Assembly (NCBI GenBank): GCA_014859965.1
Contig: JACZKQ010000133.1
Span: forward strand, 1-63,731
Direction: 5' to 3'
Length of the DNA stretch: 63,731 nucleotides
From: Phycisphaerae bacterium
GTDB taxonomy: Bacteria; Planctomycetota; Phycisphaerae; Sedimentisphaerales; Anaerohalosphaeraceae
The translations under genes and the position numbers were made by a program. Each line of letters starts with the position of its first letter. Positions within the stretch are counted from its first letter, which is position 1. Shown one piece after another: positions 1 through 63,731 of this stretch. The notes under the pieces were generated by a model. That model worked only from the letters and a program-made list of their open reading frames with translations, was not told the origin of the DNA and made no database searches.

Positions 1-261
1 CTCCAGACCAATCCCGCCCCTTCAACGCCCCGAAATGACCCCAAACAGACCCCAAAGGAATCCCAAAAAAAGTACGGCCTCCGGACCCTCACCTCGCAAA
101 TCCATCCAACCAGAGCCGCCCTGCTCCACGAAAATCACGGCGGCGAAATCACCATCAGCATCACCTCCACAGCGCCAGCAATTCTCACCCCTCACAGGAC
201 GCAAACGCCTGCCTTTCCAAACCCGTAAGAAGCTCCTGGCGTCGCCCTCACCAATGACTAT

Positions 262-819
262 TCAGGCCCACCCTGTGGCCTTCAACCGCTGCTCCTGTCT
301 CCGCCTGCTCACCTCCCTCAACCGGGTAATCTCCTCCCGCAGATTCCTCGCCCTCAGATACAACCTGGCCAACTGCTGCATGTCCCAGTTGCGGATATCC
401 TCAATCTCAACGAGCCCCTGCTTGACGTACTTGAGCACCTTGTACTTGGCTGTCGGAAGCCTCTCGCTGACAATGGCAAACATGATAAGCACATCCTTGA
501 GTTTCTCCTTGAGCCTGTCCGCCTTATACCTGGCCCTGTCGAACTCCGGTTGTGTCCTGTCGAAATCAACGCTCGCAAACGCATTGTAGTCCACGTCAAC
601 CGACCAGTCCCACGCCGGATTGTACCGACCGTTCTTCGCCTTCGGCAAAAGCAAAACAGGTCCCCACTCTGCCGCTAACGCATACCGCTCCAGCTCGTCA
701 GGACTTGCCAATTCGTCTTCATCCAGCCCCGCAACCGAACCGTACCGGTTCCCTGGCTTGTCCCATGCTGGTGGTGCGACCTCGACACCTTCCTCAACCC
801 AAACATCTGCTTGATTCAT
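262..819 (-). CDS. Hypothetical protein, 185 aa, mobile-element type
   Basis: I do not recognise this protein. It is acidic at the N-terminus, with a charged helical middle (about residues 90-180) rich in Lys, Arg and Glu that could form a coiled coil; no signal peptide or membrane segment is visible. The start is fixed by GGAGG seven to eight bases before ATG. That Shine-Dalgarno lies inside the 3' arm of a perfect 12-bp hairpin (829-861), so translation may be controlled by RNA folding. It is the last clear member of a four-gene minus-strand run that starts with a DNA methyltransferase, and it resembles accessory-element genes more than housekeeping ones. Confidence 0.6.
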   Translation of the reverse strand: MNQADVWVEEGVEVAPPAWDKPGNRYGSVAGLDEDELASPDELERYALAAEWGPVLLLPKAKNGRYNPAWDWSVDVDYNAFASVDFDRTQPEFDRARYKADRLKEKLKDVLIMFAIVSERLPTAKYKVLKYVKQGLVEIEDIRNWDMQQLARLYLRARNLREEITRLREVSRRRQEQRLKATGWA

Positions 820-828
820 CTTATGTAC

Positions 829-861
829 CTCCGTCTTTCGACACGATTTCGAAAGACGGAG
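829..861 (-). promoter_or_regulatory. 12-bp hairpin overlapping the RBS of the 262-819 gene
   Basis: CTCCGTCTTTCG (829-840) and CGAAAGACGGAG (850-861) are perfect inverted repeats with a 9-nt loop. In the minus-strand transcript the 3' arm ends in GGAG of the ribosome binding site, so the hairpin would hide it. The same arrangement recurs at seven other loci in the left arm. Function is inferred. Confidence 0.6.
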
Positions 862-1124
862 TGCCCCTGCCGTTTCAGCTTTTGCGAATTTTCACCAAAC
901 AGCGAAACCGCTTTTATGGGTTTCGGTAAGCACTATCCAACGATGGCCCAGGCTTGGGCCACAATAATCTTACCGTAAGCCTTAAATTGGCGGTTGAGTG
1001 CGGTGAAAATTCCTCCTGCGGAGCCACGCAAGCCTCCGGGTTGCAACCGCTAAAACGCCGTGTCGACAAAAACCAACCGCCTCTGGCTGCACCTTTCGCT
1101 TGACACAATTCTTCACCCATAGCC

Positions 1125-1397
1125 CTAAAGCCGCCCGTAACAGTACATGCAACGCAACATATCCGTTGTTTTCGCCTCGGGAGCAATTACGCTGTGCAAG
1201 CACAGCTTACAGGTCTGTACGCCCACCATGCCGCACATCGTCTGTCCGAGTGGCTCATCAAAACGAACTATCTGCCAAGGCTGACTGACGTCACGAAACT
1301 CACGAAGCCGCAGGTCTACGAAGTACTGCTTGTCCTGATATCGCACGATAGGCAAGGCCGTTGGCCCTGTCCACGCCCCCCGTCCATTGTCGTTCAT
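1125..1397 (-). CDS. Small protein of a mobile-element family with a C-terminal zinc ribbon, 90 aa
   Basis: The N-terminal half has the pattern LP-I-V-x6-Y-x-VD-x3-R-x-FR, shared with the protein at 15932-16159 (LPVV, then YVVDVG and RQFR). The C-terminal half carries CKLC and CMYC, a probable zinc ribbon that the second copy lacks. Short proteins with this opening are, from memory, common in phage and plasmid-like gene pools; no molecular function is known to me. The start follows a GGGGTG Shine-Dalgarno, and a 9-bp hairpin (1426-1452) sits just upstream. It lies between the zinc-binding gene at 1477-1740 and the hypothetical gene at 262-819. Confidence 0.6.
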   Translation of the reverse strand: MNDNGRGAWTGPTALPIVRYQDKQYFVDLRLREFRDVSQPWQIVRFDEPLGQTMCGMVGVQTCKLCLHSVIAPEAKTTDMLRCMYCYGRL

Positions 1398-1425
1398 GGT
1401 TTCACCCCGACGATACCGCTCTTAT

Positions 1426-1452
1426 GGCGGTTCGCCGATCAAACGAACCGCC
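1426..1452 (-). promoter_or_regulatory. 9-bp hairpin upstream of the 1125-1397 gene
   Basis: GGCGGTTCG (1426-1434) and CGAACCGCC (1444-1452) form a perfect stem with a 9-nt loop. It lies about 20 nt upstream of the GGGGTG ribosome binding site on the minus strand. There is no U-tract, which argues against a simple terminator. Confidence 0.55.
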
Positions 1453-1476
1453 AAAGGCCGCCCCTCCCACCTGTCT

Positions 1477-1740
1477 CTATCTTACCTCCCTATACCCCCT
1501 GATGCTCTCCCAGTTCGCATCCCACATATCGAGGTTCTCCTGGCGCCAACCGGACATCAGATTGCTGCCAACCGAGATGTATGTCCGGCACTCATCGCAT
1601 GCCACATAATGGTCCCTGCCGATATTGAAGAGCCGTGTCCTGTGCCCATGAACACACCGGATATCTGCAAAACACTCGCCCAAACAGAAGTTGCCGGCCT
1701 GTACTTTTGTTGCCATTTCATTGACGTTTGCTGATGCCAT
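1477..1740 (-). CDS. Small zinc-finger-like protein of a mobile-element family, 87 aa
   Basis: The central stretch reads IRCVHGHRTRLFNIGRDHY followed by VACDECRTYI and a Trp-rich tail (SGWRQENLDMW, NWESIRGYR). The Cys and His residues (C-x2-H-x-H and C-x2-C) suggest a zinc site. Proteins of this pattern are known to me only as hypothetical genes of mobile elements. The start is supported by GGAAGGG ahead of ATG. A 9-bp hairpin with a tight 4-nt loop (1757-1778) separates it from the methyltransferase gene upstream, so the two could be co-transcribed with a structured junction. Confidence 0.65.
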   Translation of the reverse strand: MASANVNEMATKVQAGNFCLGECFADIRCVHGHRTRLFNIGRDHYVACDECRTYISVGSNLMSGWRQENLDMWDANWESIRGYREVR

Positions 1741-1756
1741 CCTGACCCTTCCGAGC

Positions 1757-1778
1757 GGCGATTCGCCCGCGAATCGCC
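1757..1778 (-). promoter_or_regulatory. 9-bp hairpin between methyltransferase and zinc-finger gene
   Basis: GGCGATTCG (1757-1765), loop CCCG, CGAATCGCC (1770-1778). It lies 8 nt past the methyltransferase stop and about 16 nt before the next start on the minus strand. It could be an attenuator, mRNA stabiliser or weak terminator; no U-run follows. The GATTCG/CGAATC core recurs in the hairpin at 16187-16220. Confidence 0.55.
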
Positions 1779-1786
1779 AGTCGAAA

Positions 1787-2656
1787 CTATGCCCTCACGA
1801 AAAGCTCTGTTCTTATCTCTTTGGCCTCGCATACCGGCTTCCTGAAGACCACGCAGTATTCGTGCTTGATAGGCACATCTTCCATCCTGCCATAGCTCCT
1901 GCGGTCGCTCACGCAGTTGTGCTGCACCTTGATGATGATGCTCCGTATCTCGCCCTCCGGGAAGTTCAAAATGTCCCGGATAATCGCGGTGTACATCCCC
2001 TGCCGGCGGACATCGCCAATCAGTACCGCCAGCCTTCCTCCCGGCAGCAGCGCCTCATAGCACCTGTGCAGGCACCGCATCAGCAGCTCACGGAATGCCC
2101 CATAGTCCGGACAATCGCTCAGGTCAGTGTCTCCGCTGCCGTAACAGATGATGTTCCAGTACGGCGGATGCAGCCAGATAAAGTCGTGCCTGCCGGGAAT
2201 CTCCTGCTGTGTCAAATCAAACCCCTGCCGCAGGTCGCCGCCCCAGTAATTTATGTCTTTCTTTTTGTAGCGATTGAGCCCTGAAACGAGGTCCCTCACC
2301 GTCCCCGAGCCCTCCATCGGGTCGCAGACCGCCCGCGCGTTGTACCGCAGAATCAAGTTCTTTGGCAGCCTGCCGTCGCAATTGCCGCGGTACCGATGGT
2401 CGCCCCAAGCCGAGCACCGGACAGGATAAGAGACAACCGAGGTCATCCCCTCCTCTTCCGCATAGATGTCATAGAATCCATTGCCAACACGGCTCAGGAA
2501 TCCCTCTGAAACCGCCTCGGACAGGCGCGCCCGGATGGTATGCTCAGGGGTGCCGGGTTTCACCCTGAGTATCTCGATGTGCATCTGGCGAATGTGGCTT
2601 GCGCCATTGGTATCCACGAACTCCAACACCAGAGTCCTGATTGACGACCGTTGCAT
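1787..2656 (-). CDS. DNA methyltransferase (SAM-dependent, orphan)
   Basis: The 289-aa protein has a SAM-binding motif I (DPMEGSGT) and, about 50 residues later, a catalytic motif IV of the type HPPYW, as in amino-methyltransferases acting on adenine N6 or cytosine N4. A second Rossmann strand follows (GGRLAVLIGDVRRQG). The N-terminal 100 residues may form a winged-helix-like DNA-binding part. I chose the ATG at 2656 because GGAGGTGGAG precedes it by 8 nt; an ATG 27 nt further out lies inside the upstream hairpin. No restriction endonuclease gene is adjacent, so it is an orphan methylase typical of phages and integrative elements. Target sequence is unknown. Confidence 0.8.
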   Translation of the reverse strand: MQRSSIRTLVLEFVDTNGASHIRQMHIEILRVKPGTPEHTIRARLSEAVSEGFLSRVGNGFYDIYAEEEGMTSVVSYPVRCSAWGDHRYRGNCDGRLPKNLILRYNARAVCDPMEGSGTVRDLVSGLNRYKKKDINYWGGDLRQGFDLTQQEIPGRHDFIWLHPPYWNIICYGSGDTDLSDCPDYGAFRELLMRCLHRCYEALLPGGRLAVLIGDVRRQGMYTAIIRDILNFPEGEIRSIIIKVQHNCVSDRRSYGRMEDVPIKHEYCVVFRKPVCEAKEIRTELFVRA

Positions 2657-2674
2657 CTTCTCCACCTCCGTGCC

Positions 2675-2708
2675 ATGGGGCACTGCTCAATCGTTCGCAG
2701 TGCCCCAT
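2675..2708 (-). promoter_or_regulatory. 12-bp hairpin upstream of the methyltransferase RBS
   Basis: ATGGGGCACTGC (2675-2686) and GCAGTGCCCCAT (2697-2708) pair perfectly with a 10-nt loop. The Shine-Dalgarno GGAGG begins about 5 nt after the stem in the minus-strand transcript. The 263 bp beyond it (2709-2971) show no gene and presumably hold the promoter of this operon. Confidence 0.6.
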
Positions 2709-2971
2709 GTATGCTCCAAGAGTCTGGACCGCCAGGATTAGCAGGAACCCATCCCCTGCAGCCCTCAGTATAGCACAAATGCCCCAGACAGCGGCAATCA
2801 GAAGACCCAAAATGAGGTACAACGGACTCGAACGAATTGCGAAGTTCGGCCGCTTCACACTCGCCGTCGCGCCTGCATGAACAGGCGGGTAATTCACATG
2901 CGCGGAGAGGCTTGTCTGGAGGAGAAGGACGTCTTGAAACAGCCCTCATGAAGGCAATGCCGCCCAGTCTG

Positions 2972-3345
2972 TCACTCCGCCAGCGATGCCACCTCGGCTG
3001 CGCTGAGCGCCCGATCGTAGATCCGCACCTCATCAATTGCGCCTTCGAAATACCGGCCTGCCGGCAGCCACACGCCGATCGCGAGGTCGGGTGAATCCAC
3101 TGAGTCCACAATCGTATAGATCGCCCGATCACCTGCTGAACTCAGAGCCTCCAATGCCCCGTCCACGTATAGCCGTACCTCCTTCACATTCGGTGTGCCG
3201 TCATCTTCCAGCACAGCCGCCACGTGATGCCACTGCCCATCACATATGGACGTAGAGCCCACAATCGCTCCGCTGCCCACCTCCAGTCGCAATCGTCCGC
3301 CGGGCTCAGTGACCAGGTTCCATCTCGCGCCGGACCGCCTGCCTG
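2972..3345 (-). pseudogene. Out-of-frame C-terminal half of a LamG (concanavalin-like) domain
   Basis: In the frame shifted from the GLUG gene the translation reads ARWNLVTEPGGRLRLEVG, then DGQWHHVAAVLEDD, VRLYVDGALEAL and a closing IDEVRIYDRALSAAEVASL. This is the second half of a LamG/Laminin_G_3 jelly-roll domain, a common C-terminal module in planctomycete secreted proteins. Its first half is absent, and it joins the last GLUG repeat at about 3330-3345 in another frame. Either a deletion with frameshift truncated the parent gene or there is a sequencing error. The frame is closed upstream by a stop at 3368-3370 and there is no plausible start. Confidence 0.75.
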
Positions 3346-6300
3346 CGAATCTGCAGTGACCTGTCCGTCAGCAAAGCAACTCCGCACGACCCCGTCTTCG
3401 ACTTGCCCTATGATTCCACCAACGCGGCTTTCACCTGTAATGGTGGCCATAGCGCCTATCCTCGTCATGACGCCCGAATTGTAACCACATATCCCCCCAG
3501 TGTACCTCCGTCCGGTTACGGTACCATTCACGAAACAGTCTCTGATAGCTCCCTTGCTGTACCCGCAAATCCCCCCCACATAGTCGTTGTCCGGCGCACT
3601 GATATTGATGTTTCCGAGTCTCAAATAACGCACTTGTGCTCGCCCGTCCAAGAAGGAGAAGAAACCAACATATCCCGTCCCCGCCGGCCTGCATTCCCAG
3701 TTAAAGACCTTGTGCTGATTGCCGTCGAAAATCCCCTCAAACGGATGTTCTGCCGTACCGATCATGCTGTAATCAACACCCGAAAGGTCGATGTCGCTCA
3801 CAAGCTTGAAATTGCGCGCCATCAAACGCGGATTGTGCATAATGTGGTTCAAATCTTCAGCACTGGAAACCAAATAAGGTTCTGCAGCCGTTCCCGATCC
3901 TCCCGAAAAACTCGGCAGATCCGGCCAGGGGTTCAACTGCCACCACAGGATGGGGTAACCTCCGCCTTCCGGCATCTCCCAAATATCGCTCGAATTCCCC
4001 TCATTCACAAAGTCCCAACCTTCCACCAAGAACGTGCTCTTAAGCTGCATGTCCTCAGTTTTCTTGCCGGTCCCCCCGGCACTCTTTGTACATTGTGTCG
4101 TGTCAGTGTCCCACACACATCCATGTATCACCCCTTGTGAACTGCCTGCGATGGCACCGGCAACATATCGGGTCTCATCGACGTGTCCGGTGACATAGCA
4201 ATTCGAGATACGCCCCTTGTTCTGGCCGGCAATTCCGCCAAGATACTGAAAGCCGGTGACACTGATACTCGTGTAGCAATCTCCAATTGTCCCGCTGTTG
4301 ATCCCTATCAGCCCGCCAACATACTGCCAGCCATCAATCTTACCGTCAACTGCGCAGCAGTTCACAATGACACCGAGGTTACAACCCGCCAGAATGCCCG
4401 CTTTATCGGCGCGACCCGTCACCTCAACAGCACTCAGGCCAAGATGCTTGATCATGGCATTGTAATCGAGATACCCAAATAGACCCGCATACCCTAACCC
4501 GCCGGCATTGTAGTAAAAGTTCCTGATATAATGGCCGTTGCCGTCAAAAGTCCCCGAGAATGGAACCGCCGCATTCACGCCAATGCAAGAGTACTCCCAT
4601 GTGAGACCGGCAAAATCAATGTCCTCCATCATGATGAAATGCTTACTCCAGTCCCCTGGACTCGTGGTCAATTGATAAAAATGCTCTGCGGTGTGTAATT
4701 CGTAGGGTTCGTTTGCTGTACCACTGCCCCCGCCATAAGATGCGAAACAATCTCTTCCTTCCCACAGGAGATACGGGTGCCCCCGACCGTTACAAATGCT
4801 CCATGTTTCAGTGAAATCCCAACCCACAGCAACGTACGTACTCAGTTTAAGCATGTCCGCAAGATTCAGCCCCATTCCTGAAGCGCTCGAAGATACTCCG
4901 CTCATCTGTTTGTCCCAGAAGCAGCCTGTCGTCGTCCCATTACCCTCGCCAACAATTCCACCGGTTGTGCTGCTTCCCGTTACGGGCGCAATGGAATAGC
5001 AGTTAATGAGTTCACCCATATTGAATCCACTAATCCCCCCGACCCTCTCTTTACCCGCCACCGTAGCTGAAGAGTAGGTGTTTGAAATCACTCCTTCGTT
5101 ATGCCCTGTTACGCCCCCAGCGTACTGTTTGCCGCTTCTGATGTTGCCCCAGCCCGCGCACTGGCTGATCTCGCCCGCATTGTGGCCGGTGATTGCGCCT
5201 GCGTAATCATGTTTTGCCTCGACGACGCTTTGGGAAATACATCGCTCGATCATGCCGCCGCTGTTGTACCCTGCAATGCCGCCGGCCTTTACTTCCGCGT
5301 CTGCCTGCCCCGTTGTATAACAGTTGCTTATAACGCCCGTATTCATCCCGGTGATGCAACCCGCCCTGTCTCTGCAGTTGACATCGGAAGTGGAACTGCT
5401 TTCCAGTATGGCTCCATAATTAACCCCTGCAATCCCGCCCGCGATCATACCAGTCACTTCCACTTGGCAGTCAGCGCTGCATCGAGTGATTACCTCATGG
5501 TTCATGCCAACGAGCCCGCCGCTCCACGATTCTGCTTGTACAGAGCCAGCCGCCGAACTACTCTCAATGCTCCCGTAGTTCTCCCTTGCAAGAATGCCTA
5601 CAGAATCCATACCGCTGATCGTTCCCGTCACGTGAACACAACGAACTGTCCCGTAATTCACGCCCGCCAAAATACTGGTGAGTTGCCCGTCAGGGCAGTC
5701 AGATACAACGTCGTGCAAAGTAAGGTTCTGGACCCGTCCGTGTTCTCCAATCCAAGGGAACGTCCCTCCATATTTCTGGACAATCGCCGGAAGCATATAA
5801 TTCCCAATTGACCTGTTCCCACCATCAAAACTGCCCTCGAACGGTCGCGCCCGACCGCCTATGGCTTTGAGAACGCTGCCTGACATATCGATGTCGTTCA
5901 CGACCTCGAATGCCGCACTCATGAGACGACCGTTTTCCCCGATGTTGTTTAGATCCTCCTTTGTGGAGATCAAGTACGGGTCTTCCGGAGTTCCTCGCCC
6001 GCCGGAGAATTGTGGAAGTGCAGGCCATGATTCCAACTGCCACCACAGTATCGGATATCCCGTCTCCACCGGCATGGCCCAGATATCACTGCGATCATCG
6101 CCACCGTCAACGAAATCCCACCCCACATAAGTCGCCATATCCTGCATTTGTTCCGTGGTCCAAGCGTACATTCCCGGTCGTCCACTTGTCTGGTAATCCT
6201 GAAAACAGGCAGTAACAACCGAGCTGGAAGCAGACCCGACGAGTCCCTCTACTGATGTGCTCCCCGCAACGTGTCCCACAGAATAGCATCGTTGCACTTC

Positions 6301-8298
6301 GGCTTGCAGTGCCTTCCCTACAAGCCCTCCAACTGCTGCATGACCCAGAACCTCGACATTAGCGTAACAGTCAGAAACCACAGACATCGCCTGGCCCACC
6401 AGTCCGCCAACGAAGTCGTAACCTTCGACATGTCCAGTCGCATAGCATTCGCAGATTATTCCACCGCTATTGCCTACCAGCCCTCCAAGAGCAGAAGCCC
6501 CCGCTGCAACTACATTGATGTTCTCAAGCCCCACACGTCTGATGATTGCTGGAGATGCCGTCCCGCTGAACAAACCCACACCCCCGATATCAGCACCCGA
6601 ATTTGCATAGGCAAAATTGAAAATAACATGGCCGCCTCCATCGAAAACACCGGTAAAGGGTTTTATCGTGCCGATACGTTGGAACTGAGTGGGCGGAATT
6701 GCAGCCATATCGATGTCTGCGACCATTCTGAAATGCTTGTCCCATTCACAGGGGAACAGCCCAATCAGACTCAGTTCTTCCGCCGTTCCGATTAGAAACG
6801 GCTCTTCGTACGTCCCAGCACCTGACCATCTAATTCCCTGGTACTGGAGTAAGGCACCGGGCGTTTCTTCCCATGCCAGTCGCGGATAATCGTTGCCCTC
6901 ACCGATTTTCCATAATACGTTACAGTGCCCCCAGTATTGATATAACTGGGAACTCTGCATCTCACTGGTTGTTCGTCCTTCGCCGCCGTCACTGTGACCT
7001 ATTCCACTCGTCTCGACATCCCAGTAACACTGAAAGACTGTGCTTGCCGAGCCGCTTCCCGCAAATCCGCCAGCGTCTTGTGCTCCCTGTACCTCTCCAG
7101 TTGAATAACAGTATGAAACATTTGAGCCGTAGCCAACGAATCCGCCCACCCTTGTCTGCCCTTCAACTCTACCGCGGGAATAACAGTTGGCAATGCCGGC
7201 GTTGTTTACGCCTACGAAACCTCCGACGTTTACCGTCCCTTGTACATCCACATTTGCATAGCTTTGAGTTATGCTGCAGCTCAAAGCCTTGCCGACAAAG
7301 CCACCCACGTTCCATGCGCCGCTAATGTGGCTGTTGCTTGCATAGCTTCCCGTGATGTCCCCCCATCGGCTGTACCCTGCAAGCCCTCCAACGTTATCAG
7401 AATTTGCCCCACCCCATACATCTCCCGTGGCAAAACAACTCTGGATTGAGCCGCCAGTTTCATACCCCATCTCAACGCCATTGATGCCAATCAATCCACC
7501 TAAATAGTCTGACTCGTCACCGCCTACGACAGTTACCGCAGAAAAGCAGTCTACGACCCGGCAATCTCCTGCTTCTTCGCCATAATTCCTGCCAATCAGT
7601 CCGCCGAGGTAGGAGGCGTCTATCAAACCAGACGGATTTCCGGGATTAAGTACAGCCTCCACCCGCCCGGTGCTCCAACTCTTAACTACGCTTCCATGAT
7701 TTCTTCCCACTAAACCGCCCGCGCCATTTCGCGAGCGGACGATGACTGAGCACGACGACGAACAGTTCACGATTGTGCCGTAATTGGTCCCGACCAGCCC
7801 GCCTGCCGCGTCGCCGCTCTCTATACTCCCGGTCATATGACAGTTTTCTATATGGCCCTTGTTAACCCCGGCCAAACCTGCAACCCCCAGGCTTTGGACA
7901 TCTTCAACACGCAGGTTTTTTATAACCCCTCCGGTCCCGACATAACCAAAGAGACCTTTTGTTCCGCTACCCCCTGGAACGGTGAGGCCCTGAATTACAT
8001 GGCTGTTGCCATCAAACGTTCCGCTGAAAGCCAGATTCCTGGTTTCATCAAGTGTACTAACGTAGTAGCCGATCACATTGAAGGCAACCGGGAATTCTGT
8101 CATACTGACGTCCGCCCTCAGGACGAAGGTCTTGTCCCAATCCTCCTCGTGCAGCCCGATTTCGTTCAACTGTCCCGCCGTCCATATCTGGTACGGATCC
8201 TCCGGCGTTCCCGAACCCCCGCCATAATTGGCCGCGCAGGAGACGGCGGTTGATAGCAATATAGCATAACGAATCGCAAGGAGACTTGATCTCCGCAT
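3184..8298 (-). CDS. Secreted GLUG-repeat protein with five modules
   Basis: This 1704-aa protein opens with a signal peptide (MRRSSLLAIRYAILLSTAVS-CAA). It then has five long modules of about 330 residues, each starting with a [FY]-SGGSGT-x2-[DE]PY block and a DID-[ML] strand (for example YGGGSGTPEDPYQI, FSGGRGTPEDPYLI, FSGGSGTAAEPYLV). Each continues into tandem GLUG repeats (GGLVG-x-N, GGFVG, CY-S-G-V). Such repeats build beta-solenoids in adhesins and surface proteins. The start is set by GGAG 9 nt before the ATG at 8298. The last residues (about 3184-3340) are probably a frameshifted tail, because the neighbouring frame encodes half a LamG domain there. A cell-surface or extracellular binding role is inferred. 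Confidence 0.85.
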   Translation of the reverse strand: MRRSSLLAIRYAILLSTAVSCAANYGGGSGTPEDPYQIWTAGQLNEIGLHEEDWDKTFVLRADVSMTEFPVAFNVIGYYVSTLDETRNLAFSGTFDGNSHVIQGLTVPGGSGTKGLFGYVGTGGVIKNLRVEDVQSLGVAGLAGVNKGHIENCHMTGSIESGDAAGGLVGTNYGTIVNCSSSCSVIVRSRNGAGGLVGRNHGSVVKSWSTGRVEAVLNPGNPSGLIDASYLGGLIGRNYGEEAGDCRVVDCFSAVTVVGGDESDYLGGLIGINGVEMGYETGGSIQSCFATGDVWGGANSDNVGGLAGYSRWGDITGSYASNSHISGAWNVGGFVGKALSCSITQSYANVDVQGTVNVGGFVGVNNAGIANCYSRGRVEGQTRVGGFVGYGSNVSYCYSTGEVQGAQDAGGFAGSGSASTVFQCYWDVETSGIGHSDGGEGRTTSEMQSSQLYQYWGHCNVLWKIGEGNDYPRLAWEETPGALLQYQGIRWSGAGTYEEPFLIGTAEELSLIGLFPCEWDKHFRMVADIDMAAIPPTQFQRIGTIKPFTGVFDGGGHVIFNFAYANSGADIGGVGLFSGTASPAIIRRVGLENINVVAAGASALGGLVGNSGGIICECYATGHVEGYDFVGGLVGQAMSVVSDCYANVEVLGHAAVGGLVGKALQAEVQRCYSVGHVAGSTSVEGLVGSASSSVVTACFQDYQTSGRPGMYAWTTEQMQDMATYVGWDFVDGGDDRSDIWAMPVETGYPILWWQLESWPALPQFSGGRGTPEDPYLISTKEDLNNIGENGRLMSAAFEVVNDIDMSGSVLKAIGGRARPFEGSFDGGNRSIGNYMLPAIVQKYGGTFPWIGEHGRVQNLTLHDVVSDCPDGQLTSILAGVNYGTVRCVHVTGTISGMDSVGILARENYGSIESSSAAGSVQAESWSGGLVGMNHEVITRCSADCQVEVTGMIAGGIAGVNYGAILESSSTSDVNCRDRAGCITGMNTGVISNCYTTGQADAEVKAGGIAGYNSGGMIERCISQSVVEAKHDYAGAITGHNAGEISQCAGWGNIRSGKQYAGGVTGHNEGVISNTYSSATVAGKERVGGISGFNMGELINCYSIAPVTGSSTTGGIVGEGNGTTTGCFWDKQMSGVSSSASGMGLNLADMLKLSTYVAVGWDFTETWSICNGRGHPYLLWEGRDCFASYGGGSGTANEPYELHTAEHFYQLTTSPGDWSKHFIMMEDIDFAGLTWEYSCIGVNAAVPFSGTFDGNGHYIRNFYYNAGGLGYAGLFGYLDYNAMIKHLGLSAVEVTGRADKAGILAGCNLGVIVNCCAVDGKIDGWQYVGGLIGINSGTIGDCYTSISVTGFQYLGGIAGQNKGRISNCYVTGHVDETRYVAGAIAGSSQGVIHGCVWDTDTTQCTKSAGGTGKKTEDMQLKSTFLVEGWDFVNEGNSSDIWEMPEGGGYPILWWQLNPWPDLPSFSGGSGTAAEPYLVSSAEDLNHIMHNPRLMARNFKLVSDIDLSGVDYSMIGTAEHPFEGIFDGNQHKVFNWECRPAGTGYVGFFSFLDGRAQVRYLRLGNINISAPDNDYVGGICGYSKGAIRDCFVNGTVTGRRYTGGICGYNSGVMTRIGAMATITGESRVGGIIGQVEDGVVRSCFADGQVTADSQAGGPARDGTWSLSPADDCDWRWAAERLWALRPYVMGSGITWRLCWKMTAHRM

Positions 8299-8479
8299 GG
8301 CATATTTCTCCAAAGGAAAGGGGCCTTCATCTACGTCTAGCTATCATTATAGACTCTGGCCACCCTAATTTCAAGCAAAATGATGGAGAATCAATGACGA
8401 GTTACATGCCAACTCCCTCCCGCAAGCACCTTGCCAAGCCCCTCTCTTCCCCGTACACTACCGCCCTGGAGACCATAAA

Positions 8480-9880
8480 ATGGCCAAGAAAATCACCGAC
8501 ACCCAACTGAAAGAATACCTCGCCAAGGTCAGGAAGCCGCAGCTAATCACGTGGCTCCTGGAGCAGTGCGAGAACAATCCGGAACTGCGTGCGTCGCTTC
8601 TAGATTTCGCCACCCCAAAGGAGGACGCCCGAGTTCTGGCCCCCGAAATCCGCAGCCGAATCCGCCAGGCCTGGAAGCTGTCCGCCGGCCGAAATGGCTG
8701 GAAATCCGCCCTGCCGATTGGCCAGCAACTGGAGCAGGCCCTGATTTCAATTGAAGGCCTCATCGAAAAAGGCTGCACGGCCGAAGCCGAGCAGTTGCTG
8801 GCCGATTTCGTTGCAGCCGCTGAGAAGGGAATGGAACAGGTCGATGATTCATATGGGCATCTCTGGCCAGTCTGCCAGCACGGGGTAACACTCTGGGGGA
8901 ACGTCTGGGCCAAGATCGTAGACCGAGACATCAACCAACTAGCTGAACTTGTCTATGAACACATCCGCGACAACGGGTATGCAATCAAGGATGACATGAT
9001 AGCCAAGTTCGCTGATGCCCTCGGCCCGGACGGACTACACCTCCTGCAATGGCACCTTCGCCGCGACCTGGCAGCAATCCCGAAGGCCGACACCAACGAC
9101 CGCGGCCACAGCATAGACCATGATCGCTTCGAGATCGTTTGCTGGCTCAAAGAGATCGCAGATATCCTCGGCGACGTCGACGATTACATCGCCATTGTCG
9201 AATCCGAGCAGGACATGGGCACCTATGCCCTGGCTGTCAGCCGGCGGCTGTTCGAGGCCGGCAGAGCAGAGGAAGCCTTCGTCTATCTGGAAAGAGCCAA
9301 ATCCCGCCATCTCCAGAGCGAACCCTATGACTACCCGTCCTTGAAGAGCAAAATTCTGATCGCCTTAGGCAAATCCGGCCAAGCCAGAGAGGTGCTGTGG
9401 CAGGAATTTGCCAGGAATCTCAGCACGTATGCCCTCGAAGAGATACTCGAACTGACCCCAAAGGAAGAGAAAGCTGCGGCCCATCAAAGGGCAATCAAAC
9501 TTGCCCAGACGCATCCCTCGCCTGTACAAGCCGCACACTTCCTGGTCGAGATCAAAGAACCAAAGCTCGCCGCGGAACTGATTGACAAGCACCAGGACGA
9601 GATCTCCGGTTCTTGCTACGATATACTCAAGACTGTCGCCAAGGCCCTTGCAGGCTCGTATCCAGCGCAGGCATGGATCATCTACAGAGCCCTGCTCCTG
9701 GACATCCTCGAAGAAGGCCGCTACAAGGCCTACGGTCATGCCGCCCGCTATTTCAACCAGATGCAGGATCTGGCCAAACAGGCGGACATTGCATCGCGGC
9801 ATGCTGATTTCGAACAAACGCTCCGCCAGAACCACGGCCGCAAGAGTTCCTTTTGGGCAAAAATCGAGGCCAAGCGATGA
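8480..9880 (+). CDS. DUF6880-like helical-repeat protein, 466 aa
   Basis: The N-terminus (LITWLLEQCENNPELRASLLDFA) and the helical, TPR-like body, with repeated Ala/Leu-rich helices such as LFEAGRAEEAFVYLERA, match my recollection of the DUF6880 family. Members are cytoplasmic proteins of unknown function, often linked to SWIM zinc-finger proteins. No catalytic motif, signal peptide or membrane segment is visible. GGAG precedes the ATG by 9 nt. It is divergent from the GLUG gene and runs tail-to-tail into a small antitoxin-like gene. The family call is from memory and moderate. Confidence 0.65.
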   Translation: MAKKITDTQLKEYLAKVRKPQLITWLLEQCENNPELRASLLDFATPKEDARVLAPEIRSRIRQAWKLSAGRNGWKSALPIGQQLEQALISIEGLIEKGCTAEAEQLLADFVAAAEKGMEQVDDSYGHLWPVCQHGVTLWGNVWAKIVDRDINQLAELVYEHIRDNGYAIKDDMIAKFADALGPDGLHLLQWHLRRDLAAIPKADTNDRGHSIDHDRFEIVCWLKEIADILGDVDDYIAIVESEQDMGTYALAVSRRLFEAGRAEEAFVYLERAKSRHLQSEPYDYPSLKSKILIALGKSGQAREVLWQEFARNLSTYALEEILELTPKEEKAAAHQRAIKLAQTHPSPVQAAHFLVEIKEPKLAAELIDKHQDEISGSCYDILKTVAKALAGSYPAQAWIIYRALLLDILEEGRYKAYGHAARYFNQMQDLAKQADIASRHADFEQTLRQNHGRKSSFWAKIEAKR

Positions 9881-10072
9881 TCACCGATACCGCCGCAACA
9901 TCTCCTCATGGTCAGTATACTCACCCTTCTCCATCTCCTCTCTGGCAAGCGCAAGCTGTCGCTTGCATTCGTCGCTGAGTTCACGCTCCTCGGCAATCCT
10001 GCACAGACGCCGAACTTCTGTTCGCAGTTGGTGGATCTCATCATGGATGCTTTCAAGTGTCACCACTTTCAT
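9881..10072 (-). CDS. Small antitoxin-like protein, about 63 aa
   Basis: The sequence is almost wholly charged helix (LESIHDEIHQLRTEVRRL) with a C-terminal ELSDECKRQLALAREEMEKG and HEEMLRRY. This resembles antitoxins of RelE/ParE-type modules, whose tails wrap around a toxin. No toxin gene lies next to it: the neighbour on one side is the convergent DUF6880 gene and on the other a long intergenic region. The start is ambiguous: ATG at 10072 has GAGGTG directly in front with almost no spacer, whereas GTG at 10066 would have a normal spacer. Function is inferred only. Confidence 0.5.
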   Translation of the reverse strand: MKVVTLESIHDEIHQLRTEVRRLCRIAEERELSDECKRQLALAREEMEKGEYTDHEEMLRRYR

Positions 10073-10203
10073 CACCTCGAACCTGATTATCGCGACACGT
10101 ATTTAAGTTTTTCTTTTCCTGCAAGACCGTCACTTATGGAATAAATGCGGGAGATCAGAGATGCGTTGTTCTATCCGAACTGGTCTGATGCATTCCATGC
10201 CAT

Positions 10204-10232
10204 TTGAAAAGCTGTGTCACTCCTGATACAAT
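10204..10232 (+). promoter_or_regulatory. Sigma-70-type promoter for the GH2 operon
   Basis: TTGAAA (10204-10209), a 17-nt spacer and TACAAT (10227-10232) match the housekeeping consensus well. It lies about 90 nt upstream of the GH2-like start at 10326. The rest of 10076-10325 holds an AT-rich stretch and no gene. Confidence 0.6.
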
Positions 10233-10325
10233 TTATCATTGCTGCGGACGCGGAGGGCACGCATGTGGGCCAGCGATCAAGCATATCAATGTCGGGCGGA
10301 TACGGCTGTATCAGAGGAGAGTTCT

Positions 10326-13300
10326 ATGGACAGGATCAGAGTTGTGCTGCTAATCTTGCTGACGGCCATACTGGCTGAAGCGTATCAGGTGCAGGCGTTT
10401 GCCGAATTTCCTGAAGACGTCATACCCGTCTGGGATATGGACAAGGCTTGGCAGGAAGCAACGCCCACGCGCGAACGCATCGCCATCAATGGCTTGTGGC
10501 GGTGGCAGCCCGCAAACGCGAAGGACACGCAGATCCCTGAAGACGGCTGGAGTTATTTCAAGGTGCCCGGCTGCTGGCCCGGCATTACAGATTATATGCA
10601 GAAGGATTGCCAAGTTGTATACGCCCCCGAGAAGGGGCAAGATGTGAAAGTGGCGGACATTACAGCGGCCTGGTACCAGCGCGAGATCACCGTACCCGCC
10701 GGCTGGTCCGGCCAGAGCATCACTGTCAGCACCAAGTACTTGAACTCTTATGCCGTGGTGTACCTGGATGGCGAACTCATGGGTGAAATGCGGTTCCCGG
10801 CCGGGGAAGTTGACCTCACGCGGGCCTGTCGCCCCGGCCGCAAGCAAAACCTGAGCATGCTTGTTATTGCGCTGCCGCTGCAGGCCGTGATGCGATCCTA
10901 CCACGACACCAACGTGGCGCGCGAGGTGAAAGGTTCGGTTGCACGGCGAGGCTTGTGCGGCGACGTCTATCTTGCGGCCGACCCTGTCGGCGCCCGCCTG
11001 GGCGATATCGAGGTCGAGACATCCGTGCGTAAATGGCAAATCCGCTTCGACTGCGCAGTGCTGAACCTTCCCATCAAAACGGAGTATAGCCTGCGTGCCC
11101 GGATCGACGCCGAGGGCAAGCACGTGTGCGAATTCACGAGCAAGCCGTTCGGCGCCATGGACGTTAGCAGCGGCCGGATGGCATTCACCGCAAATTGGCG
11201 GCCGGACCAACTCTGGGACATTGACACCCCGCAGAGCCGCTATAACGTAAGTGTGTCATTGCTCGACGCCAGCGGTCGCGTGCTGGACACCGCCCTGCCG
11301 GTGCCCTTTGGATTCCGTGAGTTCTGGATTGACGGCCGGGATTTCTTTTTGAACGGTACCCAAATCTTTCTGTCGGCCGTACCGTTCGACAACGCACAGG
11401 TTGGCGCGGCATGGGCCACGTACAACGGGGCGAAGGAAAGTCTCAGGCGTCTGCAAAGCTTTGGCATCAATTTCGTCTATACGCATAACTACGGGTGCGA
11501 GCCTGGCGCGCACCTGAGCTTCGAGGAGATCCTGCGAGCCGCCGACGATGTGGGCATGCTGGTGGCCTTGTCACAGCCGCATTTCTCACATTATGCCTGG
11601 ACTGCCGCCGATGCCGACAGCACCAACGGTTACGCAAAGCATGCGGAGTTCTACGTGCGAGTCGCGCAGAATCATCCATCGGTAGTCATGTACGCGATGA
11701 GCCATAATGCGACCGGCTACAGCGAAGACATGAACCCGGACCTGATCGACGGCATTCACGCCCCGCGCAGCGAATGGTCCGAGCGTAATGCGCGACAGGC
11801 GCTTCGCGCCGAGGCCATCGTCCGGCGTCTCGACCCAACCCGCATCGTCTATCATCACGCAGGCGGCAATATCGGCGCGATGCATACGAGCAACTTCTAC
11901 CCCAACTGGGTTCCCATCCAAGAGATGTCGGACTGGTTCGAACACTGGGCAACCGAAGGCGTCAAGCCCTTCTTTGCCTGCGAATATGGTGCGCCGTTTA
12001 CGTGGGACTGGGCGATGTATCGCGGATGGTACAAAAGCAACCGCACTTTCGGCAGCGCGGTGGTACCGTGGGATTTCTGCCTGGCGGAATGGAACGCGCA
12101 ATTCTTCGGCGATCAGGCCTTCCAAATCAGCGACCAGGAGAAGACCAACCTTCGGTGGGAGGCTGCGCAGTTCCGCAAAGGCAAACTGTGGCACCGGTGG
12201 GATTATCCGCATCAATTGGGTTCACGCGACTTTGACGAGCGGTATCCGGTTCTGGCCGCATACCTGACCGACAACTGGCGTGCGTTCCGAACATGGGGTG
12301 TCTCGGCAATCTCCCCGTGGGAGCACGGCGTATTCTGGAAGATGCGTCCCGGCTTGGACCGCAACCGCCGCATGGAACTGAAGACGGATTGGCAGAATCT
12401 GCAGCGGCCCGGCTTCAGTCCCGACTACATCGAAGAGCGGTATGAACGCATGGATCTGGCCTATGAGGCGGCCGACTGGGTCGCTACACCCGCCGCCGAT
12501 GCCTTGTACCGGAACAATGGTTCGCTGCTCGCATACATCGCAGGCAAGCCGGCCAGTTTCACCAGCAAGGACCACAACTTCCTGCCCGGCGAGACGGTCG
12601 AGAAACAGTTCATCGTCATTAATAACGCCCGCGACATGGTGACGGCGGAGTGTGATTGGTCATTCGATCTCCCCAAGTCGGTGGCGGGCAGCAGACAAGT
12701 GACCGTTACGACCGGCAATCAGGAGCGTGTACCCCTGCATTTCAGCCTTCCTGCCGATCTGCAGCCTGGAGCGTACACACTCAACGCAACCTTCACATTC
12801 AGCACGGGCGAAGTACAGCAAGATCGGTTCATCATCGACGTCCTGCCTGCGCCAACCGCCGCCGGTGCTGCCGCAAAGATCGCGTTGTTCGACCCGAAGG
12901 GAGAAACTCGCCAGTTCCTTGCGGCAATGGGTGTTCACTGCCAGCTCATTTCGGTCGGTGCGGACCTGTCCGGGACCGACGTGCTGATCATCGGCAAGGC
13001 GGCTTTGACGGCCGAAGGGCCCGGGCCCGACCTGCGCCGCGTTCGGGACGGGCTCAAGGTGATCGTTTTCGAACAGACATCCGAAGCGCTGGAGAAGCGA
13101 CTGGGCTTCCGCGTGCAGGAGTACGGTCTACGCAACGTCTTCTCGCGCGTGCCTGACCACCCGTATCTGACCGGACTGGACGACAAACACCTGCAAGACT
13201 GGCGAGGCGGGTCGACGATCCTTCCGCCGAAGCTGCAATACGAAACGAGCAGCAAGTACAATGAGGTGCCCGCGGTGCGATGGTGCGGCCTGGAGGTCCC

Positions 13301-14717
13301 GCGGTTGTGGCGATGCGGCAACCGCGGCAGTGTCGCGTCCGTGCTCATCGAGAAGCCCTCGATCGGCGACTTTCTGCCAATCGTCGACGGCGGCTTCAGT
13401 CTGCAGTACAGCCCTCTCTTGGAGTACCGTGAGGGCAAAGGAATGGTCCTGTTCTGCCAAATGGATGTGACCGGCCGAACGGAGCAGGACCCGGCCGCCG
13501 CCCGGCTCGTCCGCAACATTTTGTCATACGTCTGCAGGACCTCTTATCCGGTCTGTCCCGACCGCAAGGCTCTTTACGTCGGCGACCCGGTCGGCAGGCG
13601 GCACCTCGAACGCGCGGCCATTTTGGCCAGCCCCTGCCAGGGCGACGATCTCTCACCGAATGACGTCTTGGTCGTCGGGCCGCAAGGCGGCCGCACGCTC
13701 GCCCCACACAAATCGGCACTTGCCCGATGGCTCAATGCCGGCGGCCGCATGCTCGCAATCCAGCTCGATGCCGATGAGGCCAACGCGTTCTTACCCAAGG
13801 CCATCCGCACCACGATGCGTGAACACATTGCCGCCTGTTTTAACCCGCCCGACCTCGACTCGCCATTTGCCGGGGTCGGGCCGGCGGATGTCCACAACCG
13901 CGACCCGCAAGAAATACCGTTTGTCAGCGCAGGTGCAGAAAGCATCGCAAACGGCGTCCTGGCACAAGCGAACGGTGGGGCCATCGTGTTTTGCCAGCTT
14001 GCACCCTACAATTTCACAGGGTCGGCAGAGCAGCAGAACCTGACGAAGACATTCCGGCGATCTGCCTTCCTCTTGACGCGCATCCTCGCCAATATGGGCG
14101 TCCGTGGTGAAACGCCGCTGCTATCCCGTTTCGCAACGCCAGCAAGTGGAGCCCCCAAGCCATCCGTCGTCAAGAACGGCGATTTCCATCTTAACGCCGA
14201 CAACGACGGCATGCCCGATCACTGGCAGTTCAGCAGCAGTTTCAAACAGGCAGCCTGTAAGCCTGAGCCGGGTCCAAACGAGACCGCAGGCCCCAGCCTC
14301 CGCATCACCTGCCCAAAGCCGGGACCCGGCGAAAAGGGCGACGTCATGCTGTCGCAGAGTAATGTCGCCGTGGAAGCCGGCCAATGGTACCGCATTTCGC
14401 TCTGGGCCAAGGCAACCGATATGGCCGAGGCCCGCATCGCCCTGGCCCTGCAGGACACGACCGCATGGCGCGGCCTGTTCGACTATCAGTACTTCGTGCC
14501 GCATGAAGAATGGAAGGAGTTCGTCTTCCTCGTCCAGGCAAACGCCGCCGCATCGAAGACACGCTTTCAGATCTGGCACAGCAATCCAAGCACGCTTTGG
14601 TTGTGCGACATTCGAATGACCCCGTGCGAGTCGCCCTCGCAAGGCAGATGGCTCAGCGGCTTGTACATGGACGTGCCGCAGGAGTGGGATGATCCCTACC
14701 GCTTCTTCCGATGGTGA
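10326..14717 (+). CDS. Large secreted GH2-like glycoside hydrolase, 1463 aa
   Basis: A signal peptide (MDRIRVVLLILLTAILAEA) precedes a GH2 sugar-binding jelly roll (residues about 40-210), an immunoglobulin-like domain, and a TIM barrel starting at FGFREFWIDGRDFFLNG. The nucleophile region reads FFACEYGAPF. The usual acid/base GNE motif is replaced by MSHNAT in HPSVVMYAMSHNATGY. After the barrel come an Ig-like region, a class-I-amidotransferase-like segment and a C-terminal jelly-roll carbohydrate-binding domain (VVKNGDFHLNADNDGMPDHW onward). GGAG precedes the ATG at 10326. The next gene, an alpha/beta hydrolase, follows after 28 nt, so the pair probably processes one esterified polysaccharide. 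The substrate cannot be read from the sequence. Confidence 0.8.
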   Translation: MDRIRVVLLILLTAILAEAYQVQAFAEFPEDVIPVWDMDKAWQEATPTRERIAINGLWRWQPANAKDTQIPEDGWSYFKVPGCWPGITDYMQKDCQVVYAPEKGQDVKVADITAAWYQREITVPAGWSGQSITVSTKYLNSYAVVYLDGELMGEMRFPAGEVDLTRACRPGRKQNLSMLVIALPLQAVMRSYHDTNVAREVKGSVARRGLCGDVYLAADPVGARLGDIEVETSVRKWQIRFDCAVLNLPIKTEYSLRARIDAEGKHVCEFTSKPFGAMDVSSGRMAFTANWRPDQLWDIDTPQSRYNVSVSLLDASGRVLDTALPVPFGFREFWIDGRDFFLNGTQIFLSAVPFDNAQVGAAWATYNGAKESLRRLQSFGINFVYTHNYGCEPGAHLSFEEILRAADDVGMLVALSQPHFSHYAWTAADADSTNGYAKHAEFYVRVAQNHPSVVMYAMSHNATGYSEDMNPDLIDGIHAPRSEWSERNARQALRAEAIVRRLDPTRIVYHHAGGNIGAMHTSNFYPNWVPIQEMSDWFEHWATEGVKPFFACEYGAPFTWDWAMYRGWYKSNRTFGSAVVPWDFCLAEWNAQFFGDQAFQISDQEKTNLRWEAAQFRKGKLWHRWDYPHQLGSRDFDERYPVLAAYLTDNWRAFRTWGVSAISPWEHGVFWKMRPGLDRNRRMELKTDWQNLQRPGFSPDYIEERYERMDLAYEAADWVATPAADALYRNNGSLLAYIAGKPASFTSKDHNFLPGETVEKQFIVINNARDMVTAECDWSFDLPKSVAGSRQVTVTTGNQERVPLHFSLPADLQPGAYTLNATFTFSTGEVQQDRFIIDVLPAPTAAGAAAKIALFDPKGETRQFLAAMGVHCQLISVGADLSGTDVLIIGKAALTAEGPGPDLRRVRDGLKVIVFEQTSEALEKRLGFRVQEYGLRNVFSRVPDHPYLTGLDDKHLQDWRGGSTILPPKLQYETSSKYNEVPAVRWCGLEVPRLWRCGNRGSVASVLIEKPSIGDFLPIVDGGFSLQYSPLLEYREGKGMVLFCQMDVTGRTEQDPAAARLVRNILSYVCRTSYPVCPDRKALYVGDPVGRRHLERAAILASPCQGDDLSPNDVLVVGPQGGRTLAPHKSALARWLNAGGRMLAIQLDADEANAFLPKAIRTTMREHIAACFNPPDLDSPFAGVGPADVHNRDPQEIPFVSAGAESIANGVLAQANGGAIVFCQLAPYNFTGSAEQQNLTKTFRRSAFLLTRILANMGVRGETPLLSRFATPASGAPKPSVVKNGDFHLNADNDGMPDHWQFSSSFKQAACKPEPGPNETAGPSLRITCPKPGPGEKGDVMLSQSNVAVEAGQWYRISLWAKATDMAEARIALALQDTTAWRGLFDYQYFVPHEEWKEFVFLVQANAAASKTRFQIWHSNPSTLWLCDIRMTPCESPSQGRWLSGLYMDVPQEWDDPYRFFRW

Positions 14718-14745
14718 ACACTTTACAACATAACAGGAGCACAAG

Positions 14746-15909
14746 ATGTCTGTCAAAGCGCTGCTAATTGCATGCCTTATTCTCGGTACGGCTTTGTCCA
14801 CCCTGTCCACGGCCGCTGCGGTGCCAACTCGCTCGTGCCCCGATAGCCAGATACCCGAACAAATCGCCGCCTTCTTTGCGCCTCCGCCGGAGTTTGCCGG
14901 CAACTTTGGCAGCTTTAGGTCGCCGCTACTTTTAGAGGATGGTACGCGTGTTAAATCGGTGAACGACTGGCAAAAGCGTCGAACTGAAATACGCACAGCA
15001 TGGCAGGCCGTCCTGGGCGACTGGCCTCCGCTCATTGCCGCACCGAAAATCGAATACAAGCAAAGAACGCACCTGGAGAATTTCACGCGGCACCGCGTCT
15101 CGGTCGAAATCGCCCCGGACAACCAGACTGTTGATGGTTATCTGTTTGTTCCTGATGGGCCGGGCCCATTCGCCGCTGTGCTGGTTGTTTACTACGATGC
15201 CGAGACTGGTGCGGGACTTGCCGGCGAGCTGCGCGATTTCGCGTACCAGTTGGCAAAGCGGGGATTCGTCACACTCTCAATTGGTACGCCGGCATTCTGC
15301 AGCCTCAGTCCGCCCTACAGGCCGCTCTCTCCTCAGAGCAAAGAAGATCCACCGCTTCAGCCCCTTTCAGCCCTGGCCTATGTCGCGGCGAATTGCCATA
15401 CCGCCTTGGCCAACATGCCCCACGTGGACGCCACGCGTATCGGCGTTGTCGGGCACTCCTATGGGGGGAAATGGGCTATGTTCGCATCCTGTCTCTATGA
15501 CCGATTTGCCTGTGCCGTCTGGTCTGATCCCGGCATAGTCTTCGACGAGAGCCGGGCCAATATCAACTATTGGGAACCTTGGTACCTGGGCTACGAAACG
15601 AACCACCAGCGCAAGGCCGGCATTCCGAGCAGTGAGAATCCGCGAACCGGGGCCTACGCAGTGCTTATGCGGCAGGAGCGTAATCTGCACGAACTCCACG
15701 CCCTGATGGCGCCAAGGCCCTTTCTCGTCTCCGGCGGTGCAGAGGACCCATCACACCGGTGGAAGGCTCTCAACCACACCGTCGCGGTTAACGCTATTTT
15801 GGGATACGTCGATCGCGTCGCCATGACCAATCGAAAGACTCACGGGCCAACCCCCGACTCGAACGAGCAGATTTACGCCTTTTTCGAACATTGTCTTGCA
15901 GGGGAATAA
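14746..15909 (+). CDS. Secreted alpha/beta hydrolase (esterase-like)
   Basis: The 387-aa protein has a signal peptide (MSVKALLIACLILGTALST). The alpha/beta-hydrolase core shows a nucleophile elbow GHSYGG near residue 236, a likely acid in SGGAEDPSHRW and a late His in THGPTPDSNE. The length and the strand VDGYLFVPDG-PGPFAAVLV resemble dienelactone-hydrolase and acetyl-xylan-esterase-like families. It lies 28 nt after the GH2-like gene, preceded by AGGAGC, so the two form an operon. Removal of acyl or uronoyl ester groups from a plant or algal polysaccharide is a reasonable inference; the exact family is uncertain. Confidence 0.75.
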   Translation: MSVKALLIACLILGTALSTLSTAAAVPTRSCPDSQIPEQIAAFFAPPPEFAGNFGSFRSPLLLEDGTRVKSVNDWQKRRTEIRTAWQAVLGDWPPLIAAPKIEYKQRTHLENFTRHRVSVEIAPDNQTVDGYLFVPDGPGPFAAVLVVYYDAETGAGLAGELRDFAYQLAKRGFVTLSIGTPAFCSLSPPYRPLSPQSKEDPPLQPLSALAYVAANCHTALANMPHVDATRIGVVGHSYGGKWAMFASCLYDRFACAVWSDPGIVFDESRANINYWEPWYLGYETNHQRKAGIPSSENPRTGAYAVLMRQERNLHELHALMAPRPFLVSGGAEDPSHRWKALNHTVAVNAILGYVDRVAMTNRKTHGPTPDSNEQIYAFFEHCLAGE

Positions 15910-15931
15910 GGCATCAGTCTCCGTCTATGCC

Positions 15932-16159
15932 TCACACCACCAACTCATTACACTCCCCCTGCAGCAACTCCCGCGGCACAAACGCAAGCCATTGTGTTCC
16001 CATGATTGCTCGGCGCATCTCCTGGCCTTTCTCTGACCGGAAACCAATGCCCTCCGCCGGACCATGCAGCGGCCGAAACTGCCTGCTGCCAACGTCAACG
16101 ACATAGTCGATACCGTCCACTTCCACGACAGGCAGCCAGTCCATCATTTCGTCCTCCAT
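15932..16159 (-). CDS. Small mobile-element family protein, 75 aa (paralogue of 1125-1397)
   Basis: LPVVEVDGIDYVVDVGSRQFR matches the N-terminal pattern of the protein at 1125-1397; the rest diverges and the zinc ribbon is missing. The ATG at 16159 is preceded by GGAGGTGTGAAA, a better start than the GTG six bases upstream. It is convergent with the esterase gene (22 nt apart). An 11-bp hairpin (16187-16220) lies 14 nt upstream of the Shine-Dalgarno. The family is known to me only as hypothetical genes of phages, plasmids and integrative elements. Confidence 0.55.
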   Translation of the reverse strand: MEDEMMDWLPVVEVDGIDYVVDVGSRQFRPLHGPAEGIGFRSEKGQEMRRAIMGTQWLAFVPRELLQGECNELVV

Positions 16160-16186
16160 TTTCACACCTCCACACGAATCTGTCTG

Positions 16187-16220
16187 ATGCCGATTCGCTC
16201 AAAACACTGCGAATCGGCAT
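16187..16220 (-). promoter_or_regulatory. 11-bp hairpin upstream of the 15932-16159 gene
   Basis: ATGCCGATTCG (16187-16197) pairs perfectly with CGAATCGGCAT (16210-16220) around a 12-nt loop. It lies between divergent small genes (minus 15932-16159, plus 16321-16620), so it could act as an RNA element or an operator. Confidence 0.55.
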
Positions 16221-16320
16221 TGACTCACACCAGAAAACCGCGTATAGTTTCTCTGGCAAAATGAGGAGAGCCATTTTGGCAACGCAAGGATGCTCATAAT
16301 AACCTTGCGGAGGATAGCCG

Positions 16321-16620
16321 ATGATCGCTTCGAACGTAGATCCCCGAAAGCAGCTTCTCATCCAATTCTTCAAGCGGTTCCCAAACCACGAATTGCAGGC
16401 TGCCAGCAACAGCCTCCTGAGGTTGCTCGCGAGATTGGATCTTCCGATGAAGGGCAAGCAGGGAGGCTGGGCTGGCGGAATCGTCTACGCTGCCAGCAGT
16501 ATCGGCGTAGGTGTGCCGGGAGTGTTCAATAGGGAACTGGAGGAAGCATTCCAGGTCTCGATGGGAACCATATACAAAAGAGCTTGGCAGATTCGCAGAT
16601 TGCTGGCCGCCGTGCCGTGA
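16321..16620 (+). CDS. DUF6398-like small protein, 99 aa
   Basis: GGWAGGIVYAASSIGVGVPGVF, then LEEAFQVSMGTIYKRAWQIRRLL, resembles the DUF6398 domain, in which a WAAGIVYA motif is followed by a helix-turn-helix-like segment. The function of the family is unknown; the C-terminal helices could bind DNA. GGAGG lies 6 nt before the ATG. The protein is about two thirds of the usual length as I recall it, but the core motif is complete. It is followed within 30 nt by the GH99-like gene, with which it may be co-transcribed by chance. Confidence 0.55.
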   Translation: MIASNVDPRKQLLIQFFKRFPNHELQAASNSLLRLLARLDLPMKGKQGGWAGGIVYAASSIGVGVPGVFNRELEEAFQVSMGTIYKRAWQIRRLLAAVP

Positions 16621-16649
16621 AGAGGGCGACGATCCAGACAGAAAACGAA

Positions 16650-18941
16650 ATGATGGGAACGTACATGAGAACAATGATCCTCTCGATATTCACCATATTG
16701 GTGGGCGGGCCCATGCTTTTTGCCGCGCCCGTAGATATACAGAGGTGGGACTTCGATTCGGATGTGGACCTGAAGCACTGGGTGCCAAATTCATATCTCG
16801 CAAGTGTATCCGTCCAGGATGGCATTGTAAGCGCCGATGCTGTTGACTGGGACCCGTTCTTCCTGTGCCGCGATGTTTCCATCGCTGCCAATCCATGGCA
16901 GTATGTAGTTATTCGGCTCAGGGCAAACCGGCCAGGAATCGGCGAACTGTTCTGGTCCGGGGAACTCACCGGCCAGTACGGCGGACTCACCGAAAAGAAA
17001 AAGGTGCGATTCTCAGTGGATGGCGATAACACCTGGCATGAAATCGTCCTCTTTCCGTTCTGGCATACCGAGAAAATAATCCGCCAGCTACGCCTTGATG
17101 TTTACGAAGGAGCCCACTTTGAGATCGACTGGATCCGGGTCTGCCACTGGGGGGCAGAGGCGTCCCCGATAGATACCTGCGCCTGGAGCTTTGGAGGCAG
17201 TGTCCGTGAATGGCAGATTCATTCCGGCGCATCGGAACTGTTTGCGCCGCCAGTGAAGATCAATGCAAAGGACAAACTGTGGATTACGGTTCAACTTGCC
17301 TCCGATCAGGAAGAGGTGGCAAGTATTCTTTGGGCGTGTGAACACACGGTCGGCCTGCAAACCGAAGAGTTTTCGCTCAAAGGCGATGGCAAGCCACATT
17401 CGTACAATCTCCAGATGGCAGGCAATCCTGCGTGGCGCGGCAACGTTATCGCATTTGGCATCCGCCTGCCTCAGGATAACGGTGTCCGTCTTGATTCGAT
17501 CCGGTTCGGCACAGAGCCGTCCGGGCCTGGGGAACTGGAAGTCCGCTACTTGGGTTTTGAGAACGGCGTCAACCGATCCGGCCGGCCATGTAGACTTCTC
17601 GCACAAGTCCAGAACTCGGGCGGAGCGCCCCACGGCATTCGCAGTATCCACCTGCTTTTGCCAAAAGGACTGAAACTCGTAACCGAGCCCGAAAGGCCTT
17701 CCCACAGCGGTCTTGCACACAATGAGACAGCCACCTTCACTTGGGAGATAGTGGCAGAAAAACCCGGCGTCTTTCCTGTCCGGCTTGCGTTTAGCGGTAA
17801 AGGCAATCTTCCATCCGACCAGGACATTAACCTTGAGTTTACTGAACCTCCTTCAGTGCCTAAGGCGGACTATGTTCCGGTGCCCCGACCAGTCGAGACG
17901 GATATGGAGATCTGTGCATTCTACTTCCCCGGATGGAACACGGATGCCAAATGGGATTGCATACGCCAGACCGCTCCCAATCGCAAACCCTTGCTTGGCT
18001 ACTATGATGAAGCCAACCCCGAATGTGTGGACTGGCAGATCAAGTGGGCTGTCGAAAACGGCATCTCGTGCTTTCTCGTGGACTGGTATTGGGTCCAGGG
18101 CCGTCAGCAACTGACGCACTGGTTCGAGGGATACCGAAAGGCGAGATATCGCGACTTTCTGAAGGTGGCGATTATGTGGGCCAATCACAATCCACCCAAC
18201 ACGCATTCAGTCGAAGACTGGCTTAACGTCACAAGAGAATGGATCGACCGGTACTTCACCTTGCCGCGTTACTATAACCTTGATAGCCAGCCAGCGGTTT
18301 TCATATGGAATCCTGGAGGTATCCGTAGTGATCTGGGCGGCTCCGATGCGGTCAAGAAGGTGCTTGACGCATCGCAGCAGATGGCTCGCGCAGCAGGCTT
18401 CAAAGGCATCACCTTCGTTGCCATGAATAGCAGCTTCGATACGACTCACATCCGAATGCTGCTTCACGAAGGCTACAGCGGTATCACGACCTATCATGAA
18501 TGGGGGAGTGTGATTGACGGAGGCGTAGCACAGAGGCGTTTCAATTATGAAAGCGTGGTGCGCCAGAGTCCCGTATCATGGCGGGAAAAGGATGATGCAT
18601 CGGGTTCGCTGACCTACTATCCGCTCGTGGATACAGGCTGGGACAGTCGGCCGTGGCACGGCAACAAGGCTATGGCCATCGAAGGCCGGACGCCGCAGGG
18701 TTTTGAGCAGTTGCTCCGCGAAGCAGAAGCTTTTTGCAGGGAGCGATGCAAGCCGATGCTGATTCTCGGCCCGGTCAATGAATGGGGCGAGGGCAGCTAC
18801 ATCGAGCCATGTACAGATTACGGATTTGACATGCTGGAAGCCATTCGCAGGATATTTGCCAAGGGAGATCCTCCAAGCTGGCCAACGAATATAGCACCCT
18901 CTGATATCGGCTTGGGGCCTTACGACTTCTCATCGGAATAA
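16650..18941 (+). CDS. Secreted GH99-like (WbsX-type) glycosidase
   Basis: The 763-aa protein has a signal peptide (TMILSIFTILVGGPMLFAA), two jelly-roll-like domains (residues about 25-300), an Ig-like CARDB segment and a C-terminal GH99-like TIM barrel. The barrel begins at EICAFYFPGWNTDAKW, and contains ISCFLVDWYWVQG and a conserved VNEWGEGSYIEP motif. This family includes endo-mannosidase relatives and WbsX-type proteins acting on alpha-linked mannans or rhamnans. The start is uncertain among closely spaced Met codons at 16650, 16653 and 16665. Its 3' end overlaps the convergent gene 18920-19483 by 22 bp. Substrate is unknown. Confidence 0.75.
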   Translation: MMGTYMRTMILSIFTILVGGPMLFAAPVDIQRWDFDSDVDLKHWVPNSYLASVSVQDGIVSADAVDWDPFFLCRDVSIAANPWQYVVIRLRANRPGIGELFWSGELTGQYGGLTEKKKVRFSVDGDNTWHEIVLFPFWHTEKIIRQLRLDVYEGAHFEIDWIRVCHWGAEASPIDTCAWSFGGSVREWQIHSGASELFAPPVKINAKDKLWITVQLASDQEEVASILWACEHTVGLQTEEFSLKGDGKPHSYNLQMAGNPAWRGNVIAFGIRLPQDNGVRLDSIRFGTEPSGPGELEVRYLGFENGVNRSGRPCRLLAQVQNSGGAPHGIRSIHLLLPKGLKLVTEPERPSHSGLAHNETATFTWEIVAEKPGVFPVRLAFSGKGNLPSDQDINLEFTEPPSVPKADYVPVPRPVETDMEICAFYFPGWNTDAKWDCIRQTAPNRKPLLGYYDEANPECVDWQIKWAVENGISCFLVDWYWVQGRQQLTHWFEGYRKARYRDFLKVAIMWANHNPPNTHSVEDWLNVTREWIDRYFTLPRYYNLDSQPAVFIWNPGGIRSDLGGSDAVKKVLDASQQMARAAGFKGITFVAMNSSFDTTHIRMLLHEGYSGITTYHEWGSVIDGGVAQRRFNYESVVRQSPVSWREKDDASGSLTYYPLVDTGWDSRPWHGNKAMAIEGRTPQGFEQLLREAEAFCRERCKPMLILGPVNEWGEGSYIEPCTDYGFDMLEAIRRIFAKGDPPSWPTNIAPSDIGLGPYDFSSE

Positions 18942-19483
18942 TGCGACCAAAACTCTTTACCCCTGTGCCCACGCCCTCTCCCATCTTTTCCGATTCTTCG
19001 CCCGGTCACATTGGCAAACGACACCAGGCTGCCGCATTTGCGGCATCTGCCGTTCTCATCGAAATCGGAGTCATCCGAGCAGTCGGGCGTTGTTTCGTGC
19101 CGGAGCGTCTCCGCTGCCTGGCGGGCTTCCGAAGATGCGTTTGAGTCATCACAAAGAAATTGCTCAAATACGCCGACTGCCTGCCTGCTCAAATCACACA
19201 TTCTGTCCAGCCACTGCTCCAGTAATACCGCCTGTGCATGATGCCCACCAAGGTTGTTCATATCATTGTAATGGATATCATTGGCATCCCTGATCAACTG
19301 CAAATCATCTTGGCTAAGCCGCACTCCGCTGCCGAGCATTTCCAGTATTCTGTGGTGCTTGCGGCTCAGCTCCCGATTCACCTGCTTTTGCTCCTCATCG
19401 AGATCGCCCCGCAAAGCAGCGGCCATCAGCTCATTGTCGTCCTCAAGGACAATTCGAATCTGCCTCTTGATCCAGTCATTCAT
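18920..19483 (-). CDS. Hypothetical protein with coiled coil and C-terminal zinc motif, 187 aa
   Basis: An acidic helical N-terminus (MNDWIKRQIRIVLEDDNELM, LDEEQKQVNRELSRKHHRI) is followed by a long helical region and a C-terminal CRKCGSLVSFANVTGRRIG, which looks like a zinc knuckle. I do not recognise the family. The reading frame is open far upstream toward the ABC genes, but GGAGGTGGAGC before the ATG at 19483 fixes the start, and a 10-bp hairpin (19509-19535) precedes it. It lies among cargo genes and shares the hairpin/RBS layout of the other accessory genes in the left arm. Confidence 0.65.
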   Translation of the reverse strand: MNDWIKRQIRIVLEDDNELMAAALRGDLDEEQKQVNRELSRKHHRILEMLGSGVRLSQDDLQLIRDANDIHYNDMNNLGGHHAQAVLLEQWLDRMCDLSRQAVGVFEQFLCDDSNASSEARQAAETLRHETTPDCSDDSDFDENGRCRKCGSLVSFANVTGRRIGKDGRGRGHRGKEFWSHYSDEKS

Positions 19484-19508
19484 TTTGCTCCACCTCCGAG
19501 AACCCAGA

Positions 19509-19535
19509 GAGCGGCTCTCACTTGCAGAGCCGCTC
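19509..19535 (-). promoter_or_regulatory. 10-bp hairpin upstream of the 18920-19483 gene
   Basis: GAGCGGCTCT (19509-19518) and AGAGCCGCTC (19526-19535) form a perfect stem with a 7-nt loop, about 12 nt upstream of GGAGGTG on the minus strand. It sits between this gene and the divergent ABC transporter operon. Confidence 0.55.
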
Positions 19536-19606
19536 CTTGGACATTTTAGCCCGGATTTTCCAAGTAGCCCGCGACAAATGATCGACGTTTTGGTAGCATA
19601 GGGCCC

Positions 19607-20368
19607 ATGAATCTGGCGATTGAAACCAATGGTTTGACTCGGTGTTTCGGCGACCTGGTGGCCGTGGATAACCTGGATCTCCGCGTGGAGGCGGGCAAGT
19701 TCTATGGTTTTCTCGGCCCCAACGGTGCGGGCAAGTCCACTACGATCAAGATGCTCACGGGCCTGCTCGGGCCGACGCGAGGGACGATGCGCATCTTGGG
19801 CGAACAGATCGACCGCCCGGAGAAGGCCAGAGAGGTCAAGCGCCGCATCGGGGTGGTGCCCGAAGAGATGGCCCTGTTTGACAATCTGACGGCGCGCGAA
19901 TATCTGATCTTCATCGGTCGAATGTACGGCCTGCCTTTGGCGACGGTCCGCGAGCGAACTGATGAATTGCTGGAAATGATGACCCTGGCCGACGAGCACA
20001 AGAAGCTCACGCTCGAATTCTCGCACGGCATGAACAAAAAGTTGACACTGGCGGCGGCGCTGATTCCCAACCCCGACCTGCTGTTCCTCGATGAGCCTTT
20101 CGAGGGGGTCGACGCCGTCTCGTCCAGCATATTGCGCGACACGTTGAAGCAATGCGTCCAGCGGGGCGCAACGGTGTTCCTGACGTCGCACGTCCTGGAG
20201 ATCGTTGAGAGGCTCTGCACGGACGTCGGCATCATCACCAAGGGCAAGCTGGTGTACCAGGGAACGATGGACGAGATAAGGCAAGCCGGGTCGCTGGAGG
20301 AGCGTTTTCTCAAAGCGGTGGGCAAGGACCATGTCGAGCGGCAAAGCCTGAGCTGGCTGGAGGGCTAA
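19607..20368 (+). CDS. ABC transporter ATP-binding protein (ABC-2 exporter)
   Basis: The 253-aa protein has Walker A GPNGAGKST near residue 37, a Q-loop-like VVPEEMALFDNLTARE, an LEFSHGMNKKLTLAAAL signature region (a degenerate LSGG) and Walker B LLFLDEPFEGVD followed by the H-loop TSHVLE. It belongs to the CcmA/YhaQ-type ATPases that pair with ABC-2 permeases. The next gene starts with GTG directly after its stop, so translation is likely coupled. The signature motif FSHGM instead of LSGGQ is typical of a divergent exporter subfamily. Substrate is unknown. Confidence 0.9.
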   Translation: MNLAIETNGLTRCFGDLVAVDNLDLRVEAGKFYGFLGPNGAGKSTTIKMLTGLLGPTRGTMRILGEQIDRPEKAREVKRRIGVVPEEMALFDNLTAREYLIFIGRMYGLPLATVRERTDELLEMMTLADEHKKLTLEFSHGMNKKLTLAAALIPNPDLLFLDEPFEGVDAVSSSILRDTLKQCVQRGATVFLTSHVLEIVERLCTDVGIITKGKLVYQGTMDEIRQAGSLEERFLKAVGKDHVERQSLSWLEG

Positions 20369-22108
20369 GTGGACACAAGTCAGCTGCGCACGATACTCTG
20401 GCTCAGGTGGCGTCTGACGCGAAACCAATGGCGTCGCAGCGGTCAGTTGAACGCGGTGATAATGATGCTCATCGCGGCTGCTGCATTTGTGATTGGGGCG
20501 GCGGGAGCCATCGTCGGCCTGCTTATCGGCGCCTTGCTGATGAAGAACACCACTCCTTGGGCTTTGCTCGGCATATGGGATGCCATTGTCATCGCTTTTC
20601 TGTTTTTCTGGATGATTGGCATCATCTCGGAGATTCAGCGATCGGAAACCATCGACATAAGCAAACTGCTGCACCTGCCGGTCTCGCTGCGAGAGATCTT
20701 CTTCGTTAATTACATCGCCTCACATTTCACCCTTTGCTTCATCGTGTTTGTACCGAGCATGCTGGGCCTTGCTTTGGGACTGGCGATCAGCAAGAGCGGC
20801 TTGATGCTGTTGATGCCCTTCCTGGTAGCCGGCTTTATCTTCATGATCTCCGCCTGGACTTACTGCCTGCGCGGATGGTTGGTCACGCTCATGGCCAACA
20901 AACGACGCCGGCGGGCCATCATTGCGGGAGTTACCTTTACCTTCATACTGCTAAGCCAACTGCCGAATCTGTTAGGCAACATTCTGCACGATCACAAGAG
21001 ACACGGGCCCGGCGCCACCCAGTCAGCGCCCTCTGAGCAGACCGAAACACCTAACTCAGGAGGCCAAGTTGTCCCACGAGTCATCGTTGAGGCGCATAAA
21101 TACGTGCCCTTTCTGTGGGTAGGCAACGGCGCCAGGGCACTGGCGGAGGGAAGTGTCTGGCCCGCTATCCTGGGTTCGGCCGGTATGTTCATTCTCGGCG
21201 CTCTGGGTCTCAGTCGCGCCTACCGCTCGACCGTGCGCTTCTATCTGGGACAGACGACGCGGAAGAGATCCACTCCAAGAGCCAAGGAAGCGAAAGTCTC
21301 CCGTGCACAGATAAGTTTCCTGGAGAAGCAATTGCCGGGTATCCCCGACGAGAGCGCCGCGATGGCGCTGGCTTTCTTTCGCTCCCTCATGCGGGCGCCT
21401 GAAGTGAAGATGATGTTGGGGACCAATTTCATGATGCTGCTGTTCTTCGGTTTCATGATCCTAATGCGGCGCAGGGCTGGCATAAGCGATGATTTCAGGC
21501 CGTTTATTGCCACCGGCGCCGTGGTCCTCACTTTCTTCGGCTTGACGCGGCTCATGTTGAATCAGTTCGGCCACGATAGAGAGGGATTTCGCGCGCTGGT
21601 GCTGTCGCCCGTACTGCGAAAGCACATCCTCCTGGGAAAGAACCTTGCCTTGCTGCCGATCACCGTGTGCCTTGGGGCCATCCTGTTGTTGCTCATCAAG
21701 TTCGTGATCGGTGTAACGGTTGCGGTGACGTTTGCAGCCTTTCTGCAGTTAATAGCCGCGTTCTTGCTGCTTAGCATGGCAGGCAATCTCATCTCCACCC
21801 TCGTGCCGTATCGAGTCGCACCGGGTTCGATGAAGCCGACCAAGATCCCGGCGATGACCGCCTTGCTGCTGTTCTTGTCGCATATGCTGTTCCCGGTAGC
21901 GATGGGCCCGATTTTTCTCCCTGCGATTGCTGGACTGCTGTTTGCCAAAGCGGGCTTGATGTCCGCCGGTGCCGTTAATCTGTTATTCTCGATCGTAATG
22001 CTGGCAACCACTGCCTTTTTCTACCGGCTCAGCCTTCCCGGCCTTGGCAATCTGCTCCAGCGACACGAAAAGAGAATTCTCGAGGTGGTCACAAGGGAAA
22101 TAGAGTAG
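20369..22108 (+). CDS. ABC-2 type transporter permease, 579 aa
   Basis: GTG directly follows the stop codon of the ATPase gene. The protein has about ten to twelve hydrophobic segments, e.g. VIMMLIAAAAFVIGAAGAIV, MLLMPFLVAGFIFMISAWTY and FMMLLFFGFMILM, with a cytoplasmic segment around residues 205-340. It forms the membrane part of the exporter with the ATPase upstream. The twofold hydrophobic arrangement fits a fused ABC-2 permease with two halves. No terminator is obvious directly after it; the 140 bp that follow hold the terminator of the convergent small gene. Confidence 0.85.
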   Translation: MDTSQLRTILWLRWRLTRNQWRRSGQLNAVIMMLIAAAAFVIGAAGAIVGLLIGALLMKNTTPWALLGIWDAIVIAFLFFWMIGIISEIQRSETIDISKLLHLPVSLREIFFVNYIASHFTLCFIVFVPSMLGLALGLAISKSGLMLLMPFLVAGFIFMISAWTYCLRGWLVTLMANKRRRRAIIAGVTFTFILLSQLPNLLGNILHDHKRHGPGATQSAPSEQTETPNSGGQVVPRVIVEAHKYVPFLWVGNGARALAEGSVWPAILGSAGMFILGALGLSRAYRSTVRFYLGQTTRKRSTPRAKEAKVSRAQISFLEKQLPGIPDESAAMALAFFRSLMRAPEVKMMLGTNFMMLLFFGFMILMRRRAGISDDFRPFIATGAVVLTFFGLTRLMLNQFGHDREGFRALVLSPVLRKHILLGKNLALLPITVCLGAILLLLIKFVIGVTVAVTFAAFLQLIAAFLLLSMAGNLISTLVPYRVAPGSMKPTKIPAMTALLLFLSHMLFPVAMGPIFLPAIAGLLFAKAGLMSAGAVNLLFSIVMLATTAFFYRLSLPGLGNLLQRHEKRILEVVTREIE

Positions 22109-22211
22109 TCCAGCGGATCGTGTTTCAATCAAGAGCAACTACCGCCCTTCTCCAGTTCCGCCGCCCCAGACTGCCCGCCGAGCGACCCTGTCGCAAAACC
22201 CTTGAGCGAAA

Positions 22212-22247
22212 GAAACAAAAAAGAAAAGAAAACGGCCACCATGGCCG
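22212..22247 (-). terminator. Rho-independent terminator of the 22253-22537 gene
   Basis: CGGCC-ACCAT-GGCCG (22233-22247) followed, on the minus strand, by a long T-rich run (A-rich on plus, 22212-22232). It begins 6 nt past the stop of the minus-strand gene. Confidence 0.7.
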
Positions 22248-22252
22248 CCTAT

Positions 22253-22537
22253 TCACATCACCACTTCCTCTTCCACGCCACTGCCGTCATCACTGCCACG
22301 CTGCTCCTCGATCATGAACTGGAAGCATTTGTTCAAACAATAGACCGCCAGAGGAATCTCATTGCGGTTGAACGAGTTGCTACTCTTCCAGGCACCGTCC
22401 CGATCCTTGAAGCGCTTCTGCAGTGTCGCTTTCAGCATCGTTGCTTGCTTGCCGTTGCCGGTGGATATCTCATTCTCCCACAGTGCCGCTGACACTTGTC
22501 CGGCCGTGTACTTGGCCACAGGTTTTTGTCCTGCCAT
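22253..22537 (-). CDS. Small mobile-element family protein, 94 aa (paralogue of 38319-38585)
   Basis: The pattern KYTAGQVSAALWENE, then QKRFKDRDGAWKSSNSF and a helical LAVYCLNKCFQFMIEE, matches the protein at 38319-38585 (SFRSGNIEASIWKDE, then RIHKQFKNKRDQYE and LVAKKAYEFIAL). This is a widespread small family in plasmids, phages and integrative elements, from memory; the fold is probably a beta-sheet plus helix and its role is unknown. Translation starts after GGGGTG, and a 10-bp hairpin (22571-22600) lies upstream. It has its own terminator. Confidence 0.65.
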   Translation of the reverse strand: MAGQKPVAKYTAGQVSAALWENEISTGNGKQATMLKATLQKRFKDRDGAWKSSNSFNRNEIPLAVYCLNKCFQFMIEEQRGSDDGSGVEEEVVM

Positions 22538-22570
22538 TCTGTTTCACCCCGAGAGCTTCATCTGTCGTGA

Positions 22571-22600
22571 GGCCCTCTTCTCAAGATGGGGAAGAGGGCC
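22571..22600 (-). promoter_or_regulatory. 10-bp hairpin upstream of the 22253-22537 gene
   Basis: GGCCCTCTTC (22571-22580) and GAAGAGGGCC (22591-22600) with a 10-nt loop, about 20 nt upstream of the GGGGTG ribosome binding site on the minus strand. The loop length equals those at 2675-2708 and 39609-39642. Confidence 0.55.
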
Positions 22601-22727
22601 ATGGCACCGTCTCAACCGAGACGGACATGCACGCGATCTTCGCGGTAGCAACGTAAATGAATTCTGTCGTTCTTCTGAGTGGGTAGTCCGGATTCATGCA
22701 ATTCCCCAATCCTCATATTCGGTATTC

Positions 22728-25700
22728 CTATACCTGCAACATTGCTTCTAGCCGCTCAGCAGCACTTCCTTGGTTTGGCGATTGCATACTACCAGCAAAC
22801 TCCTTCACGTTCTTTCGGATTAGAGCTAGATCTTCAGCTGAAAAACCGACATCATTTGCGCACACTCGAATCATCCTGATCGACTTTCGGCGAACATGCT
22901 CCATACAAATCTTCCTGGCCTTCGGCTTCAGTTGTTCTGCAATAAGATCATGGCCTAACTCCCTACTAACAAGGCTGTAAGTGCCGATAATCCCAAGTCC
23001 CGCTTCCGTCGCAGGACATTTCAGCCATGCCCCAATTATGTCTCTGTAGTGACGCTTTCGAAGGATCCACCGAACACAATCTTCACTAGAATTTTGCCAC
23101 ACATGCCATAAGAACAGATCAAGATGATAAAAATCGACGGCATCCAGCCTTGAATTCAGTTCGTCTAGACGACGCTCAATTTCTCGGCACATCGCGCGCG
23201 CCACGTCAGGCTTTTGTACGCACTCATACCCGATCAACAATCCGGCAATCTCATCTATTTGTGCTTCCGCAACAGCCTTGCCGATAAACGCTTTGCTCAA
23301 AAACTGCTCCTGACCGGCTATCATCCTGTCCTCGCTCAGCCTTCCCGGCAGGCAGGAACATAGGAACGATACAACGTCGTTGTATGTTGCGTTTGCAAAT
23401 ACCTTCTTCAAGTCTATACTGGCTAGATAGCTCTCGGCTTGCTCTAGCATGTCATCGCGCACATCAGCAACGCCTAACCTAACAGCGAGATCTATTGCAC
23501 TTAAACCATGTAAACTTCTTGTTAACTCTTCCAAGCATCGCAGCAACTCTTCTCTATCATCCTCAATCTGCAAATATAGGCCCAGAAAACATGCCAGATC
23601 CCATACTGGTAGTGAATGGCCTTGCGCGAGCATACTCTGGCAGCAGTCAGATCTCAGCAAACCCGCTTGCTTTATTCTCCAATGGAAATGAGGTAGAGAA
23701 CAAAAGACACATGACGCCATGTGGCTCTGCTTGGCTAGATCGCCGAAACTCAACTGTCGAAGATAGTTCAGTAGTTCCGTTCTTACAACGCCTGTACGGC
23801 GAGAGATCAAGAAAAAGGTAAATATGCTGCTAAGTTCAGCCTCGCTCTTACGACTGACTTTTGTCGCCAGACGGAATTGACACCAAAAGGCCAATAGCTG
23901 CTCTCTAGGGACACGCAGATAAAATGCCGCAGATAAAAGCTCGCAAACACATTGCAGGTCGGTTCCATCATCGTTCGCCTTCCCGCCCAGTGTGCCAAAA
24001 TCTAGTTGCCCGCAAAATGTCGCCAGCTTATTCGTAGGAATACCCACTTCATGTGCGAAGATAATAAACATTCGTATGATCAGAGGCTTTTCGCCTTCAT
24101 CACGTGCACGCTTGCCCAGTTCCTCAACATTCACCTTTTCCCAGATGCGCAAATCAACCTCACAAGTATCCCCCATCTCTCGCAGCATCAAACACAAGAA
24201 ACCAAGTCCGAATTGTGAAGCCATCATGCCGAGATTTAAGAAAGCTGTCTCTGCGAAGAACTTCGCCCAAACAGACCGCTTGGCCTTATTCCGTCCTACC
24301 CGTCTGAGGTGCTGGAATAATGCTCTTGCATACATTGCGTGAAGATAACCCGCTTCGTACCAAGATTCAAGTACATCCATTCTGAAACGTTGAACGTCTG
24401 AGGGATCTTGACTCCACCTAGGCACTTTCCTAACGAACTCTCGGACAGCATCGTGTCGGATATCTTTGTCCGCCCACAGGATGTTTTCCAAATGATAATC
24501 AGGAACGCACATAAACAGCTTCAAAAAATTAGCCGGTCGTATTTGCACATAATCGCGCACACATTTACATACATATTCATGTACACTGCTTATTCCTTGA
24601 CGCCCACAATATGCAGCCGCCTTAATGAAATACTTTGCTATACTAGGATGATATACACGAAGCCAGGATACATACAGGCCGGGCTCAGTTTCTTCCGTAC
24701 GCTTTTGAACTAGGCCAACCCTCAGCAAGGCACTTATGTCGTTTGTAATCCACTTTGAATCTACATCAATCTCATATTGCGACAGCGCGGATATTTGTAG
24801 CAATTCCTCGCAATTTGGCCGTTCCTTCAAGTATGTATGGTAAACGTCCTCTAAGACTTCATCTACTTCAATCGCAGATAAAACGACAACCTTTTTAGTT
24901 CTTTGCCATGCACGTACATACAGACGAATAATGTTCAGATCATTTCCACATTTATCCGTTACAATTCCAATGTCACCAATTTTTCGGGGCGATACCTCAA
25001 GAGACCTTATAATTTTAAGTATTGCCTTTGATGTGTATACAAGCTCAAGTACTGCATCTTGATGCCGCATGACATCTAAATAGCTAATAGCAGGTTCTCC
25101 GTCACCATGCCCACTCAAAGTGACGGTTCGGTCGACATTGCGTGAAGTCATCAATACGTGAATATCACCTCTCTTACCTGAGCAAAGCGACGCGTTGATC
25201 TTCCCTGACAGCATGTGCACATTGTCGACGATAACAAGGGCCGTTCGGTCTGAAAGAGTGAGCAACATCTCTGCTTCCGAAAAGGGGCTCTCCCCGGTAG
25301 CATCCCAATAGTACACGCTCCAACCCTGCTGATAGTATTCATATCCCACTGCAAGAGCAAAGGAGGTCTTTCCGCATCCCGGATTGCCAACAACTAGACA
25401 TCGCCAGTTACGTTTTAGCGTCTTGGCAACAGCCTTATGCAAGTTTTCGTCACGATAATACTTCCCTTGTTCAAAATCCAATTGCGATGGATATCGCATA
25501 GGAAGTGGTTCCAGTCTCTTTAAAAGGCCGTGCTCGGGTACTTTGAGCTTGTGGCGATACGACTCAGCGTAACAGTTCTTTTCTGCTCTTTTTTTTGCAT
25601 CATATAGCACCGCCCGCAGATCATCTAAGGAACTTGCATTTGGGTACGCAAAATGACCACCCAAGCTCCTATGAAAAATCAGCTGAATGTAGCGATTCAT

Positions 25701-25973
25701 ATCGCATTCTTTACTGAGATCCGCCAATGAACGGTTCAGCCGCTTCTTCGCTTCTGACAACTTCGTAGTTCTGATTCCGAGGTTGGCTGCGATTTCTTTC
25801 TGCCTCAGAAAAGAGCTCGCGAACTCTGCCGGTTTGAGCATGAATTCGAGCAGTCTCATTTGTTGGTTATCGTTTGGGCTGATATGTTTTTTCAGCAGGG
25901 TCTGAACGGCTGAATCCTGCAAGTAGCAGACAATTGCCTCGTTCTGCTCACGGATTACGCTAATATCCGACAT
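22728..25973 (-). CDS. STAND/NACHT-like NTPase, candidate defence protein, 1081 aa
   Basis: An N-terminal helical region (residues 1-150) contains an HTH-like segment (LRQKEIAANLGIRTTKLSEA). It is followed by a P-loop NTPase with Walker A VVGNPGCGKTS (about 194-204) and Walker B ALVIVDNVH (about 248-256), winged-helix regions and a long helical C-terminus without clear repeats. The layout fits signal-transduction STAND NTPases, many of which act in antiphage immunity. No N-terminal effector such as TIR, nuclease or protease is recognisable. The gene looks AT-richer than its neighbours by eye, which suggests separate transfer. It stands alone with its own promoter (26011-26038). A defence role is inferred. 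Confidence 0.7.
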   Translation of the reverse strand: MSDISVIREQNEAIVCYLQDSAVQTLLKKHISPNDNQQMRLLEFMLKPAEFASSFLRQKEIAANLGIRTTKLSEAKKRLNRSLADLSKECDMNRYIQLIFHRSLGGHFAYPNASSLDDLRAVLYDAKKRAEKNCYAESYRHKLKVPEHGLLKRLEPLPMRYPSQLDFEQGKYYRDENLHKAVAKTLKRNWRCLVVGNPGCGKTSFALAVGYEYYQQGWSVYYWDATGESPFSEAEMLLTLSDRTALVIVDNVHMLSGKINASLCSGKRGDIHVLMTSRNVDRTVTLSGHGDGEPAISYLDVMRHQDAVLELVYTSKAILKIIRSLEVSPRKIGDIGIVTDKCGNDLNIIRLYVRAWQRTKKVVVLSAIEVDEVLEDVYHTYLKERPNCEELLQISALSQYEIDVDSKWITNDISALLRVGLVQKRTEETEPGLYVSWLRVYHPSIAKYFIKAAAYCGRQGISSVHEYVCKCVRDYVQIRPANFLKLFMCVPDYHLENILWADKDIRHDAVREFVRKVPRWSQDPSDVQRFRMDVLESWYEAGYLHAMYARALFQHLRRVGRNKAKRSVWAKFFAETAFLNLGMMASQFGLGFLCLMLREMGDTCEVDLRIWEKVNVEELGKRARDEGEKPLIIRMFIIFAHEVGIPTNKLATFCGQLDFGTLGGKANDDGTDLQCVCELLSAAFYLRVPREQLLAFWCQFRLATKVSRKSEAELSSIFTFFLISRRTGVVRTELLNYLRQLSFGDLAKQSHMASCVFCSLPHFHWRIKQAGLLRSDCCQSMLAQGHSLPVWDLACFLGLYLQIEDDREELLRCLEELTRSLHGLSAIDLAVRLGVADVRDDMLEQAESYLASIDLKKVFANATYNDVVSFLCSCLPGRLSEDRMIAGQEQFLSKAFIGKAVAEAQIDEIAGLLIGYECVQKPDVARAMCREIERRLDELNSRLDAVDFYHLDLFLWHVWQNSSEDCVRWILRKRHYRDIIGAWLKCPATEAGLGIIGTYSLVSRELGHDLIAEQLKPKARKICMEHVRRKSIRMIRVCANDVGFSAEDLALIRKNVKEFAGSMQSPNQGSAAERLEAMLQV

Positions 25974-26010
25974 TTTTAGGCTACCCTATTGTTGCCCTCC
26001 CAGTACACGT

Positions 26011-26038
26011 ATTCTAAAAGCACGAGATCGATTGTCAA
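26011..26038 (-). promoter_or_regulatory. Promoter of the STAND NTPase gene
   Basis: On the minus strand TTGACA (26038-26033), a 16-nt spacer and TAGAAT (26016-26011) lie about 38 nt upstream of the start codon at 25973. AGGGTAG serves as a plausible ribosome binding site. Confidence 0.6.
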
Positions 26039-26137
26039 GGCAAGCCAGGGTTGTTTGACTTCGACGCTATTCGGCCACTCAGCTTAGCACTGTCCCAGTA
26101 TAGCATCCTCCCTCTCCAGAAAAAAGAAACGAATTCT

Positions 26138-26220
26138 GTTCCTTTTTCGTTCCCACGACGTTCCCGAAGAGCCTCAAAAACGTGAGTTGCACCTCGCTTT
26201 GCCGGGAACAAAAAGGGAAC
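26138..26220. repeat. GTTCC(C) sites at 11-bp spacing in opposed orientation
   Basis: GTTCC at 26138, GTTCCC at 26149 and GTTCCC at 26160 are spaced exactly 11 bp. The inverse GGGAAC occurs at 26204 and 26215, again 11 bp apart. The outer arms (26138-26154 and 26204-26220) are imperfect inverted repeats of 17 nt. One helical turn between sites suggests a regulator binding one face of the DNA, or origin-like iterons. The region separates the divergent STAND gene and the tubulin/E1 operon. Confidence 0.6.
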
Positions 26221-26233
26221 GCAAGGAGAATGT

Positions 26234-26282
26234 AAGTGCTTGCAAATAAAGCACTTGCACTCATTTTGCTCTGGTGTATGTT
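26234..26282 (+). promoter_or_regulatory. Inverted repeat and candidate promoter of the element operon
   Basis: AAGTGCTT (26234-26241) and AAGCACTT (26249-26256) form an 8-bp inverted repeat with a 7-nt gap. The right arm overlaps a candidate -35 TTGCAC (26255-26260), followed by 16 nt and TATGTT (26277-26282). The repeat could be an operator or an RNA hairpin for the downstream operon. The rest of 25974-26471 shows no gene. Confidence 0.45.
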
Positions 26283-26471
26283 ATAGGTAGTCGTTTGATG
26301 TTACGGCGATGAAATTCTTTGCGAAGGAACCAGAGATTATGAGCAGGTCGAGCGACAATCTTGACGCACAAGCGTTGGGCTCACGGCAACCAGCCCGACG
26401 GCACGCGATCAAAGTGCACGCAAAAAGGCCGGCTCGGACATAGGATAACGTCCGGAAAGGAGACAAAAGAA

Positions 26472-27059
26472 ATGCAGACCACGAAGAACAACGCCCAGGT
26501 ACAGCAGCAGATCGGGAGTCCTGCCCAGTGCCACACGAGCCCCACATTCCCTCCCCTCGAATGCTACCACAACGGGCAGCTAGTCATTTGTACGTTTGAC
26601 GAAGCCAGGGAGCGCATCAGACAGGCAACGCATTGGCAGGTCGTGCCTGCGGACATGTATGGATGGGACGTTGAAGATTTCAAAGGATGGAGCGATGTCT
26701 TAAAGATTGCGGGGAAGAAAGGTTTCCGATTGTCCTTCTATACGCACACCACCGACGGGGCGTATACGATCGACGAGGCGGAGCGAGATCTCAATGGCGG
26801 CAAAGAGCTGTTGCCAAACCTATTTCATGTATATGCAGCTCGCTTTAACCGTATTTTCAAAAACCCTGTCGATGGCCAAGCCTTGCGCGATCGCCGCCTG
26901 TGGCCCTTCTACTACCTCGATGTGCCTGATGGATCGGGGCTAAGAACAAGGCCGTCGTATCGGCTTAATCCTCGTTGGGATGTGTTTGTGGTGGCTTGCA
27001 TCGACCCGAATGCCAAATACGCCGGCCGGCCGCTGCCTTGGTCTCAGCTCATTGCTTAA
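26472..27059 (+). CDS. Hypothetical protein, 195 aa, first gene of the element operon
   Basis: No family is recognised. The protein is soluble, with motifs DMYGWDVEDFKGWSDVLKIA, FRLSFYTHTTDGAYTIDEAE and a Pro/Arg-rich end (RLNPRWDVFVVACIDPNAKY). GGAAAGGAGA precedes the ATG at 26472; an earlier in-frame start lacks a ribosome binding site. It is the first of a set of plus-strand genes that continue to 37.8 kb. The gap to the next start is 118 nt. Confidence 0.65.
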   Translation: MQTTKNNAQVQQQIGSPAQCHTSPTFPPLECYHNGQLVICTFDEARERIRQATHWQVVPADMYGWDVEDFKGWSDVLKIAGKKGFRLSFYTHTTDGAYTIDEAERDLNGGKELLPNLFHVYAARFNRIFKNPVDGQALRDRRLWPFYYLDVPDGSGLRTRPSYRLNPRWDVFVVACIDPNAKYAGRPLPWSQLIA

Positions 27060-27177
27060 GCTCAAGGTAACCCAGTAGCTGTCGTCGCGCGACTATACGG
27101 GAAGTAGCATGTTATCTCCGTAAGTGATGCGAGTGTCCGGCAATGGAAAACATAGCAGAGAACAAAGAAGCAAGGTT

Positions 27178-28257
27178 ATGAACATGTCGCAGAACCCAAT
27201 AACGAACGCTACCACGCCACCGCCGCCGACGGTATCCTGGCCCAACGCCCTCCAGAAGATCGAGGACACCACCATCGTTTCCGACGAGGCCGGCCTGGAT
27301 GATCTGCGGTATGCCGGCGGCAAACGCATCAGCATCGGCGACAGGACGTTCGAACTCGCCGAGAACGCATGGGAGACACTTGCCGGATACAGACTTCTCC
27401 CTCCGAACCTTCTCCCGCAGCTCGGTAGAGGCCTCGGCGGCATGGTGCTCAAGTGCATCACAGATTGTGATCGCAGATCCAAAAACGCTCCCGACCGCCT
27501 CCGCCTTTTCTCGAATGGAAAGAGCCGTATCCTGGCGATCGCGCCGGCCGACATGGTTTACCTGAGCAATGCCGAGACTGTTCAGGCCGTCAAGGAGGCC
27601 ATGCCAGCCGGGATTTCATCTGAGAATCTATTTGTGAGTCTTACGCTTATCCCAACGGCATTCGAACTGCAATGCTACACGGAGCAGATTTCGGTGGCGC
27701 CACGGGTAGGCGACATTCTTTGCGGAGGCATTACCATCCGCCATTCGCAGGCAGGCGTGATACCGACGGCGGTACTTGGCTACATCTATTGGCTGGTGTG
27801 CAAGAACGGCATGACGCAGCGCGTATGCGTCGGCGGCAAGCCCGCCAGAACCAAACGTTGCAAGGCAAATAACTCCAAGGTTCCTATGCTGGATGCCGTT
27901 CTTACCCAGGTTAGCCAGGCCTGGCAACAGCTCGAGAATCGCCTGGCCGGCATTAAGGAACTAGCCGAGCACAGGCTCGAGTACTATGGCTTGCCGGAGG
28001 CTCTCAGAAGGCGATGGTCCATCAATCGGGCGACCGCCGACGAAATCGCCGCCGCCATGCACAATGACGAACTCGGCCGGCCCGAACACTTGACCGAATA
28101 CGACCTGGTCAACGCCCTGTCCCGCGTCGCCACGCATAATAGTACCCTCGCCGCACGTTACCGCTGGCACCTTTCCATGGCGGCAGGCATGTTTGCCCAG
28201 AGGCGCGTCCACCAGTGCCCCACTTGCGGCAGTTGGTACAACGAGACGGCAAATTAG
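27178..28257 (+). CDS. DUF932-like phage/plasmid protein, about 359 aa
   Basis: The order of features (a SISIGDRTFELAENAWETLAGYRLLPPN-like N-terminus, described here without the full run; a central VGDILCGGITIRHSQAG; and a helical C-terminal half) fits the DUF932 family of phage and plasmid proteins, whose function is unknown. The C-terminus ends with CPTCGSWY, a zinc-knuckle-like tail. The start is uncertain between ATG at 27178 and 27184, both after a weak AGG. It lies in the element operon between two unknown genes. The family call rests on recollection of the domain layout. Confidence 0.55.
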   Translation: MNMSQNPITNATTPPPPTVSWPNALQKIEDTTIVSDEAGLDDLRYAGGKRISIGDRTFELAENAWETLAGYRLLPPNLLPQLGRGLGGMVLKCITDCDRRSKNAPDRLRLFSNGKSRILAIAPADMVYLSNAETVQAVKEAMPAGISSENLFVSLTLIPTAFELQCYTEQISVAPRVGDILCGGITIRHSQAGVIPTAVLGYIYWLVCKNGMTQRVCVGGKPARTKRCKANNSKVPMLDAVLTQVSQAWQQLENRLAGIKELAEHRLEYYGLPEALRRRWSINRATADEIAAAMHNDELGRPEHLTEYDLVNALSRVATHNSTLAARYRWHLSMAAGMFAQRRVHQCPTCGSWYNETAN

Positions 28258-28392
28258 GCGCAAGCGATCTGTCATTTACAAATCGCTCAGTGATAACTCA
28301 AGCTCCAAGAAAGTGTGCTCTACTGTAGGTGCGATCGGTCTCCGGGCAGCGGGGACCTGGCAGGCATGAAAAACCTGTAATGGAGAAAGGCA

Positions 28393-28788
28393 ATGGCACG
28401 ACAGAAGAAAGACTTCATCACCATCACCGAACCGCCGCCCCTAAAACGCAGCAAACTCTACCCCGGCCGCATCCTGGCCATTACCCAGGAAAAGAAAGCC
28501 AAACTGATCCGAATTAGACTCGAAAACCTCGATCCTGTCCAGCTCGGCCGTATACACACGGCCCAGCTTTCCTTGGCGGTGTGGCCGGGGAATCGAACCA
28601 GCCAGTTCTTCGCCGCCGCCGGCATCGATACTACCCAACCCGGCGAAAAGATCTCTATCGATGATTGCATCGGGGAGACCGTCGGCATGCGGTTTACGGC
28701 GGAGGAGGACACCGTGGTTACGTTCGAGCCGTTCCAGAACAAACGTCCGCACAGCCACAACGATTCCCAGAAGGAGCAGGGGGACTAA
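28393..28788 (+). CDS. Hypothetical protein, 131 aa
   Basis: The sequence is beta-rich (ILAITQEKKAKLIRIRLEN, TAQLSLAVWPGN, GMRFTAEEDTVVTFEPFQ) with a basic N-terminus and a charged C-terminal tail. An OB-fold or a similar small beta-barrel is possible. I considered a ubiquitin-like partner for the E1-like enzyme downstream, but the fold pattern and the lack of a terminal Gly-Gly argue against it. GAGAAAGG precedes the ATG. It sits in the element operon 30-40 nt before a small membrane protein gene. Confidence 0.6.
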   Translation: MARQKKDFITITEPPPLKRSKLYPGRILAITQEKKAKLIRIRLENLDPVQLGRIHTAQLSLAVWPGNRTSQFFAAAGIDTTQPGEKISIDDCIGETVGMRFTAEEDTVVTFEPFQNKRPHSHNDSQKEQGD

Positions 28789-28818
28789 TCGCTGGGATTG
28801 ATTTCCATATAGAAGGGA

Positions 28819-29001
28819 ATGCTCGTGAAAATGTACGACAACAGCAACCGCCGCGAAATCGTTTTCAAATCACTGCTGCGGGGTTCCCGAACCGCTCTTC
28901 TCGTCGGCGCCGTCATCTTCGTCCTCGTGCTGATCATGCGGCTCATTCTCCCCTTTGTCGTATGGTTGCTGTCCGGATTTTTGACCGCTTTCGGTTCATA
29001 G
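28819..29001 (+). CDS. Small single-pass or hairpin membrane protein, about 60 aa
   Basis: One long hydrophobic stretch (ALLVGAVIFVLVLIMRLILP and onward, residues about 26-56) follows a basic N-terminus, which predicts an inner-membrane protein with the N-terminus in the cytoplasm. The start could be ATG 28819, GTG 28825 or ATG 28831; AAGGGA fits GTG 28825 best. It is the first of three small membrane proteins in this operon and is followed after 11 nt by the zinc-ribbon gene. Confidence 0.6.
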   Translation: MLVKMYDNSNRREIVFKSLLRGSRTALLVGAVIFVLVLIMRLILPFVVWLLSGFLTAFGS

Positions 29002-29012
29002 GAGACTTGATC

Positions 29013-29480
29013 ATGGCTAAGAATAGCTTTTCCCTTGATGACGAAGACAGGATTGACACCGTCATCTACAACGATCGTGGCCAGGAGGAATTACGTGTTG
29101 GGTTTCGCACACGAACAGAGAGGGATGATGACGGCAACGATGTAGACATCGAAGAGGCTGAGAATATCGAGACCGCCGATGGCTCCGTCTGGAATTCCAC
29201 ACTCCCTCGCGTACTCGGGAAAGACGGTTTGCTTAGAGTCTGTGATGATTGCGTAGCTCAATCACGCGGATTTTGGGGGCTGCTTTTCGGCCGCACACGG
29301 CCGCGGATGCGGTATGCGCTTGCGGCCAACATTCGCCGATGCAACTGCGGCAAGAACATCTGCTCACGCCATCTGAGGATTAGCCACATCGACAATCATG
29401 TCCGCTGCCGCTCGTGCCACCGGTGGCACTGGCTGCTGCACCGAGTTTTAATCCCCATCTTCTTCCGCAAGGCCCATTAG
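29013..29480 (+). CDS. Zinc-ribbon protein, 155 aa
   Basis: An acidic N-terminal half (SLDDEDRIDTVIYNDRG, DDDGNDVDIEEAENIE) is followed by a cysteine-rich region: CDDC, then CNCGKNIC, then a CRSCHRWHW motif, suggesting two or three zinc sites like a treble-clef or RING-like ribbon. The last residues (LLHRVLIPIFF) are hydrophobic and may touch the membrane. The frame is open upstream, but GGAG nine bases before ATG 29013 sets the start. In a cluster with an E1-like enzyme a RING-like ribbon is worth noting; that link is only an inference. Confidence 0.65.
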   Translation: MAKNSFSLDDEDRIDTVIYNDRGQEELRVGFRTRTERDDDGNDVDIEEAENIETADGSVWNSTLPRVLGKDGLLRVCDDCVAQSRGFWGLLFGRTRPRMRYALAANIRRCNCGKNICSRHLRISHIDNHVRCRSCHRWHWLLHRVLIPIFFRKAH

Positions 29481-29490
29481 AGGTTTTTGG

Positions 29491-31608
29491 ATGGATCAAT
29501 ATTCAGCACAACTTGAGCGAGCGATCCGGCAATACGTTTTGGATTGGCGGCATCCGGACGAGTTTAAGGGAACTATGCGAAGGCTGGAGCGAGGGACCCT
29601 TTCACCAAGGCAAGCTCGGCGGCGGCTCAAGAAGATCCAGCCCTGGATTGAACAACAAATCCGTGATGGTAATTACCTGCCCATGCCCGCCAGCATAGAG
29701 GATCTTGCGCTGGACATCAAGCCTTTCGATGTGGAACTGGGACATCTCTCGGAGCGTCCAGAAGTTCCGTTCGGCATCCGCTTATATGATGGCACACATC
29801 ATATCCTGATTGCCGGCAAGCCCGGCGCCGGCAAGACAGTGGCACTGAAGGTCTATATGTCGCGGGTCGTTGCGTGGAACGAGACCCACCCTGGGGATCC
29901 TGTCCAATTCATAGTCCTTGATTTCAAACCGGACCTGCCCAACCCCGAGAAGATAATGGGCGACAACTGCGTTCATCTCTCCGTCCATCACCCCGACATA
30001 TTCCGCTTCGCAATCAACGGCCCGCCGGGAGTCCCCCCGCGTGCATGGTCGGCCATGAGTTCGCTCATTCTCGCCAGCCGCTTGGGACTTGTTATCTCTC
30101 GCTCCGTATTGGCAACTGTGTACGACTGGCTCATGGGTGTCCTCAATCCCAATCCTTCCCCGGACAAACCGCTTGTCACACCGAGCCTGCGCCTTATCCT
30201 TAGTGTCCTGACACACAGTCCCATCGACTGTTGGGGCGCGAAGACCGACTATGTCAGGACGCTTATCCAGCAGCTTCATGCCCTGCTGCAGGATGCAGGG
30301 GATTCTATTGCCGCCGAACGCGGCATGGAGGTCAATGAGGATATTCTGAACAAGGGCAAGCACCTCGTCCTCGATATCTCCGACTACAACCCGCCCTACC
30401 TGCGATACATTCTCACGGATCTCATTCTCATGCAGATCCTGCTCTATCGTATTCACAACCACCTCAAGACAAGCCGCACACGAATCTGTGTGGTCATCGA
30501 CGAAGCTGACTTCTTTGCCCAGCAGTCGGCTCAAATGGCCTACCCGGATGGCCTGTCTCCGATCATGATGTGGGCCCGGCTTGCCCGAGAGTACGGAATC
30601 CAATTCGTCATTTCTGTGAGCGCACCGCAGAACCTGGCGCCCTATCTGCTGACAGGAGCGACCTATCTGCTGGCCTTCAACACTGTGGACGGCGAGTCCA
30701 TGTGGCATCTCAAGAACACACTCAGTCTGGAGCGGGGAACCGAACGGCTCTTCCCCCGGCTCAAGGCGGGCCAGTGCATCTATCGTGAAGCACAGGGCCC
30801 CTATCCTTTCCCGATGCTGGCCCAAATGGATTTCATCGAGCCGGACCATTCGTCAAAGAGCAAGCCCTATGATGCCATCCCGTTCCGGCTGGCCCGAGAC
30901 CTTGATGATCTGCCCGAGGTACAGAAGGCACTTCAGGAGCGGATCGCGGAACAAAAGAAGACGACACTCCGGCAAACGCAACGGCGCCAGCAGCATACAC
31001 TGACCGACAACGAGCGTACCTTCCTCGACCGCCTATCTATGAATGAATCAGACCCCGTTCACGTCCACATGGGCAAACTGTCACCGGCTACCCAGAAGAA
31101 CATTCTCAAGAGGCTGGAAAGCCTGGAACTCATTAAGACTCAGCAGGTCCGAACGAGTCGTTCCCCAATACGGTTCGCCGGCCTCACTGATAAGGCGTGG
31201 GACCATGTCAACAAGCCTGTGCCAAAACACCGACTCCGTGGCGATCCCGCACACACCTGCATCACCCGCATCAAGCAGCGCTACGACCTCGATCATGGCG
31301 CAGAGGAATCCACGTGCGAAGCCCAGGTCCCGGGCTCTTCCGGCTTCACGGATGTCCTCAGCGGCCGCAATGGCAAATATTATTGTACCGAGATCGTGAT
31401 CAGCTGTTTCACCAATGTCGTATCACACGCACGGTCCTGTTTCCTGGAATCCAACACCATTCACATGCTCACCTTTGTGACCTGCCTCAAGTCTGACCAT
31501 GACAAGATCCGCGACGCCATCTGTGCAGATACCGAGCTCATGTTCTTCCTCAACCGCATCGACTTCATGACGGTCGATGAACTTCTTAGGGAGGTCTACA
31601 AGAAATGA
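29491..31608 (+). CDS. HerA/FtsK-type ATPase with C-terminal winged helix, 705 aa
   Basis: Residues 1-95 are helical. The ATPase core has Walker A AGKPGAGKT (about 109-117), Walker B RICVVIDEAD (about 332-341) and a sensor-like FVISVSAP, as in DUF87/HerA and VirD4/TraG-type pumps that move DNA or protein. A winged helix follows (LSPATQKNILKRLESLELI, about residues 530-550). The C-terminal 110 residues contain GFTDVLSGRNGKYYCTEIVI, faintly like a PD-(D/E)xK core but without the Lys. The stop overlaps the next start (ATGA, 31605-31608), so translation is coupled. It is probably the motor of the element operon; its substrate is unknown. Confidence 0.8.
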   Translation: MDQYSAQLERAIRQYVLDWRHPDEFKGTMRRLERGTLSPRQARRRLKKIQPWIEQQIRDGNYLPMPASIEDLALDIKPFDVELGHLSERPEVPFGIRLYDGTHHILIAGKPGAGKTVALKVYMSRVVAWNETHPGDPVQFIVLDFKPDLPNPEKIMGDNCVHLSVHHPDIFRFAINGPPGVPPRAWSAMSSLILASRLGLVISRSVLATVYDWLMGVLNPNPSPDKPLVTPSLRLILSVLTHSPIDCWGAKTDYVRTLIQQLHALLQDAGDSIAAERGMEVNEDILNKGKHLVLDISDYNPPYLRYILTDLILMQILLYRIHNHLKTSRTRICVVIDEADFFAQQSAQMAYPDGLSPIMMWARLAREYGIQFVISVSAPQNLAPYLLTGATYLLAFNTVDGESMWHLKNTLSLERGTERLFPRLKAGQCIYREAQGPYPFPMLAQMDFIEPDHSSKSKPYDAIPFRLARDLDDLPEVQKALQERIAEQKKTTLRQTQRRQQHTLTDNERTFLDRLSMNESDPVHVHMGKLSPATQKNILKRLESLELIKTQQVRTSRSPIRFAGLTDKAWDHVNKPVPKHRLRGDPAHTCITRIKQRYDLDHGAEESTCEAQVPGSSGFTDVLSGRNGKYYCTEIVISCFTNVVSHARSCFLESNTIHMLTFVTCLKSDHDKIRDAICADTELMFFLNRIDFMTVDELLREVYKK

Positions 31609-31814
31609 AAGCAATCATGATCGTTGTCTTACTCGTCATCACGTGCGCCGTCATCAACTACATGCGTGCCGGCCACTACTCCGGTCCCCTGCCGCAGGTG
31701 CTGCCGTTTCTGGGCGGCGACAAGATCAGCTTCCACGACCTTAGCGGGCTCGTCTGCATCGGGATCGCAATATGGGGATTGACACGCCTCTTCCGCAACC
31801 ATGACGAAGACTGA
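31605..31814 (+). CDS. Small two-pass membrane protein, 69 aa
   Basis: Two hydrophobic segments (IMIVVLLVITCAVINYM and LSGLVCIGIAIWGLTRLF) flank a short Gly/Pro loop. The start overlaps the ATPase stop by 4 bp and has GGGAGGT in front, and its end abuts the next membrane protein. Together with the neighbouring small protein it may anchor the ATPase or the vWA/FHA protein at the membrane. No family was recognised. Confidence 0.65.
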   Translation: MKAIMIVVLLVITCAVINYMRAGHYSGPLPQVLPFLGGDKISFHDLSGLVCIGIAIWGLTRLFRNHDED

Positions 31815-31839
31815 AAACGCTTTTTTGGAGGGCCCTGCT

Positions 31840-32109
31840 ATGGCTAAACGTCAAATCGAACCTGAAACGAAGCAACCTGAAAATGAACCGCAGTCCCAGC
31901 CGCAACTCCAGCTGCGTCTCAATTGGATTCTCGTGCTGCTTGCACTGGCGGGAGTGTACTACCTGCTGACCCATGTCCAGGTCTCGTTACCCTGGGACCG
32001 CGTGATGGATTTCCTGGATGTGCAGGACCGTGAGCGATATTCCAAGCTCGGCATTTTTTGTGTGGTTTTGACAGCATTTGTCGCACTGACACGAATCCTG
32101 CGCAAGTGA
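31840..32109 (+). CDS. Small two-pass membrane protein, 89 aa
   Basis: A hydrophilic Gln/Glu/Pro-rich N-terminus (KQPENEPQSQPQLQL) is followed by two membrane segments (WILVLLALAGVYYLL and LGIFCVVLTAFVALT) around an amphipathic loop. The ATG at 31840 is preserved by TTGGAGG upstream; an in-frame ATG at 31801 lacks a ribosome binding site and would overlap the previous gene. The topology resembles the 31605-31814 product, with an aromatic loop between segments. Function is unknown. Confidence 0.6.
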   Translation: MAKRQIEPETKQPENEPQSQPQLQLRLNWILVLLALAGVYYLLTHVQVSLPWDRVMDFLDVQDRERYSKLGIFCVVLTAFVALTRILRK

Positions 32110-32229
32110 AGGCCGCATCCAAATGCAATCGTCACGTTGGTCGAAAATCATCGTGATGTAAATCGCCGGAACTCTATAAGAGGTAAAATCAAAGTAACTG
32201 GAAACTACTTAATTGTGAAAGGGTTGATC

Positions 32230-33630
32230 ATGAAAAAGATTGTATTCCTGCTGCTTTTCGTGCTGACGGTCGGCATCAGCAGCGCCGTAACTGAGCCGTT
32301 GGCTGTCACGGTAATCATCGACACTTCGTGGAGCACTGAGCATACGTCAATCGACGATTCGCGATCGTTGGCTCGACAGGTATTCACCGGCCTAAGACCT
32401 GGCGACTACATGGAAATTTTGACAGCCGAGTCAGGCAAACCCAAGCTACACTATGCATTGCCGATCCGGGCCAATCAACAGCAAGAACTAAAAGAGCTGA
32501 ACCCTGTATTGGCTCGGATCAGCTGGAGTTTTTTGGCCGATGCTAAGATTGCCCCTGCCCTGGAAATGGCCTGTACTCGGCTTGCAAAGCAGGAGTGCAC
32601 GCATGCCGCTGTAATCATCTTCAGCGACGGCAAACTTTCTGATAGTGATGCCCAGGAAGTGATAACGCTCGCTGCGAAGTACAAGGCTAAAGGCTGGCAG
32701 TTCTGGCTGACCGGAACCTCTGCAACCAACCGCAAACTCCTCGTCGCAGCGCATCGCGGGCTATTCAATTTCTCCCTGATCAGCGAGGCCAGTCCGATCG
32801 ATTGGCTCAAGCGGCCTGAGCCAGAGAAGAGGGAGGAAACCGAAAGCCCCAAGCCCAGCCTGCCGGCAGTTCAACAGGTACCTATGGAAGCCGAAATGAA
32901 ATCTTCCATGTCCGTCGAGACGTCTATAGACCACAAGGTGCAGATGGAGCGGAGTACCACGATCAAGCCGGCTATCCTCCCGCTGCCAAAGCCGGTCACC
33001 GAGCCCAATGCGGTGAGTGCAGCGCCGGTGATCAAGGAGCCTGCGCAGCCCAAAATCGCTCTTCCACCTGTTGCAAAGGAACCTGTCAAGCCGAAAGTCG
33101 CGCCCGCGCCGCCCAAGCCTCAGAAACCTCGGCGCAGCTGGAGCTGGCTCTGGTGGACACTCGGAGTGCTTGCCTTACTTGCCGCAGTCTTCGGCCTGCT
33201 GAAGGCGTGGGGTATAAGGAATGCCCGAAGCTGGAGCGCTGCTGTCAGGGAGCGGCTCCGCAAGACCAAATCTGATAAGGGCATTTTGATGGCCCGCGCC
33301 AACGGCAGGACGCAGCGCCTCGGTCCAGTCACGCGCTTCCATGCTGCCCATATCGGCCGCGGCGCCGGCAACACGATCCAAATCACCGACGCGGGCGTCG
33401 CCGACAAGCATGCGCGCATCTACCGCAAGGGCGCCGACATCATGCTGCAGAACCTTGCAGGCAAACCCATCAAGGTCAACGGCATCGAACTCAAACAGAA
33501 ACGCACACGGCTGGTATTGCCCTCCACGATCGAATTGGGAGAAAGCGCCAAGGTGACACTGGAACTGCAACTGCCGCCGAGGCCGGCCAAAGAGGTGGAC
33601 AATGAAAAGTCAGAAGAAGAAAAAGCCTGA
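32230..33630 (+). CDS. Membrane protein with vWA domain, TM segment and cytoplasmic FHA domain
   Basis: The 466-aa protein begins with a signal sequence (MKKIVFLLLFVLTVGISSA). A von Willebrand A domain follows with MIDAS residues DTSWS (from residue 31) and IIFSDGKLSD. Next come a Pro/Lys-rich linker, one membrane span (WSWLWWTLGVLALLAAVFGL, about 302-322) and a C-terminal FHA domain (about 360-440; IGRGAGNTIQITDAGVADKH), which binds phosphothreonine peptides. It therefore links an extracytoplasmic adhesion-like domain to phospho-dependent signalling inside. No kinase gene was seen in the operon. ATG 32230 is preferred because it directly begins the signal peptide; an upstream in-frame start would add 31 unlikely residues. 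Confidence 0.85.
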   Translation: MKKIVFLLLFVLTVGISSAVTEPLAVTVIIDTSWSTEHTSIDDSRSLARQVFTGLRPGDYMEILTAESGKPKLHYALPIRANQQQELKELNPVLARISWSFLADAKIAPALEMACTRLAKQECTHAAVIIFSDGKLSDSDAQEVITLAAKYKAKGWQFWLTGTSATNRKLLVAAHRGLFNFSLISEASPIDWLKRPEPEKREETESPKPSLPAVQQVPMEAEMKSSMSVETSIDHKVQMERSTTIKPAILPLPKPVTEPNAVSAAPVIKEPAQPKIALPPVAKEPVKPKVAPAPPKPQKPRRSWSWLWWTLGVLALLAAVFGLLKAWGIRNARSWSAAVRERLRKTKSDKGILMARANGRTQRLGPVTRFHAAHIGRGAGNTIQITDAGVADKHARIYRKGADIMLQNLAGKPIKVNGIELKQKRTRLVLPSTIELGESAKVTLELQLPPRPAKEVDNEKSEEEKA

Positions 33631-33775
33631 TTGGGCGAACGACACTTGTGTCGCCATGGACGCGATTTCCCGGGCGATCCAGACCTCGGCACGTATTACT
33701 CGCAATCACCGCGGCGCCATTGTCCTTGACTTCTCCCGACAGGCCCTTCCCAAAACAAGAGAGGTGAGATCATGA
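33602..33775 (+). CDS. 57-aa basic protein coupled to the tubulin-like gene
   Basis: This short gene overlaps the end of the vWA/FHA gene by 29 nt and the start of the tubulin-like gene by 4 nt (ATGA at 33772). The product starts MKSQKKKKPDWAND and ends with ITRNHRGAIVLDFSRQAL. The tubulin-like protein has a similar stretch near its N-terminus (LDHNHRSVVLDYSAKEI), so the two may share a short binding motif. The double overlap and the motif argue that it is translated. No family is known to me. Confidence 0.6.
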   Translation: MKSQKKKKPDWANDTCVAMDAISRAIQTSARITRNHRGAIVLDFSRQALPKTREVRS

Positions 33776-36579
33776 AGACGCCAGAGAAGATGAAACCCGA
33801 TGCCAACCTTGTGCTCGATGTTAAGCTGGGCACGGCCGGCAAGCATATCGACGCCCGCTACAGATCGGTCTGCAAGGCCGGAGGGATAGAACTGGACCAC
33901 AACCACCGAAGTGTAGTTCTCGATTACTCTGCCAAGGAAATCCACGATCAAGACGGCGGCATGGACCTGGAGTTGGAAGACGTTGCGCCCGATTCGTTCT
34001 TGCCGGCGGTGATTCCTACGGACCGCGAGGCGCTGACCGAGGCCGAAATAATGGGCCTTCTCTGGTCAGTCGATGCCAATTTCCACAGGGAGCCCGGCGC
34101 AATCCGCGAGAATACCGGGGCTGGCGGAAATCCTCGCCATGGCAATACCGTCACATGGCTCAACAAGACGGAACTGGAGCGAAAACTTGGCCAGATGATG
34201 CGGAAGCTCCGTAGCCATCGTATCACAGATGCTGGCAGGTCTACCTGCATGAACGTGCGAATCATCTTCTCCGCCGTCGGCGGCATGGGATCGGGCACTA
34301 TGTATTGGTTCAGCCGCTATGGCGTTCGCAGGTGCGCCCACCAGGATAAGGTTGATTCCAAGATAGTCCTTTCAGTGTTGCTCAGGGGCAACCTGCCCGT
34401 AACGCATCCTGAGAAGGCCCGCATCAATGAAGCTCTGACGTTGATGTATTTGCGCGCGATCTCGACCCGTATGTACGTCTGCCCGGCTACGGGCACCGTC
34501 GTCAGACCGCCCGACCAGATCTACCTGTCGAGTAGTCTCAATAACCACGGCGGGATCGCCACGCTTGACGAATTACTCCTCCACGAGGCCGAGTGCCAGC
34601 ACCGCTGGTACCACACCCCGGCGGGCGCCCTGTGTCGGGCACGCATGTGCGATATGGCCGCAGGTGAGTTCGATGCTTGGCAGGACCCGCTGGCAGGTTG
34701 CACCACATCAACAACAGACATCTCGCTGGACCGGCGGCGTATCCTCACTTTCTGCACCTATGAGGCCACATCGCTTCTCATAGGACAGATCGTAGCCGAC
34801 GGTGACCCCGAGAACGCACTGAAGGCCTCCACGCGGCTCATCCGTACCGCCGGGCTTGTAGAGAATGAAAACGACAGCACGCTTACCGGCAGAATCCTCC
34901 ACCCAGAGGGGATCGGACACGGGAACATCGAGGTTGCGGCTAAGGCCCGCGTCACCGACCAGACGGAAGGACTTCACAACTGGAGGCTGGCCGAGGCCCT
35001 TCTTGAAGCAGTCGACGGCGTTCGCAGCAACGACATTCTCACTAACGACGAGCCCCTGATGCGGGACGAAGCGAAAAGGCTTTACGCAGGTGCCGAGCGC
35101 GCCTTTGATGATTTCATTGACCACGCACTGAAGGGGCCCGGCAGACTGGATGAGGCCTACCGTACCTGCAGTCAGGTCAAGACGGCTGTGGAAGACAGCC
35201 AGGAAGCCCTTTCGACCAAGATCAACTACTTGCAGGACCTGTCTGTACCCCACGAGCAGACCCTTGGGGAGGCCCAGGAGCAGGTGGAGCAAACCCACGG
35301 TTTCTTCCGGCGGCTGCTCAACCATCCGCTGGCTCGCAGACTGGCCAGTTCTATTGAGGAATCGGGCAAAATCCTGATCAGCTACGACCTGCAGCAGCTG
35401 GCCTGCCGTATCGCCGAACAAGAAGTTCTCACCCCCCTGATAAACCACATTGTCAAACAACAGAACTGGCTTACATCCACATTTCACGAATTGCACGAGG
35501 TAGTAAATACCTGCCAGGGCCTGGCCGAGCAGACTGCCGACCGTGCAATCAGCCGAAGCCTCGGCCTGCCGCTGGTCAATCGATCCTACCTGGAGCAATT
35601 CTGGGCTGACCACATCGACGCGGCTGGCGGCAGGACGAAATTTGCCAGGACGCTTTGCGAGCTGTTCCTGAGGGATCACAAGACCTTTGCCGTTTTGACC
35701 CAGCAATCGGGTCAGGAAGGCAACGACCTGTTGCAGGCCTTCTGTATGGGCCTCTTCAGGCCGAAGGTCGACAAGCTCGAGGTGCTGGCTGAGTTTCTGC
35801 GGCTCTATCCGGGCGAGCAGAATGTGAAACGGGTCCTTCAACAGCTCGTCAATCAGTCTGAGGGCCGTGTCCTCACCGAAGGAGAGGTCGACCGGTCGAT
35901 TGTATGGCTCAAGGCCGCCAATGTGCCCTCTGTCGAATATGTAGCATGGGCCAAGACTATTCTTGAGCAGATCGACCGCAAGGCGGGCAAATGGGAGGTA
36001 GCGGTCAACCCGGACCCCGAACGTTTTACACTTATCCAAATGCGTTCGCAGATCTCCGTCACACCATTGATCAAGCGTCTCGGCTTTCGCGACACCCCGG
36101 CGGATTGGAAGCTGCTTATCGAACACGCCGTCGATCCTTTTAGTGCCATCGGCGTCGGCCCCAGGCCCAACCAGCGCCAAGTAAAACGGGTCTTCGCCAA
36201 GGGCATCGCCGCCGGTCTCATCCGCGAGGAAAACGGCGGCGCCTATCTCACTTTGTCCGGCGGCGAGTCCGCGCTTTTGGGCTCCAAGCCGGATGCGGTC
36301 TTGCAGGCCCTCAGAGCGAACTTTAGATGGCTCGTGTATATCGAGTCCACTTTCGGTCACGAGCTTGTGGTACATGAAGAGAAACTTCTTGCTGCCTTGC
36401 AAGACATGGCCACAACAGTGGCCGCTGAAAACGGCTCTGAGCACTTCTACGCCTTGGTTGACAGCAAAGCCATCGAAGAATGCGTTACACAGTGCGGTCT
36501 GCTCATCCCTCGCAGCCGCAGAATCAAATATGCCTTGGATCATGGAGTCTTCCCTGATGACCTGGAACAGATTGCCTAA
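33772..36579 (+). CDS. Tubulin/FtsZ-superfamily protein (Tubulin_2-like), 935 aa
   Basis: The glycine-rich nucleotide-binding T4 signature reads AVGGMGSGT (G170-G175), close to GGGTGSG of tubulins and FtsZ. It is preceded by a strand MNVRIIFS as expected for the Rossmann-like GTPase fold. The N-terminal lead reads VLDVKLGTAGKHI. After the GTPase part (about residues 1-420) there is a long helical region of about 500 residues. This size and layout fit the large bacterial tubulin-like group, not division FtsZ. Related families are known to occur with vWA proteins in predicted membrane-remodelling systems. The gene is coupled to the mini-gene upstream (ATGA) and overlaps the E1-like gene downstream by 23 nt. 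GTPase or filament activity is inferred. Confidence 0.75.
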   Translation: MKTPEKMKPDANLVLDVKLGTAGKHIDARYRSVCKAGGIELDHNHRSVVLDYSAKEIHDQDGGMDLELEDVAPDSFLPAVIPTDREALTEAEIMGLLWSVDANFHREPGAIRENTGAGGNPRHGNTVTWLNKTELERKLGQMMRKLRSHRITDAGRSTCMNVRIIFSAVGGMGSGTMYWFSRYGVRRCAHQDKVDSKIVLSVLLRGNLPVTHPEKARINEALTLMYLRAISTRMYVCPATGTVVRPPDQIYLSSSLNNHGGIATLDELLLHEAECQHRWYHTPAGALCRARMCDMAAGEFDAWQDPLAGCTTSTTDISLDRRRILTFCTYEATSLLIGQIVADGDPENALKASTRLIRTAGLVENENDSTLTGRILHPEGIGHGNIEVAAKARVTDQTEGLHNWRLAEALLEAVDGVRSNDILTNDEPLMRDEAKRLYAGAERAFDDFIDHALKGPGRLDEAYRTCSQVKTAVEDSQEALSTKINYLQDLSVPHEQTLGEAQEQVEQTHGFFRRLLNHPLARRLASSIEESGKILISYDLQQLACRIAEQEVLTPLINHIVKQQNWLTSTFHELHEVVNTCQGLAEQTADRAISRSLGLPLVNRSYLEQFWADHIDAAGGRTKFARTLCELFLRDHKTFAVLTQQSGQEGNDLLQAFCMGLFRPKVDKLEVLAEFLRLYPGEQNVKRVLQQLVNQSEGRVLTEGEVDRSIVWLKAANVPSVEYVAWAKTILEQIDRKAGKWEVAVNPDPERFTLIQMRSQISVTPLIKRLGFRDTPADWKLLIEHAVDPFSAIGVGPRPNQRQVKRVFAKGIAAGLIREENGGAYLTLSGGESALLGSKPDAVLQALRANFRWLVYIESTFGHELVVHEEKLLAALQDMATTVAAENGSEHFYALVDSKAIEECVTQCGLLIPRSRRIKYALDHGVFPDDLEQIA

Positions 36580-37459
36580 TGGCAGGATTATCCGCCAACG
36601 TCCGGACCGTCTGAAACTGCGGTTGCAGGACGTCCCGATTATTCCACTGGAGCATGCGCCGGTTAGTAATAGCCGAAAGCCGCAAGGCGCTTCGCCCGAG
36701 GTCGATTACAGCACCCCGGATTCCGATCCCCGTCGCTTGTATGGCCGCACCGTAACCCTGTTTGGCGCCGGCTCGGTCGGCGGTGGCCTGCTGGAACGGC
36801 TGGCCTCGGCCCCGCTGCGGATTAACCTGATCGACGACAAGAAAGTCGAAAAGAAGCACCTCCAAGGCGCCCGTACCATCTATGAACCAGGCCATGTTGG
36901 CATGTACAAGGTTCATGCGGCTAAGTTGAGGATGCAGCGGGATCACCCTGCCGCCACTGTGATCCCCATGGTCTACAATGTCCGCGAGATACTCACATCC
37001 AAACTCCAGGCTCTCATTGACGAATCGGTCATGGTGGCCATCGCCATCGATGACCCCGAGCAGATCCTGCGGATCAGCGACTTGGCCTACGAACAGGTGG
37101 AACTCATCCAGCCTGGCGTGCATCGCCAAGCCCGCAGCGGTCACGTTGCCATTTCCATGCCCCGTGTGACTGCCTGCCTGCGTTGTACGCTGGGCGTTAC
37201 CGATTCCGAGCCGATAAGGCGGCTGGACAGCGAAGCCGGCAACAGTGTCGACATCGGCACGGTGACCCAGCATGCTAGCGGTATCGCCATGGAGATCATC
37301 TACAGCAAGGTCATGGGGCGCAGGATCACCCGTTGGGACACATCCAAGAACCTGCTGTTTATCACCAACCAACGGGACGACGCATACAGCCCGGATGGTC
37401 CGGGACTGAGTTGGGACAGCGGCCGGAAACGGTCCGGCTGCACTATCTGCAACCCCTGA
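36557..37459 (+). CDS. ThiF/MoeB/E1-like adenylyltransferase, 300 aa
   Basis: The core has a nucleotide-binding VTLFGAGSVGGGLLERLA (about residues 66-83), a following INLIDDKKVEKKHLQGA strand and a GMYKVHAAKLRM helix, as in ThiF-fold enzymes that adenylate ubiquitin-like or sulphur-carrier proteins. CLRC (207-210) and CTIC (295-298) provide the four zinc ligands of the family. The start at ATG 36557 has GGAG 9 nt upstream, giving a 23-nt overlap with the tubulin-like gene. The longer open frame upstream is a shadow of that gene. No ubiquitin-like gene is visible nearby, so the acceptor is unknown. Whether the catalytic Cys is present cannot be settled by eye. Confidence 0.8.
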   Translation: MTWNRLPNGRIIRQRPDRLKLRLQDVPIIPLEHAPVSNSRKPQGASPEVDYSTPDSDPRRLYGRTVTLFGAGSVGGGLLERLASAPLRINLIDDKKVEKKHLQGARTIYEPGHVGMYKVHAAKLRMQRDHPAATVIPMVYNVREILTSKLQALIDESVMVAIAIDDPEQILRISDLAYEQVELIQPGVHRQARSGHVAISMPRVTACLRCTLGVTDSEPIRRLDSEAGNSVDIGTVTQHASGIAMEIIYSKVMGRRITRWDTSKNLLFITNQRDDAYSPDGPGLSWDSGRKRSGCTICNP

Positions 37460-37482
37460 TAGCTCACGAAAGGAGGTGAATC

Positions 37483-37803
37483 ATGTCTACAGCAAGTATC
37501 GTTACCGTCCGAAGGAGGGATCGCTTTCAAAGCACTGGACTGATGCAACGAAACGCCCCGGCATCCGGACTGGCGCTCCAGGCGCTCGTGCAGGCCATCG
37601 TCCAGCTGAACCAGAAAGTCGATTCCCTGGCTCAGACTCATTCCTTGCCGACGCTGTTTCAACAGCCACAAGAGTTCGCACCGACGAGTCTGAGTCAACT
37701 GTCAGCAGCTGTACATCCTCAGGAGCAAATCACGCCGCCGGCTAACCCGCCGCAACGGCAGGCTCGCGTCAATCGCAGTAAGCTGCTGGACTTCTTTGAC
37801 TGA
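37483..37803 (+). CDS. Hypothetical protein, 106 aa, last gene of the E1 operon
   Basis: A strong AAAGGAGGTGAATC precedes ATG 37483. The product is a Gln-rich helix (LALQALVQAIVQLNQKVDSL) that could be a coiled coil, flanked by a basic start and a Pro/Gln-rich tail ending KLLDFFD. It follows the E1-like gene by 23 nt and is followed by a terminator, so it closes the operon. It does not look like a ubiquitin-like protein and has no C-terminal Gly-Gly. Function is unknown. Confidence 0.65.
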   Translation: MSTASIVTVRRRDRFQSTGLMQRNAPASGLALQALVQAIVQLNQKVDSLAQTHSLPTLFQQPQEFAPTSLSQLSAAVHPQEQITPPANPPQRQARVNRSKLLDFFD

Positions 37804-37814
37804 GGACCAATTCT

Positions 37815-37844
37815 GGGAGGAGCCATCTGGCTCCTCCCTCTTTT
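37815..37844 (+). terminator. Rho-independent terminator after the element operon
   Basis: GGGAGGAGCC, loop ATCT, GGCTCCTCCC (37815-37838) then TCTTTT. A perfect 10-bp stem 12 nt after the stop at 37803. Confidence 0.85.
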
Positions 37845-37866
37845 ACCTTAAACAGGAGAGTCAACA

Positions 37867-38289
37867 ATGCACAGAAACACATTAAGCCCATTCTTCATGC
37901 GCAATCTGTTTGTAGCGACTGCATGCATTTTCTTGCTGACAGGTGCAGTTTTGAAGCCGCAGGTCTTCTTGTTCTTCCTGTCGCGAGCCGACTCGATCCG
38001 TATGGGGATCATGGTGATCTTGGCATTCTTCTCAGCCATTCAACTCAATATAGCTTTTGGGCACTTGAGTGACGGCCCGGGCAGACCGTGGTACATTTCG
38101 TTGAACGGTATAACAGCCGCTGCGCTTGGGGCCTGGGTCTTCATATCGATGTTCTATTTCATCGATTGTGCCACGCATTACATCCTGGATGTTCCGGAAC
38201 TTTTCACGCATAAGGCAGATCTCCTCCTGCTTCTCGGCGCCACACTCTTGTTCACGTTCCGTCTCAATTGGCTTTCCAAACGACCTTGA
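37867..38289 (+). CDS. Four-pass membrane protein, 140 aa
   Basis: Four hydrophobic segments are visible: LFVATACIFLLTGAVL, MGIMVILAFFSAIQLNIAF, ITAAALGAWVFISMFYFI and LLLLLGATLLFTF. No family is recognised. It starts 23 nt after the operon terminator with AAACAGGAGAG in front, so it may depend on read-through or its own promoter. Its position between the E1 operon and the small element gene suggests an element function, but this is unproven. Confidence 0.65.
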   Translation: MHRNTLSPFFMRNLFVATACIFLLTGAVLKPQVFLFFLSRADSIRMGIMVILAFFSAIQLNIAFGHLSDGPGRPWYISLNGITAAALGAWVFISMFYFIDCATHYILDVPELFTHKADLLLLLGATLLFTFRLNWLSKRP

Positions 38290-38318
38290 ATTCAATTACC
38301 CAAATAGGAGATTTTCTC

Positions 38319-38585
38319 ATGGCAACCAACACCAAACCCATCAAATCGTTCCGCAGCGGCAACATCGAAGCGAGCATCTGGAAGGATGAGCAGCGCCAGC
38401 AAGGCGGCAATTCCCGCACCAGATACTCGGTACGAATCCACAAGCAGTTCAAAAACAAGCGGGACCAGTACGAGACCACGGATTACTTCTGGCCGGACGA
38501 ACTGCCGAGGCTTTGCCTCGTTGCCAAGAAGGCCTACGAGTTCATCGCGCTGAAGGAGAGCAGGGAAGAGGCCGTTCCTGTCTGA
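38319..38585 (+). CDS. Small mobile-element family protein, 88 aa (paralogue of 22253-22537)
   Basis: SFRSGNIEASIWKDE, then RIHKQFKNKRDQYETTDYF, then a helix LCLVAKKAYEFIALKE, shows the same layout as the protein at 22253-22537. The family is widespread in plasmids, phages and integrative elements, from memory, often near ArdC-like genes, as here. TAGGAG lies 10 nt before the ATG. A bidirectional terminator separates it from the convergent ardC-like gene. Confidence 0.65.
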   Translation: MATNTKPIKSFRSGNIEASIWKDEQRQQGGNSRTRYSVRIHKQFKNKRDQYETTDYFWPDELPRLCLVAKKAYEFIALKESREEAVPV

Positions 38586-38608
38586 CGGCCACATCCGACC
38601 TTGATGGC

Positions 38609-38637
38609 AAAAGCCCGCCCCACCGGCGGGCTTTTTT
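38609..38637. terminator. Bidirectional terminator between convergent genes
   Basis: AAAAGCCCGCC, loop CCACC, GGCGGGCTTTTTT (38609-38637). The T-run serves the plus strand (gene ending 38585) and the A-run the minus strand (gene ending 38636). Confidence 0.85.
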
Positions 38638-39475
38638 ATGCCGCTGTCGCGACAAGCGGCTGCTCTTCCTTCCGCTCGGCGGTGATGGCATCCAGTATCT
38701 CCGCCGCCGTACCTTGTATCCTGCCCAGCGACTTCATAAGATGCTCCTTTTCGCCATCATACAACTGGATGTAGTCGCTGCTGGCGGTGTTCATCTCCAG
38801 CCCAATGCCGGCACAGACAACGAACGCGACGGCCTCAGCCTCAATCTCGCGGATCGTTCTATTTGCTGCTGCCGAGTCGTCTCTGTGCAACAATTCGTGG
38901 GCCATTTCATGGACTAAAGTCGAGAACGCCTCCGCACCCTGAAGCTGAGAGTTCAGGACAATCCGCCCGCCAGCCGAATACCCGTGGCAAGTCCTAAGCT
39001 TTTCGCTGTACGACAATTCGATACCCTTTTGCGCAACCAGCTGCTTCAATCGATCCATATACAGACCCGGATCGCCCGCTGCTTGTGCGCACTCGGCCAG
39101 CGGGCGTCCACTGGTTTGGCTGACGTCGAACACATATACCGTCCTGTAGCCGAAAACCTCTTCATCCTCGTTCTCATCCGGCCCCTCTTCCTGGTGTTTT
39201 TTGGATCGTCGATAGAGAACGGGTGCCATTATGGCAATTCCCTTCATTCCCTTTTTCACATGTCGGCCCAGCTTCCGCCAAGTCCCAAATCCTGCCACAT
39301 GCGTCGCCTCCGGCTTCTGCCAGAATATCAACATGCTGTTGGCCAGGCTGTAACGGTGGAACATCCCCATGGCTCTGAGATACCGCAGAAGCTGCGGGCT
39401 TCTGCCTTGCTCCAAAGCCTCGGCAAGCTGATCAAAGGCCTGCCCACAGATTCTCTTGACCTCGGCTGATTTCAC
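38636..39475 (-). CDS. ArdC-like antirestriction protein (ssDNA-binding plus zinc peptidase)
   Basis: The 279-aa protein has the ArdC N-terminal domain (ICGQAFDQLAEALEQG, then FHRYSLANSMLIFWQKPEATHVAGF and TWRKLGRHVKKGMKG), known to bind single-stranded DNA, given here in shorter pieces. An ImmA/IrrE-type zinc-peptidase part follows with HEMAHELLH. ArdC proteins protect incoming plasmid DNA during conjugation. Translation starts with GTG at 39475, overlapping the stop of the 37-aa zinc-ribbon gene as GTGA, so it is coupled. The convergent neighbour is the small family gene at 38319. Confidence 0.85.
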   Translation of the reverse strand: MKSAEVKRICGQAFDQLAEALEQGRSPQLLRYLRAMGMFHRYSLANSMLIFWQKPEATHVAGFGTWRKLGRHVKKGMKGIAIMAPVLYRRSKKHQEEGPDENEDEEVFGYRTVYVFDVSQTSGRPLAECAQAAGDPGLYMDRLKQLVAQKGIELSYSEKLRTCHGYSAGGRIVLNSQLQGAEAFSTLVHEMAHELLHRDDSAAANRTIREIEAEAVAFVVCAGIGLEMNTASSDYIQLYDGEKEHLMKSLGRIQGTAAEILDAITAERKEEQPLVATAA

Positions 39476-39585
39476 TGGACCTCACCCTGGAGATCCATGA
39501 GCGCATTGCCAATGAGCTTATCGCAACGACCGCAGTAGATATCCACTGCCGTTTCGAGCCTTGTCCCGCAGTGTTTGCAATTCAT
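39472..39585 (-). CDS. 37-aa zinc-ribbon protein coupled to ardC-like gene
   Basis: MNCKHCGTRLETAVDIYCGRC begins a tiny protein with two CxxC pairs (CKHC and CGRC), a complete four-cysteine zinc ribbon, ending DLQGEVQ. GGAGGTGTAAAA precedes the ATG, and its stop overlaps the GTG of the ardC-like gene by 4 bp. A 12-bp hairpin (39609-39642) lies 11 nt upstream of the Shine-Dalgarno. Function is unknown; it may serve as the leader gene through which translation of ardC is controlled. Confidence 0.65.
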   Translation of the reverse strand: MNCKHCGTRLETAVDIYCGRCDKLIGNALMDLQGEVQ

Positions 39586-39608
39586 TTTTACACCTCCGAC
39601 TGGCTTTT

Positions 39609-39642
39609 GGCCAGCTCACGCCAATCCCTGCGTGAGCTGGCC
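39609..39642 (-). promoter_or_regulatory. 12-bp hairpin upstream of the zinc-ribbon/ardC pair
   Basis: GGCCAGCTCACG (39609-39620) and CGTGAGCTGGCC (39631-39642) pair perfectly around a 10-nt loop. GGAGGTG follows 11 nt later in the minus-strand transcript. Confidence 0.6.
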
Positions 39643-39782
39643 CACTCCGCTGATAACCGTCGCATCATTCAAAACCCACACAGTTATGCATGGATCTGTC
39701 ATTACCAAAGAAGCCTGTTCCGAGAAAGAGCTCTTATACTGTATGTAGAGCGACATACGAAATGCTCGCAGGAGCAGACGAA

Positions 39783-42062
39783 ATGAACGATTCGAATAGA
39801 ATGAAAACAGATCGGCCGGCGATGAGCCTGGCCCAGCGGATACTCGAAGCACGGTACCTGCTAAAAGACGGCAACGGCCGTGTTATCGAAACACCTGAGC
39901 AGCTCTACCGCCGCGTAGCCTATGCAGTCGCCTCCGCAGAATACAATTACGATTGGGATCAGACCTGCGTAGAGGCGCTTTCCAGGAAGTTTGAAGAGAT
40001 GATGAGCACAGGTGTTTTCCTGCCCAACAGTCCAACGCTGATGAACGCCGGCCGTGAACAGGGAGTGTTGAATGGCTGCTTTGTCCTTCCCATCGAGGAC
40101 AGCATTGATGCGATCTTCGATACGGTCAAGAACACCGCCTTAATCCAGAAGGCAGGCGGCGGCACAGGCTTCTGCTTCGACAAGCTCCGCCCCACCGGTG
40201 ACATTGTCAGCAGCAGCGGCGGCAGGACATCAGGCCCGATCAGCTTCTGGCGCGTCATCGCCGAGACCACGAATGCCATCCAGCAGGGCGCCTTTCGCAG
40301 GGGCGCCAACATGGGCATGATGAGCCTCGATCATCCTGATATCCTGAAGTTCATCCATGCCAAGCAAGATCCGGCGGCCTTCACTAACTTCAACATCTCC
40401 GTCAAGGTCACCGATGCATTCATGAAGCGGCTGCAGGAGAAGCCGACTGCTCCACATGTTGTCGTCAACCCCCGTACCAAGATAAAGTATTGGCTGCCCC
40501 GAACTATGGATGTGAGTAGCTATACCATAGGCGACCTTGTGCCGGTCGAACAGCCGAGCGCAGGATGTTACACCATCGCCGACATGTGGGACACGATCGT
40601 CAGAAACGCTCACGCCACAGGTGAGCCCGGCGTCTGCTTTATCGACCGCGTAAACAAAACCAATCCCACGCCGCACTTGAGCCCTATCGAGGCCACCAAT
40701 CCGTGCGGCGAACAACCGTTACTGCCCTACGAATGCTGTAATCTCGGCTCGCTGGATATCTCCAAGTTCGTCAACGAAGACCGAATGGATGTCAATTGGG
40801 GTAGACTCGCGAAAGTGATCCCGTTTTCCGTTCGGTTCCTGGACAATGTCATTGACGTGAACTACTATCCGGTGCCCCAGATCAAAGGGATCACCCTGGC
40901 AAATCGGAAGATCGGCCTTGGCATCATGGGCTTTGCCGACACTTTGCTCTTGCTCGGCATCGGATACGACAGCGAAGAGGCTGTCGAATTTGCTAAGAAG
41001 CTCAGCCGTTTCATTCGCGAGCATGCCCACCGAGCCAGCGAGAAACTGGCTGGAATCCGGGGCGTCTTTATCAACTGGGAGCAGAGCACATGGAAAGACC
41101 GCAGGCCCATGCGAAACGCTGCTGTAACCACCATCGCCCCCACGGGTACAATCAGCCTGATTGCCGGTTGCAGCAGCGGTATAGAGCCGATCTTCAGCAT
41201 CGCCGGCAAACGCAGGGCTCTCGATGGTCAGGAATTCGTGCAGGTACACGGGCTCCTTGAGAGGCTCGGCAACGAAGAAGGTTGGCTGACCGACAAGGTT
41301 CGTGACCTGCTTGTCCAGGGCACTTCGCCGCGGGACATTCCTGAGATCCCCCGTAGGCTGGCCAACGCCGTGGCGACTGCACATGAGATCGCACCGGAAT
41401 GGCATGTCCGCGTCCAGGCGGCCTTCCAGGAGAATACGGACAATGCCGTCAGCAAGACCGTGAACTTGCCGTCCAACGCCACGCCAGCGGACGTCGATAA
41501 GACATTCCGCCTGGCTTACGAGATGGGCTGCAAAGGCATCACCGTGTACCGGGATGGGTGCCGGCAAGACCAGGTGCTCAGTTCGGCCGCACAGTCGAGT
41601 ATATTTCTATTTTCTCCGCGGCCCCGGCCCCGCAAGACCGAAGGCCAAACGTTCAAGTACCGCATGGGCTGCGGCACTCTATTCGTCACCGTAAACAGAG
41701 ACGGCTCCGGCCTCGCCGAGGTGTTCGGGAATCTGGGACGCGCAGGCGGCTGCCCTGCTCAGTCCGAAGCCACGTGCCGGGCTGTCTCTGTTGCCCTGCG
41801 TTCCGGCGTTGATCCGCACGTCCTAGTGGAGCAGCTCAAAGGAATCCGGTGTCTGTCCACTATCGCCGCCCGCAAGATAAATGGAGATGTAGATGTGCTG
41901 TCCTGCCCGGATGCGATTGCCAGGGCCATCGAGGAAAGCCTGGGACAGAATTCAACGCCGCCCGAGCGATCGAAGCACGAATGTTGCGAATGCGGACATC
42001 CTCTCCGCAGAGAGGCGGGCTGCAACGTGTGTGATCAATGCGGATTCAGCAAATGCGGATAG
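39783..42062 (+). CDS. nrdJ: Adenosylcobalamin-dependent (class II) ribonucleotide reductase
   Basis: The 759-aa protein has the reductase core: VLNGCFVLPIEDSID with the first active-site Cys, GGGTGFCFDKLRP, and the catalytic loop NPCGEQPLLPYE (N306, C308, E310). A TSCPD domain follows (SEATCRAVSVALRSG), and the Cys-rich tail (CCECGHPLRR, CNVCDQCGFSKCG) can re-reduce the active site. No small-subunit gene is present, as expected for the B12-dependent class, which works with or without oxygen. ATG 39783 has CAGGAG upstream; an earlier in-frame start overlaps the upstream region without a ribosome binding site. Its place beside xis and int marks it as element cargo, possibly supplying dNTPs for element replication. 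No cobalamin riboswitch is apparent upstream. Confidence 0.9.
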   Translation: MNDSNRMKTDRPAMSLAQRILEARYLLKDGNGRVIETPEQLYRRVAYAVASAEYNYDWDQTCVEALSRKFEEMMSTGVFLPNSPTLMNAGREQGVLNGCFVLPIEDSIDAIFDTVKNTALIQKAGGGTGFCFDKLRPTGDIVSSSGGRTSGPISFWRVIAETTNAIQQGAFRRGANMGMMSLDHPDILKFIHAKQDPAAFTNFNISVKVTDAFMKRLQEKPTAPHVVVNPRTKIKYWLPRTMDVSSYTIGDLVPVEQPSAGCYTIADMWDTIVRNAHATGEPGVCFIDRVNKTNPTPHLSPIEATNPCGEQPLLPYECCNLGSLDISKFVNEDRMDVNWGRLAKVIPFSVRFLDNVIDVNYYPVPQIKGITLANRKIGLGIMGFADTLLLLGIGYDSEEAVEFAKKLSRFIREHAHRASEKLAGIRGVFINWEQSTWKDRRPMRNAAVTTIAPTGTISLIAGCSSGIEPIFSIAGKRRALDGQEFVQVHGLLERLGNEEGWLTDKVRDLLVQGTSPRDIPEIPRRLANAVATAHEIAPEWHVRVQAAFQENTDNAVSKTVNLPSNATPADVDKTFRLAYEMGCKGITVYRDGCRQDQVLSSAAQSSIFLFSPRPRPRKTEGQTFKYRMGCGTLFVTVNRDGSGLAEVFGNLGRAGGCPAQSEATCRAVSVALRSGVDPHVLVEQLKGIRCLSTIAARKINGDVDVLSCPDAIARAIEESLGQNSTPPERSKHECCECGHPLRREAGCNVCDQCGFSKCG

Positions 42063-42364
42063 ACGAGCCTACAGATAAGGATGAGGTAGCAGGCCAGAAG
42101 CCCAAGGCTGGTGAGCAGTTGCTCACCCCCGACGACGTCGCTGCCCAGTTGCAGGTAACATCCGAACAGGTGCGCAGTCTGATACGAAGACGGCAACTTG
42201 CCGCCATCAACATTAGTGTCGGCAAGAAACGGCCGCTATACCGAATCACGCCAAAAGCACTGGCGGGCTTCCTGGACCAAAGATGCCAACCCTCCGGTTC
42301 GGCCCAGTCCCGGCACTTCAGGCGACCTGATCCGACTCCCGATTTCTTTCCTGACCTGAGGTAA
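42056..42364 (+). CDS. Excisionase-like helix-turn-helix protein, about 102 aa
   Basis: LLTPDDVAAQLQVTSEQVRS and LIRRRQLAAINISVGKKRPL form a MerR/HTH_17-type winged helix, as in excisionases that direct tyrosine recombinases. The start overlaps the stop of the reductase gene; ATG 42038 is an alternative to 42056, and neither has a good ribosome binding site, so coupling is likely. Its 3' end overlaps the convergent integrase gene by 47 bp, a common int/xis layout. A role as recombination directionality factor is inferred. Confidence 0.7.
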   Translation, partial: RIDEPTDKDEVAGQKPKAGEQLLTPDDVAAQLQVTSEQVRSLIRRRQLAAINISVGKKRPLYRITPKALAGFLDQRCQPSGSAQSRHFRRPDPTPDFFPDLR

Positions 42365-43457
42365 TGCTACTCTGTCCCAGGAGTTTCTCCTTGGCCTTCA
42401 GAACTGCCTTATCCACTTCCGCATCCGGCACGTGAGTGTACGTTACCTGCTGCTGCAACTGGCTGTGCCGCATGAATCTCCGCTGCACATGTGGACTGGC
42501 AACCATCGACATGGCTGTCGCAGCACAATGTCGAAGTCGGTAAAAGCCATAGCACGGCACATTGGCAAGGGCACAGAGTCTCCTAAACTGTGTAGCGATC
42601 GCATCCTTGGACCAAGGCTTCCAGAAGTAGGTTACAAAGACATGGCCCCTGTCGCTCCGAAGTCGGTTTCGCTTTAGAAGCCTTTCCATTTTGTCTGCCC
42701 GTTCAGACTTCAGATGCTCAATCGCTTTTTCTGTCTCCGGCCACAATCGATAAGTCTGACATATGCCAGTTTTACTTCTCGGCAAGGTTATTCGATCCTC
42801 ACCGATGTCATCCCAAGTCACGTCGTGCAAATCCTTCGGGCCAAACCCGCAGTTCAACGCCAACAAAATCATGGTTCGCATTTGAGTATCTGCGTGTTGG
42901 AGAAGTGCACGTACCTGTGATTCCGTGTAGATCATCTTCTCTTTGGATCCAATCCCAGTCGTCTGCTCATTCTTTACTCTCCGCAGCTTTGGAGATTTGT
43001 CGACCAAGCCTGTATCCTCTGCAAATCGAAATATAGCTCTCACCGCCGAGAGATAATGATTGATTGACTCCGCTGCAAACCTCCGCTTCTTCAGCGAAAG
43101 CTTCCACTGCGCGAAACGTTCAACCGTGAACTCCGAAACATACATGCCCCGGTGATCTCGTAAAAAGCGATGTAGCCAGCCTTGGTAACACTTAAGAGTT
43201 GTCTCGGGATTCCTCCAATTTGCCTGCTGAGCCGTCAAAAACCTATTAGCGAGATCCTTTAGCGAGATCAGTGAAGTTGCTGGCTGTGCTGCGGAACCGG
43301 TGGCGGGCAAGATGCCCAACCCTAACTCATGATATCGACGAATAGCCTCCTCTTTGTCAGTTCCCAAGTACACCCGGCGCCCGGCCCGGGTCACATAGTA
43401 TTGTCCTGTGTACCTGTGGTAGGAAACGGGATTGGATGAAGATCTGCTTCTTGCCAT
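42318..43457 (-). CDS. int: Tyrosine recombinase / integrase, 379 aa
   Basis: A SAM-like core-binding domain (LANRFLTAQQANWRNPETTL) precedes the catalytic domain. The box II region reads FYRLRHCAATAMS (Arg and His present, first His replaced by Tyr), and the end shows FMRHSQLQQQVTYTHV with the nucleophile Tyr. The box I Arg normally found in a GLRxxE motif is replaced: the sequence is LNCGFGPKDLHDV. As I recall, this GFG variant is common in planctomycete integrases. The gene faces away from the tRNA whose 3' end lies 116 bp away, the usual position for tRNA-site integration. GAGGTG before ATG is part of a long hairpin (43462-43520). Confidence 0.9.
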   Translation of the reverse strand: MARSRSSSNPVSYHRYTGQYYVTRAGRRVYLGTDKEEAIRRYHELGLGILPATGSAAQPATSLISLKDLANRFLTAQQANWRNPETTLKCYQGWLHRFLRDHRGMYVSEFTVERFAQWKLSLKKRRFAAESINHYLSAVRAIFRFAEDTGLVDKSPKLRRVKNEQTTGIGSKEKMIYTESQVRALLQHADTQMRTMILLALNCGFGPKDLHDVTWDDIGEDRITLPRSKTGICQTYRLWPETEKAIEHLKSERADKMERLLKRNRLRSDRGHVFVTYFWKPWSKDAIATQFRRLCALANVPCYGFYRLRHCAATAMSMVASPHVQRRFMRHSQLQQQVTYTHVPDAEVDKAVLKAKEKLLGQSSITSGQERNRESDQVA

Positions 43458-43461
43458 TTTT

Positions 43462-43520
43462 CACCTCACAAAAGCAATCAAAAGTGTAGTCATAAGTGTA
43501 GCATTGCTTTTGCCGAGGTG
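43462..43520 (-). promoter_or_regulatory. Long hairpin sequestering the integrase RBS
   Basis: AAAAGCAAT (43470-43478) pairs with ATTGCTTTT (43503-43511) and CACCTC (43462-43467) with GAGGTG (43515-43520). On the minus strand the integrase Shine-Dalgarno GAGGTG is thereby base-paired. The loop holds two direct copies of AAGTGTAG, which could be recombinase arm or Xis sites. Confidence 0.55.
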
Positions 43521-43542
43521 AGTGACACAGAAATGATTTCTC

Positions 43543-43569
43543 GCAAACCCTTGGATTTCAAGGGTTTGC
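43543..43569. repeat. 11-bp inverted repeat next to the tRNA 3' end
   Basis: GCAAACCCTTG (43543-43553), spacer GATTT, CAAGGGTTTGC (43559-43569), ending 4 bp from the tRNA. It is either a hairpin terminator of the tRNA (no U-tract) or a core-type pair of integrase binding arms. Confidence 0.5.
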
Positions 43570-43572
43570 AAA

Positions 43573-43646
43573 TGGGCGGTACAGGACTTGAACCTGTGGC
43601 CTCCTGCGTGTCGAGCAGGCGCTCTAGCCAACTGAGCTAACCGCCC
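43573..43646 (-). tRNA. tRNA-Val (anticodon GAC), likely integration site
   Basis: A complete 74-nt cloverleaf: acceptor GGGCGGT/ACCGCCC, D-stem GCTC/GAGC, anticodon stem CCTGC/GCAGG with loop TCGACAC, T-stem ACAGG/CCTGT with TTCAAGT loop, discriminator A and no encoded CCA. The anticodon GAC reads valine codons. Position 33 is C where U is almost universal. The integrase gene faces its 3' end, so this is the probable attachment site. Confidence 0.9.
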
Positions 43647-43663
43647 CCATCCATATCGGCGAC

Positions 43664-43692
43664 ATAATAGCCGCTCGGCAAATCAAACGCAA
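43664..43692 (-). promoter_or_regulatory. Promoter of tRNA-Val
   Basis: On the minus strand TTGCGT (43692-43687), 17-nt spacer, TATTAT (43669-43664), about 18 nt upstream of the mature tRNA 5' end. Confidence 0.6.
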
Positions 43693-43769
43693 CCCTGAAA
43701 AGGCAAAAAAAATTCGCAAGCCAAACTCGCCCTGTATCCGCATCCACACCTGCCGCCGGGTCACAGAAC

Positions 43770-44489
43770 TCAGAAACGCAACGCGAGCTTTGTTCCCAGG
43801 GCGTGAATGGTGTCCGTGCCGCCGTTTGCCACTGTCGATTGCCACAAATAGTAGATGTCGAGTTTAAGGCTCCGGGTCAGGTTCAGCAACCCGCCCGCAG
43901 AGAAGCGGTTCCTGCTGTAACCGCTTCCGTCCAGATTGATATAAACCTCATCGGCCACATAGGGTTTTAGTTTCAGGGCCGTCAATTCCCAAGGCAGTTC
44001 GAGCGTCGTCTTATTCCGGTATCGCCAAAAGTTGTGCCGGCTTTCAATGTCCCGAAATTCAACCCGGGAGCGATTGCTCCATTTGATGCCGCTAAAGGTG
44101 TCCTTGACGGTCAGATTGACATGCGGACGATTTTCCTGCCGCCAGTCGCCGGCATCATCTTGCTGGTACACTTTGCGAAAATTCAGGCCCACGTCGAGCC
44201 ATTCCGCAAGGCCCTTATAGGTCAGCCCGATATCTGATTGGTGATAGTAGACCTTGCCGCGGTCCGCATCAATCCGGAATTCCTCCTCGAATGCCGTGGA
44301 CCAGTCCGTGTTAAGGTCTGTCTTGAGTTCGACGGTGCTCCACCATTGGAACCCGCTGGCATTATCAGCAAGGCACGGCCCCGGCCCCAAAACCGCCCAT
44401 ACCGCCGCCACCGCAAACAAACCCGCCTTGATTAGATTACCGTATCGGATACACAAGCTCCCACAAATGGATGATCTTTTTTGTGCCAA
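43770..44489 (-). CDS. DUF2490-family outer-membrane-type protein
   Basis: After a signal peptide (LIKAGLFAVAAVWAVLG, then CLADN) the protein shows alternating beta strands such as WWSTVELKTDLNTDWSTAF, VGLNFRKVYQQ and YSRNRFSAGGLLNLT, and ends with Phe (TKLALRF), as beta-barrel outer-membrane proteins do. The pattern fits DUF2490. The only upstream start in frame is TTG at 44489; a later TTG near the signal peptide is also possible. It is the first gene right of the tRNA, divergent from glpD. Function is unknown. Confidence 0.7.
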   Translation of the reverse strand: MAQKRSSICGSLCIRYGNLIKAGLFAVAAVWAVLGPGPCLADNASGFQWWSTVELKTDLNTDWSTAFEEEFRIDADRGKVYYHQSDIGLTYKGLAEWLDVGLNFRKVYQQDDAGDWRQENRPHVNLTVKDTFSGIKWSNRSRVEFRDIESRHNFWRYRNKTTLELPWELTALKLKPYVADEVYINLDGSGYSRNRFSAGGLLNLTRSLKLDIYYLWQSTVANGGTDTIHALGTKLALRF

Positions 44490-44703
44490 CGCACTTGTAT
44501 TCTACCTGTCTGTCGTCTGCCAGGCAACCTGAATTTGTACTATTCTGGCAAACGCCGGCATCCTGTCCGCCTGGCACCGGCAATCCGTCACGCACGCCCA
44601 AGCTTTCCAGATTGTCCTCCGGCAAAAACACCTTGACCGTTCAGGATAAGGCTGGTAGCATTGTTAATTTCATAGGCACATTTATCCTTTCAGGCGGCAA
44701 CAC

Positions 44704-46380
44704 ATGAAAAAACGCACGGACATCTGGAATAATCTCAAGTGCAGCGGGACCTGCGACGTTCTTATTCTCGGCGGCGGCATCAACGGTGCGGGCCTGATCC
44801 GCGACCTCGCCCTGCAGGGCGTCTCCTGCATCCTCGTCGATAAGGACGACTTCACCGCCGGCGCCAGCTCCAAATCCTCCCGTATGATCCACGGGGGCCT
44901 CCGCTACCTTGAAAATGCCGAATTCAAGCTCGTCCGCGAGGCTGTCACCGAGCGCAACGGCCTCCTCCGCACCGCCCCGCATTTCGTCCGGCCGCTCAAG
45001 ACCAGCATCCCCATCGACTCGTGGTTCGCGGGCCTCGTCAAATCACCGCTGATCTTCCTCGGTCTGCCCGTTTCCGTAGGCGGCCGAGGCGCCTTCGTCG
45101 TCAAGATGGGGCTGACCTTTTACGATCTCATCACCCGCAAACGCCGCCAGACCCCGCGGCATTACCTGCTCTCCAAAGGCAAATCCCTCACGGAGATCCC
45201 CGGCCTCCGCACCAACATCACCTGCACAGCCACCTACTGGGACGCCTGGATCAGCCAGGCCGAACGCCTTTGTATCGAGATGATCGAAGAGGCCGGGCGC
45301 CTCAACCCCGCGTGCCGCGCAATCAACTACGTCACCGCCGCCAGGACCGCCCCCGACGCAGTCCGGCTCACCGACCAGGCCACGGGCGAACAGATCACTA
45401 TCCGCCCCAAATGCGTCGTCAACGCCACCGGCGCCTGGGTCGACCTGGCAAACAAGTCTCTCGGCATCGACTCGCGCTTTATGGGCGGCACCAAGGGCTC
45501 CCACCTCGTCATCGACAACAAGCAGCTCTACGACGCCCTCGGCGACCGCATGGTTTTCTACGAGCACACCGACGGCCGCGTCTGCATCGTCTTCCGCTTC
45601 ATGGACAAGATCATCATGGGCTCCACCGACATCCGCATCGAAAACCCCGACGACGCCGAATGCGACGAGGCCGAGGTCGACTACATGATGACCACGCTTC
45701 GCGGCGTCTTCCCCGGCCTCACTCTCTCTAAGGACGACATTGTTTTCCGCTTCTGCGGCGTCCGCCCGCTTCTGGCCTCCGGCCTCGACTACACCAGCCG
45801 CGTCTCGCGCGCCCACCGGCTCGAAGTCACGCCGCCAAATGCTGACCGCAGCTTCACCGTCTACAGCATGATCGGCGGCAAACTAACCACCTTCCGCGCA
45901 TTCGCCGAGCAGACAGCCGACAAAATCCTTACCCAAATCGGCAAGACCCGCACCGCGTCCACAGAAGAGCGCCCCTACATAGGCGCAGCAGGCTACCCAA
46001 CCGATGATGCGGCCAAACAAGCATGGATCGACCGCGTCGCCGCCGCCAACAAGCTCACCCACCAGCGTGTCGCCGACCTCCTCGACCGTTACGGCACAAT
46101 CGCCGAAACAATAGCCGCCCGCCCCGCCGCCGACCACAAACCGCTAACCACCCTCCCCGACTACTCCACAGGCGAAATCAAACACATAGCAGAAAACGAA
46201 TGCATCCAGCACCTGACCGACCTCACCCGCCGCCGAAGCATCATTACCCTCACAGGCAAAGCCCACCCCCAGGCTTTAAAAGAACTCGCCCAAATCACCG
46301 CTGACGTACTGAACTGGCCCGAAAACCGTCAACAACAGGAAATCCAGCAAGCAGAAGAAGAAGCCACCGACGGCCGCTAA
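44704..46380 (+). CDS. glpD: Glycerol-3-phosphate dehydrogenase (FAD-dependent)
   Basis: The 558-aa protein has the FAD-binding GGGINGAGLIRDLALQG (from about residue 21), the GASSKSSRMIHGGLRYLE signature of the GlpA/GlpD family and the C-terminal DAO_C helical domain. It oxidises sn-glycerol 3-phosphate to dihydroxyacetone phosphate at the inner membrane and passes electrons to quinone. The stop overlaps the next start as TAATG, so the methyltransferase gene is translationally coupled. No regulator or transporter of glycerol is adjacent. The GC-rich 3' third produces long shadow frames that are not genes. Confidence 0.93.
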   Translation: MKKRTDIWNNLKCSGTCDVLILGGGINGAGLIRDLALQGVSCILVDKDDFTAGASSKSSRMIHGGLRYLENAEFKLVREAVTERNGLLRTAPHFVRPLKTSIPIDSWFAGLVKSPLIFLGLPVSVGGRGAFVVKMGLTFYDLITRKRRQTPRHYLLSKGKSLTEIPGLRTNITCTATYWDAWISQAERLCIEMIEEAGRLNPACRAINYVTAARTAPDAVRLTDQATGEQITIRPKCVVNATGAWVDLANKSLGIDSRFMGGTKGSHLVIDNKQLYDALGDRMVFYEHTDGRVCIVFRFMDKIIMGSTDIRIENPDDAECDEAEVDYMMTTLRGVFPGLTLSKDDIVFRFCGVRPLLASGLDYTSRVSRAHRLEVTPPNADRSFTVYSMIGGKLTTFRAFAEQTADKILTQIGKTRTASTEERPYIGAAGYPTDDAAKQAWIDRVAAANKLTHQRVADLLDRYGTIAETIAARPAADHKPLTTLPDYSTGEIKHIAENECIQHLTDLTRRRSIITLTGKAHPQALKELAQITADVLNWPENRQQQEIQQAEEEATDGR

Positions 46381-47228
46381 TGAAAACGATGTTCGAGCAA
46401 TTGGAGCAAATCAACGCCCGTCCTGAACCGTTCGAGTTCTATACGGCCGCCGACCTCTGGACGGACGAACATACATCGAAGCAAATGCTCGCTTTTCACC
46501 TGAACGCGCACGTCGACGTCGCATCCCGTAACGCCGCGTTTATCGATCGGTCCGTCGAATGGATCGTCTCGCGCTGCGATGTCACGGCCGGCACGAAGAT
46601 CGCCGACTTCGGCTGCGGCCCGGGCCTCTACACAACGCCTTTGGCACAAAAGCAGGCCCGCGTGACTGGCATCGACTTCTCAAAACGGTCGATTCAGTAC
46701 GCAAAGAATACGGCCGCCCGCGAAGGGTTGGTGATCACGTACGTTTGTCAGAACTACCTCGAATTCGAGACGGACGACCGCTTCGATCTCATCCTTATGA
46801 TCATGTGCGACTTTTGTGCCCTCGGGCCCGACCAGAGAAAGACCATGCTCCGCAAGTTCCACACCCTGCTCGAACCCGGCGGCCTCATGCTGCTGGACGT
46901 ATATTCACTGGCCGCCTTTTACAAGCGGCAGGAAACGGCCCGCTATGAACTCAACCTGCTCGACGGCTTCTGGTCGCCGAACAGATATTACGGATTCCTC
47001 AACACTTACAAGTACGAGCCTCAGAAAGTCGTTCTCGACAAGTACGCCATCATCGAAGCCGCACGCACACGCACCGTCTGCAACTGGCTCCAGTACTTCA
47101 CCCCGGAATCGTTGGCCCAGGAGCTTGCAGAATCCGGCTTTGAGATTTGTGAGTTCTGTGCGGATGTCGCAGGCGCCCCGTTCGAGCCGAAGTCAGACGA
47201 ATTCGCTGTTCTCGCAAAGAAGCCATAG
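46380..47228 (+). CDS. Class I SAM-dependent methyltransferase, 282 aa
   Basis: Motif I is IADFGCGPGLYTTPLA, followed by TGIDFSKRSIQYAKN and LILMIMCDFCALGPDQR, a typical Methyltransf_25/11 fold. The N-terminus (FYTAADLWTDEHTSKQML) and the conserved tyrosines before motif I suggest small-molecule methylation. The start codon overlaps the glpD stop. Substrate is unknown, and no functional link to glycerol phosphate is evident beyond co-transcription. Confidence 0.8.
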   Translation: MKTMFEQLEQINARPEPFEFYTAADLWTDEHTSKQMLAFHLNAHVDVASRNAAFIDRSVEWIVSRCDVTAGTKIADFGCGPGLYTTPLAQKQARVTGIDFSKRSIQYAKNTAAREGLVITYVCQNYLEFETDDRFDLILMIMCDFCALGPDQRKTMLRKFHTLLEPGGLMLLDVYSLAAFYKRQETARYELNLLDGFWSPNRYYGFLNTYKYEPQKVVLDKYAIIEAARTRTVCNWLQYFTPESLAQELAESGFEICEFCADVAGAPFEPKSDEFAVLAKKP

Positions 47229-47308
47229 CAATCGCCTGACATAATACAAGAGAATGACTGGCTTGCACAAATCACAGCAGCGACAAACGGTCCCGCCTGA
47301 AAACGCCG

Positions 47309-48109
47309 TCACACATCCAGAGAAAGGGCAGACCTCGCTTCTGTGAGGAACGCCTGCAATTCGCGGAGGAGTTTCGGTTTGTCGCCAAGGTTCTGTTCGA
47401 TGATCTTCACGAGTCTCGAACCTATGATGATTCCGTCTGCGCCGGCGGCGGCTATTTCTTTGGCGTGCTGTGGCGTGCTTATTCCGAAGCCCACGCAGAC
47501 GGGGGTGTCCGTCATGCCTTTAAGCCGCTTAATGAGGGGCTTAACGGTTTCGGAGAGGCTTTGGCGCTCCCCTGTTACGCCCAGTGTCGATACGGTGTAA
47601 ATGAAGCCGGTGGACTTGCGCGCGATGCGTTCCGCTCGCTCCGCTTCGGTGTTGGGAGTGACCATGAAGACGGTTTCGAGGCCGGCGGCTTCAGCAAGCG
47701 GGGTGATTTCAGCTTCGTCGTCGATGCTGAGGTCGGCGACAAGGACAGAGGAACCGCCGGCGGCTTTGAAATCGTTGAAGAATTTCTGCGGACCGTAACG
47801 GTAGACGATATTGTAGTAGACAAGCAGCCCGACAGGCAGCGGCTTGTAATCGGTGACGGCCTTAATGAAGCGCAGGGCCTTGGCAGTCGTCATGCTCGCA
47901 GCAAGGGCGCGGATGTCGGCCTTCTGGATGGTCGGGCCGTCGGCAATGGGGTCGGAGAACGGAATGCCGAGTTCCAGCACGTCGGCCCCGGCGTCAATAG
48001 CAGCCTTGATAATCTCCAGGCTCGTGTCGTAGTCGGGGTCACCGATGACGAAGAAGGGAATGAGGGCGGCATGTTTGAGCTTGGCAAAGGTTTGTCTGTA
48101 AGTTGTCAT
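47309..48109 (-). CDS. trpA: Tryptophan synthase alpha chain
   Basis: The 266-aa TIM barrel has the catalytic Glu in VLELGIPFSDPIADGP and the Asp in SVLVADLSIDDEAE, and the phosphate-binding GFGISTPQHA and GADGIIIGSRLV. It cleaves indole-3-glycerol phosphate to indole and glyceraldehyde 3-phosphate and channels indole to TrpB. It is the last gene of the trp operon, 71 nt after trpB. Its substrate requires TrpC, which is not encoded in this operon. Confidence 0.95.
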   Translation of the reverse strand: MTTYRQTFAKLKHAALIPFFVIGDPDYDTSLEIIKAAIDAGADVLELGIPFSDPIADGPTIQKADIRALAASMTTAKALRFIKAVTDYKPLPVGLLVYYNIVYRYGPQKFFNDFKAAGGSSVLVADLSIDDEAEITPLAEAAGLETVFMVTPNTEAERAERIARKSTGFIYTVSTLGVTGERQSLSETVKPLIKRLKGMTDTPVCVGFGISTPQHAKEIAAAGADGIIIGSRLVKIIEQNLGDKPKLLRELQAFLTEARSALSLDV

Positions 48110-48180
48110 GTTAACGCCTTAATGTTCAGCATGTTTACCGCCCTGTCAATTGCCTGGCGGGCCCCAGGCAAAAGCAAGGG

Positions 48181-49371
<1,191 letters not shown>

Positions 49372-49380
49372 GGGTTCATC

Positions 49381-50001
49381 CTACAGGTGTCTCAGGTTAT
49401 CGAAGAGCTTTTTCATTTTTTCGTGGTCCTTCCTGCCCGGAGCGGATTCGATGCCGCTGCAGATGTCGATGCCGAAGACCCCAAGCCGCGCGGCGTCGGC
49501 CGCGTTTTCCGGTGTGATGCCGCCGGCGACAAAAATCCGCCGGCTGTTGATATCGCTGATGAGACTCCAGTCGAAGACCTCACCGGTTCCGCCGTAGAAT
49601 TTGGAATTGAATGCATCCAGCAGAATGGCGTCCGTGTGATAGTCCTCAATGCGGTCGAGGTCGGCGGCGGACTGGACGCGAATGGCCTTGATCGTCCGGA
49701 CGTGAAACCAGTTGAGCGTGTCGCAGAATTTGGGAGTTTCGTCGCCATGCAGTTGGATCCAATTGAGGAAGCCGTAGCCGGTAATCTCCTTGATCTGTTC
49801 GGCGGTGGGGTTGACGAACACGCCCACGGTGTCGACGAAAGTGGGGATCTCGTCGAGAATCGCCAAAGCCTGCTGGACCGTGAGGCACCGGGGGCTCTTG
49901 GGATAAAAATTGAAGCCGAGCATATCGGCGCCGGCTTCAACCGCGGCCCGCGCGTCTTCGAGATTGGTAATCCCGCAGATTTTTACCTTTACCATACGCA
50001 T
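49381..50001 (-). CDS. trpF: Phosphoribosylanthranilate isomerase
   Basis: The 206-aa barrel begins VKVKICGITNLEDA, with the catalytic Cys in KICG, IQLHGDE in the middle and the catalytic Asp in AILLDAF; FVAGGITPENAADA binds phosphate. It converts N-(5-phosphoribosyl)anthranilate to the open-chain CdRP. The next enzyme, TrpC, is missing from the operon; trpF is followed directly by trpB. Spacing to trpD is 18 nt. Confidence 0.93.
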   Translation of the reverse strand: MRMVKVKICGITNLEDARAAVEAGADMLGFNFYPKSPRCLTVQQALAILDEIPTFVDTVGVFVNPTAEQIKEITGYGFLNWIQLHGDETPKFCDTLNWFHVRTIKAIRVQSAADLDRIEDYHTDAILLDAFNSKFYGGTGEVFDWSLISDINSRRIFVAGGITPENAADAARLGVFGIDICSGIESAPGRKDHEKMKKLFDNLRHL

Positions 50002-50019
50002 GTGTGCAGCGAATCCTTT

Positions 50020-51033
50020 TCAGTTGTTCGATATCTCTATGAGTCTTTCCAGGGCTTCGGCGGCCCTTCCGTGGGCGACGGTTTCAACGGCAAGTGAGAT
50101 CGCCTGCGCAAAGTCGTCAGCCAGGCCCGCAACGATAATCGCGGCGGCGGCATTGAGGACGACAATGTCCCGGCGGGGACCGCTGTCTTTCCCGTCGATG
50201 ATCGCGCGGATGATGGCGGCGTTTGTCTGGGCGTCCCCGCCGCGGAGGTCTTCGAAATCGGCAGCCATGTCGTAGTCGGCGGGATCGAGCACGGCGGGGG
50301 TAATTCGGCCGGCAATGAGGTGAAGGATCTGTGTAGGGCCGAGCGTGCTGATTTCATCGAGGCCGTCACTGTGGACGACCATCGCCCGCTGAACACCCAG
50401 TCGGGCGAGCGTTTCTGCGATGGGCTGCATGAGAGAGGCGTCGGGCACGCCCATGACCTGGGCGGAGGCCTCGGCGGGGTTGGCCAGCGGGCCGAGAATG
50501 TTGAACACCGTCCTGAAGGGCAGTTCCTTGCGGACAGGCTGAACGTATCTCATCGCAGGGTGATACTTCGGGGCGAACATGAAGCCGATTCCCGCCGTGC
50601 GGATGCACTCGGCAACGCAGTCCGGGCCGGGATCGATGTTGACGCCGAGGGCCGTCAATACATCCGCCGACCCGCAGAGGCTGGTGATGCCGCGGTTGCC
50701 GTGCTTGGCGATGCGGGCGCCGGCGCCGGCGGCGACCAGCGCAGCGGCGGTCGAGATGTTGAATGTCTTGAGGCGGGCGCCGCCGGTGCCGCACGTGTCG
50801 ATTAGATTGTCGACTCCGGGCGCGACGCGGACCGCATGATGCCGCAGTGATGCAGCAAGGCCCGCCAGTTCGGCCGGGACGGCGCACTTGACATGCATGG
50901 CGGTAAGGAACGCGGCGATCTGACCCGTGGGGACATCGCCTTGGAAAACACCGTCAAGAAGGTCGCGGGCCTGCTCGAAGGTGAGATCCCTGCCCTGCAT
51001 AAGCAGCTCGAGGTATTCAGGCATTTTTGTCAT
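50020..51033 (-). CDS. trpD: Anthranilate phosphoribosyltransferase
   Basis: The 337-aa protein has IDTCGTGGARLKTFNIST and ARIAKHGNRGITSLCGSADV, which form the PRPP- and anthranilate-binding sites. The length is typical for a stand-alone TrpD not fused to TrpG. It transfers the phosphoribosyl group from PRPP to anthranilate. It lies between trpG (52 nt) and trpF. Confidence 0.95.
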   Translation of the reverse strand: MTKMPEYLELLMQGRDLTFEQARDLLDGVFQGDVPTGQIAAFLTAMHVKCAVPAELAGLAASLRHHAVRVAPGVDNLIDTCGTGGARLKTFNISTAAALVAAGAGARIAKHGNRGITSLCGSADVLTALGVNIDPGPDCVAECIRTAGIGFMFAPKYHPAMRYVQPVRKELPFRTVFNILGPLANPAEASAQVMGVPDASLMQPIAETLARLGVQRAMVVHSDGLDEISTLGPTQILHLIAGRITPAVLDPADYDMAADFEDLRGGDAQTNAAIIRAIIDGKDSGPRRDIVVLNAAAAIIVAGLADDFAQAISLAVETVAHGRAAEALERLIEISNN

Positions 51034-51085
51034 AGTTTTTCTCTTGCAAACGTCGCATATCCCGCACGCTGGCAGACATCACCAG

Positions 51086-51718
51086 TCAGGCGGTCAACAA
51101 CTGCGGCGTTTCGGTTGCTATCTTTAACATATTTTCGATCAGTTTTCCACCCGTGGGTGTAAGAATACTTTCGGGATGGAACTGGACGCCATAGACCGGC
51201 AGGGTTTTGTGCTGAACGCCCATGACGATGCCCTCGAATTCGGCCGTCAATTCGAGGCAATCGGGCAAACTGGCGGCGCAGAGGCTGTGATATCGGCCGG
51301 CCTGCAACGGGTTTTCAAGGCCGCCAAAAATGCCCTTGGCGGTGTGGGTGATCCGAGAAGGCTTCCCGTGCATCACGGCCGGGGCGTGGGCGACGCGCCC
51401 GCCGAAGTACTGGACGATCGCCTGATGACCCAGGCAGACGCCCAAAATGGGCAGTTTGTCCTTAAAATGGTCGATCGCCCGCAGAGTCACGCCCGCGCTA
51501 TCGGGGTTGCCCGGGCCGGGAGATATCACCAGCAGGTGCGGCCGCCATTGAGCGCCGACCTCGGCCAGCGTCTCCAGCGGCGTGTCCGCACGGTAGACGC
51601 GGGTCTCGCAGTGGCGCTTGCCAAACTCATCCACAAGGTTGTACGTGAACGAGTCGAAATTATCAACAAAGAGGACTTTTGTTTTCTCAGGTTTCATTTT
51701 CACCTCTGATCTTGTCAT
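51086..51718 (-). CDS. trpG: Anthranilate synthase component II (glutamine amidotransferase)
   Basis: The class I amidotransferase has the nucleophile elbow LGVCLGHQAI and the His/Glu dyad in VQFHPESIL. It supplies ammonia to TrpE. Two starts are possible: ATG 51718 (GGAG upstream) and ATG 51697 (AGAGGTG upstream), seven residues later. Spacing to trpE is 19 nt. Such subunits often serve PabB as well; no pab gene is visible here. Confidence 0.93.
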   Translation of the reverse strand: MTRSEVKMKPEKTKVLFVDNFDSFTYNLVDEFGKRHCETRVYRADTPLETLAEVGAQWRPHLLVISPGPGNPDSAGVTLRAIDHFKDKLPILGVCLGHQAIVQYFGGRVAHAPAVMHGKPSRITHTAKGIFGGLENPLQAGRYHSLCAASLPDCLELTAEFEGIVMGVQHKTLPVYGVQFHPESILTPTGGKLIENMLKIATETPQLLTA

Positions 51719-51737
51719 TCATTCGCTCCGACGCCCA

Positions 51738-53339
51738 TCAGGTCCCTCGGATGGCGCGGAGGCAGGAGTTCGCCTTGTGCTGCGTCTCCTCGAATTCAGT
51801 TTTTGGTACGCTGTCGTGAACAATCCCCGCGCCGGCGCGGACGTAGGCGGTCTGATCCTTTATCTGGATGCTTCGAATAGTAATGCAGCTGTCGAATCGG
51901 CCGTCGACGGTCAGATACATCACCGCCCCGCCGTAATAGCCGCGTTTATTCTTCTCCAGCTTCCGGATGATCTTCATCGCCTCGATCTTGGGGGCCCCGG
52001 TGAGAGTCCCCATGTTCATAGTCGCCAGATACGCGCTGAGCGCATCCAGATCGGGCCGCAGGACACCGCGAACATTGCTGACGAGGTGCATCACGGATTC
52101 GTATTTTTCGGTAATGAGCATTTCATTAACGACGCGCGAACCGGGGTCCGCGACACGGGCAATATCGTTTCGGGCCAGGTCCACGAGCATCATATGTTCG
52201 GCTAATTCCTTATGGTCGAGTTTGAGTTCGGCCTCGTAACGGACGTCCGTGTCAAGATCGATTTGGCCGTTGAGACGGCCGCGCGGCTTCGTCCCCGCGA
52301 TGGGCCGAATCTCCACAACGCGCTTGTCCGTGCCGCCGACCCGAAGGTTCAGTTCAGGGCTGGCGCCTGTGAGAATCGTGTTGCGGGTGTTCAAATAGAA
52401 CATATAGGGCGACGGGTTCAGCACGCGCAGGCGGCGGTAAATGTCGAGCGGCTCTTCAGGGCAGTGCTGGGTGAGAGTGCGGCTGAGGACAACCTGAAAG
52501 ATGTCGCCGTCCAGAATGTGCTGCTTGGCGCTGCGGACCATGGTCTCGTACTCGTCCTGCGTGGTGTCGCTGACGGCCTGCGGAAACCCTCCGTCGAACG
52601 GTCTCGGCCGCGGGTCGTCCATATTGGCCATGTTGAAGTAGTAGTCGAAGCACTGCCGGGCGTCCGCGACAATCTCATCACGGTCGTCGTCGGTGACCAT
52701 GACGTTAACGACGACGTACCCGCGATGGGCCGCGTGGTCCATCAGGAAGATGTTGTCGGCGAAGTAGAGTTCGTAGTCGGGATTGCCGAGGATGTCGCTT
52801 TCATTGGCGGGCAGTTTCTCAAACTGGTCGACAAAGTCGTAGCTGATCGCGCCGAGCAGTCCGCACGTGACACGAAACGGCTTGCTGGCCAGTTCGAACG
52901 CAAACGCCACCGCCCGGATGACGTCCATCTGGTTGGTGCTCTTGAGGCGGGTTTCCTCGTCCAGGGTGCGTTCCGGCTTGTCGAGGGTGCCGGTGATCGC
53001 GTCGGCGGTGACCTTAAGCGACTTGCAGAAGGCAAATCGATCTTTCTCGGCCGCAAGGTAGCGGATCATCCGCCGCCCCGTGGCGGTCAGAGCCGCAATC
53101 GTGAATTCCACGCCCTTCCCGGTCAGGTAGAGGGCGGGGTTGGCTGTGCCGAAGGTGAGTTCGCCCTCCTGTGAACCGGACAAATGCTCTCGCGATTCGA
53201 AAAGGCAGCAGTCCTTCTTGCGGCCGTAATCGCTGAGGCGGGCGAAAAATTGCACGGGACAGTCCATGTCCACTTCGCGGACAATGGGCACGATGCGGCC
53301 AGGCTCGGCATCTCGAATGAACTGTTTATAGTTGTCCAT
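51738..53339 (-). CDS. trpE: Anthranilate synthase component I
   Basis: The 533-aa chorismate-binding enzyme has VVEIRPIAGTKPRGR, HMMLVDLARNDIARV and TGAPKIEAMKIIRKLE, with an N-terminal regulatory part containing FESREHL, the likely tryptophan feedback site. It makes anthranilate from chorismate and ammonia from TrpG. It is the first structural gene of the operon; AAAGGA precedes the ATG, about 54 nt after the attenuator terminator. Confidence 0.95.
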   Translation of the reverse strand: MDNYKQFIRDAEPGRIVPIVREVDMDCPVQFFARLSDYGRKKDCCLFESREHLSGSQEGELTFGTANPALYLTGKGVEFTIAALTATGRRMIRYLAAEKDRFAFCKSLKVTADAITGTLDKPERTLDEETRLKSTNQMDVIRAVAFAFELASKPFRVTCGLLGAISYDFVDQFEKLPANESDILGNPDYELYFADNIFLMDHAAHRGYVVVNVMVTDDDRDEIVADARQCFDYYFNMANMDDPRPRPFDGGFPQAVSDTTQDEYETMVRSAKQHILDGDIFQVVLSRTLTQHCPEEPLDIYRRLRVLNPSPYMFYLNTRNTILTGASPELNLRVGGTDKRVVEIRPIAGTKPRGRLNGQIDLDTDVRYEAELKLDHKELAEHMMLVDLARNDIARVADPGSRVVNEMLITEKYESVMHLVSNVRGVLRPDLDALSAYLATMNMGTLTGAPKIEAMKIIRKLEKNKRGYYGGAVMYLTVDGRFDSCITIRSIQIKDQTAYVRAGAGIVHDSVPKTEFEETQHKANSCLRAIRGT

Positions 53340-53392
53340 TGCGTGTCCTTTGGTCTATTGTCATCTCGCCATGTCTTTTTGTGGAAACAAAC

Positions 53393-53489
53393 GAAAAAAA
53401 AGCAGCCCCTCTTTCGACAGGCTGCTTTTCAAGCATTACGGTTTCTAATTACAGCAGGATACCGCTTACCTGTCGAAAAGTTCGACAGG
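53393..53489 (-). promoter_or_regulatory. trp operon transcription attenuator
   Basis: Three mutually exclusive structures are visible on the minus strand. Hairpin 1:2: CCTGTCGAA-CTT-TTCGACAGG (53489-53469). Antiterminator 2:3: TTTCGACAGG (53478-53469) with CCTGTCGAAA (53421-53412), 10 bp. Terminator 3:4: AAAAGCAGCC (53429-53420) with GGCTGCTTTT (53407-53398), followed by U8 ending at 53394. Arm 1 lies directly after the three Trp codons of the leader peptide, so ribosome stalling there would free arm 2 and favour antitermination, as in classic Trp attenuation. Confidence 0.88.
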
Positions 53490-53531
53490 CCACCACCAGT
53501 TGATCAGGTTGTATGCGATATTCTGCTTCAT
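53466..53531 (-). CDS. trpL: trp leader peptide, 21 aa with three consecutive Trp
   Basis: The short frame begins MKQNIAYNLINWWW and ends PVELFDR before TAA. Three Trp codons at 53498-53490 lie just before attenuator arm 1, the expected place for a stalling ribosome. No Shine-Dalgarno is present; the promoter -10 box ends 8 nt before the ATG, so the message probably starts within a few bases of the start codon (leaderless). Confidence 0.88.
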   Translation of the reverse strand: MKQNIAYNLINWWWPVELFDR

Positions 53532-53539
53532 TTGGAAAT

Positions 53540-53568
53540 ACAATACCACAACAGGCGCCGATTGTCAA
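53540..53568 (-). promoter_or_regulatory. Promoter of the trp operon
   Basis: On the minus strand TTGACA (53568-53563), a 17-nt spacer and TATTGT (53545-53540). The predicted transcription start is near 53533, about two bases from the trpL ATG at 53531. Confidence 0.8.
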
Positions 53569-53651
53569 CGGCTATTTTGCTCAATATTTCGCATCCACGC
53601 ACGGATACCGTCCGCAACGATGGTTTATTTCGGCACGACATCGACAGTCCT

Positions 53652-54695
53652 TTATTCCAATTGTGAGATGCACACCCCGTCCGCGGGTATTGCATTGCAG
53701 TCGATGAGCCAGTTCTCGGCGATCACGGCGAGGTCATCGAAGTCGACTCGACAGTCCTTGTTTACGTCGCCCGCCAGGAGGTAATGGCAGGCGCGTCGAA
53801 GCGCCAGGCTGTAGCCCTCTCCGGCGGCAATGGCGGTAAAATCCATGCCGGCAGGCGCCGTGGCCTGCCCGGCCCAGTCGGATCCCCATGCAGCAATCTG
53901 ACCATTGGCTTTGAGGGCCAGACTGTGGCTGCTTCCGGCGGCGATGGCGATGTAGTCATTGCCTGCCGGCGGCGTGGCCTGACCGCCCCAGTCATCGCCC
54001 CATCCCACGATGCTGCCGTCGGCCTTAAGGGCAAGGCTGTGCCAGCCGCCGGCCGCGATGGCAATGTAATCGTCACCGGCGGGCGCATCGGTTTGGCCGT
54101 AGTTGTTGCCGCCCCAGGCCCTGATTGAACCGTCGGCCGCCAGTGCGATGCTGTGAAGACATCCACCGGAGACAGCACGAAAGCCGTTGCCGGCCGGGAC
54201 GTCGGCCAACCCGAAATTGCTGTCGCCCCAGGATATGATCGTCCCATCAGCCGTGAGGGCAAGGCTGTGGTACCAGCCGGCGGCAATGGCGGCAAAGCCG
54301 CTGCCCGCAGGCGGCGTGGCCTGCCCGATGAAATTGCCGTCGCGGTCCAGATTGCTGCCCCAGCCTGCGATGGCGCCGTCCGATGTGAGCGCCAGACTGT
54401 GATAGAGCCCGGCGGCGATGGCGGCAAAGTCGTTGTACGCGGGCGCCTCGGCCTGGCCTGCATAATTGGCGTCGTAGTCGTAGTTGCTGCCCCACGCCGT
54501 GATCACGCCGCTGCTGCCAAGCGCCAGGGCGTGCGAATTGCCTGCGGCGATACGGTTCACTTGGCCGGGCGGCGGATCGGGCAGGGTCACGTCGCCCCAG
54601 CCGACGACCTCGTCGGCGCGAGCCGACACCAACAGCAAAAGGCAGGCAAATACGGGCAGGAGCACACGGGCAAAGGCGGTCTTGTGATGATTCAT
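53652..54695 (-). CDS. Secreted RCC1-repeat protein with dockerin-like C-terminus
   Basis: A signal peptide (VLLPVFACLLLLVSARA) is followed by six or seven RCC1-type repeats of about 50 residues (FAAIAAGWYHSLALTADG, then IISWGDS; YIAIAAGGWHSLALK), which form a beta-propeller. The C-terminus holds a dockerin-like EF-hand (LAGDVNKDCRVDFDDLAVIA) with calcium-ligand Asp residues, a frequent tail in Phycisphaerae secreted proteins. It follows the trp promoter region upstream on the same strand but is unrelated to the pathway. Ligand unknown. Confidence 0.85.
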   Translation of the reverse strand: MNHHKTAFARVLLPVFACLLLLVSARADEVVGWGDVTLPDPPPGQVNRIAAGNSHALALGSSGVITAWGSNYDYDANYAGQAEAPAYNDFAAIAAGLYHSLALTSDGAIAGWGSNLDRDGNFIGQATPPAGSGFAAIAAGWYHSLALTADGTIISWGDSNFGLADVPAGNGFRAVSGGCLHSIALAADGSIRAWGGNNYGQTDAPAGDDYIAIAAGGWHSLALKADGSIVGWGDDWGGQATPPAGNDYIAIAAGSSHSLALKANGQIAAWGSDWAGQATAPAGMDFTAIAAGEGYSLALRRACHYLLAGDVNKDCRVDFDDLAVIAENWLIDCNAIPADGVCISQLE

Positions 54696-55050
54696 GATAG
54701 TCGATCCGTCAATTTAACTCTATTCAATTGCTGTGCATGGACGACAGAGACACGCGATAGTCACCCTACTGAATTCCCGCCCGGCGGCAACGGCAAGGCA
54801 CATAGAGAGAGAGTGTGAGGCAATCAGAGCGTACCTTTTTACGGGCCTAAGTCAAAACGCCTTTTGCTTGGAATGACTATCAATGTTTACCTGCGCAATG
54901 CAGCCGATTGCTCGCACCAATAGAGCAAAGTGCCCGTAAGCGTATCAGCCTCAGGATCGGCGGCCAGGTGTCGCACCGCCATTCGTTGAGAGCTTTCCGC
55001 GCGCACGCTTTCTTTTAAAGCCGAATTCGGCCGATAAGGCGAATAACCGG
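54696..55050. other. Intergenic region without recognised gene
   Basis: 355 bp between the divergent RCC1-repeat gene and the sahH promoter. I see no gene with a ribosome binding site, no long repeat and no known RNA motif. Confidence 0.5.
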
Positions 55051-55079
55051 TTGTCAAATCGCCTGCGGGCCGCTATATT
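55051..55079 (+). promoter_or_regulatory. Promoter of sahH
   Basis: TTGTCA (55051-55056), 17-nt spacer, TATATT (55074-55079). Predicted start near 55086, giving a leader of about 130 nt. Confidence 0.6.
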
Positions 55080-55132
55080 CGGGCGATTGGACGGAAAATA
55101 ACTATGATAACTGAGTTTGTTATCCTGAATTT

Positions 55133-55181
55133 TTCGCTTTCGTGGCGATGACGTGTCATGGACTGGAATTCCGAAAGCGAA
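55133..55181 (+). promoter_or_regulatory. Structured sahH 5' leader (10-bp long-range stem)
   Basis: TTCGCTTTCG (55133-55142) pairs with CGAAAGCGAA (55172-55181) around a 29-nt interior that can form a small inner hairpin. It lies inside the predicted leader, about 25 nt before the ribosome binding site AGAGGAA. It does not match the SAH riboswitch consensus as I know it. A regulatory role is speculative. Confidence 0.4.
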
Positions 55182-55216
55182 TGAGTTGAAACGTTAATGT
55201 GAGAGGAATCAGTGCG

Positions 55217-56665
55217 ATGCAGACAGCAGAAGCAGCGGGCAAGGGAGTCGTCAAGGTGGACGGGACGCTGAAATACAAGGTCGCCGACATGGCGCTGGCT
55301 GAATGGGGACGGCTGGAGATGCAGTTGGCTGAAAATGAAATGCCCGGGCTTATGGCGGTCCGCGAGAAGTACGGCAAAGAGAAGCCGCTGCGGGGCCTCA
55401 AGGTGATGGGCAGCCTGCACATGACGATCCAGACGGCAATGCTGATCGAAACGCTCGAGATACTGGGCGCCGACGTACGGTGGGCCTCGTGCAACATCTT
55501 TTCGACTCAGGATCATGCCGCCGCGGCCATCGCCAAGGCAGGTCGCACGGCCGTCTTCGCCTGGAAGGGTGAAACGCTGGAGGAGTACTGGTGGTGTACC
55601 GAGCAGGCGCTGACATGGCCGGACGGCTCGGGGCCCGACATGATCGTCGACGACGGCGGAGACGCAACGCTGATGGTCGTGCACGGGGCAAAAGTTGAAA
55701 AGGAGCCCGCACTTCTGGACAAGAAGTACGACAACAAGGAAATGTGCATCATTGTCGATCGCCTCCGCGCGAGCGTAAAGGACCATCCGAAGAAGTGGAC
55801 GAAGATCGCCGCCGCGATTAAGGGCGTCAGCGAGGAAACGACAACCGGCGTGCATCGGCTCTACCAGATGGCCGAAGCAGGCGATCTGCCCTTTGCGGCT
55901 ATCAACGTGAACGATTCCGTGACGAAGTCGAAGTTTGACAACCTCTACGGCTGCCGTGAATCCCTGGCCGACGGCATCAAGCGGGCGACCGACGTGATGA
56001 TGGCCGGCAAGGTCGTGGTGGTTTGTGGTTACGGCGACGTGGGCAAAGGGTGTGCCCAGTCGATGCGCGGGCTCGGCTCGCGGGTGCTGATCACGGAGAT
56101 CGATCCGATCTGTGCGCTGCAGGCCGTGATGGAGGGCTACGAGGTAACGACTATGGACGCAGCGGCGGCCGTCGGCGACATCTTCATCACGGCGACGGGG
56201 TGCTGCAACGTGATCACCGGTGCGCACATGGAGCAGATGAAGAATGAGGCGATCGTGTGCAATATCGGCCACTTCGACAGCGAAATCGAAACGAGCTATC
56301 TGCACGATACCCCGCAGTGCGCAATGGAAAACATCAAACCGCAGGTCGACAAGTGGACGCTCAAGAGCGGCCGCTCGATCATTCTGCTCGCCGAAGGGCG
56401 ACTGGTCAATCTGGGCTGTGCGACCGGCCACCCGAGTTTCGTTATGAGCAACAGCTTTACCAACCAGTGCCTGGCCCAAATCATGCTGGCGAAGGAAAAG
56501 CTCGAAAAGAGGGTCTACACGCTGCCCAAGCAGCTCGACGAAGAGGTCGCAAGGCTCCACCTCGGCCGCCTTAACGCCAGGCTGACAAAGCTGACAAAGA
56601 CTCAGGCCGATTACCTCGGCATCTCAGTCGACGGCCCCTTCAAACCGGAACACTACCGCTACTAA
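55217..56665 (+). CDS. ahcY: Adenosylhomocysteinase
   Basis: The 482-aa enzyme has the N-terminal substrate site ([14 protein letters not shown]), the catalytic stretch [20 protein letters not shown], the NAD-binding [14 protein letters not shown] and the C-terminal Lys/Tyr tail PFKPEHYRY. It hydrolyses S-adenosylhomocysteine to adenosine and homocysteine, recycling the methylation by-product. ATG 55217 follows AGAGGAA; an in-frame GTG at 55199 has no ribosome binding site. It is monocistronic, with a terminator after it. Confidence 0.96.
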
Positions 56666-56699
56666 TGCCGTTTCGACGACGATCATTGGCGAATCAACG

Positions 56700-56730
56700 G
56701 GGCCGGGCCGCATGCGTCCGGCCCTTATCT
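56700..56730 (+). terminator. Probable terminator of the adenosylhomocysteinase gene
   Basis: GGGCCGG (56700-56706) and CCGGCCC (56718-56724) followed by TTATCTTGT, 35 nt after the stop. Confidence 0.6.
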
Positions 56731-56807
56731 TGTCATAGACTCCGGCTTACCAATGCTCGGCAGTTCCCGATATACAAAGCCCCGCCCGCGGTACGCACCC
56801 ACGCTGA

Positions 56808-58079
56808 CTAATCTACGAGAACCCCGCGAATAATCGCCCCCGTCTGGTTCCGCCCAATGTATGACCTGCCGTCCCCCGCCACGTAGCACTCGTCCAGCCA
56901 CACCCCATCCGGCGCCGCCGCGTTCGGCCACCTCAGAAACAGCGTATTACCCTCCAGCGCCCACGTCGCCTCGCCGACTGCGTTCTCGATTCTCCCCCCC
57001 GCACGCAGCGAAATCTCCCGCTCCCCCTGGTAATCCACGGTATGCTTCCACGTCCCCACAAGTTCCCGGGCCTCAACTGCCCTCTTCTCCGGCATCGCCC
57101 CAACGATCGGCTCCCCCGCTAACGGCCACCCGTGCCCCGTCCAAACCACCGGCCGTATCTGCAAGTTCCGCCCGCCGTTCTTCTCTTTGGCGTCATACGT
57201 ATGATGCACGATGTAATCGCCCTCCGGCGTCTGAAGAACGTCATTATGCCCCGGCCCGCGCCAGTTCTCATGGCTCGCCAGAACCAGCGTCCCCCCGCCC
57301 TCGCTCATCCGCTTGCCATTAATATCCACGTAAGGCCCCGTCACCTTCTCCGCCCGCCCGACCTTCACGTGATACGTGCTGTCCACGCCGTCGCAGCACG
57401 AATCGTAAGACGCAAAGAGATAGTACCACCCCTGGCGATAGATGATGAACGCCGCCTCGATCACCTTCCGCTCCGCATTCCGCGCAAGATCGTACCGCCG
57501 GCTGTCGTCCGGATCCGGCATTCCCGTCTTCGGATCCAGATGCGCCATCTTGAGCCCGTCCCAGTACGAACCCCACGCCAGATAAACCGATCCGTCATTA
57601 TCCACGAACGCCGTCGGATCGATCGCGTTGAAATTCGTCTTCCCCGCAGCCGACTCAATCACCTTGCCATGGTCCACCCACTTGTACGCAGGGTCGGCCG
57701 GATCAAGGGTGACATTCGTCGCCAGCCCGATACACGACCGCTGACTGCCGAATGTCGACACGGAATAGTACAGGTGATATCGGCCGTTGAAGAAAGAAAT
57801 ATCCGGAGCCCAGATCGCGGTCGTCCCCGGCACCTCCTTTACCGCCCACGCCGGAACGCGGGTGTCAAAAACGCGCCCCATCCCTTCCCACTGCACCAGG
57901 TCCTTCGACCGCCGAATCGGCAGCCCCCTGCCCGTCGAGAAGATATAATACAGCCCGTCCGTATGCGACTTGATGATCGTCGGGTCCGGGCAGCCCTTCG
58001 TAAGATCCTGCTGCCCAACCGCGCTCGCAACGACAAGAGCGAGAACACAGAACACACCGAAAAACAGGCTCACCTTCAT
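56808..58079 (-). CDS. Secreted GH43 family endo-arabinanase-like enzyme
   Basis: The 423-aa protein has a signal peptide (SLFFGVFCVLALVVASAVG) and a five-bladed GH43 propeller: the catalytic base Asp in GCPDPTIIKSH, the pKa-modulating Asp in NFNAIDPTAF and the acid Glu in KVIEAAFIIY. GHNDVLQTPEGDYIVHHTYD matches the alpha-1,5-L-arabinanase subfamily (GH43_5). The C-terminal 70 residues form a small beta domain (LVGTWKHTVDYQGEREI). ATG 58079 has GGAG upstream; the longer open frame lacks one. It is divergent from the archease gene. It would act on arabinan side chains of pectin. Confidence 0.88.
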   Translation of the reverse strand: MKVSLFFGVFCVLALVVASAVGQQDLTKGCPDPTIIKSHTDGLYYIFSTGRGLPIRRSKDLVQWEGMGRVFDTRVPAWAVKEVPGTTAIWAPDISFFNGRYHLYYSVSTFGSQRSCIGLATNVTLDPADPAYKWVDHGKVIESAAGKTNFNAIDPTAFVDNDGSVYLAWGSYWDGLKMAHLDPKTGMPDPDDSRRYDLARNAERKVIEAAFIIYRQGWYYLFASYDSCCDGVDSTYHVKVGRAEKVTGPYVDINGKRMSEGGGTLVLASHENWRGPGHNDVLQTPEGDYIVHHTYDAKEKNGGRNLQIRPVVWTGHGWPLAGEPIVGAMPEKRAVEARELVGTWKHTVDYQGEREISLRAGGRIENAVGEATWALEGNTLFLRWPNAAAPDGVWLDECYVAGDGRSYIGRNQTGAIIRGVLVD

Positions 58080-58228
58080 CACATTCTCCTTAATACAGAG
58101 TTGGCCGCACGGCAATCGCCGCATATAATTATTGTCAACAAGTCTACCGGATGCGGGTCGATAAATCAATTGTGATTGCCGCCGGCCTCTATGCGTATAT
58201 AATGGCCTGCCGTTCTGGAGCAGCGGCT

Positions 58229-58636
58229 ATGTGGGAACATTTTCATCATCAGGCGGACATCGGCGTCCGCGGCATCGGCGAAACGCTGGACGAAGCGTTT
58301 GCAGAGGCGGCTCGTGCGCTCACAGCGGTAATATGCTCCCCCGACAAGGTCGACCCCCGCCAGGCCGTAGAGATACGCCGCCAATGCGACGACATGGAAC
58401 TCCTCCTGGTCGACTGGCTCAACGCCCTCATCTACGAGATGGCCGTTCGCGGCATGATCTTCAGCCGCTTCGAGGTGCACATCAAAGGCGACGCCCTCAC
58501 CGCGACGGCCTGGGGCGACAAGGCCGATCCCGAACTCCACGAAACCGCCGTCGAAGTCAAAGGAGCGACCTACACCCAGTTGAAAGTCGCACAAAAAGAG
58601 GACAAATGGATCGCCCAATGCGTCGTCGACGTGTGA
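58229..58636 (+). CDS. Archease (RtcB activator)
   Basis: The 135-aa protein starts MWEHFHHQADIGVRGIG and has the conserved Asp in HQADIG plus the C-terminal QCVVDV, both metal ligands in archeases. It helps RtcB to reach full ligase activity and multiple turnover. GGAG lies 8 nt before ATG 58229. rtcB follows after 95 nt on the same strand, so the two act together. Confidence 0.9.
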   Translation: MWEHFHHQADIGVRGIGETLDEAFAEAARALTAVICSPDKVDPRQAVEIRRQCDDMELLLVDWLNALIYEMAVRGMIFSRFEVHIKGDALTATAWGDKADPELHETAVEVKGATYTQLKVAQKEDKWIAQCVVDV

Positions 58637-58651
58637 CATGGAACGTAGGGG

Positions 58652-58665
58652 CAAGGCATGCCTTG
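58652..58665. repeat. CAAGGCATGCCTTG palindrome between archease and rtcB
   Basis: A perfect 14-bp palindrome, flanked by GGGG and TCC. Similar palindromes are frequent as dispersed REP-like repeats in GC-rich genomes. It could form a small hairpin between the two genes. Confidence 0.4.
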
Positions 58666-58731
58666 TCCTCCGCACATGCAGCCTGGTTCGTATAGATAGT
58701 AGTGATTGACGTGAACGACGAGGAACCTGAC

Positions 58732-60159
58732 ATGGACAGAAAACTTGTCAAACAACGAGGCGATACCACCTGGCTCATCGAGCGATCCGGCAAAATGCGC
58801 GTCGACGGAGTAATCTACGCCTCCGCCGACCTCATGGCCGGCATGGACGACAAGGTCGCCGAGCAGGTCCGCAATGTCGCGACGCTCCCCGGCATCGTCA
58901 AAGGCTCGTTCGCCATGCCCGACGCCCACTGGGGCTATGGCTTCGCCATCGGCGGCGTCGCGGCCTTCGATCCGGAGGAAGGCGTCATCTCCGCCGGCGG
59001 CGTCGGCTTCGACATTTCCTGCGGCGTCAGGACCCTCCGAACCGCCCTGGTCGCCGATGACATCGCCCACATGAAGGGCGACATCGCCGAGGCGCTCTTC
59101 GAGTGCATCCCCGCCGGCGTCGGCAGCACCGGCAAGGTGCGACTACAGAAGACCGGCCTCGACGACTTGTTAGCGGGCGGTGCCGTATGGGCGGTCGACG
59201 AAGGCTACGGCCTCCGCGAGGACCTCCGCTTCACCGAAGAAGACGGCCGCATGGCCGGAGCCGATCCCTCGCAGGTATCCGACCACGCCAAGGAACGCCA
59301 GAAGAACGAGATGGGAACATTGGGCTCCGGCAACCACTACCTCGAAGTGCAGCAGGTGCTGGAAGTCTACGACGCCGCCGCCGCAGAGGCGTTCGGAATA
59401 CATGAAGGCGACATCCTGATCTCCATCCATTGCGGCTCGCGCGGACTGGGCCATCAGATCGGCACCGAGTTCCTGAAACGCATGGTGCAGACCGCACCCC
59501 AGTACGGGCTCGAACTGCCGGACCGCGAACTTGCCTGTTCGCCGATCAAATCCCCTGTCGGCCAGAGCTACCTCGGCGCAATGCGCAGCGGCATCAATTG
59601 TGCCCTCGCCAACCGCCAGATCTTGACGCACCTGCTGCGGGAGGCCTTCGAAACCCTGCACCGCAAAGCCGACATCCGGTTGCTCTACGACGTCTCGCAC
59701 AACACATGCAAGGTCGAGGAGCACGCAGTCGACGGCCGCAGCAAGCGCCTGTTCGTGCATCGCAAAGGCGCCACGCGCGCCTGGGGCCCCGGCCACCCGG
59801 GACTGCCGAAAGAATACCGCGCCGTCGGCCAGCCGGTGCTGATCGGCGGCACGATGGGCACAGGGTCGTTTATCCTGGCGGGCAGCGAAACAAGCGAAGC
59901 ACTCGCCTTCAGCTCCGCCTGTCACGGCGCCGGCCGGAACATGTCCCGCCGCGAAGCAACAAAGCACTGGCGCGGCCGAGACGTCGTCAAGAGCCTCGAA
60001 CACAAAGGCATCCTCATCCGAAGCCGCTCCATGCGAGGCATAGCAGAAGAAGCCCCCGGCGCATACAAAGACGTCGCCGCAGTCGCAGAAGCAACAGAAA
60101 ACGCAGGCCTCGCCCGACGAGTAGCACGCCTCGCCCCCCTCATTTGCGTAAAAGGCTAA
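58732..60159 (+). CDS. rtcB: RNA-splicing ligase RtcB
   Basis: The 475-aa enzyme has FAMPDAHWGYGFAIGG, GGVGFDISCGVRTLR with the metal-binding Cys and Asp, SGNHYLEVQ, the guanylylation-site region AFSSACHGAGRN and the end LICVKG. It joins 2',3'-cyclic phosphate (or 3'-phosphate) and 5'-OH RNA ends with GTP and Mn. GAGGAA before ATG 58732 sets the start. With archease upstream it forms an RNA repair pair. Its tRNA or rRNA targets in this organism are unknown. Confidence 0.96.
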   Translation: MDRKLVKQRGDTTWLIERSGKMRVDGVIYASADLMAGMDDKVAEQVRNVATLPGIVKGSFAMPDAHWGYGFAIGGVAAFDPEEGVISAGGVGFDISCGVRTLRTALVADDIAHMKGDIAEALFECIPAGVGSTGKVRLQKTGLDDLLAGGAVWAVDEGYGLREDLRFTEEDGRMAGADPSQVSDHAKERQKNEMGTLGSGNHYLEVQQVLEVYDAAAAEAFGIHEGDILISIHCGSRGLGHQIGTEFLKRMVQTAPQYGLELPDRELACSPIKSPVGQSYLGAMRSGINCALANRQILTHLLREAFETLHRKADIRLLYDVSHNTCKVEEHAVDGRSKRLFVHRKGATRAWGPGHPGLPKEYRAVGQPVLIGGTMGTGSFILAGSETSEALAFSSACHGAGRNMSRREATKHWRGRDVVKSLEHKGILIRSRSMRGIAEEAPGAYKDVAAVAEATENAGLARRVARLAPLICVKG

Positions 60160-60164
60160 CGTGG

Positions 60165-60259
60165 CACGGCCATCTTGGCCGTGTGCCCGTGTTCTCCGTA
60201 GCACGGGCCATCCTGCCCGGGATCACCCGCGGTTCGCCGACCGCATATGTCGGCCGCGG
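60165..60259. repeat. Cluster of three REP-like hairpins after rtcB
   Basis: CACGGCC-ATCTT-GGCCGTG (60165-60183), CGGGC-N6-GCCCG (60204-60219) and CCGCGG-N3-GCCGAC-N7-GTCGGCCGCGG (60227-60259). The first may also end rtcB transcription. The set looks like dispersed extragenic palindromes. Confidence 0.5.
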
Positions 60260-60356
60260 CTGCTTCACGGCGGGTTCACGTGGACGCCGAACTTATGCCC
60301 CAAAATCTAAAACTCAATAGGTTAACTGCACCTCGAAACATCGGGAGAAAAACCGC

Positions 60357-63300
60357 TCAACGACAAACCCGAAACCCGCAGCGCTGATTGCCGCTGCAAA
60401 AAACGGGCGAGAGGTAGTCGCGCTGTGCGACGCCGCACACATTGGCCCTGCTGATCCAACTGCCGCCGCGAAGGACACGATCGCTGCCTTGTGCGGGTCC
60501 TGTGGGATCAGTCGGCAAACTGGAACCATAGTAGCTGCTCGAATACCAGTCATTGCACCACTCGTGGGCGTTCCCCGCCATGTCATACAATCCATAGCCG
60601 TTAGGTGGAAAACTGCCCACAGGCGAGGTATATGGGGCAGTGCCGTCGTTCCATGCAGGATGACAGGTCCCCCAGGTCGAGGACGGACCCGTATCGTACG
60701 CAAAAGCACTGCCAACGGCTCTGTAATTCGCGTGATCATGGTTGATCATATCTCCCCACGGAAACCGTCTGCCGGACAGCCCGCCGCGTGCCGCATACTC
60801 CCATTGTGCCTCCGTTGGAAGGCGATACCCGTTCTTCGTGAAGTCACAGTCCCATGTGGAAAGATCATAGCACGGCTCCAGGCCTTCCTGCTCGCTTCGC
60901 CAGTTGCAGTAAGCAGCCGCCCCGTACCAGCTTACCTGCGTCATCGGATCATTGCTCATGTCCCGGCCGCCCTTGGTCCTGACGCTGAAGACACCGTCCG
61001 AATAATTGATCTGACTGTCTGTTGACGCAGACGTATCACAGTAAGGATAGTTCATCTGCGACTTGTACACCACCCCATTGCTTACCGCGATAAGCCCCTG
61101 AGACCAGGCCGAACTTAGGAACTCACAATACTGACCGTTCGTAGTCTCATACTTGCTCATGCAGAACGACGTTAATGTGACAGTATGGACGGGCGGTGCC
61201 AACGAAATGTCATCTAAATTGTCACCCATCTCGAAAGTCCCGCCGGGAATGAGGACCATATCATCATCCGTCCCCCCTCTCCACCTCTCCGCCATCAGCC
61301 CGAAGTCCCCCATATCCACCCGCCTGTCGCCGTTCCCGTCCGCCGCACCGACCGCCTCAACATCCGCCGCAAGCCACCGCTCCGCCAAATACCGTAAGTC
61401 CTCCAATCCCACACCATCCGGACAGTCAAAATCCCCGCCGCGCGAGTACTCCCAACTCAGCCGAGGATAAGAAACTCCATTTGAACACATCCGCCACACA
61501 TCTTCCGTTCCGTTAGCCGCTTCCCCCACAAAGTCCCACCGCGAATCGGCAAAGTCGGTGAAGGTCGAAACTTGCTGCATCTCGGCTGTAGTTTTTGGGG
61601 TTCCGCCGTCGCTGGCGGTCGTGCCGCTGGTCTGTGTATCCCAGAAACAGTTGCTGATGACTCCGGGGGCCAGATTCTGCCGGCAAAGGCCCCCTTTGTG
61701 CAGGCTGCCGGGCATGGGGCCTGCGGAGTAGGAGTCGCTAATCGTGCCGTAGTTTGTTTCGCAGAGGCCCCCTGCCAAGTATACACCGGATAGGGAAGCT
61801 GCGGCATAGCAGTTGCTGATTGTGCCCCTGTTCACTGCACACAGGCCGCCGACTTTAGTCAAGTAAGGGCCGCCGGTAACCTCACCCGCGGCGGAGCAGT
61901 TGCTGATCGTGCCGTTGTTCTTTCCGCACAGGCCGGCGGCATACATTGATTCCCGGCCGCCTTTAACCCGCCCGGCGGCCCGGCACTTGTAGATTGTGCC
62001 GGACGCATTGTATCCGCACAGGCCGCCGAGATACTGTGATTCACCTGCACCGGTCACCTGAGCCGTGGAGCAGGAGTTGCTGATGCTGCCGATACCATTT
62101 TCTCCGCACAGCCCGCCCAGATACCTCGAGTCTCCTCCACCGTCAACTTGACCGCCGGCGCTGGAGGTGCGGATCGTGCCGCCATTCCATCCGCACAGGC
62201 CGCCGACAGCCCTGTCGCCGGACACAGAACCGCTCGCGATGCAATTGCTGATCGAGCCGTATTCATTCGATCCGCACAAGCCGCCGATATTCTGATTCCC
62301 GGACACAGAACCTGTAGCGGAGCAGTCGCTGATGATTCCGTCGCAGTTATTTCCGCACAGACCGCCGAGATCTTCATCCCCCGAGACAGAAACGGCGGCG
62401 GAGCAGCCGCTGATCGTTCCGTAAAGGTTCTTTCCACAAAGGCCGCCGACATTGTTTGTTCCCCTGACGGCGCCTGTTGCACGGCACTCGTTGATCGTAC
62501 CGCCGTCATTGAAGCCGCACAGTCCGCCAACACTCTGTATGCCGGTCACATCGCCGCTTGCATGACAGTCGCTGATCACCCACGTGTTCCAGCCGCACAG
62601 GCCCCCGATTTCTTCGCCGCCGCTCACCGACACCGCCGCCCCGCTGCTGCAAATCTCGCCGTTGCTGCATCCTGCGAGTCCGCCCACTTTCCCCACGCCA
62701 TGGACAGTCCCCGTGACCTGGCAGTTCGTGATACGTCCGTTGCTCAACCCCGCCAGTCCGCCCACACTAAAGCCACCCCGAACGTCGATCTCTTCTGCCC
62801 GGACGTTGCGCAATTGCCCCTCGAATCCGATCGTCGCCCATATCCCCACGTCTGTGCTCCCCGCCCGATGAATCGTCGCATTACGCAGCACGTACCCGCG
62901 ACCGTCGAACACCCCCTTAAATGCCCCCAACTCGCCGATTGGCCGCAGTGCCACACCCGCCAGGTCCACGTCATTCATCAGTACGAAATGCCCGTCCAGC
63001 GCCATCCAGTACTGACTCAGCGACGCAAACTCCTCCCCCGTGTAAATCCTGTACGGGTCGGCCTCCGTACCGTTGCCCGCCAGCGGCAGCGCTCCGGGCT
63101 CGTCAACCGCTGCTCCCTCCGTGCCCTCCCACGCCAGGCGCGGGTAGTCCACGCTACGATTAATAACCCATCCTTTGCCAGCCCAGCCCGCATCCTGATA
63201 GAGCCGCATCGACTTCATCTGCTCCGTTGTCGCGCCCTTGCCGCAGGCACTGTCCGTCTGCCCCGAAGTCTCCACGTCCCACACGCACCGGTCGACGGGC

Positions 63301-63731
63301 CCCCAGCTCTCGCCGATCAGTCCGCCGACGGAGCCGCCCGTGCCGCTGACCGCGCCGGCAGCATAGCAGTCCTCAATGGTTCCCCAGCCAAACAATCCTC
63401 CCAGCCCTTCGCCGGTCCAGCTCAGGCTGACACTGTAGTTGTGACTGCTCCCGCATAGCCCCCCCACACCGTGCCCCCCCGACACGGCCCCTGTGGCGTA
63501 ACTCCGGCTGATCGTGCCTCCATCATTGTACCCGCAAAGGCCGCCGGCCCCACTGCCTGATACCGCACCTGAAACAGCACTGGTCGAGTAACTCTCGCTG
63601 ATCCTGCCGCAGTAATTGAGCCCGCACAACCCGCCCACACTCCAACTGCCCCCTGCCTCCCCCGTGGCGAAGCTCCTCGTGATCACGCCCCCCGAAATTG
63701 ACCCGCAAAGCCCGCCCACAAACCTGTCCCC
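60357..63731 (-). CDS. GLUG-repeat / dockerin-like / FGE-like fusion protein (5' end outside window)
   Basis: The visible 1120 or so residues begin inside GLUG repeats (VGGLCGSISGG, GGLCGYNDGG), which continue for about 750 residues with at least 20 copies and an internal SGT/DPYRIYTGEEF module. A dockerin-like pair of EF-hands follows (ADGNGDRRVDMGDFGLMAER). The C-terminus is a formylglycine-generating-enzyme-like (SUMF1) domain: MVLIPGGTFEMGD, YRLPTEAQWEYAARGG and GGSWISRANVC. Of the two catalytic Cys of true FGEs the first is Ser here, so oxidase activity is doubtful. The frame stays open to the window edge, so the N-terminus and signal peptide are not seen. It is probably secreted and involved in binding carbohydrate or surfaces. 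Confidence 0.85.
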   Translation of the reverse strand, partial: GDRFVGGLCGSISGGVITRSFATGEAGGSWSVGGLCGLNYCGRISESYSTSAVSGAVSGSGAGGLCGYNDGGTISRSYATGAVSGGHGVGGLCGSSHNYSVSLSWTGEGLGGLFGWGTIEDCYAAGAVSGTGGSVGGLIGESWGPVDRCVWDVETSGQTDSACGKGATTEQMKSMRLYQDAGWAGKGWVINRSVDYPRLAWEGTEGAAVDEPGALPLAGNGTEADPYRIYTGEEFASLSQYWMALDGHFVLMNDVDLAGVALRPIGELGAFKGVFDGRGYVLRNATIHRAGSTDVGIWATIGFEGQLRNVRAEEIDVRGGFSVGGLAGLSNGRITNCQVTGTVHGVGKVGGLAGCSNGEICSSGAAVSVSGGEEIGGLCGWNTWVISDCHASGDVTGIQSVGGLCGFNDGGTINECRATGAVRGTNNVGGLCGKNLYGTISGCSAAVSVSGDEDLGGLCGNNCDGIISDCSATGSVSGNQNIGGLCGSNEYGSISNCIASGSVSGDRAVGGLCGWNGGTIRTSSAGGQVDGGGDSRYLGGLCGENGIGSISNSCSTAQVTGAGESQYLGGLCGYNASGTIYKCRAAGRVKGGRESMYAAGLCGKNNGTISNCSAAGEVTGGPYLTKVGGLCAVNRGTISNCYAAASLSGVYLAGGLCETNYGTISDSYSAGPMPGSLHKGGLCRQNLAPGVISNCFWDTQTSGTTASDGGTPKTTAEMQQVSTFTDFADSRWDFVGEAANGTEDVWRMCSNGVSYPRLSWEYSRGGDFDCPDGVGLEDLRYLAERWLAADVEAVGAADGNGDRRVDMGDFGLMAERWRGGTDDDMVLIPGGTFEMGDNLDDISLAPPVHTVTLTSFCMSKYETTNGQYCEFLSSAWSQGLIAVSNGVVYKSQMNYPYCDTSASTDSQINYSDGVFSVRTKGGRDMSNDPMTQVSWYGAAAYCNWRSEQEGLEPCYDLSTWDCDFTKNGYRLPTEAQWEYAARGGLSGRRFPWGDMINHDHANYRAVGSAFAYDTGPSSTWGTCHPAWNDGTAPYTSPVGSFPPNGYGLYDMAGNAHEWCNDWYSSSYYGSSLPTDPTGPAQGSDRVLRGGSWISRANVCGVAQRDYLSPVFCSGNQRCGFRVCR

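Follow-up and report, generated by a model that had tools for sequence, protein, structure and literature searches.

What a HerA-type ATPase, a membrane-spanning vWA-FHA protein, a tubulin-like protein and an E1-like enzyme might do together in one operon is the question raised by the locus studied here, which lies in a 63,731-nucleotide stretch of planctomycete DNA (the window). Positions 28819 to 37459 of the window are a single-strand operon and a conserved unit. The genes that an earlier note had named were all found, on the + strand, with Pfam matches for the ATPase, vWA, FHA, Tubulin_2, and ThiF, and the four overlapping junctions that it listed (31605, 33602, 33772, and 36557) are all seen in the sequence: 4 bp between the ATPase gene and the gene at 31605, 29 bp at 33602/33630, 4 bp at 33772/33775, and 23 bp at 36557/36579. 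A further overlap of 14 bp (31801/31814) was missing from that list. Two of the overlaps rest on a 57-aa ORF (33602-33775, +) that may not be a gene and is without counterpart in the two related genomes described below, G435 and G481.

Relatives and mobility of the operon

The order ATPase-TM-vWA/FHA-tubulin-ThiF is repeated in G435:C121 (CAIUPP010000121.1, an uncultured planctomycete of a class different from that of the window genome) and in G481:C29, which belongs to the same class as the window genome. Protein identity to the window is about 20-32% and the genes are collinear; because of this collinear recurrence in two other Planctomycetota genomes, the tubulin-version gene set is a conserved unit. 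The genes thus occur together in other elements, as had been proposed, and their never being together at other loci, which had been set beforehand as the refuting outcome, did not occur. In G481 the match also covers the zinc protein, the two small TM proteins, a 90-aa protein after ThiF (protein N; 38319-38585, +; 52% identity to the G481 copy), and an ArdC-like antirestriction protein (38636-39475, −; Pfam ArdcN 2.3e-11; 53.5% identity between the window and G481). Since these last two genes accompany the cassette in G481, the cassette's end at 37803 in the earlier note was somewhat early. Protein N is also found at loci L115, L170, and L171; a 106-aa protein whose kind was left unassigned by searches (37483-37803, +) and a 140-aa multi-TM protein (37867-38289, +) were not found in the relatives. 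Searches of plasmids and phages gave no tubulin-like relatives, plasmid searches gave no ATPase relatives, and the IMG/VR scans were empty. A ThiF motif scan of the genome contigs returned 14 matches, with a true relative in G435 only; a candidate in L032 was rejected as a MoeB-like gene, and a "tubulin" match in G304 was spurious.

The operon is borne by an integrative element, as the earlier note had supposed. A tyrosine integrase gene (42318-43457, −) adjoins a tRNA-Val gene (43573-43646, −), the probable integration target, and the sister loci are likewise linked to recombinases: a site-specific recombinase lies downstream in all 21 core loci with enough contig, and tRNAs are near the integrase in many of them. 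No attachment-site repeat was found for the window element or for G481:C29. In G481:C21, a 22-bp repeat of a tRNA end delimits an element of ~57 kb. A 45-bp tRNA-Arg repeat in G557 was not relied on as a boundary, as it would span 68 kb including T2SS-like genes. Relaxase and T4SS proteins were found neither among the scanned window-element proteins nor, as families, among the Pfam matches of the ~57-kb element. The window element also encodes a ribonucleotide reductase (barrel domain and TSCPD; 39690-42062, +), probably of class II. Upstream of the cassette are a DUF932-like (phrog_1362) gene (27178-28257, +), likewise upstream in G435, and, on the opposite strand, a STAND NTPase gene (22728-25973, −), of which the G481:C21 element has a homolog in the same position (1.8e-91).

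A constant core with interchangeable modules

TM1, a zinc protein, a HerA-type ATPase, a restriction endonuclease-like domain, and TM2 make up a constant core shared by about 25 loci, which lie on tRNA-linked mobile elements of Planctomycetota. ATPase profile matches occur in 58 of 298 genomes of the class (E<1e-8), and the examined loci have TM1-D-ATPase-NUC-TM2 in common. TM1, a 60-aa single-TM protein (28819-29001, +), is recognised in the corresponding position of many other loci, the window copy being matched by position and topology only. Zinc protein D (29013-29480, +) has the ligand pattern CxxC, CxC/CxxC, CxxH, CxxC, which is binuclear and treble clef-like, and a hydrophobic and basic C-terminal tail; it matches G481 (tblastn 1.8e-9), and its G435 copy (40086-40538) has a weak Pfam Siva match (0.0019). 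Two small membrane proteins follow the ATPase: protein F (69 aa; 31605-31814, +), with a counterpart at 131269-131586 of G481, and protein G (102 aa; 31801-32109, +), which holds the TM2 position here and in G435 and has a G481 counterpart (5.1e-6). The earlier note had counted two or three small membrane proteins in the operon; TM1, directly upstream of the zinc protein, it had overlooked.

The ATPase (29491-31608, +) belongs to the HerA/FtsK superfamily, with Pfam matches to AAA_22 (2.4e-6), FtsK (1.2e-4), and DUF87 (2.9e-4), Walker A GKPGAGKT, and Walker B VVIDEA. It resembles mad8/HerA profiles (PADLOC mad8, E 3.5e-13) and HerA structures, which backs the HerA-type assignment of the earlier note, and it is probably a hexameric DNA pump. 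Its C-terminal region appears restriction endonuclease-like, as judged from its motif and from neighbouring ORFs; a profile search with this region gave no significant match, and the canonical ExK is absent, with ExE in most copies. In most relatives this region is a separate gene (NUC).

Downstream of the core, a single slot is filled by GrpE-HSP70-vWA, by TerY-PP2C-kinase, by an E1 with E2/JAB/Ubl partners, or by vWA/FHA-tubulin-E1. Along the ATPase tree about nine changes of module type are seen, so the modules are swapped: the ATPase of TerY locus L117 is sister to that of HSP70 locus L152 (96/84), and that of E1 locus L165 is sister to that of the G435 tubulin locus (97/94). The ATPases of the three tubulin-version loci are divergent, lie on long branches, and fail to group as a single clade. 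The tubulin-vWA-E1 part counts as just one among several swappable modules, and the whole gene cassette on mobile DNA is apparently undescribed so far.

The tubulin version of the module

The protein encoded at 32230-33630 (+) matches vWA (1.8e-5) and FHA (1.8e-6) in Pfam, and by phmmer its relatives in G481 (9.5e-51) and G435 (1.3e-26). A signal-like N-terminal segment and a single TM near residues 303-325, both read from the sequence, would place the vWA domain outside and the FHA domain inside. Of the three tubulin-version copies, only that of the window has a complete MIDAS DxSxS, and some copies are without the expected phosphothreonine-binding residues of FHA.

The next protein (33772-36579, +) had been assigned to the tubulin/FtsZ superfamily, and as a sequence-family assignment (Tubulin_2/FtsZl1) this holds. 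Its Pfam Tubulin_2 match (3.8e-6) scores 26.8 bits against a cut-off of 27, and 27 when scored with its neighbours; profile-profile alignment by hhalign of the three-sequence tubulin-version family with 13 chromosomal Tubulin_2 proteins gave 98.9%, E 1.2e-17, over 684 columns. A T4-like loop is present (the window has GGMGSG, its relatives GGFGGG and GGTGGS), but the T1 loop GxGGxG is not kept (LGTAGK in the window, LGSEGI and MGTTAI in the relatives, versus GLGGTG in typical chromosomal copies). The protein is related to this family by descent, with GTP binding doubtful. An AF2 model from the single sequence had a pLDDT of 32.

The ThiF/E1-like adenylyltransferase (36557-37459, +) bears out the claim of an E1-like enzyme: the Pfam ThiF match is 1.6e-14, two CxxC motifs are present, D93, R106, K118, and D165 are conserved, and the ATP-site residues, whose roles we take to be those of MoeB/ThiF, are retained in three of three tubulin-version copies. 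Among the window proteins, Pfam/NCBIfam and a search for C-terminal GG brought up neither Ubl nor E2 nor JAB as a neighbour of this E1, and the 57-aa ORF was set aside as a ubiquitin-like partner, being without conservation and without a GG end. JAB and E2/Ubl-like ORFs do occur in sister elements L112 and L120. Given the incomplete FHA residues, the incomplete MIDAS, and the degenerate tubulin T1 loop, parts of this switch may be structural or inactive.

Proposed function and known systems

A constant core with swappable modules shifts the explanation toward a DNA pump whose switch can be exchanged. We hypothesize, with moderate confidence, that the cassette encodes a membrane-anchored DNA-translocating machine of the integrative element that is governed by an exchangeable switch module. 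The HerA-type ATPase would form a complex with the zinc protein and the small TM proteins, which would hold it at the inner membrane, while its restriction endonuclease-like region would bind or cut DNA; the module, NTP- or modification-dependent, would govern assembly or firing of the core. In the tubulin version, the vWA-TM-FHA protein would cross the membrane as an outside-to-inside link, the tubulin-like protein would be a cytoplasmic scaffold, and the E1-like enzyme would adenylate the C-terminus of some protein or peptide; in sister elements, HSP70, TerY-kinase, or E1/E2/JAB/Ubl sets would fill the same slot. The purpose might be to degrade or expel invading DNA, which is quite possible though short of probable, or, with slightly less weight, to move the element's own DNA.

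If the cassette serves defence or conflict, the module would sense a phage or rival element, the HerA-nuclease core would degrade or expel its DNA, and the cassette would ride on integrative elements as cargo, as many defence systems do. This is a plausible rival that we hold somewhat below even. Every module type is a known or predicted conflict module, TerY-P triads and STK-OB (PMC11090510) as well as Ubl/E1/E2/JAB, HSP70+GrpE, and tubulin+vWA (PMC7159879); the ATPases match PADLOC mad8 at 1e-13 to 1e-18; and the homologous STAND NTPases lie upstream on the opposite strand in both the window element and G481:C21. However, the mad8 likeness is at the profile level, a complete known defence system is absent, and the recombinase lies directly after the cassette in every locus with room, which fits a backbone module and not random cargo; ArdC in two elements suggests functions in DNA entry. 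This adjacency, the nearby tRNAs, ArdC, the pump flanked by membrane proteins, and the ~57-kb element lacking relaxase and T4SS families among its Pfam matches favor an apparatus that transfers double-stranded DNA without relaxase or T4SS, like the actinomycete TraB pump with Spd membrane proteins, a possibility to which we give a little less credence. Against it, many of these contigs carry a second HerA ATPase that could be the pump, and we know of no precedent in TraB/Spd-type elements for such a variety of kinase, chaperone, and ubiquitin-like modules.

That the locus encodes a membrane-remodelling or vesicle machine of FtsZl1/vWA type, with the ATPase as accessory, is improbable. The FtsZl1 operons on record also pair Tubulin_2 with vWA (PMC2875224), and chromosomal planctomycete Tubulin_2 genes also adjoin secreted vWA genes, but GTPase, OmpA, and MCE-type partners are absent from the cassette. 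Because the ATPase core occurs in many elements lacking tubulin, the tubulin part is the accessory, and remodelling, one function the earlier note had suggested, is not supported. Least likely, and by our estimate very improbable, is a TubZ- or PRTRC-like partition or replication module. PRTRC likewise joins ThiF and a filament-forming protein on mobile elements, and a ParB gene lies upstream of the G435 cassette; yet the window ThiF does not match TIGR03736, no ParB was seen in the window element or next to the G481 cassette, and a secreted vWA domain fits poorly.

The cassette family links tubulin-like, HSP70, kinase, and ubiquitin-like modules with a single constant core, a probable DNA pump, that is carried by mobile elements. 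The old prediction on vWA/tubulin and E1-like operons becomes testable by module swap, and Planctomycetota, a phylum in which little is known of either transfer or defence, gain a candidate machine for one of them. That these are a new class of relaxase-free Planctomycetota integrative elements, with a membrane-anchored HerA-zinc-nuclease pump gated by exchangeable eukaryote-like switches (a tubulin scaffold with E1 activation, HSP70, a kinase, or ubiquitin-like conjugation), is an attractive but rather unlikely extension; under it, passage of DNA through the membrane would be directly controlled by a filament of the tubulin-like protein together with a step of protein modification.

Among known systems, actinomycete TraB/Spd elements are alike in tRNA integration, one FtsK/HerA-class pump, small TM proteins, and no T4SS seen, and differ in the ATPase family, the zinc protein, NUC, and the switch modules. 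PRTRC cassettes, too, are found on mobile elements and combine an E1 of ThiF type with an NTPase that forms filaments, but the window has a tubulin and not a ParM-type actin, its ThiF is not TIGR03736, and E2/JAB/Ubl are absent from it. With MADS, the likeness is the ATPase domain of mad8 (PADLOC model PDLC04140); among the scanned window proteins no other mad genes came up. TerY-P triads and extended Type III-A CoCoNuTs likewise contain TerY vWA, PP2C, kinase, Hsp70-like proteins, and FtsK/HerA ATPases with REase-like partners, and for the HerA-type ATPase the authors leave conjugation versus secretion or defence open (PMC11090510); unlike them, the cassette is without McrBC GTPase, has a constant TM-zinc-HerA-NUC-TM core, and is integrase-linked. 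The FtsZl1/Tubulin_2 and vWA operons described by Makarova and Koonin 2010 (PMC2875224) also set Tubulin_2 beside a membrane or secreted vWA protein, with the same protein layout over 684 columns, whereas the window cassette is on an integrative element with a HerA ATPase, zinc protein, and E1, its vWA protein has FHA where theirs has PKD repeats, and its tubulin is very divergent with a degenerate T1 loop. In the GAP1-N2 conflict systems, tubulin+vWA, HSP70+GrpE, and protein kinase are three non-overlapping alternatives around a GTPase core (Kaur et al. 2020, PMC7159879). Our core is instead the HerA ATPase/zinc/TM set on integrative elements, with an E1/E2/JAB alternative added in the planctomycete cassettes, but three of our four module types also alternate around the GAP1-N2 GTPases, which supports the equivalence of the modules, and the cassette would be a second independent case of functionally interchangeable modules.

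The window operon, one of a rare tubulin version

The operon occupies one strand of the window from ~26.4 to 38.6 kb; the gene overlaps listed in the earlier note proved to be real, and a 60-aa membrane protein at 28819-29001 is added to its gene list. Pfam searches assigned the ATPase (29491-31608) to AAA/FtsK/DUF87, vWA and FHA domains to the protein at 32230-33630, Tubulin_2 to the tubulin-like protein (33772-36579) and ThiF to the E1-like protein (36557-37459). A PADLOC scan matched the ATPase to mad8 (3.5e-13) and HerA (8.9e-9), and comparison with PDB sequences returned HerA-type chains (4e-4).

When the tubulin was used as query against 59 relatives, 392 phylum genomes and 298 class genomes, two true relatives were found: one in an uncultured planctomycete (genome G435, contig C121, CAIUPP010000121.1; E 9e-31) and one on contig C29 of genome G481 (E 7e-103, with a two-sequence profile as query). 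Both have the order ATPase-small TM-vWA/FHA-tubulin-ThiF. G481 also has counterparts of the zinc protein, both small TM proteins, the 90-aa protein N that follows ThiF, and ArdC. G435 carries a zinc protein with the same pattern as the window's, ParB, and a DUF932-like gene that falls in the same PHROG as the window's own. Two collinear relatives, with protein identities of ~20-32% among the copies, mark the tubulin version as rare but old and coherent. In G481:C29 (131583-134381, minus strand), no stop codon interrupts the ATPase frame upstream, across the zinc gene and as far as a TM1-like segment (932 codons), which may be coincidence.

Every copy of the E1-like protein retains D93, R106, K118, D165, and a pair of CxxC motifs, and a complete vWA MIDAS (DxSxS) is found only in the window copy. 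All copies of the FHA domain are missing the customary SxxH serine, and two are missing the GR arginine; the domain gives a further match, to the T3SS YscD-type cytoplasmic FHA model (2.4e-5). These features suggest that it may be structural rather than phosphopeptide-reading.

A profile of the three tubulins aligned with 13 chromosomal planctomycete Tubulin_2 proteins over 684 columns, central and C-terminal parts included (98.9% probability, E 1.2e-17). The T4-like glycine loop is kept and the T1 loop is not, a pattern that supports membership in FtsZl1 by descent and makes GTP-dependent polymerisation doubtful. FtsZl1 and its vWA partners were described by Makarova and Koonin, who suggested a role in membrane remodelling (PMC2875224). 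The chromosomal copies likewise adjoin secreted vWA proteins, but these have PKD repeats instead of FHA.

A constant core with swapped modules

Relatives of the ATPase were found in 24 of 392 phylum genomes (three-sequence profile) and 58 of 298 class genomes (eight-sequence profile). The neighbourhoods of the phylum-wide set contain the zinc protein and small TM genes as in the window, with different partners. Locus L112 has TM2, E2-like, JAB, E1, TM1, zinc, ATPase, and NUC (restriction-endonuclease-like) genes with an adjoining integrase; L120 reads zinc-ATPase-TM-Ubl/E2-like-JAB/E1; L117 reads ATPase-NUC-TM2-TerY-PP2C-kinase-integrase; L118 combines the ATPase with ThiF, a TerY-type vWA, and PP2C; and L111 has HSP70, vWA, and GrpE. 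Searches back the identification of JAB, E1, TerY, and DnaK, and E2 and Ubl were assigned by eye. A further 20 loci, fetched from the class genomes, were annotated by their similarity to these genes.

Clustering of all ORFs recovered the ATPase in 23 of 23 loci, the zinc protein (D) in 18, TM2 in 17, and HSP70 in 13, with integrase and vWA also recurrent. The final locus table shows almost no departure from the order TM1-D-ATPase-NUC-TM2-[module]-recombinase, and all 21 loci with room for a recombinase have one downstream. The loci show a constant core, swapped modules, and integrase linkage. In L169 (2557-3701), the ATPase gene is truncated by a serine recombinase gene directly after it, which suggests insertion or recombination at the cassette.

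On a maximum-likelihood tree of 25 ATPases, module type changes 9 times, where the minimum possible is 5. Well-supported pairs mix L117 (TerY) with L152 (HSP70), L165 (E1) with G435 (tubulin), and L120 (E1) with L170 (HSP70). The tubulin versions of the window and G481 form one group, apart from that of G435; the branches are long and their deep placement is unsure. Module swapping is the simplest reading of this tree.

The elements that carry the cassette

The window integrase (42318-43457) adjoins tRNA-Val; an attachment repeat was looked for and none was found, so where this element ends is not proven. On the far side, a dip in GC at 22-26 kb coincides with a STAND NTPase gene (22728-25973, minus strand), upstream of the operon and opposite to it. 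Its place is conserved on an HSP70-type element (L154, 7129-4790, minus strand), and the element on G481:C21 has a homolog (1.8e-91) in the same place on the opposite strand; G481:C29 and G435 have unrelated NACHT/STAND-like genes at this position. Ribonucleotide reductases of different class occur on the window element (39690-42062, class II-like) and on G481:C29 (120357-123701, NrdD-like, with NrdG-like and dCTP-deaminase-like genes assigned by eye).

Many loci have tRNAs near the integrase, and in G481:C21 the tRNA-Glu end recurs as a 22-bp repeat 57 kb away. Pfam matches of 39 proteins from this element covered 22 families, none of them a relaxase or T4SS family. The element also holds a second HerA ATPase; many genomes have a second, different HerA-type ATPase on the cassette contig (L179 17567-19531, L153 1599-3890, L183, L186, L188, L163, L003, L120). 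The same element (as L179, 8729-11429) carries, with its HSP70-type cassette, an operon of Ubl-like, E2-like (many zinc-knuckle repeats), JAB, and E1 genes, whose Ubl and JAB have close homologs in L188 (G674). Orc1/Cdc6-like AAA proteins of one family lie near G435:C121 (25844-26929), G481:C29 (144559-145659), L115 (13054-14163), and L120 (3252-4346).

Function and comparison with known systems

We lean toward a reading in which the core would form a membrane-anchored pump acting on DNA and the module would serve as its switch. As to purpose, conflict and transfer are both real possibilities, transfer being slightly the less likely; both overlap with the pump-and-switch reading and do not exclude it. 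CoCoNuTs link TerY-P triads to FtsK/HerA ATPases and REase-like proteins, and their authors left open conjugation versus other roles for the HerA-type ATPase (PMC11090510). GAP1-N2 systems provide a precedent for tubulin + vWA, HSP70 + GrpE, and kinase modules as equivalents (PMC7159879). We found no description of the core or of the tubulin/E1 version in the literature searched, which takes in few subscription papers. We regard the cassette as a variant of known NTP-switch systems whose core and mobile setting are apparently new.
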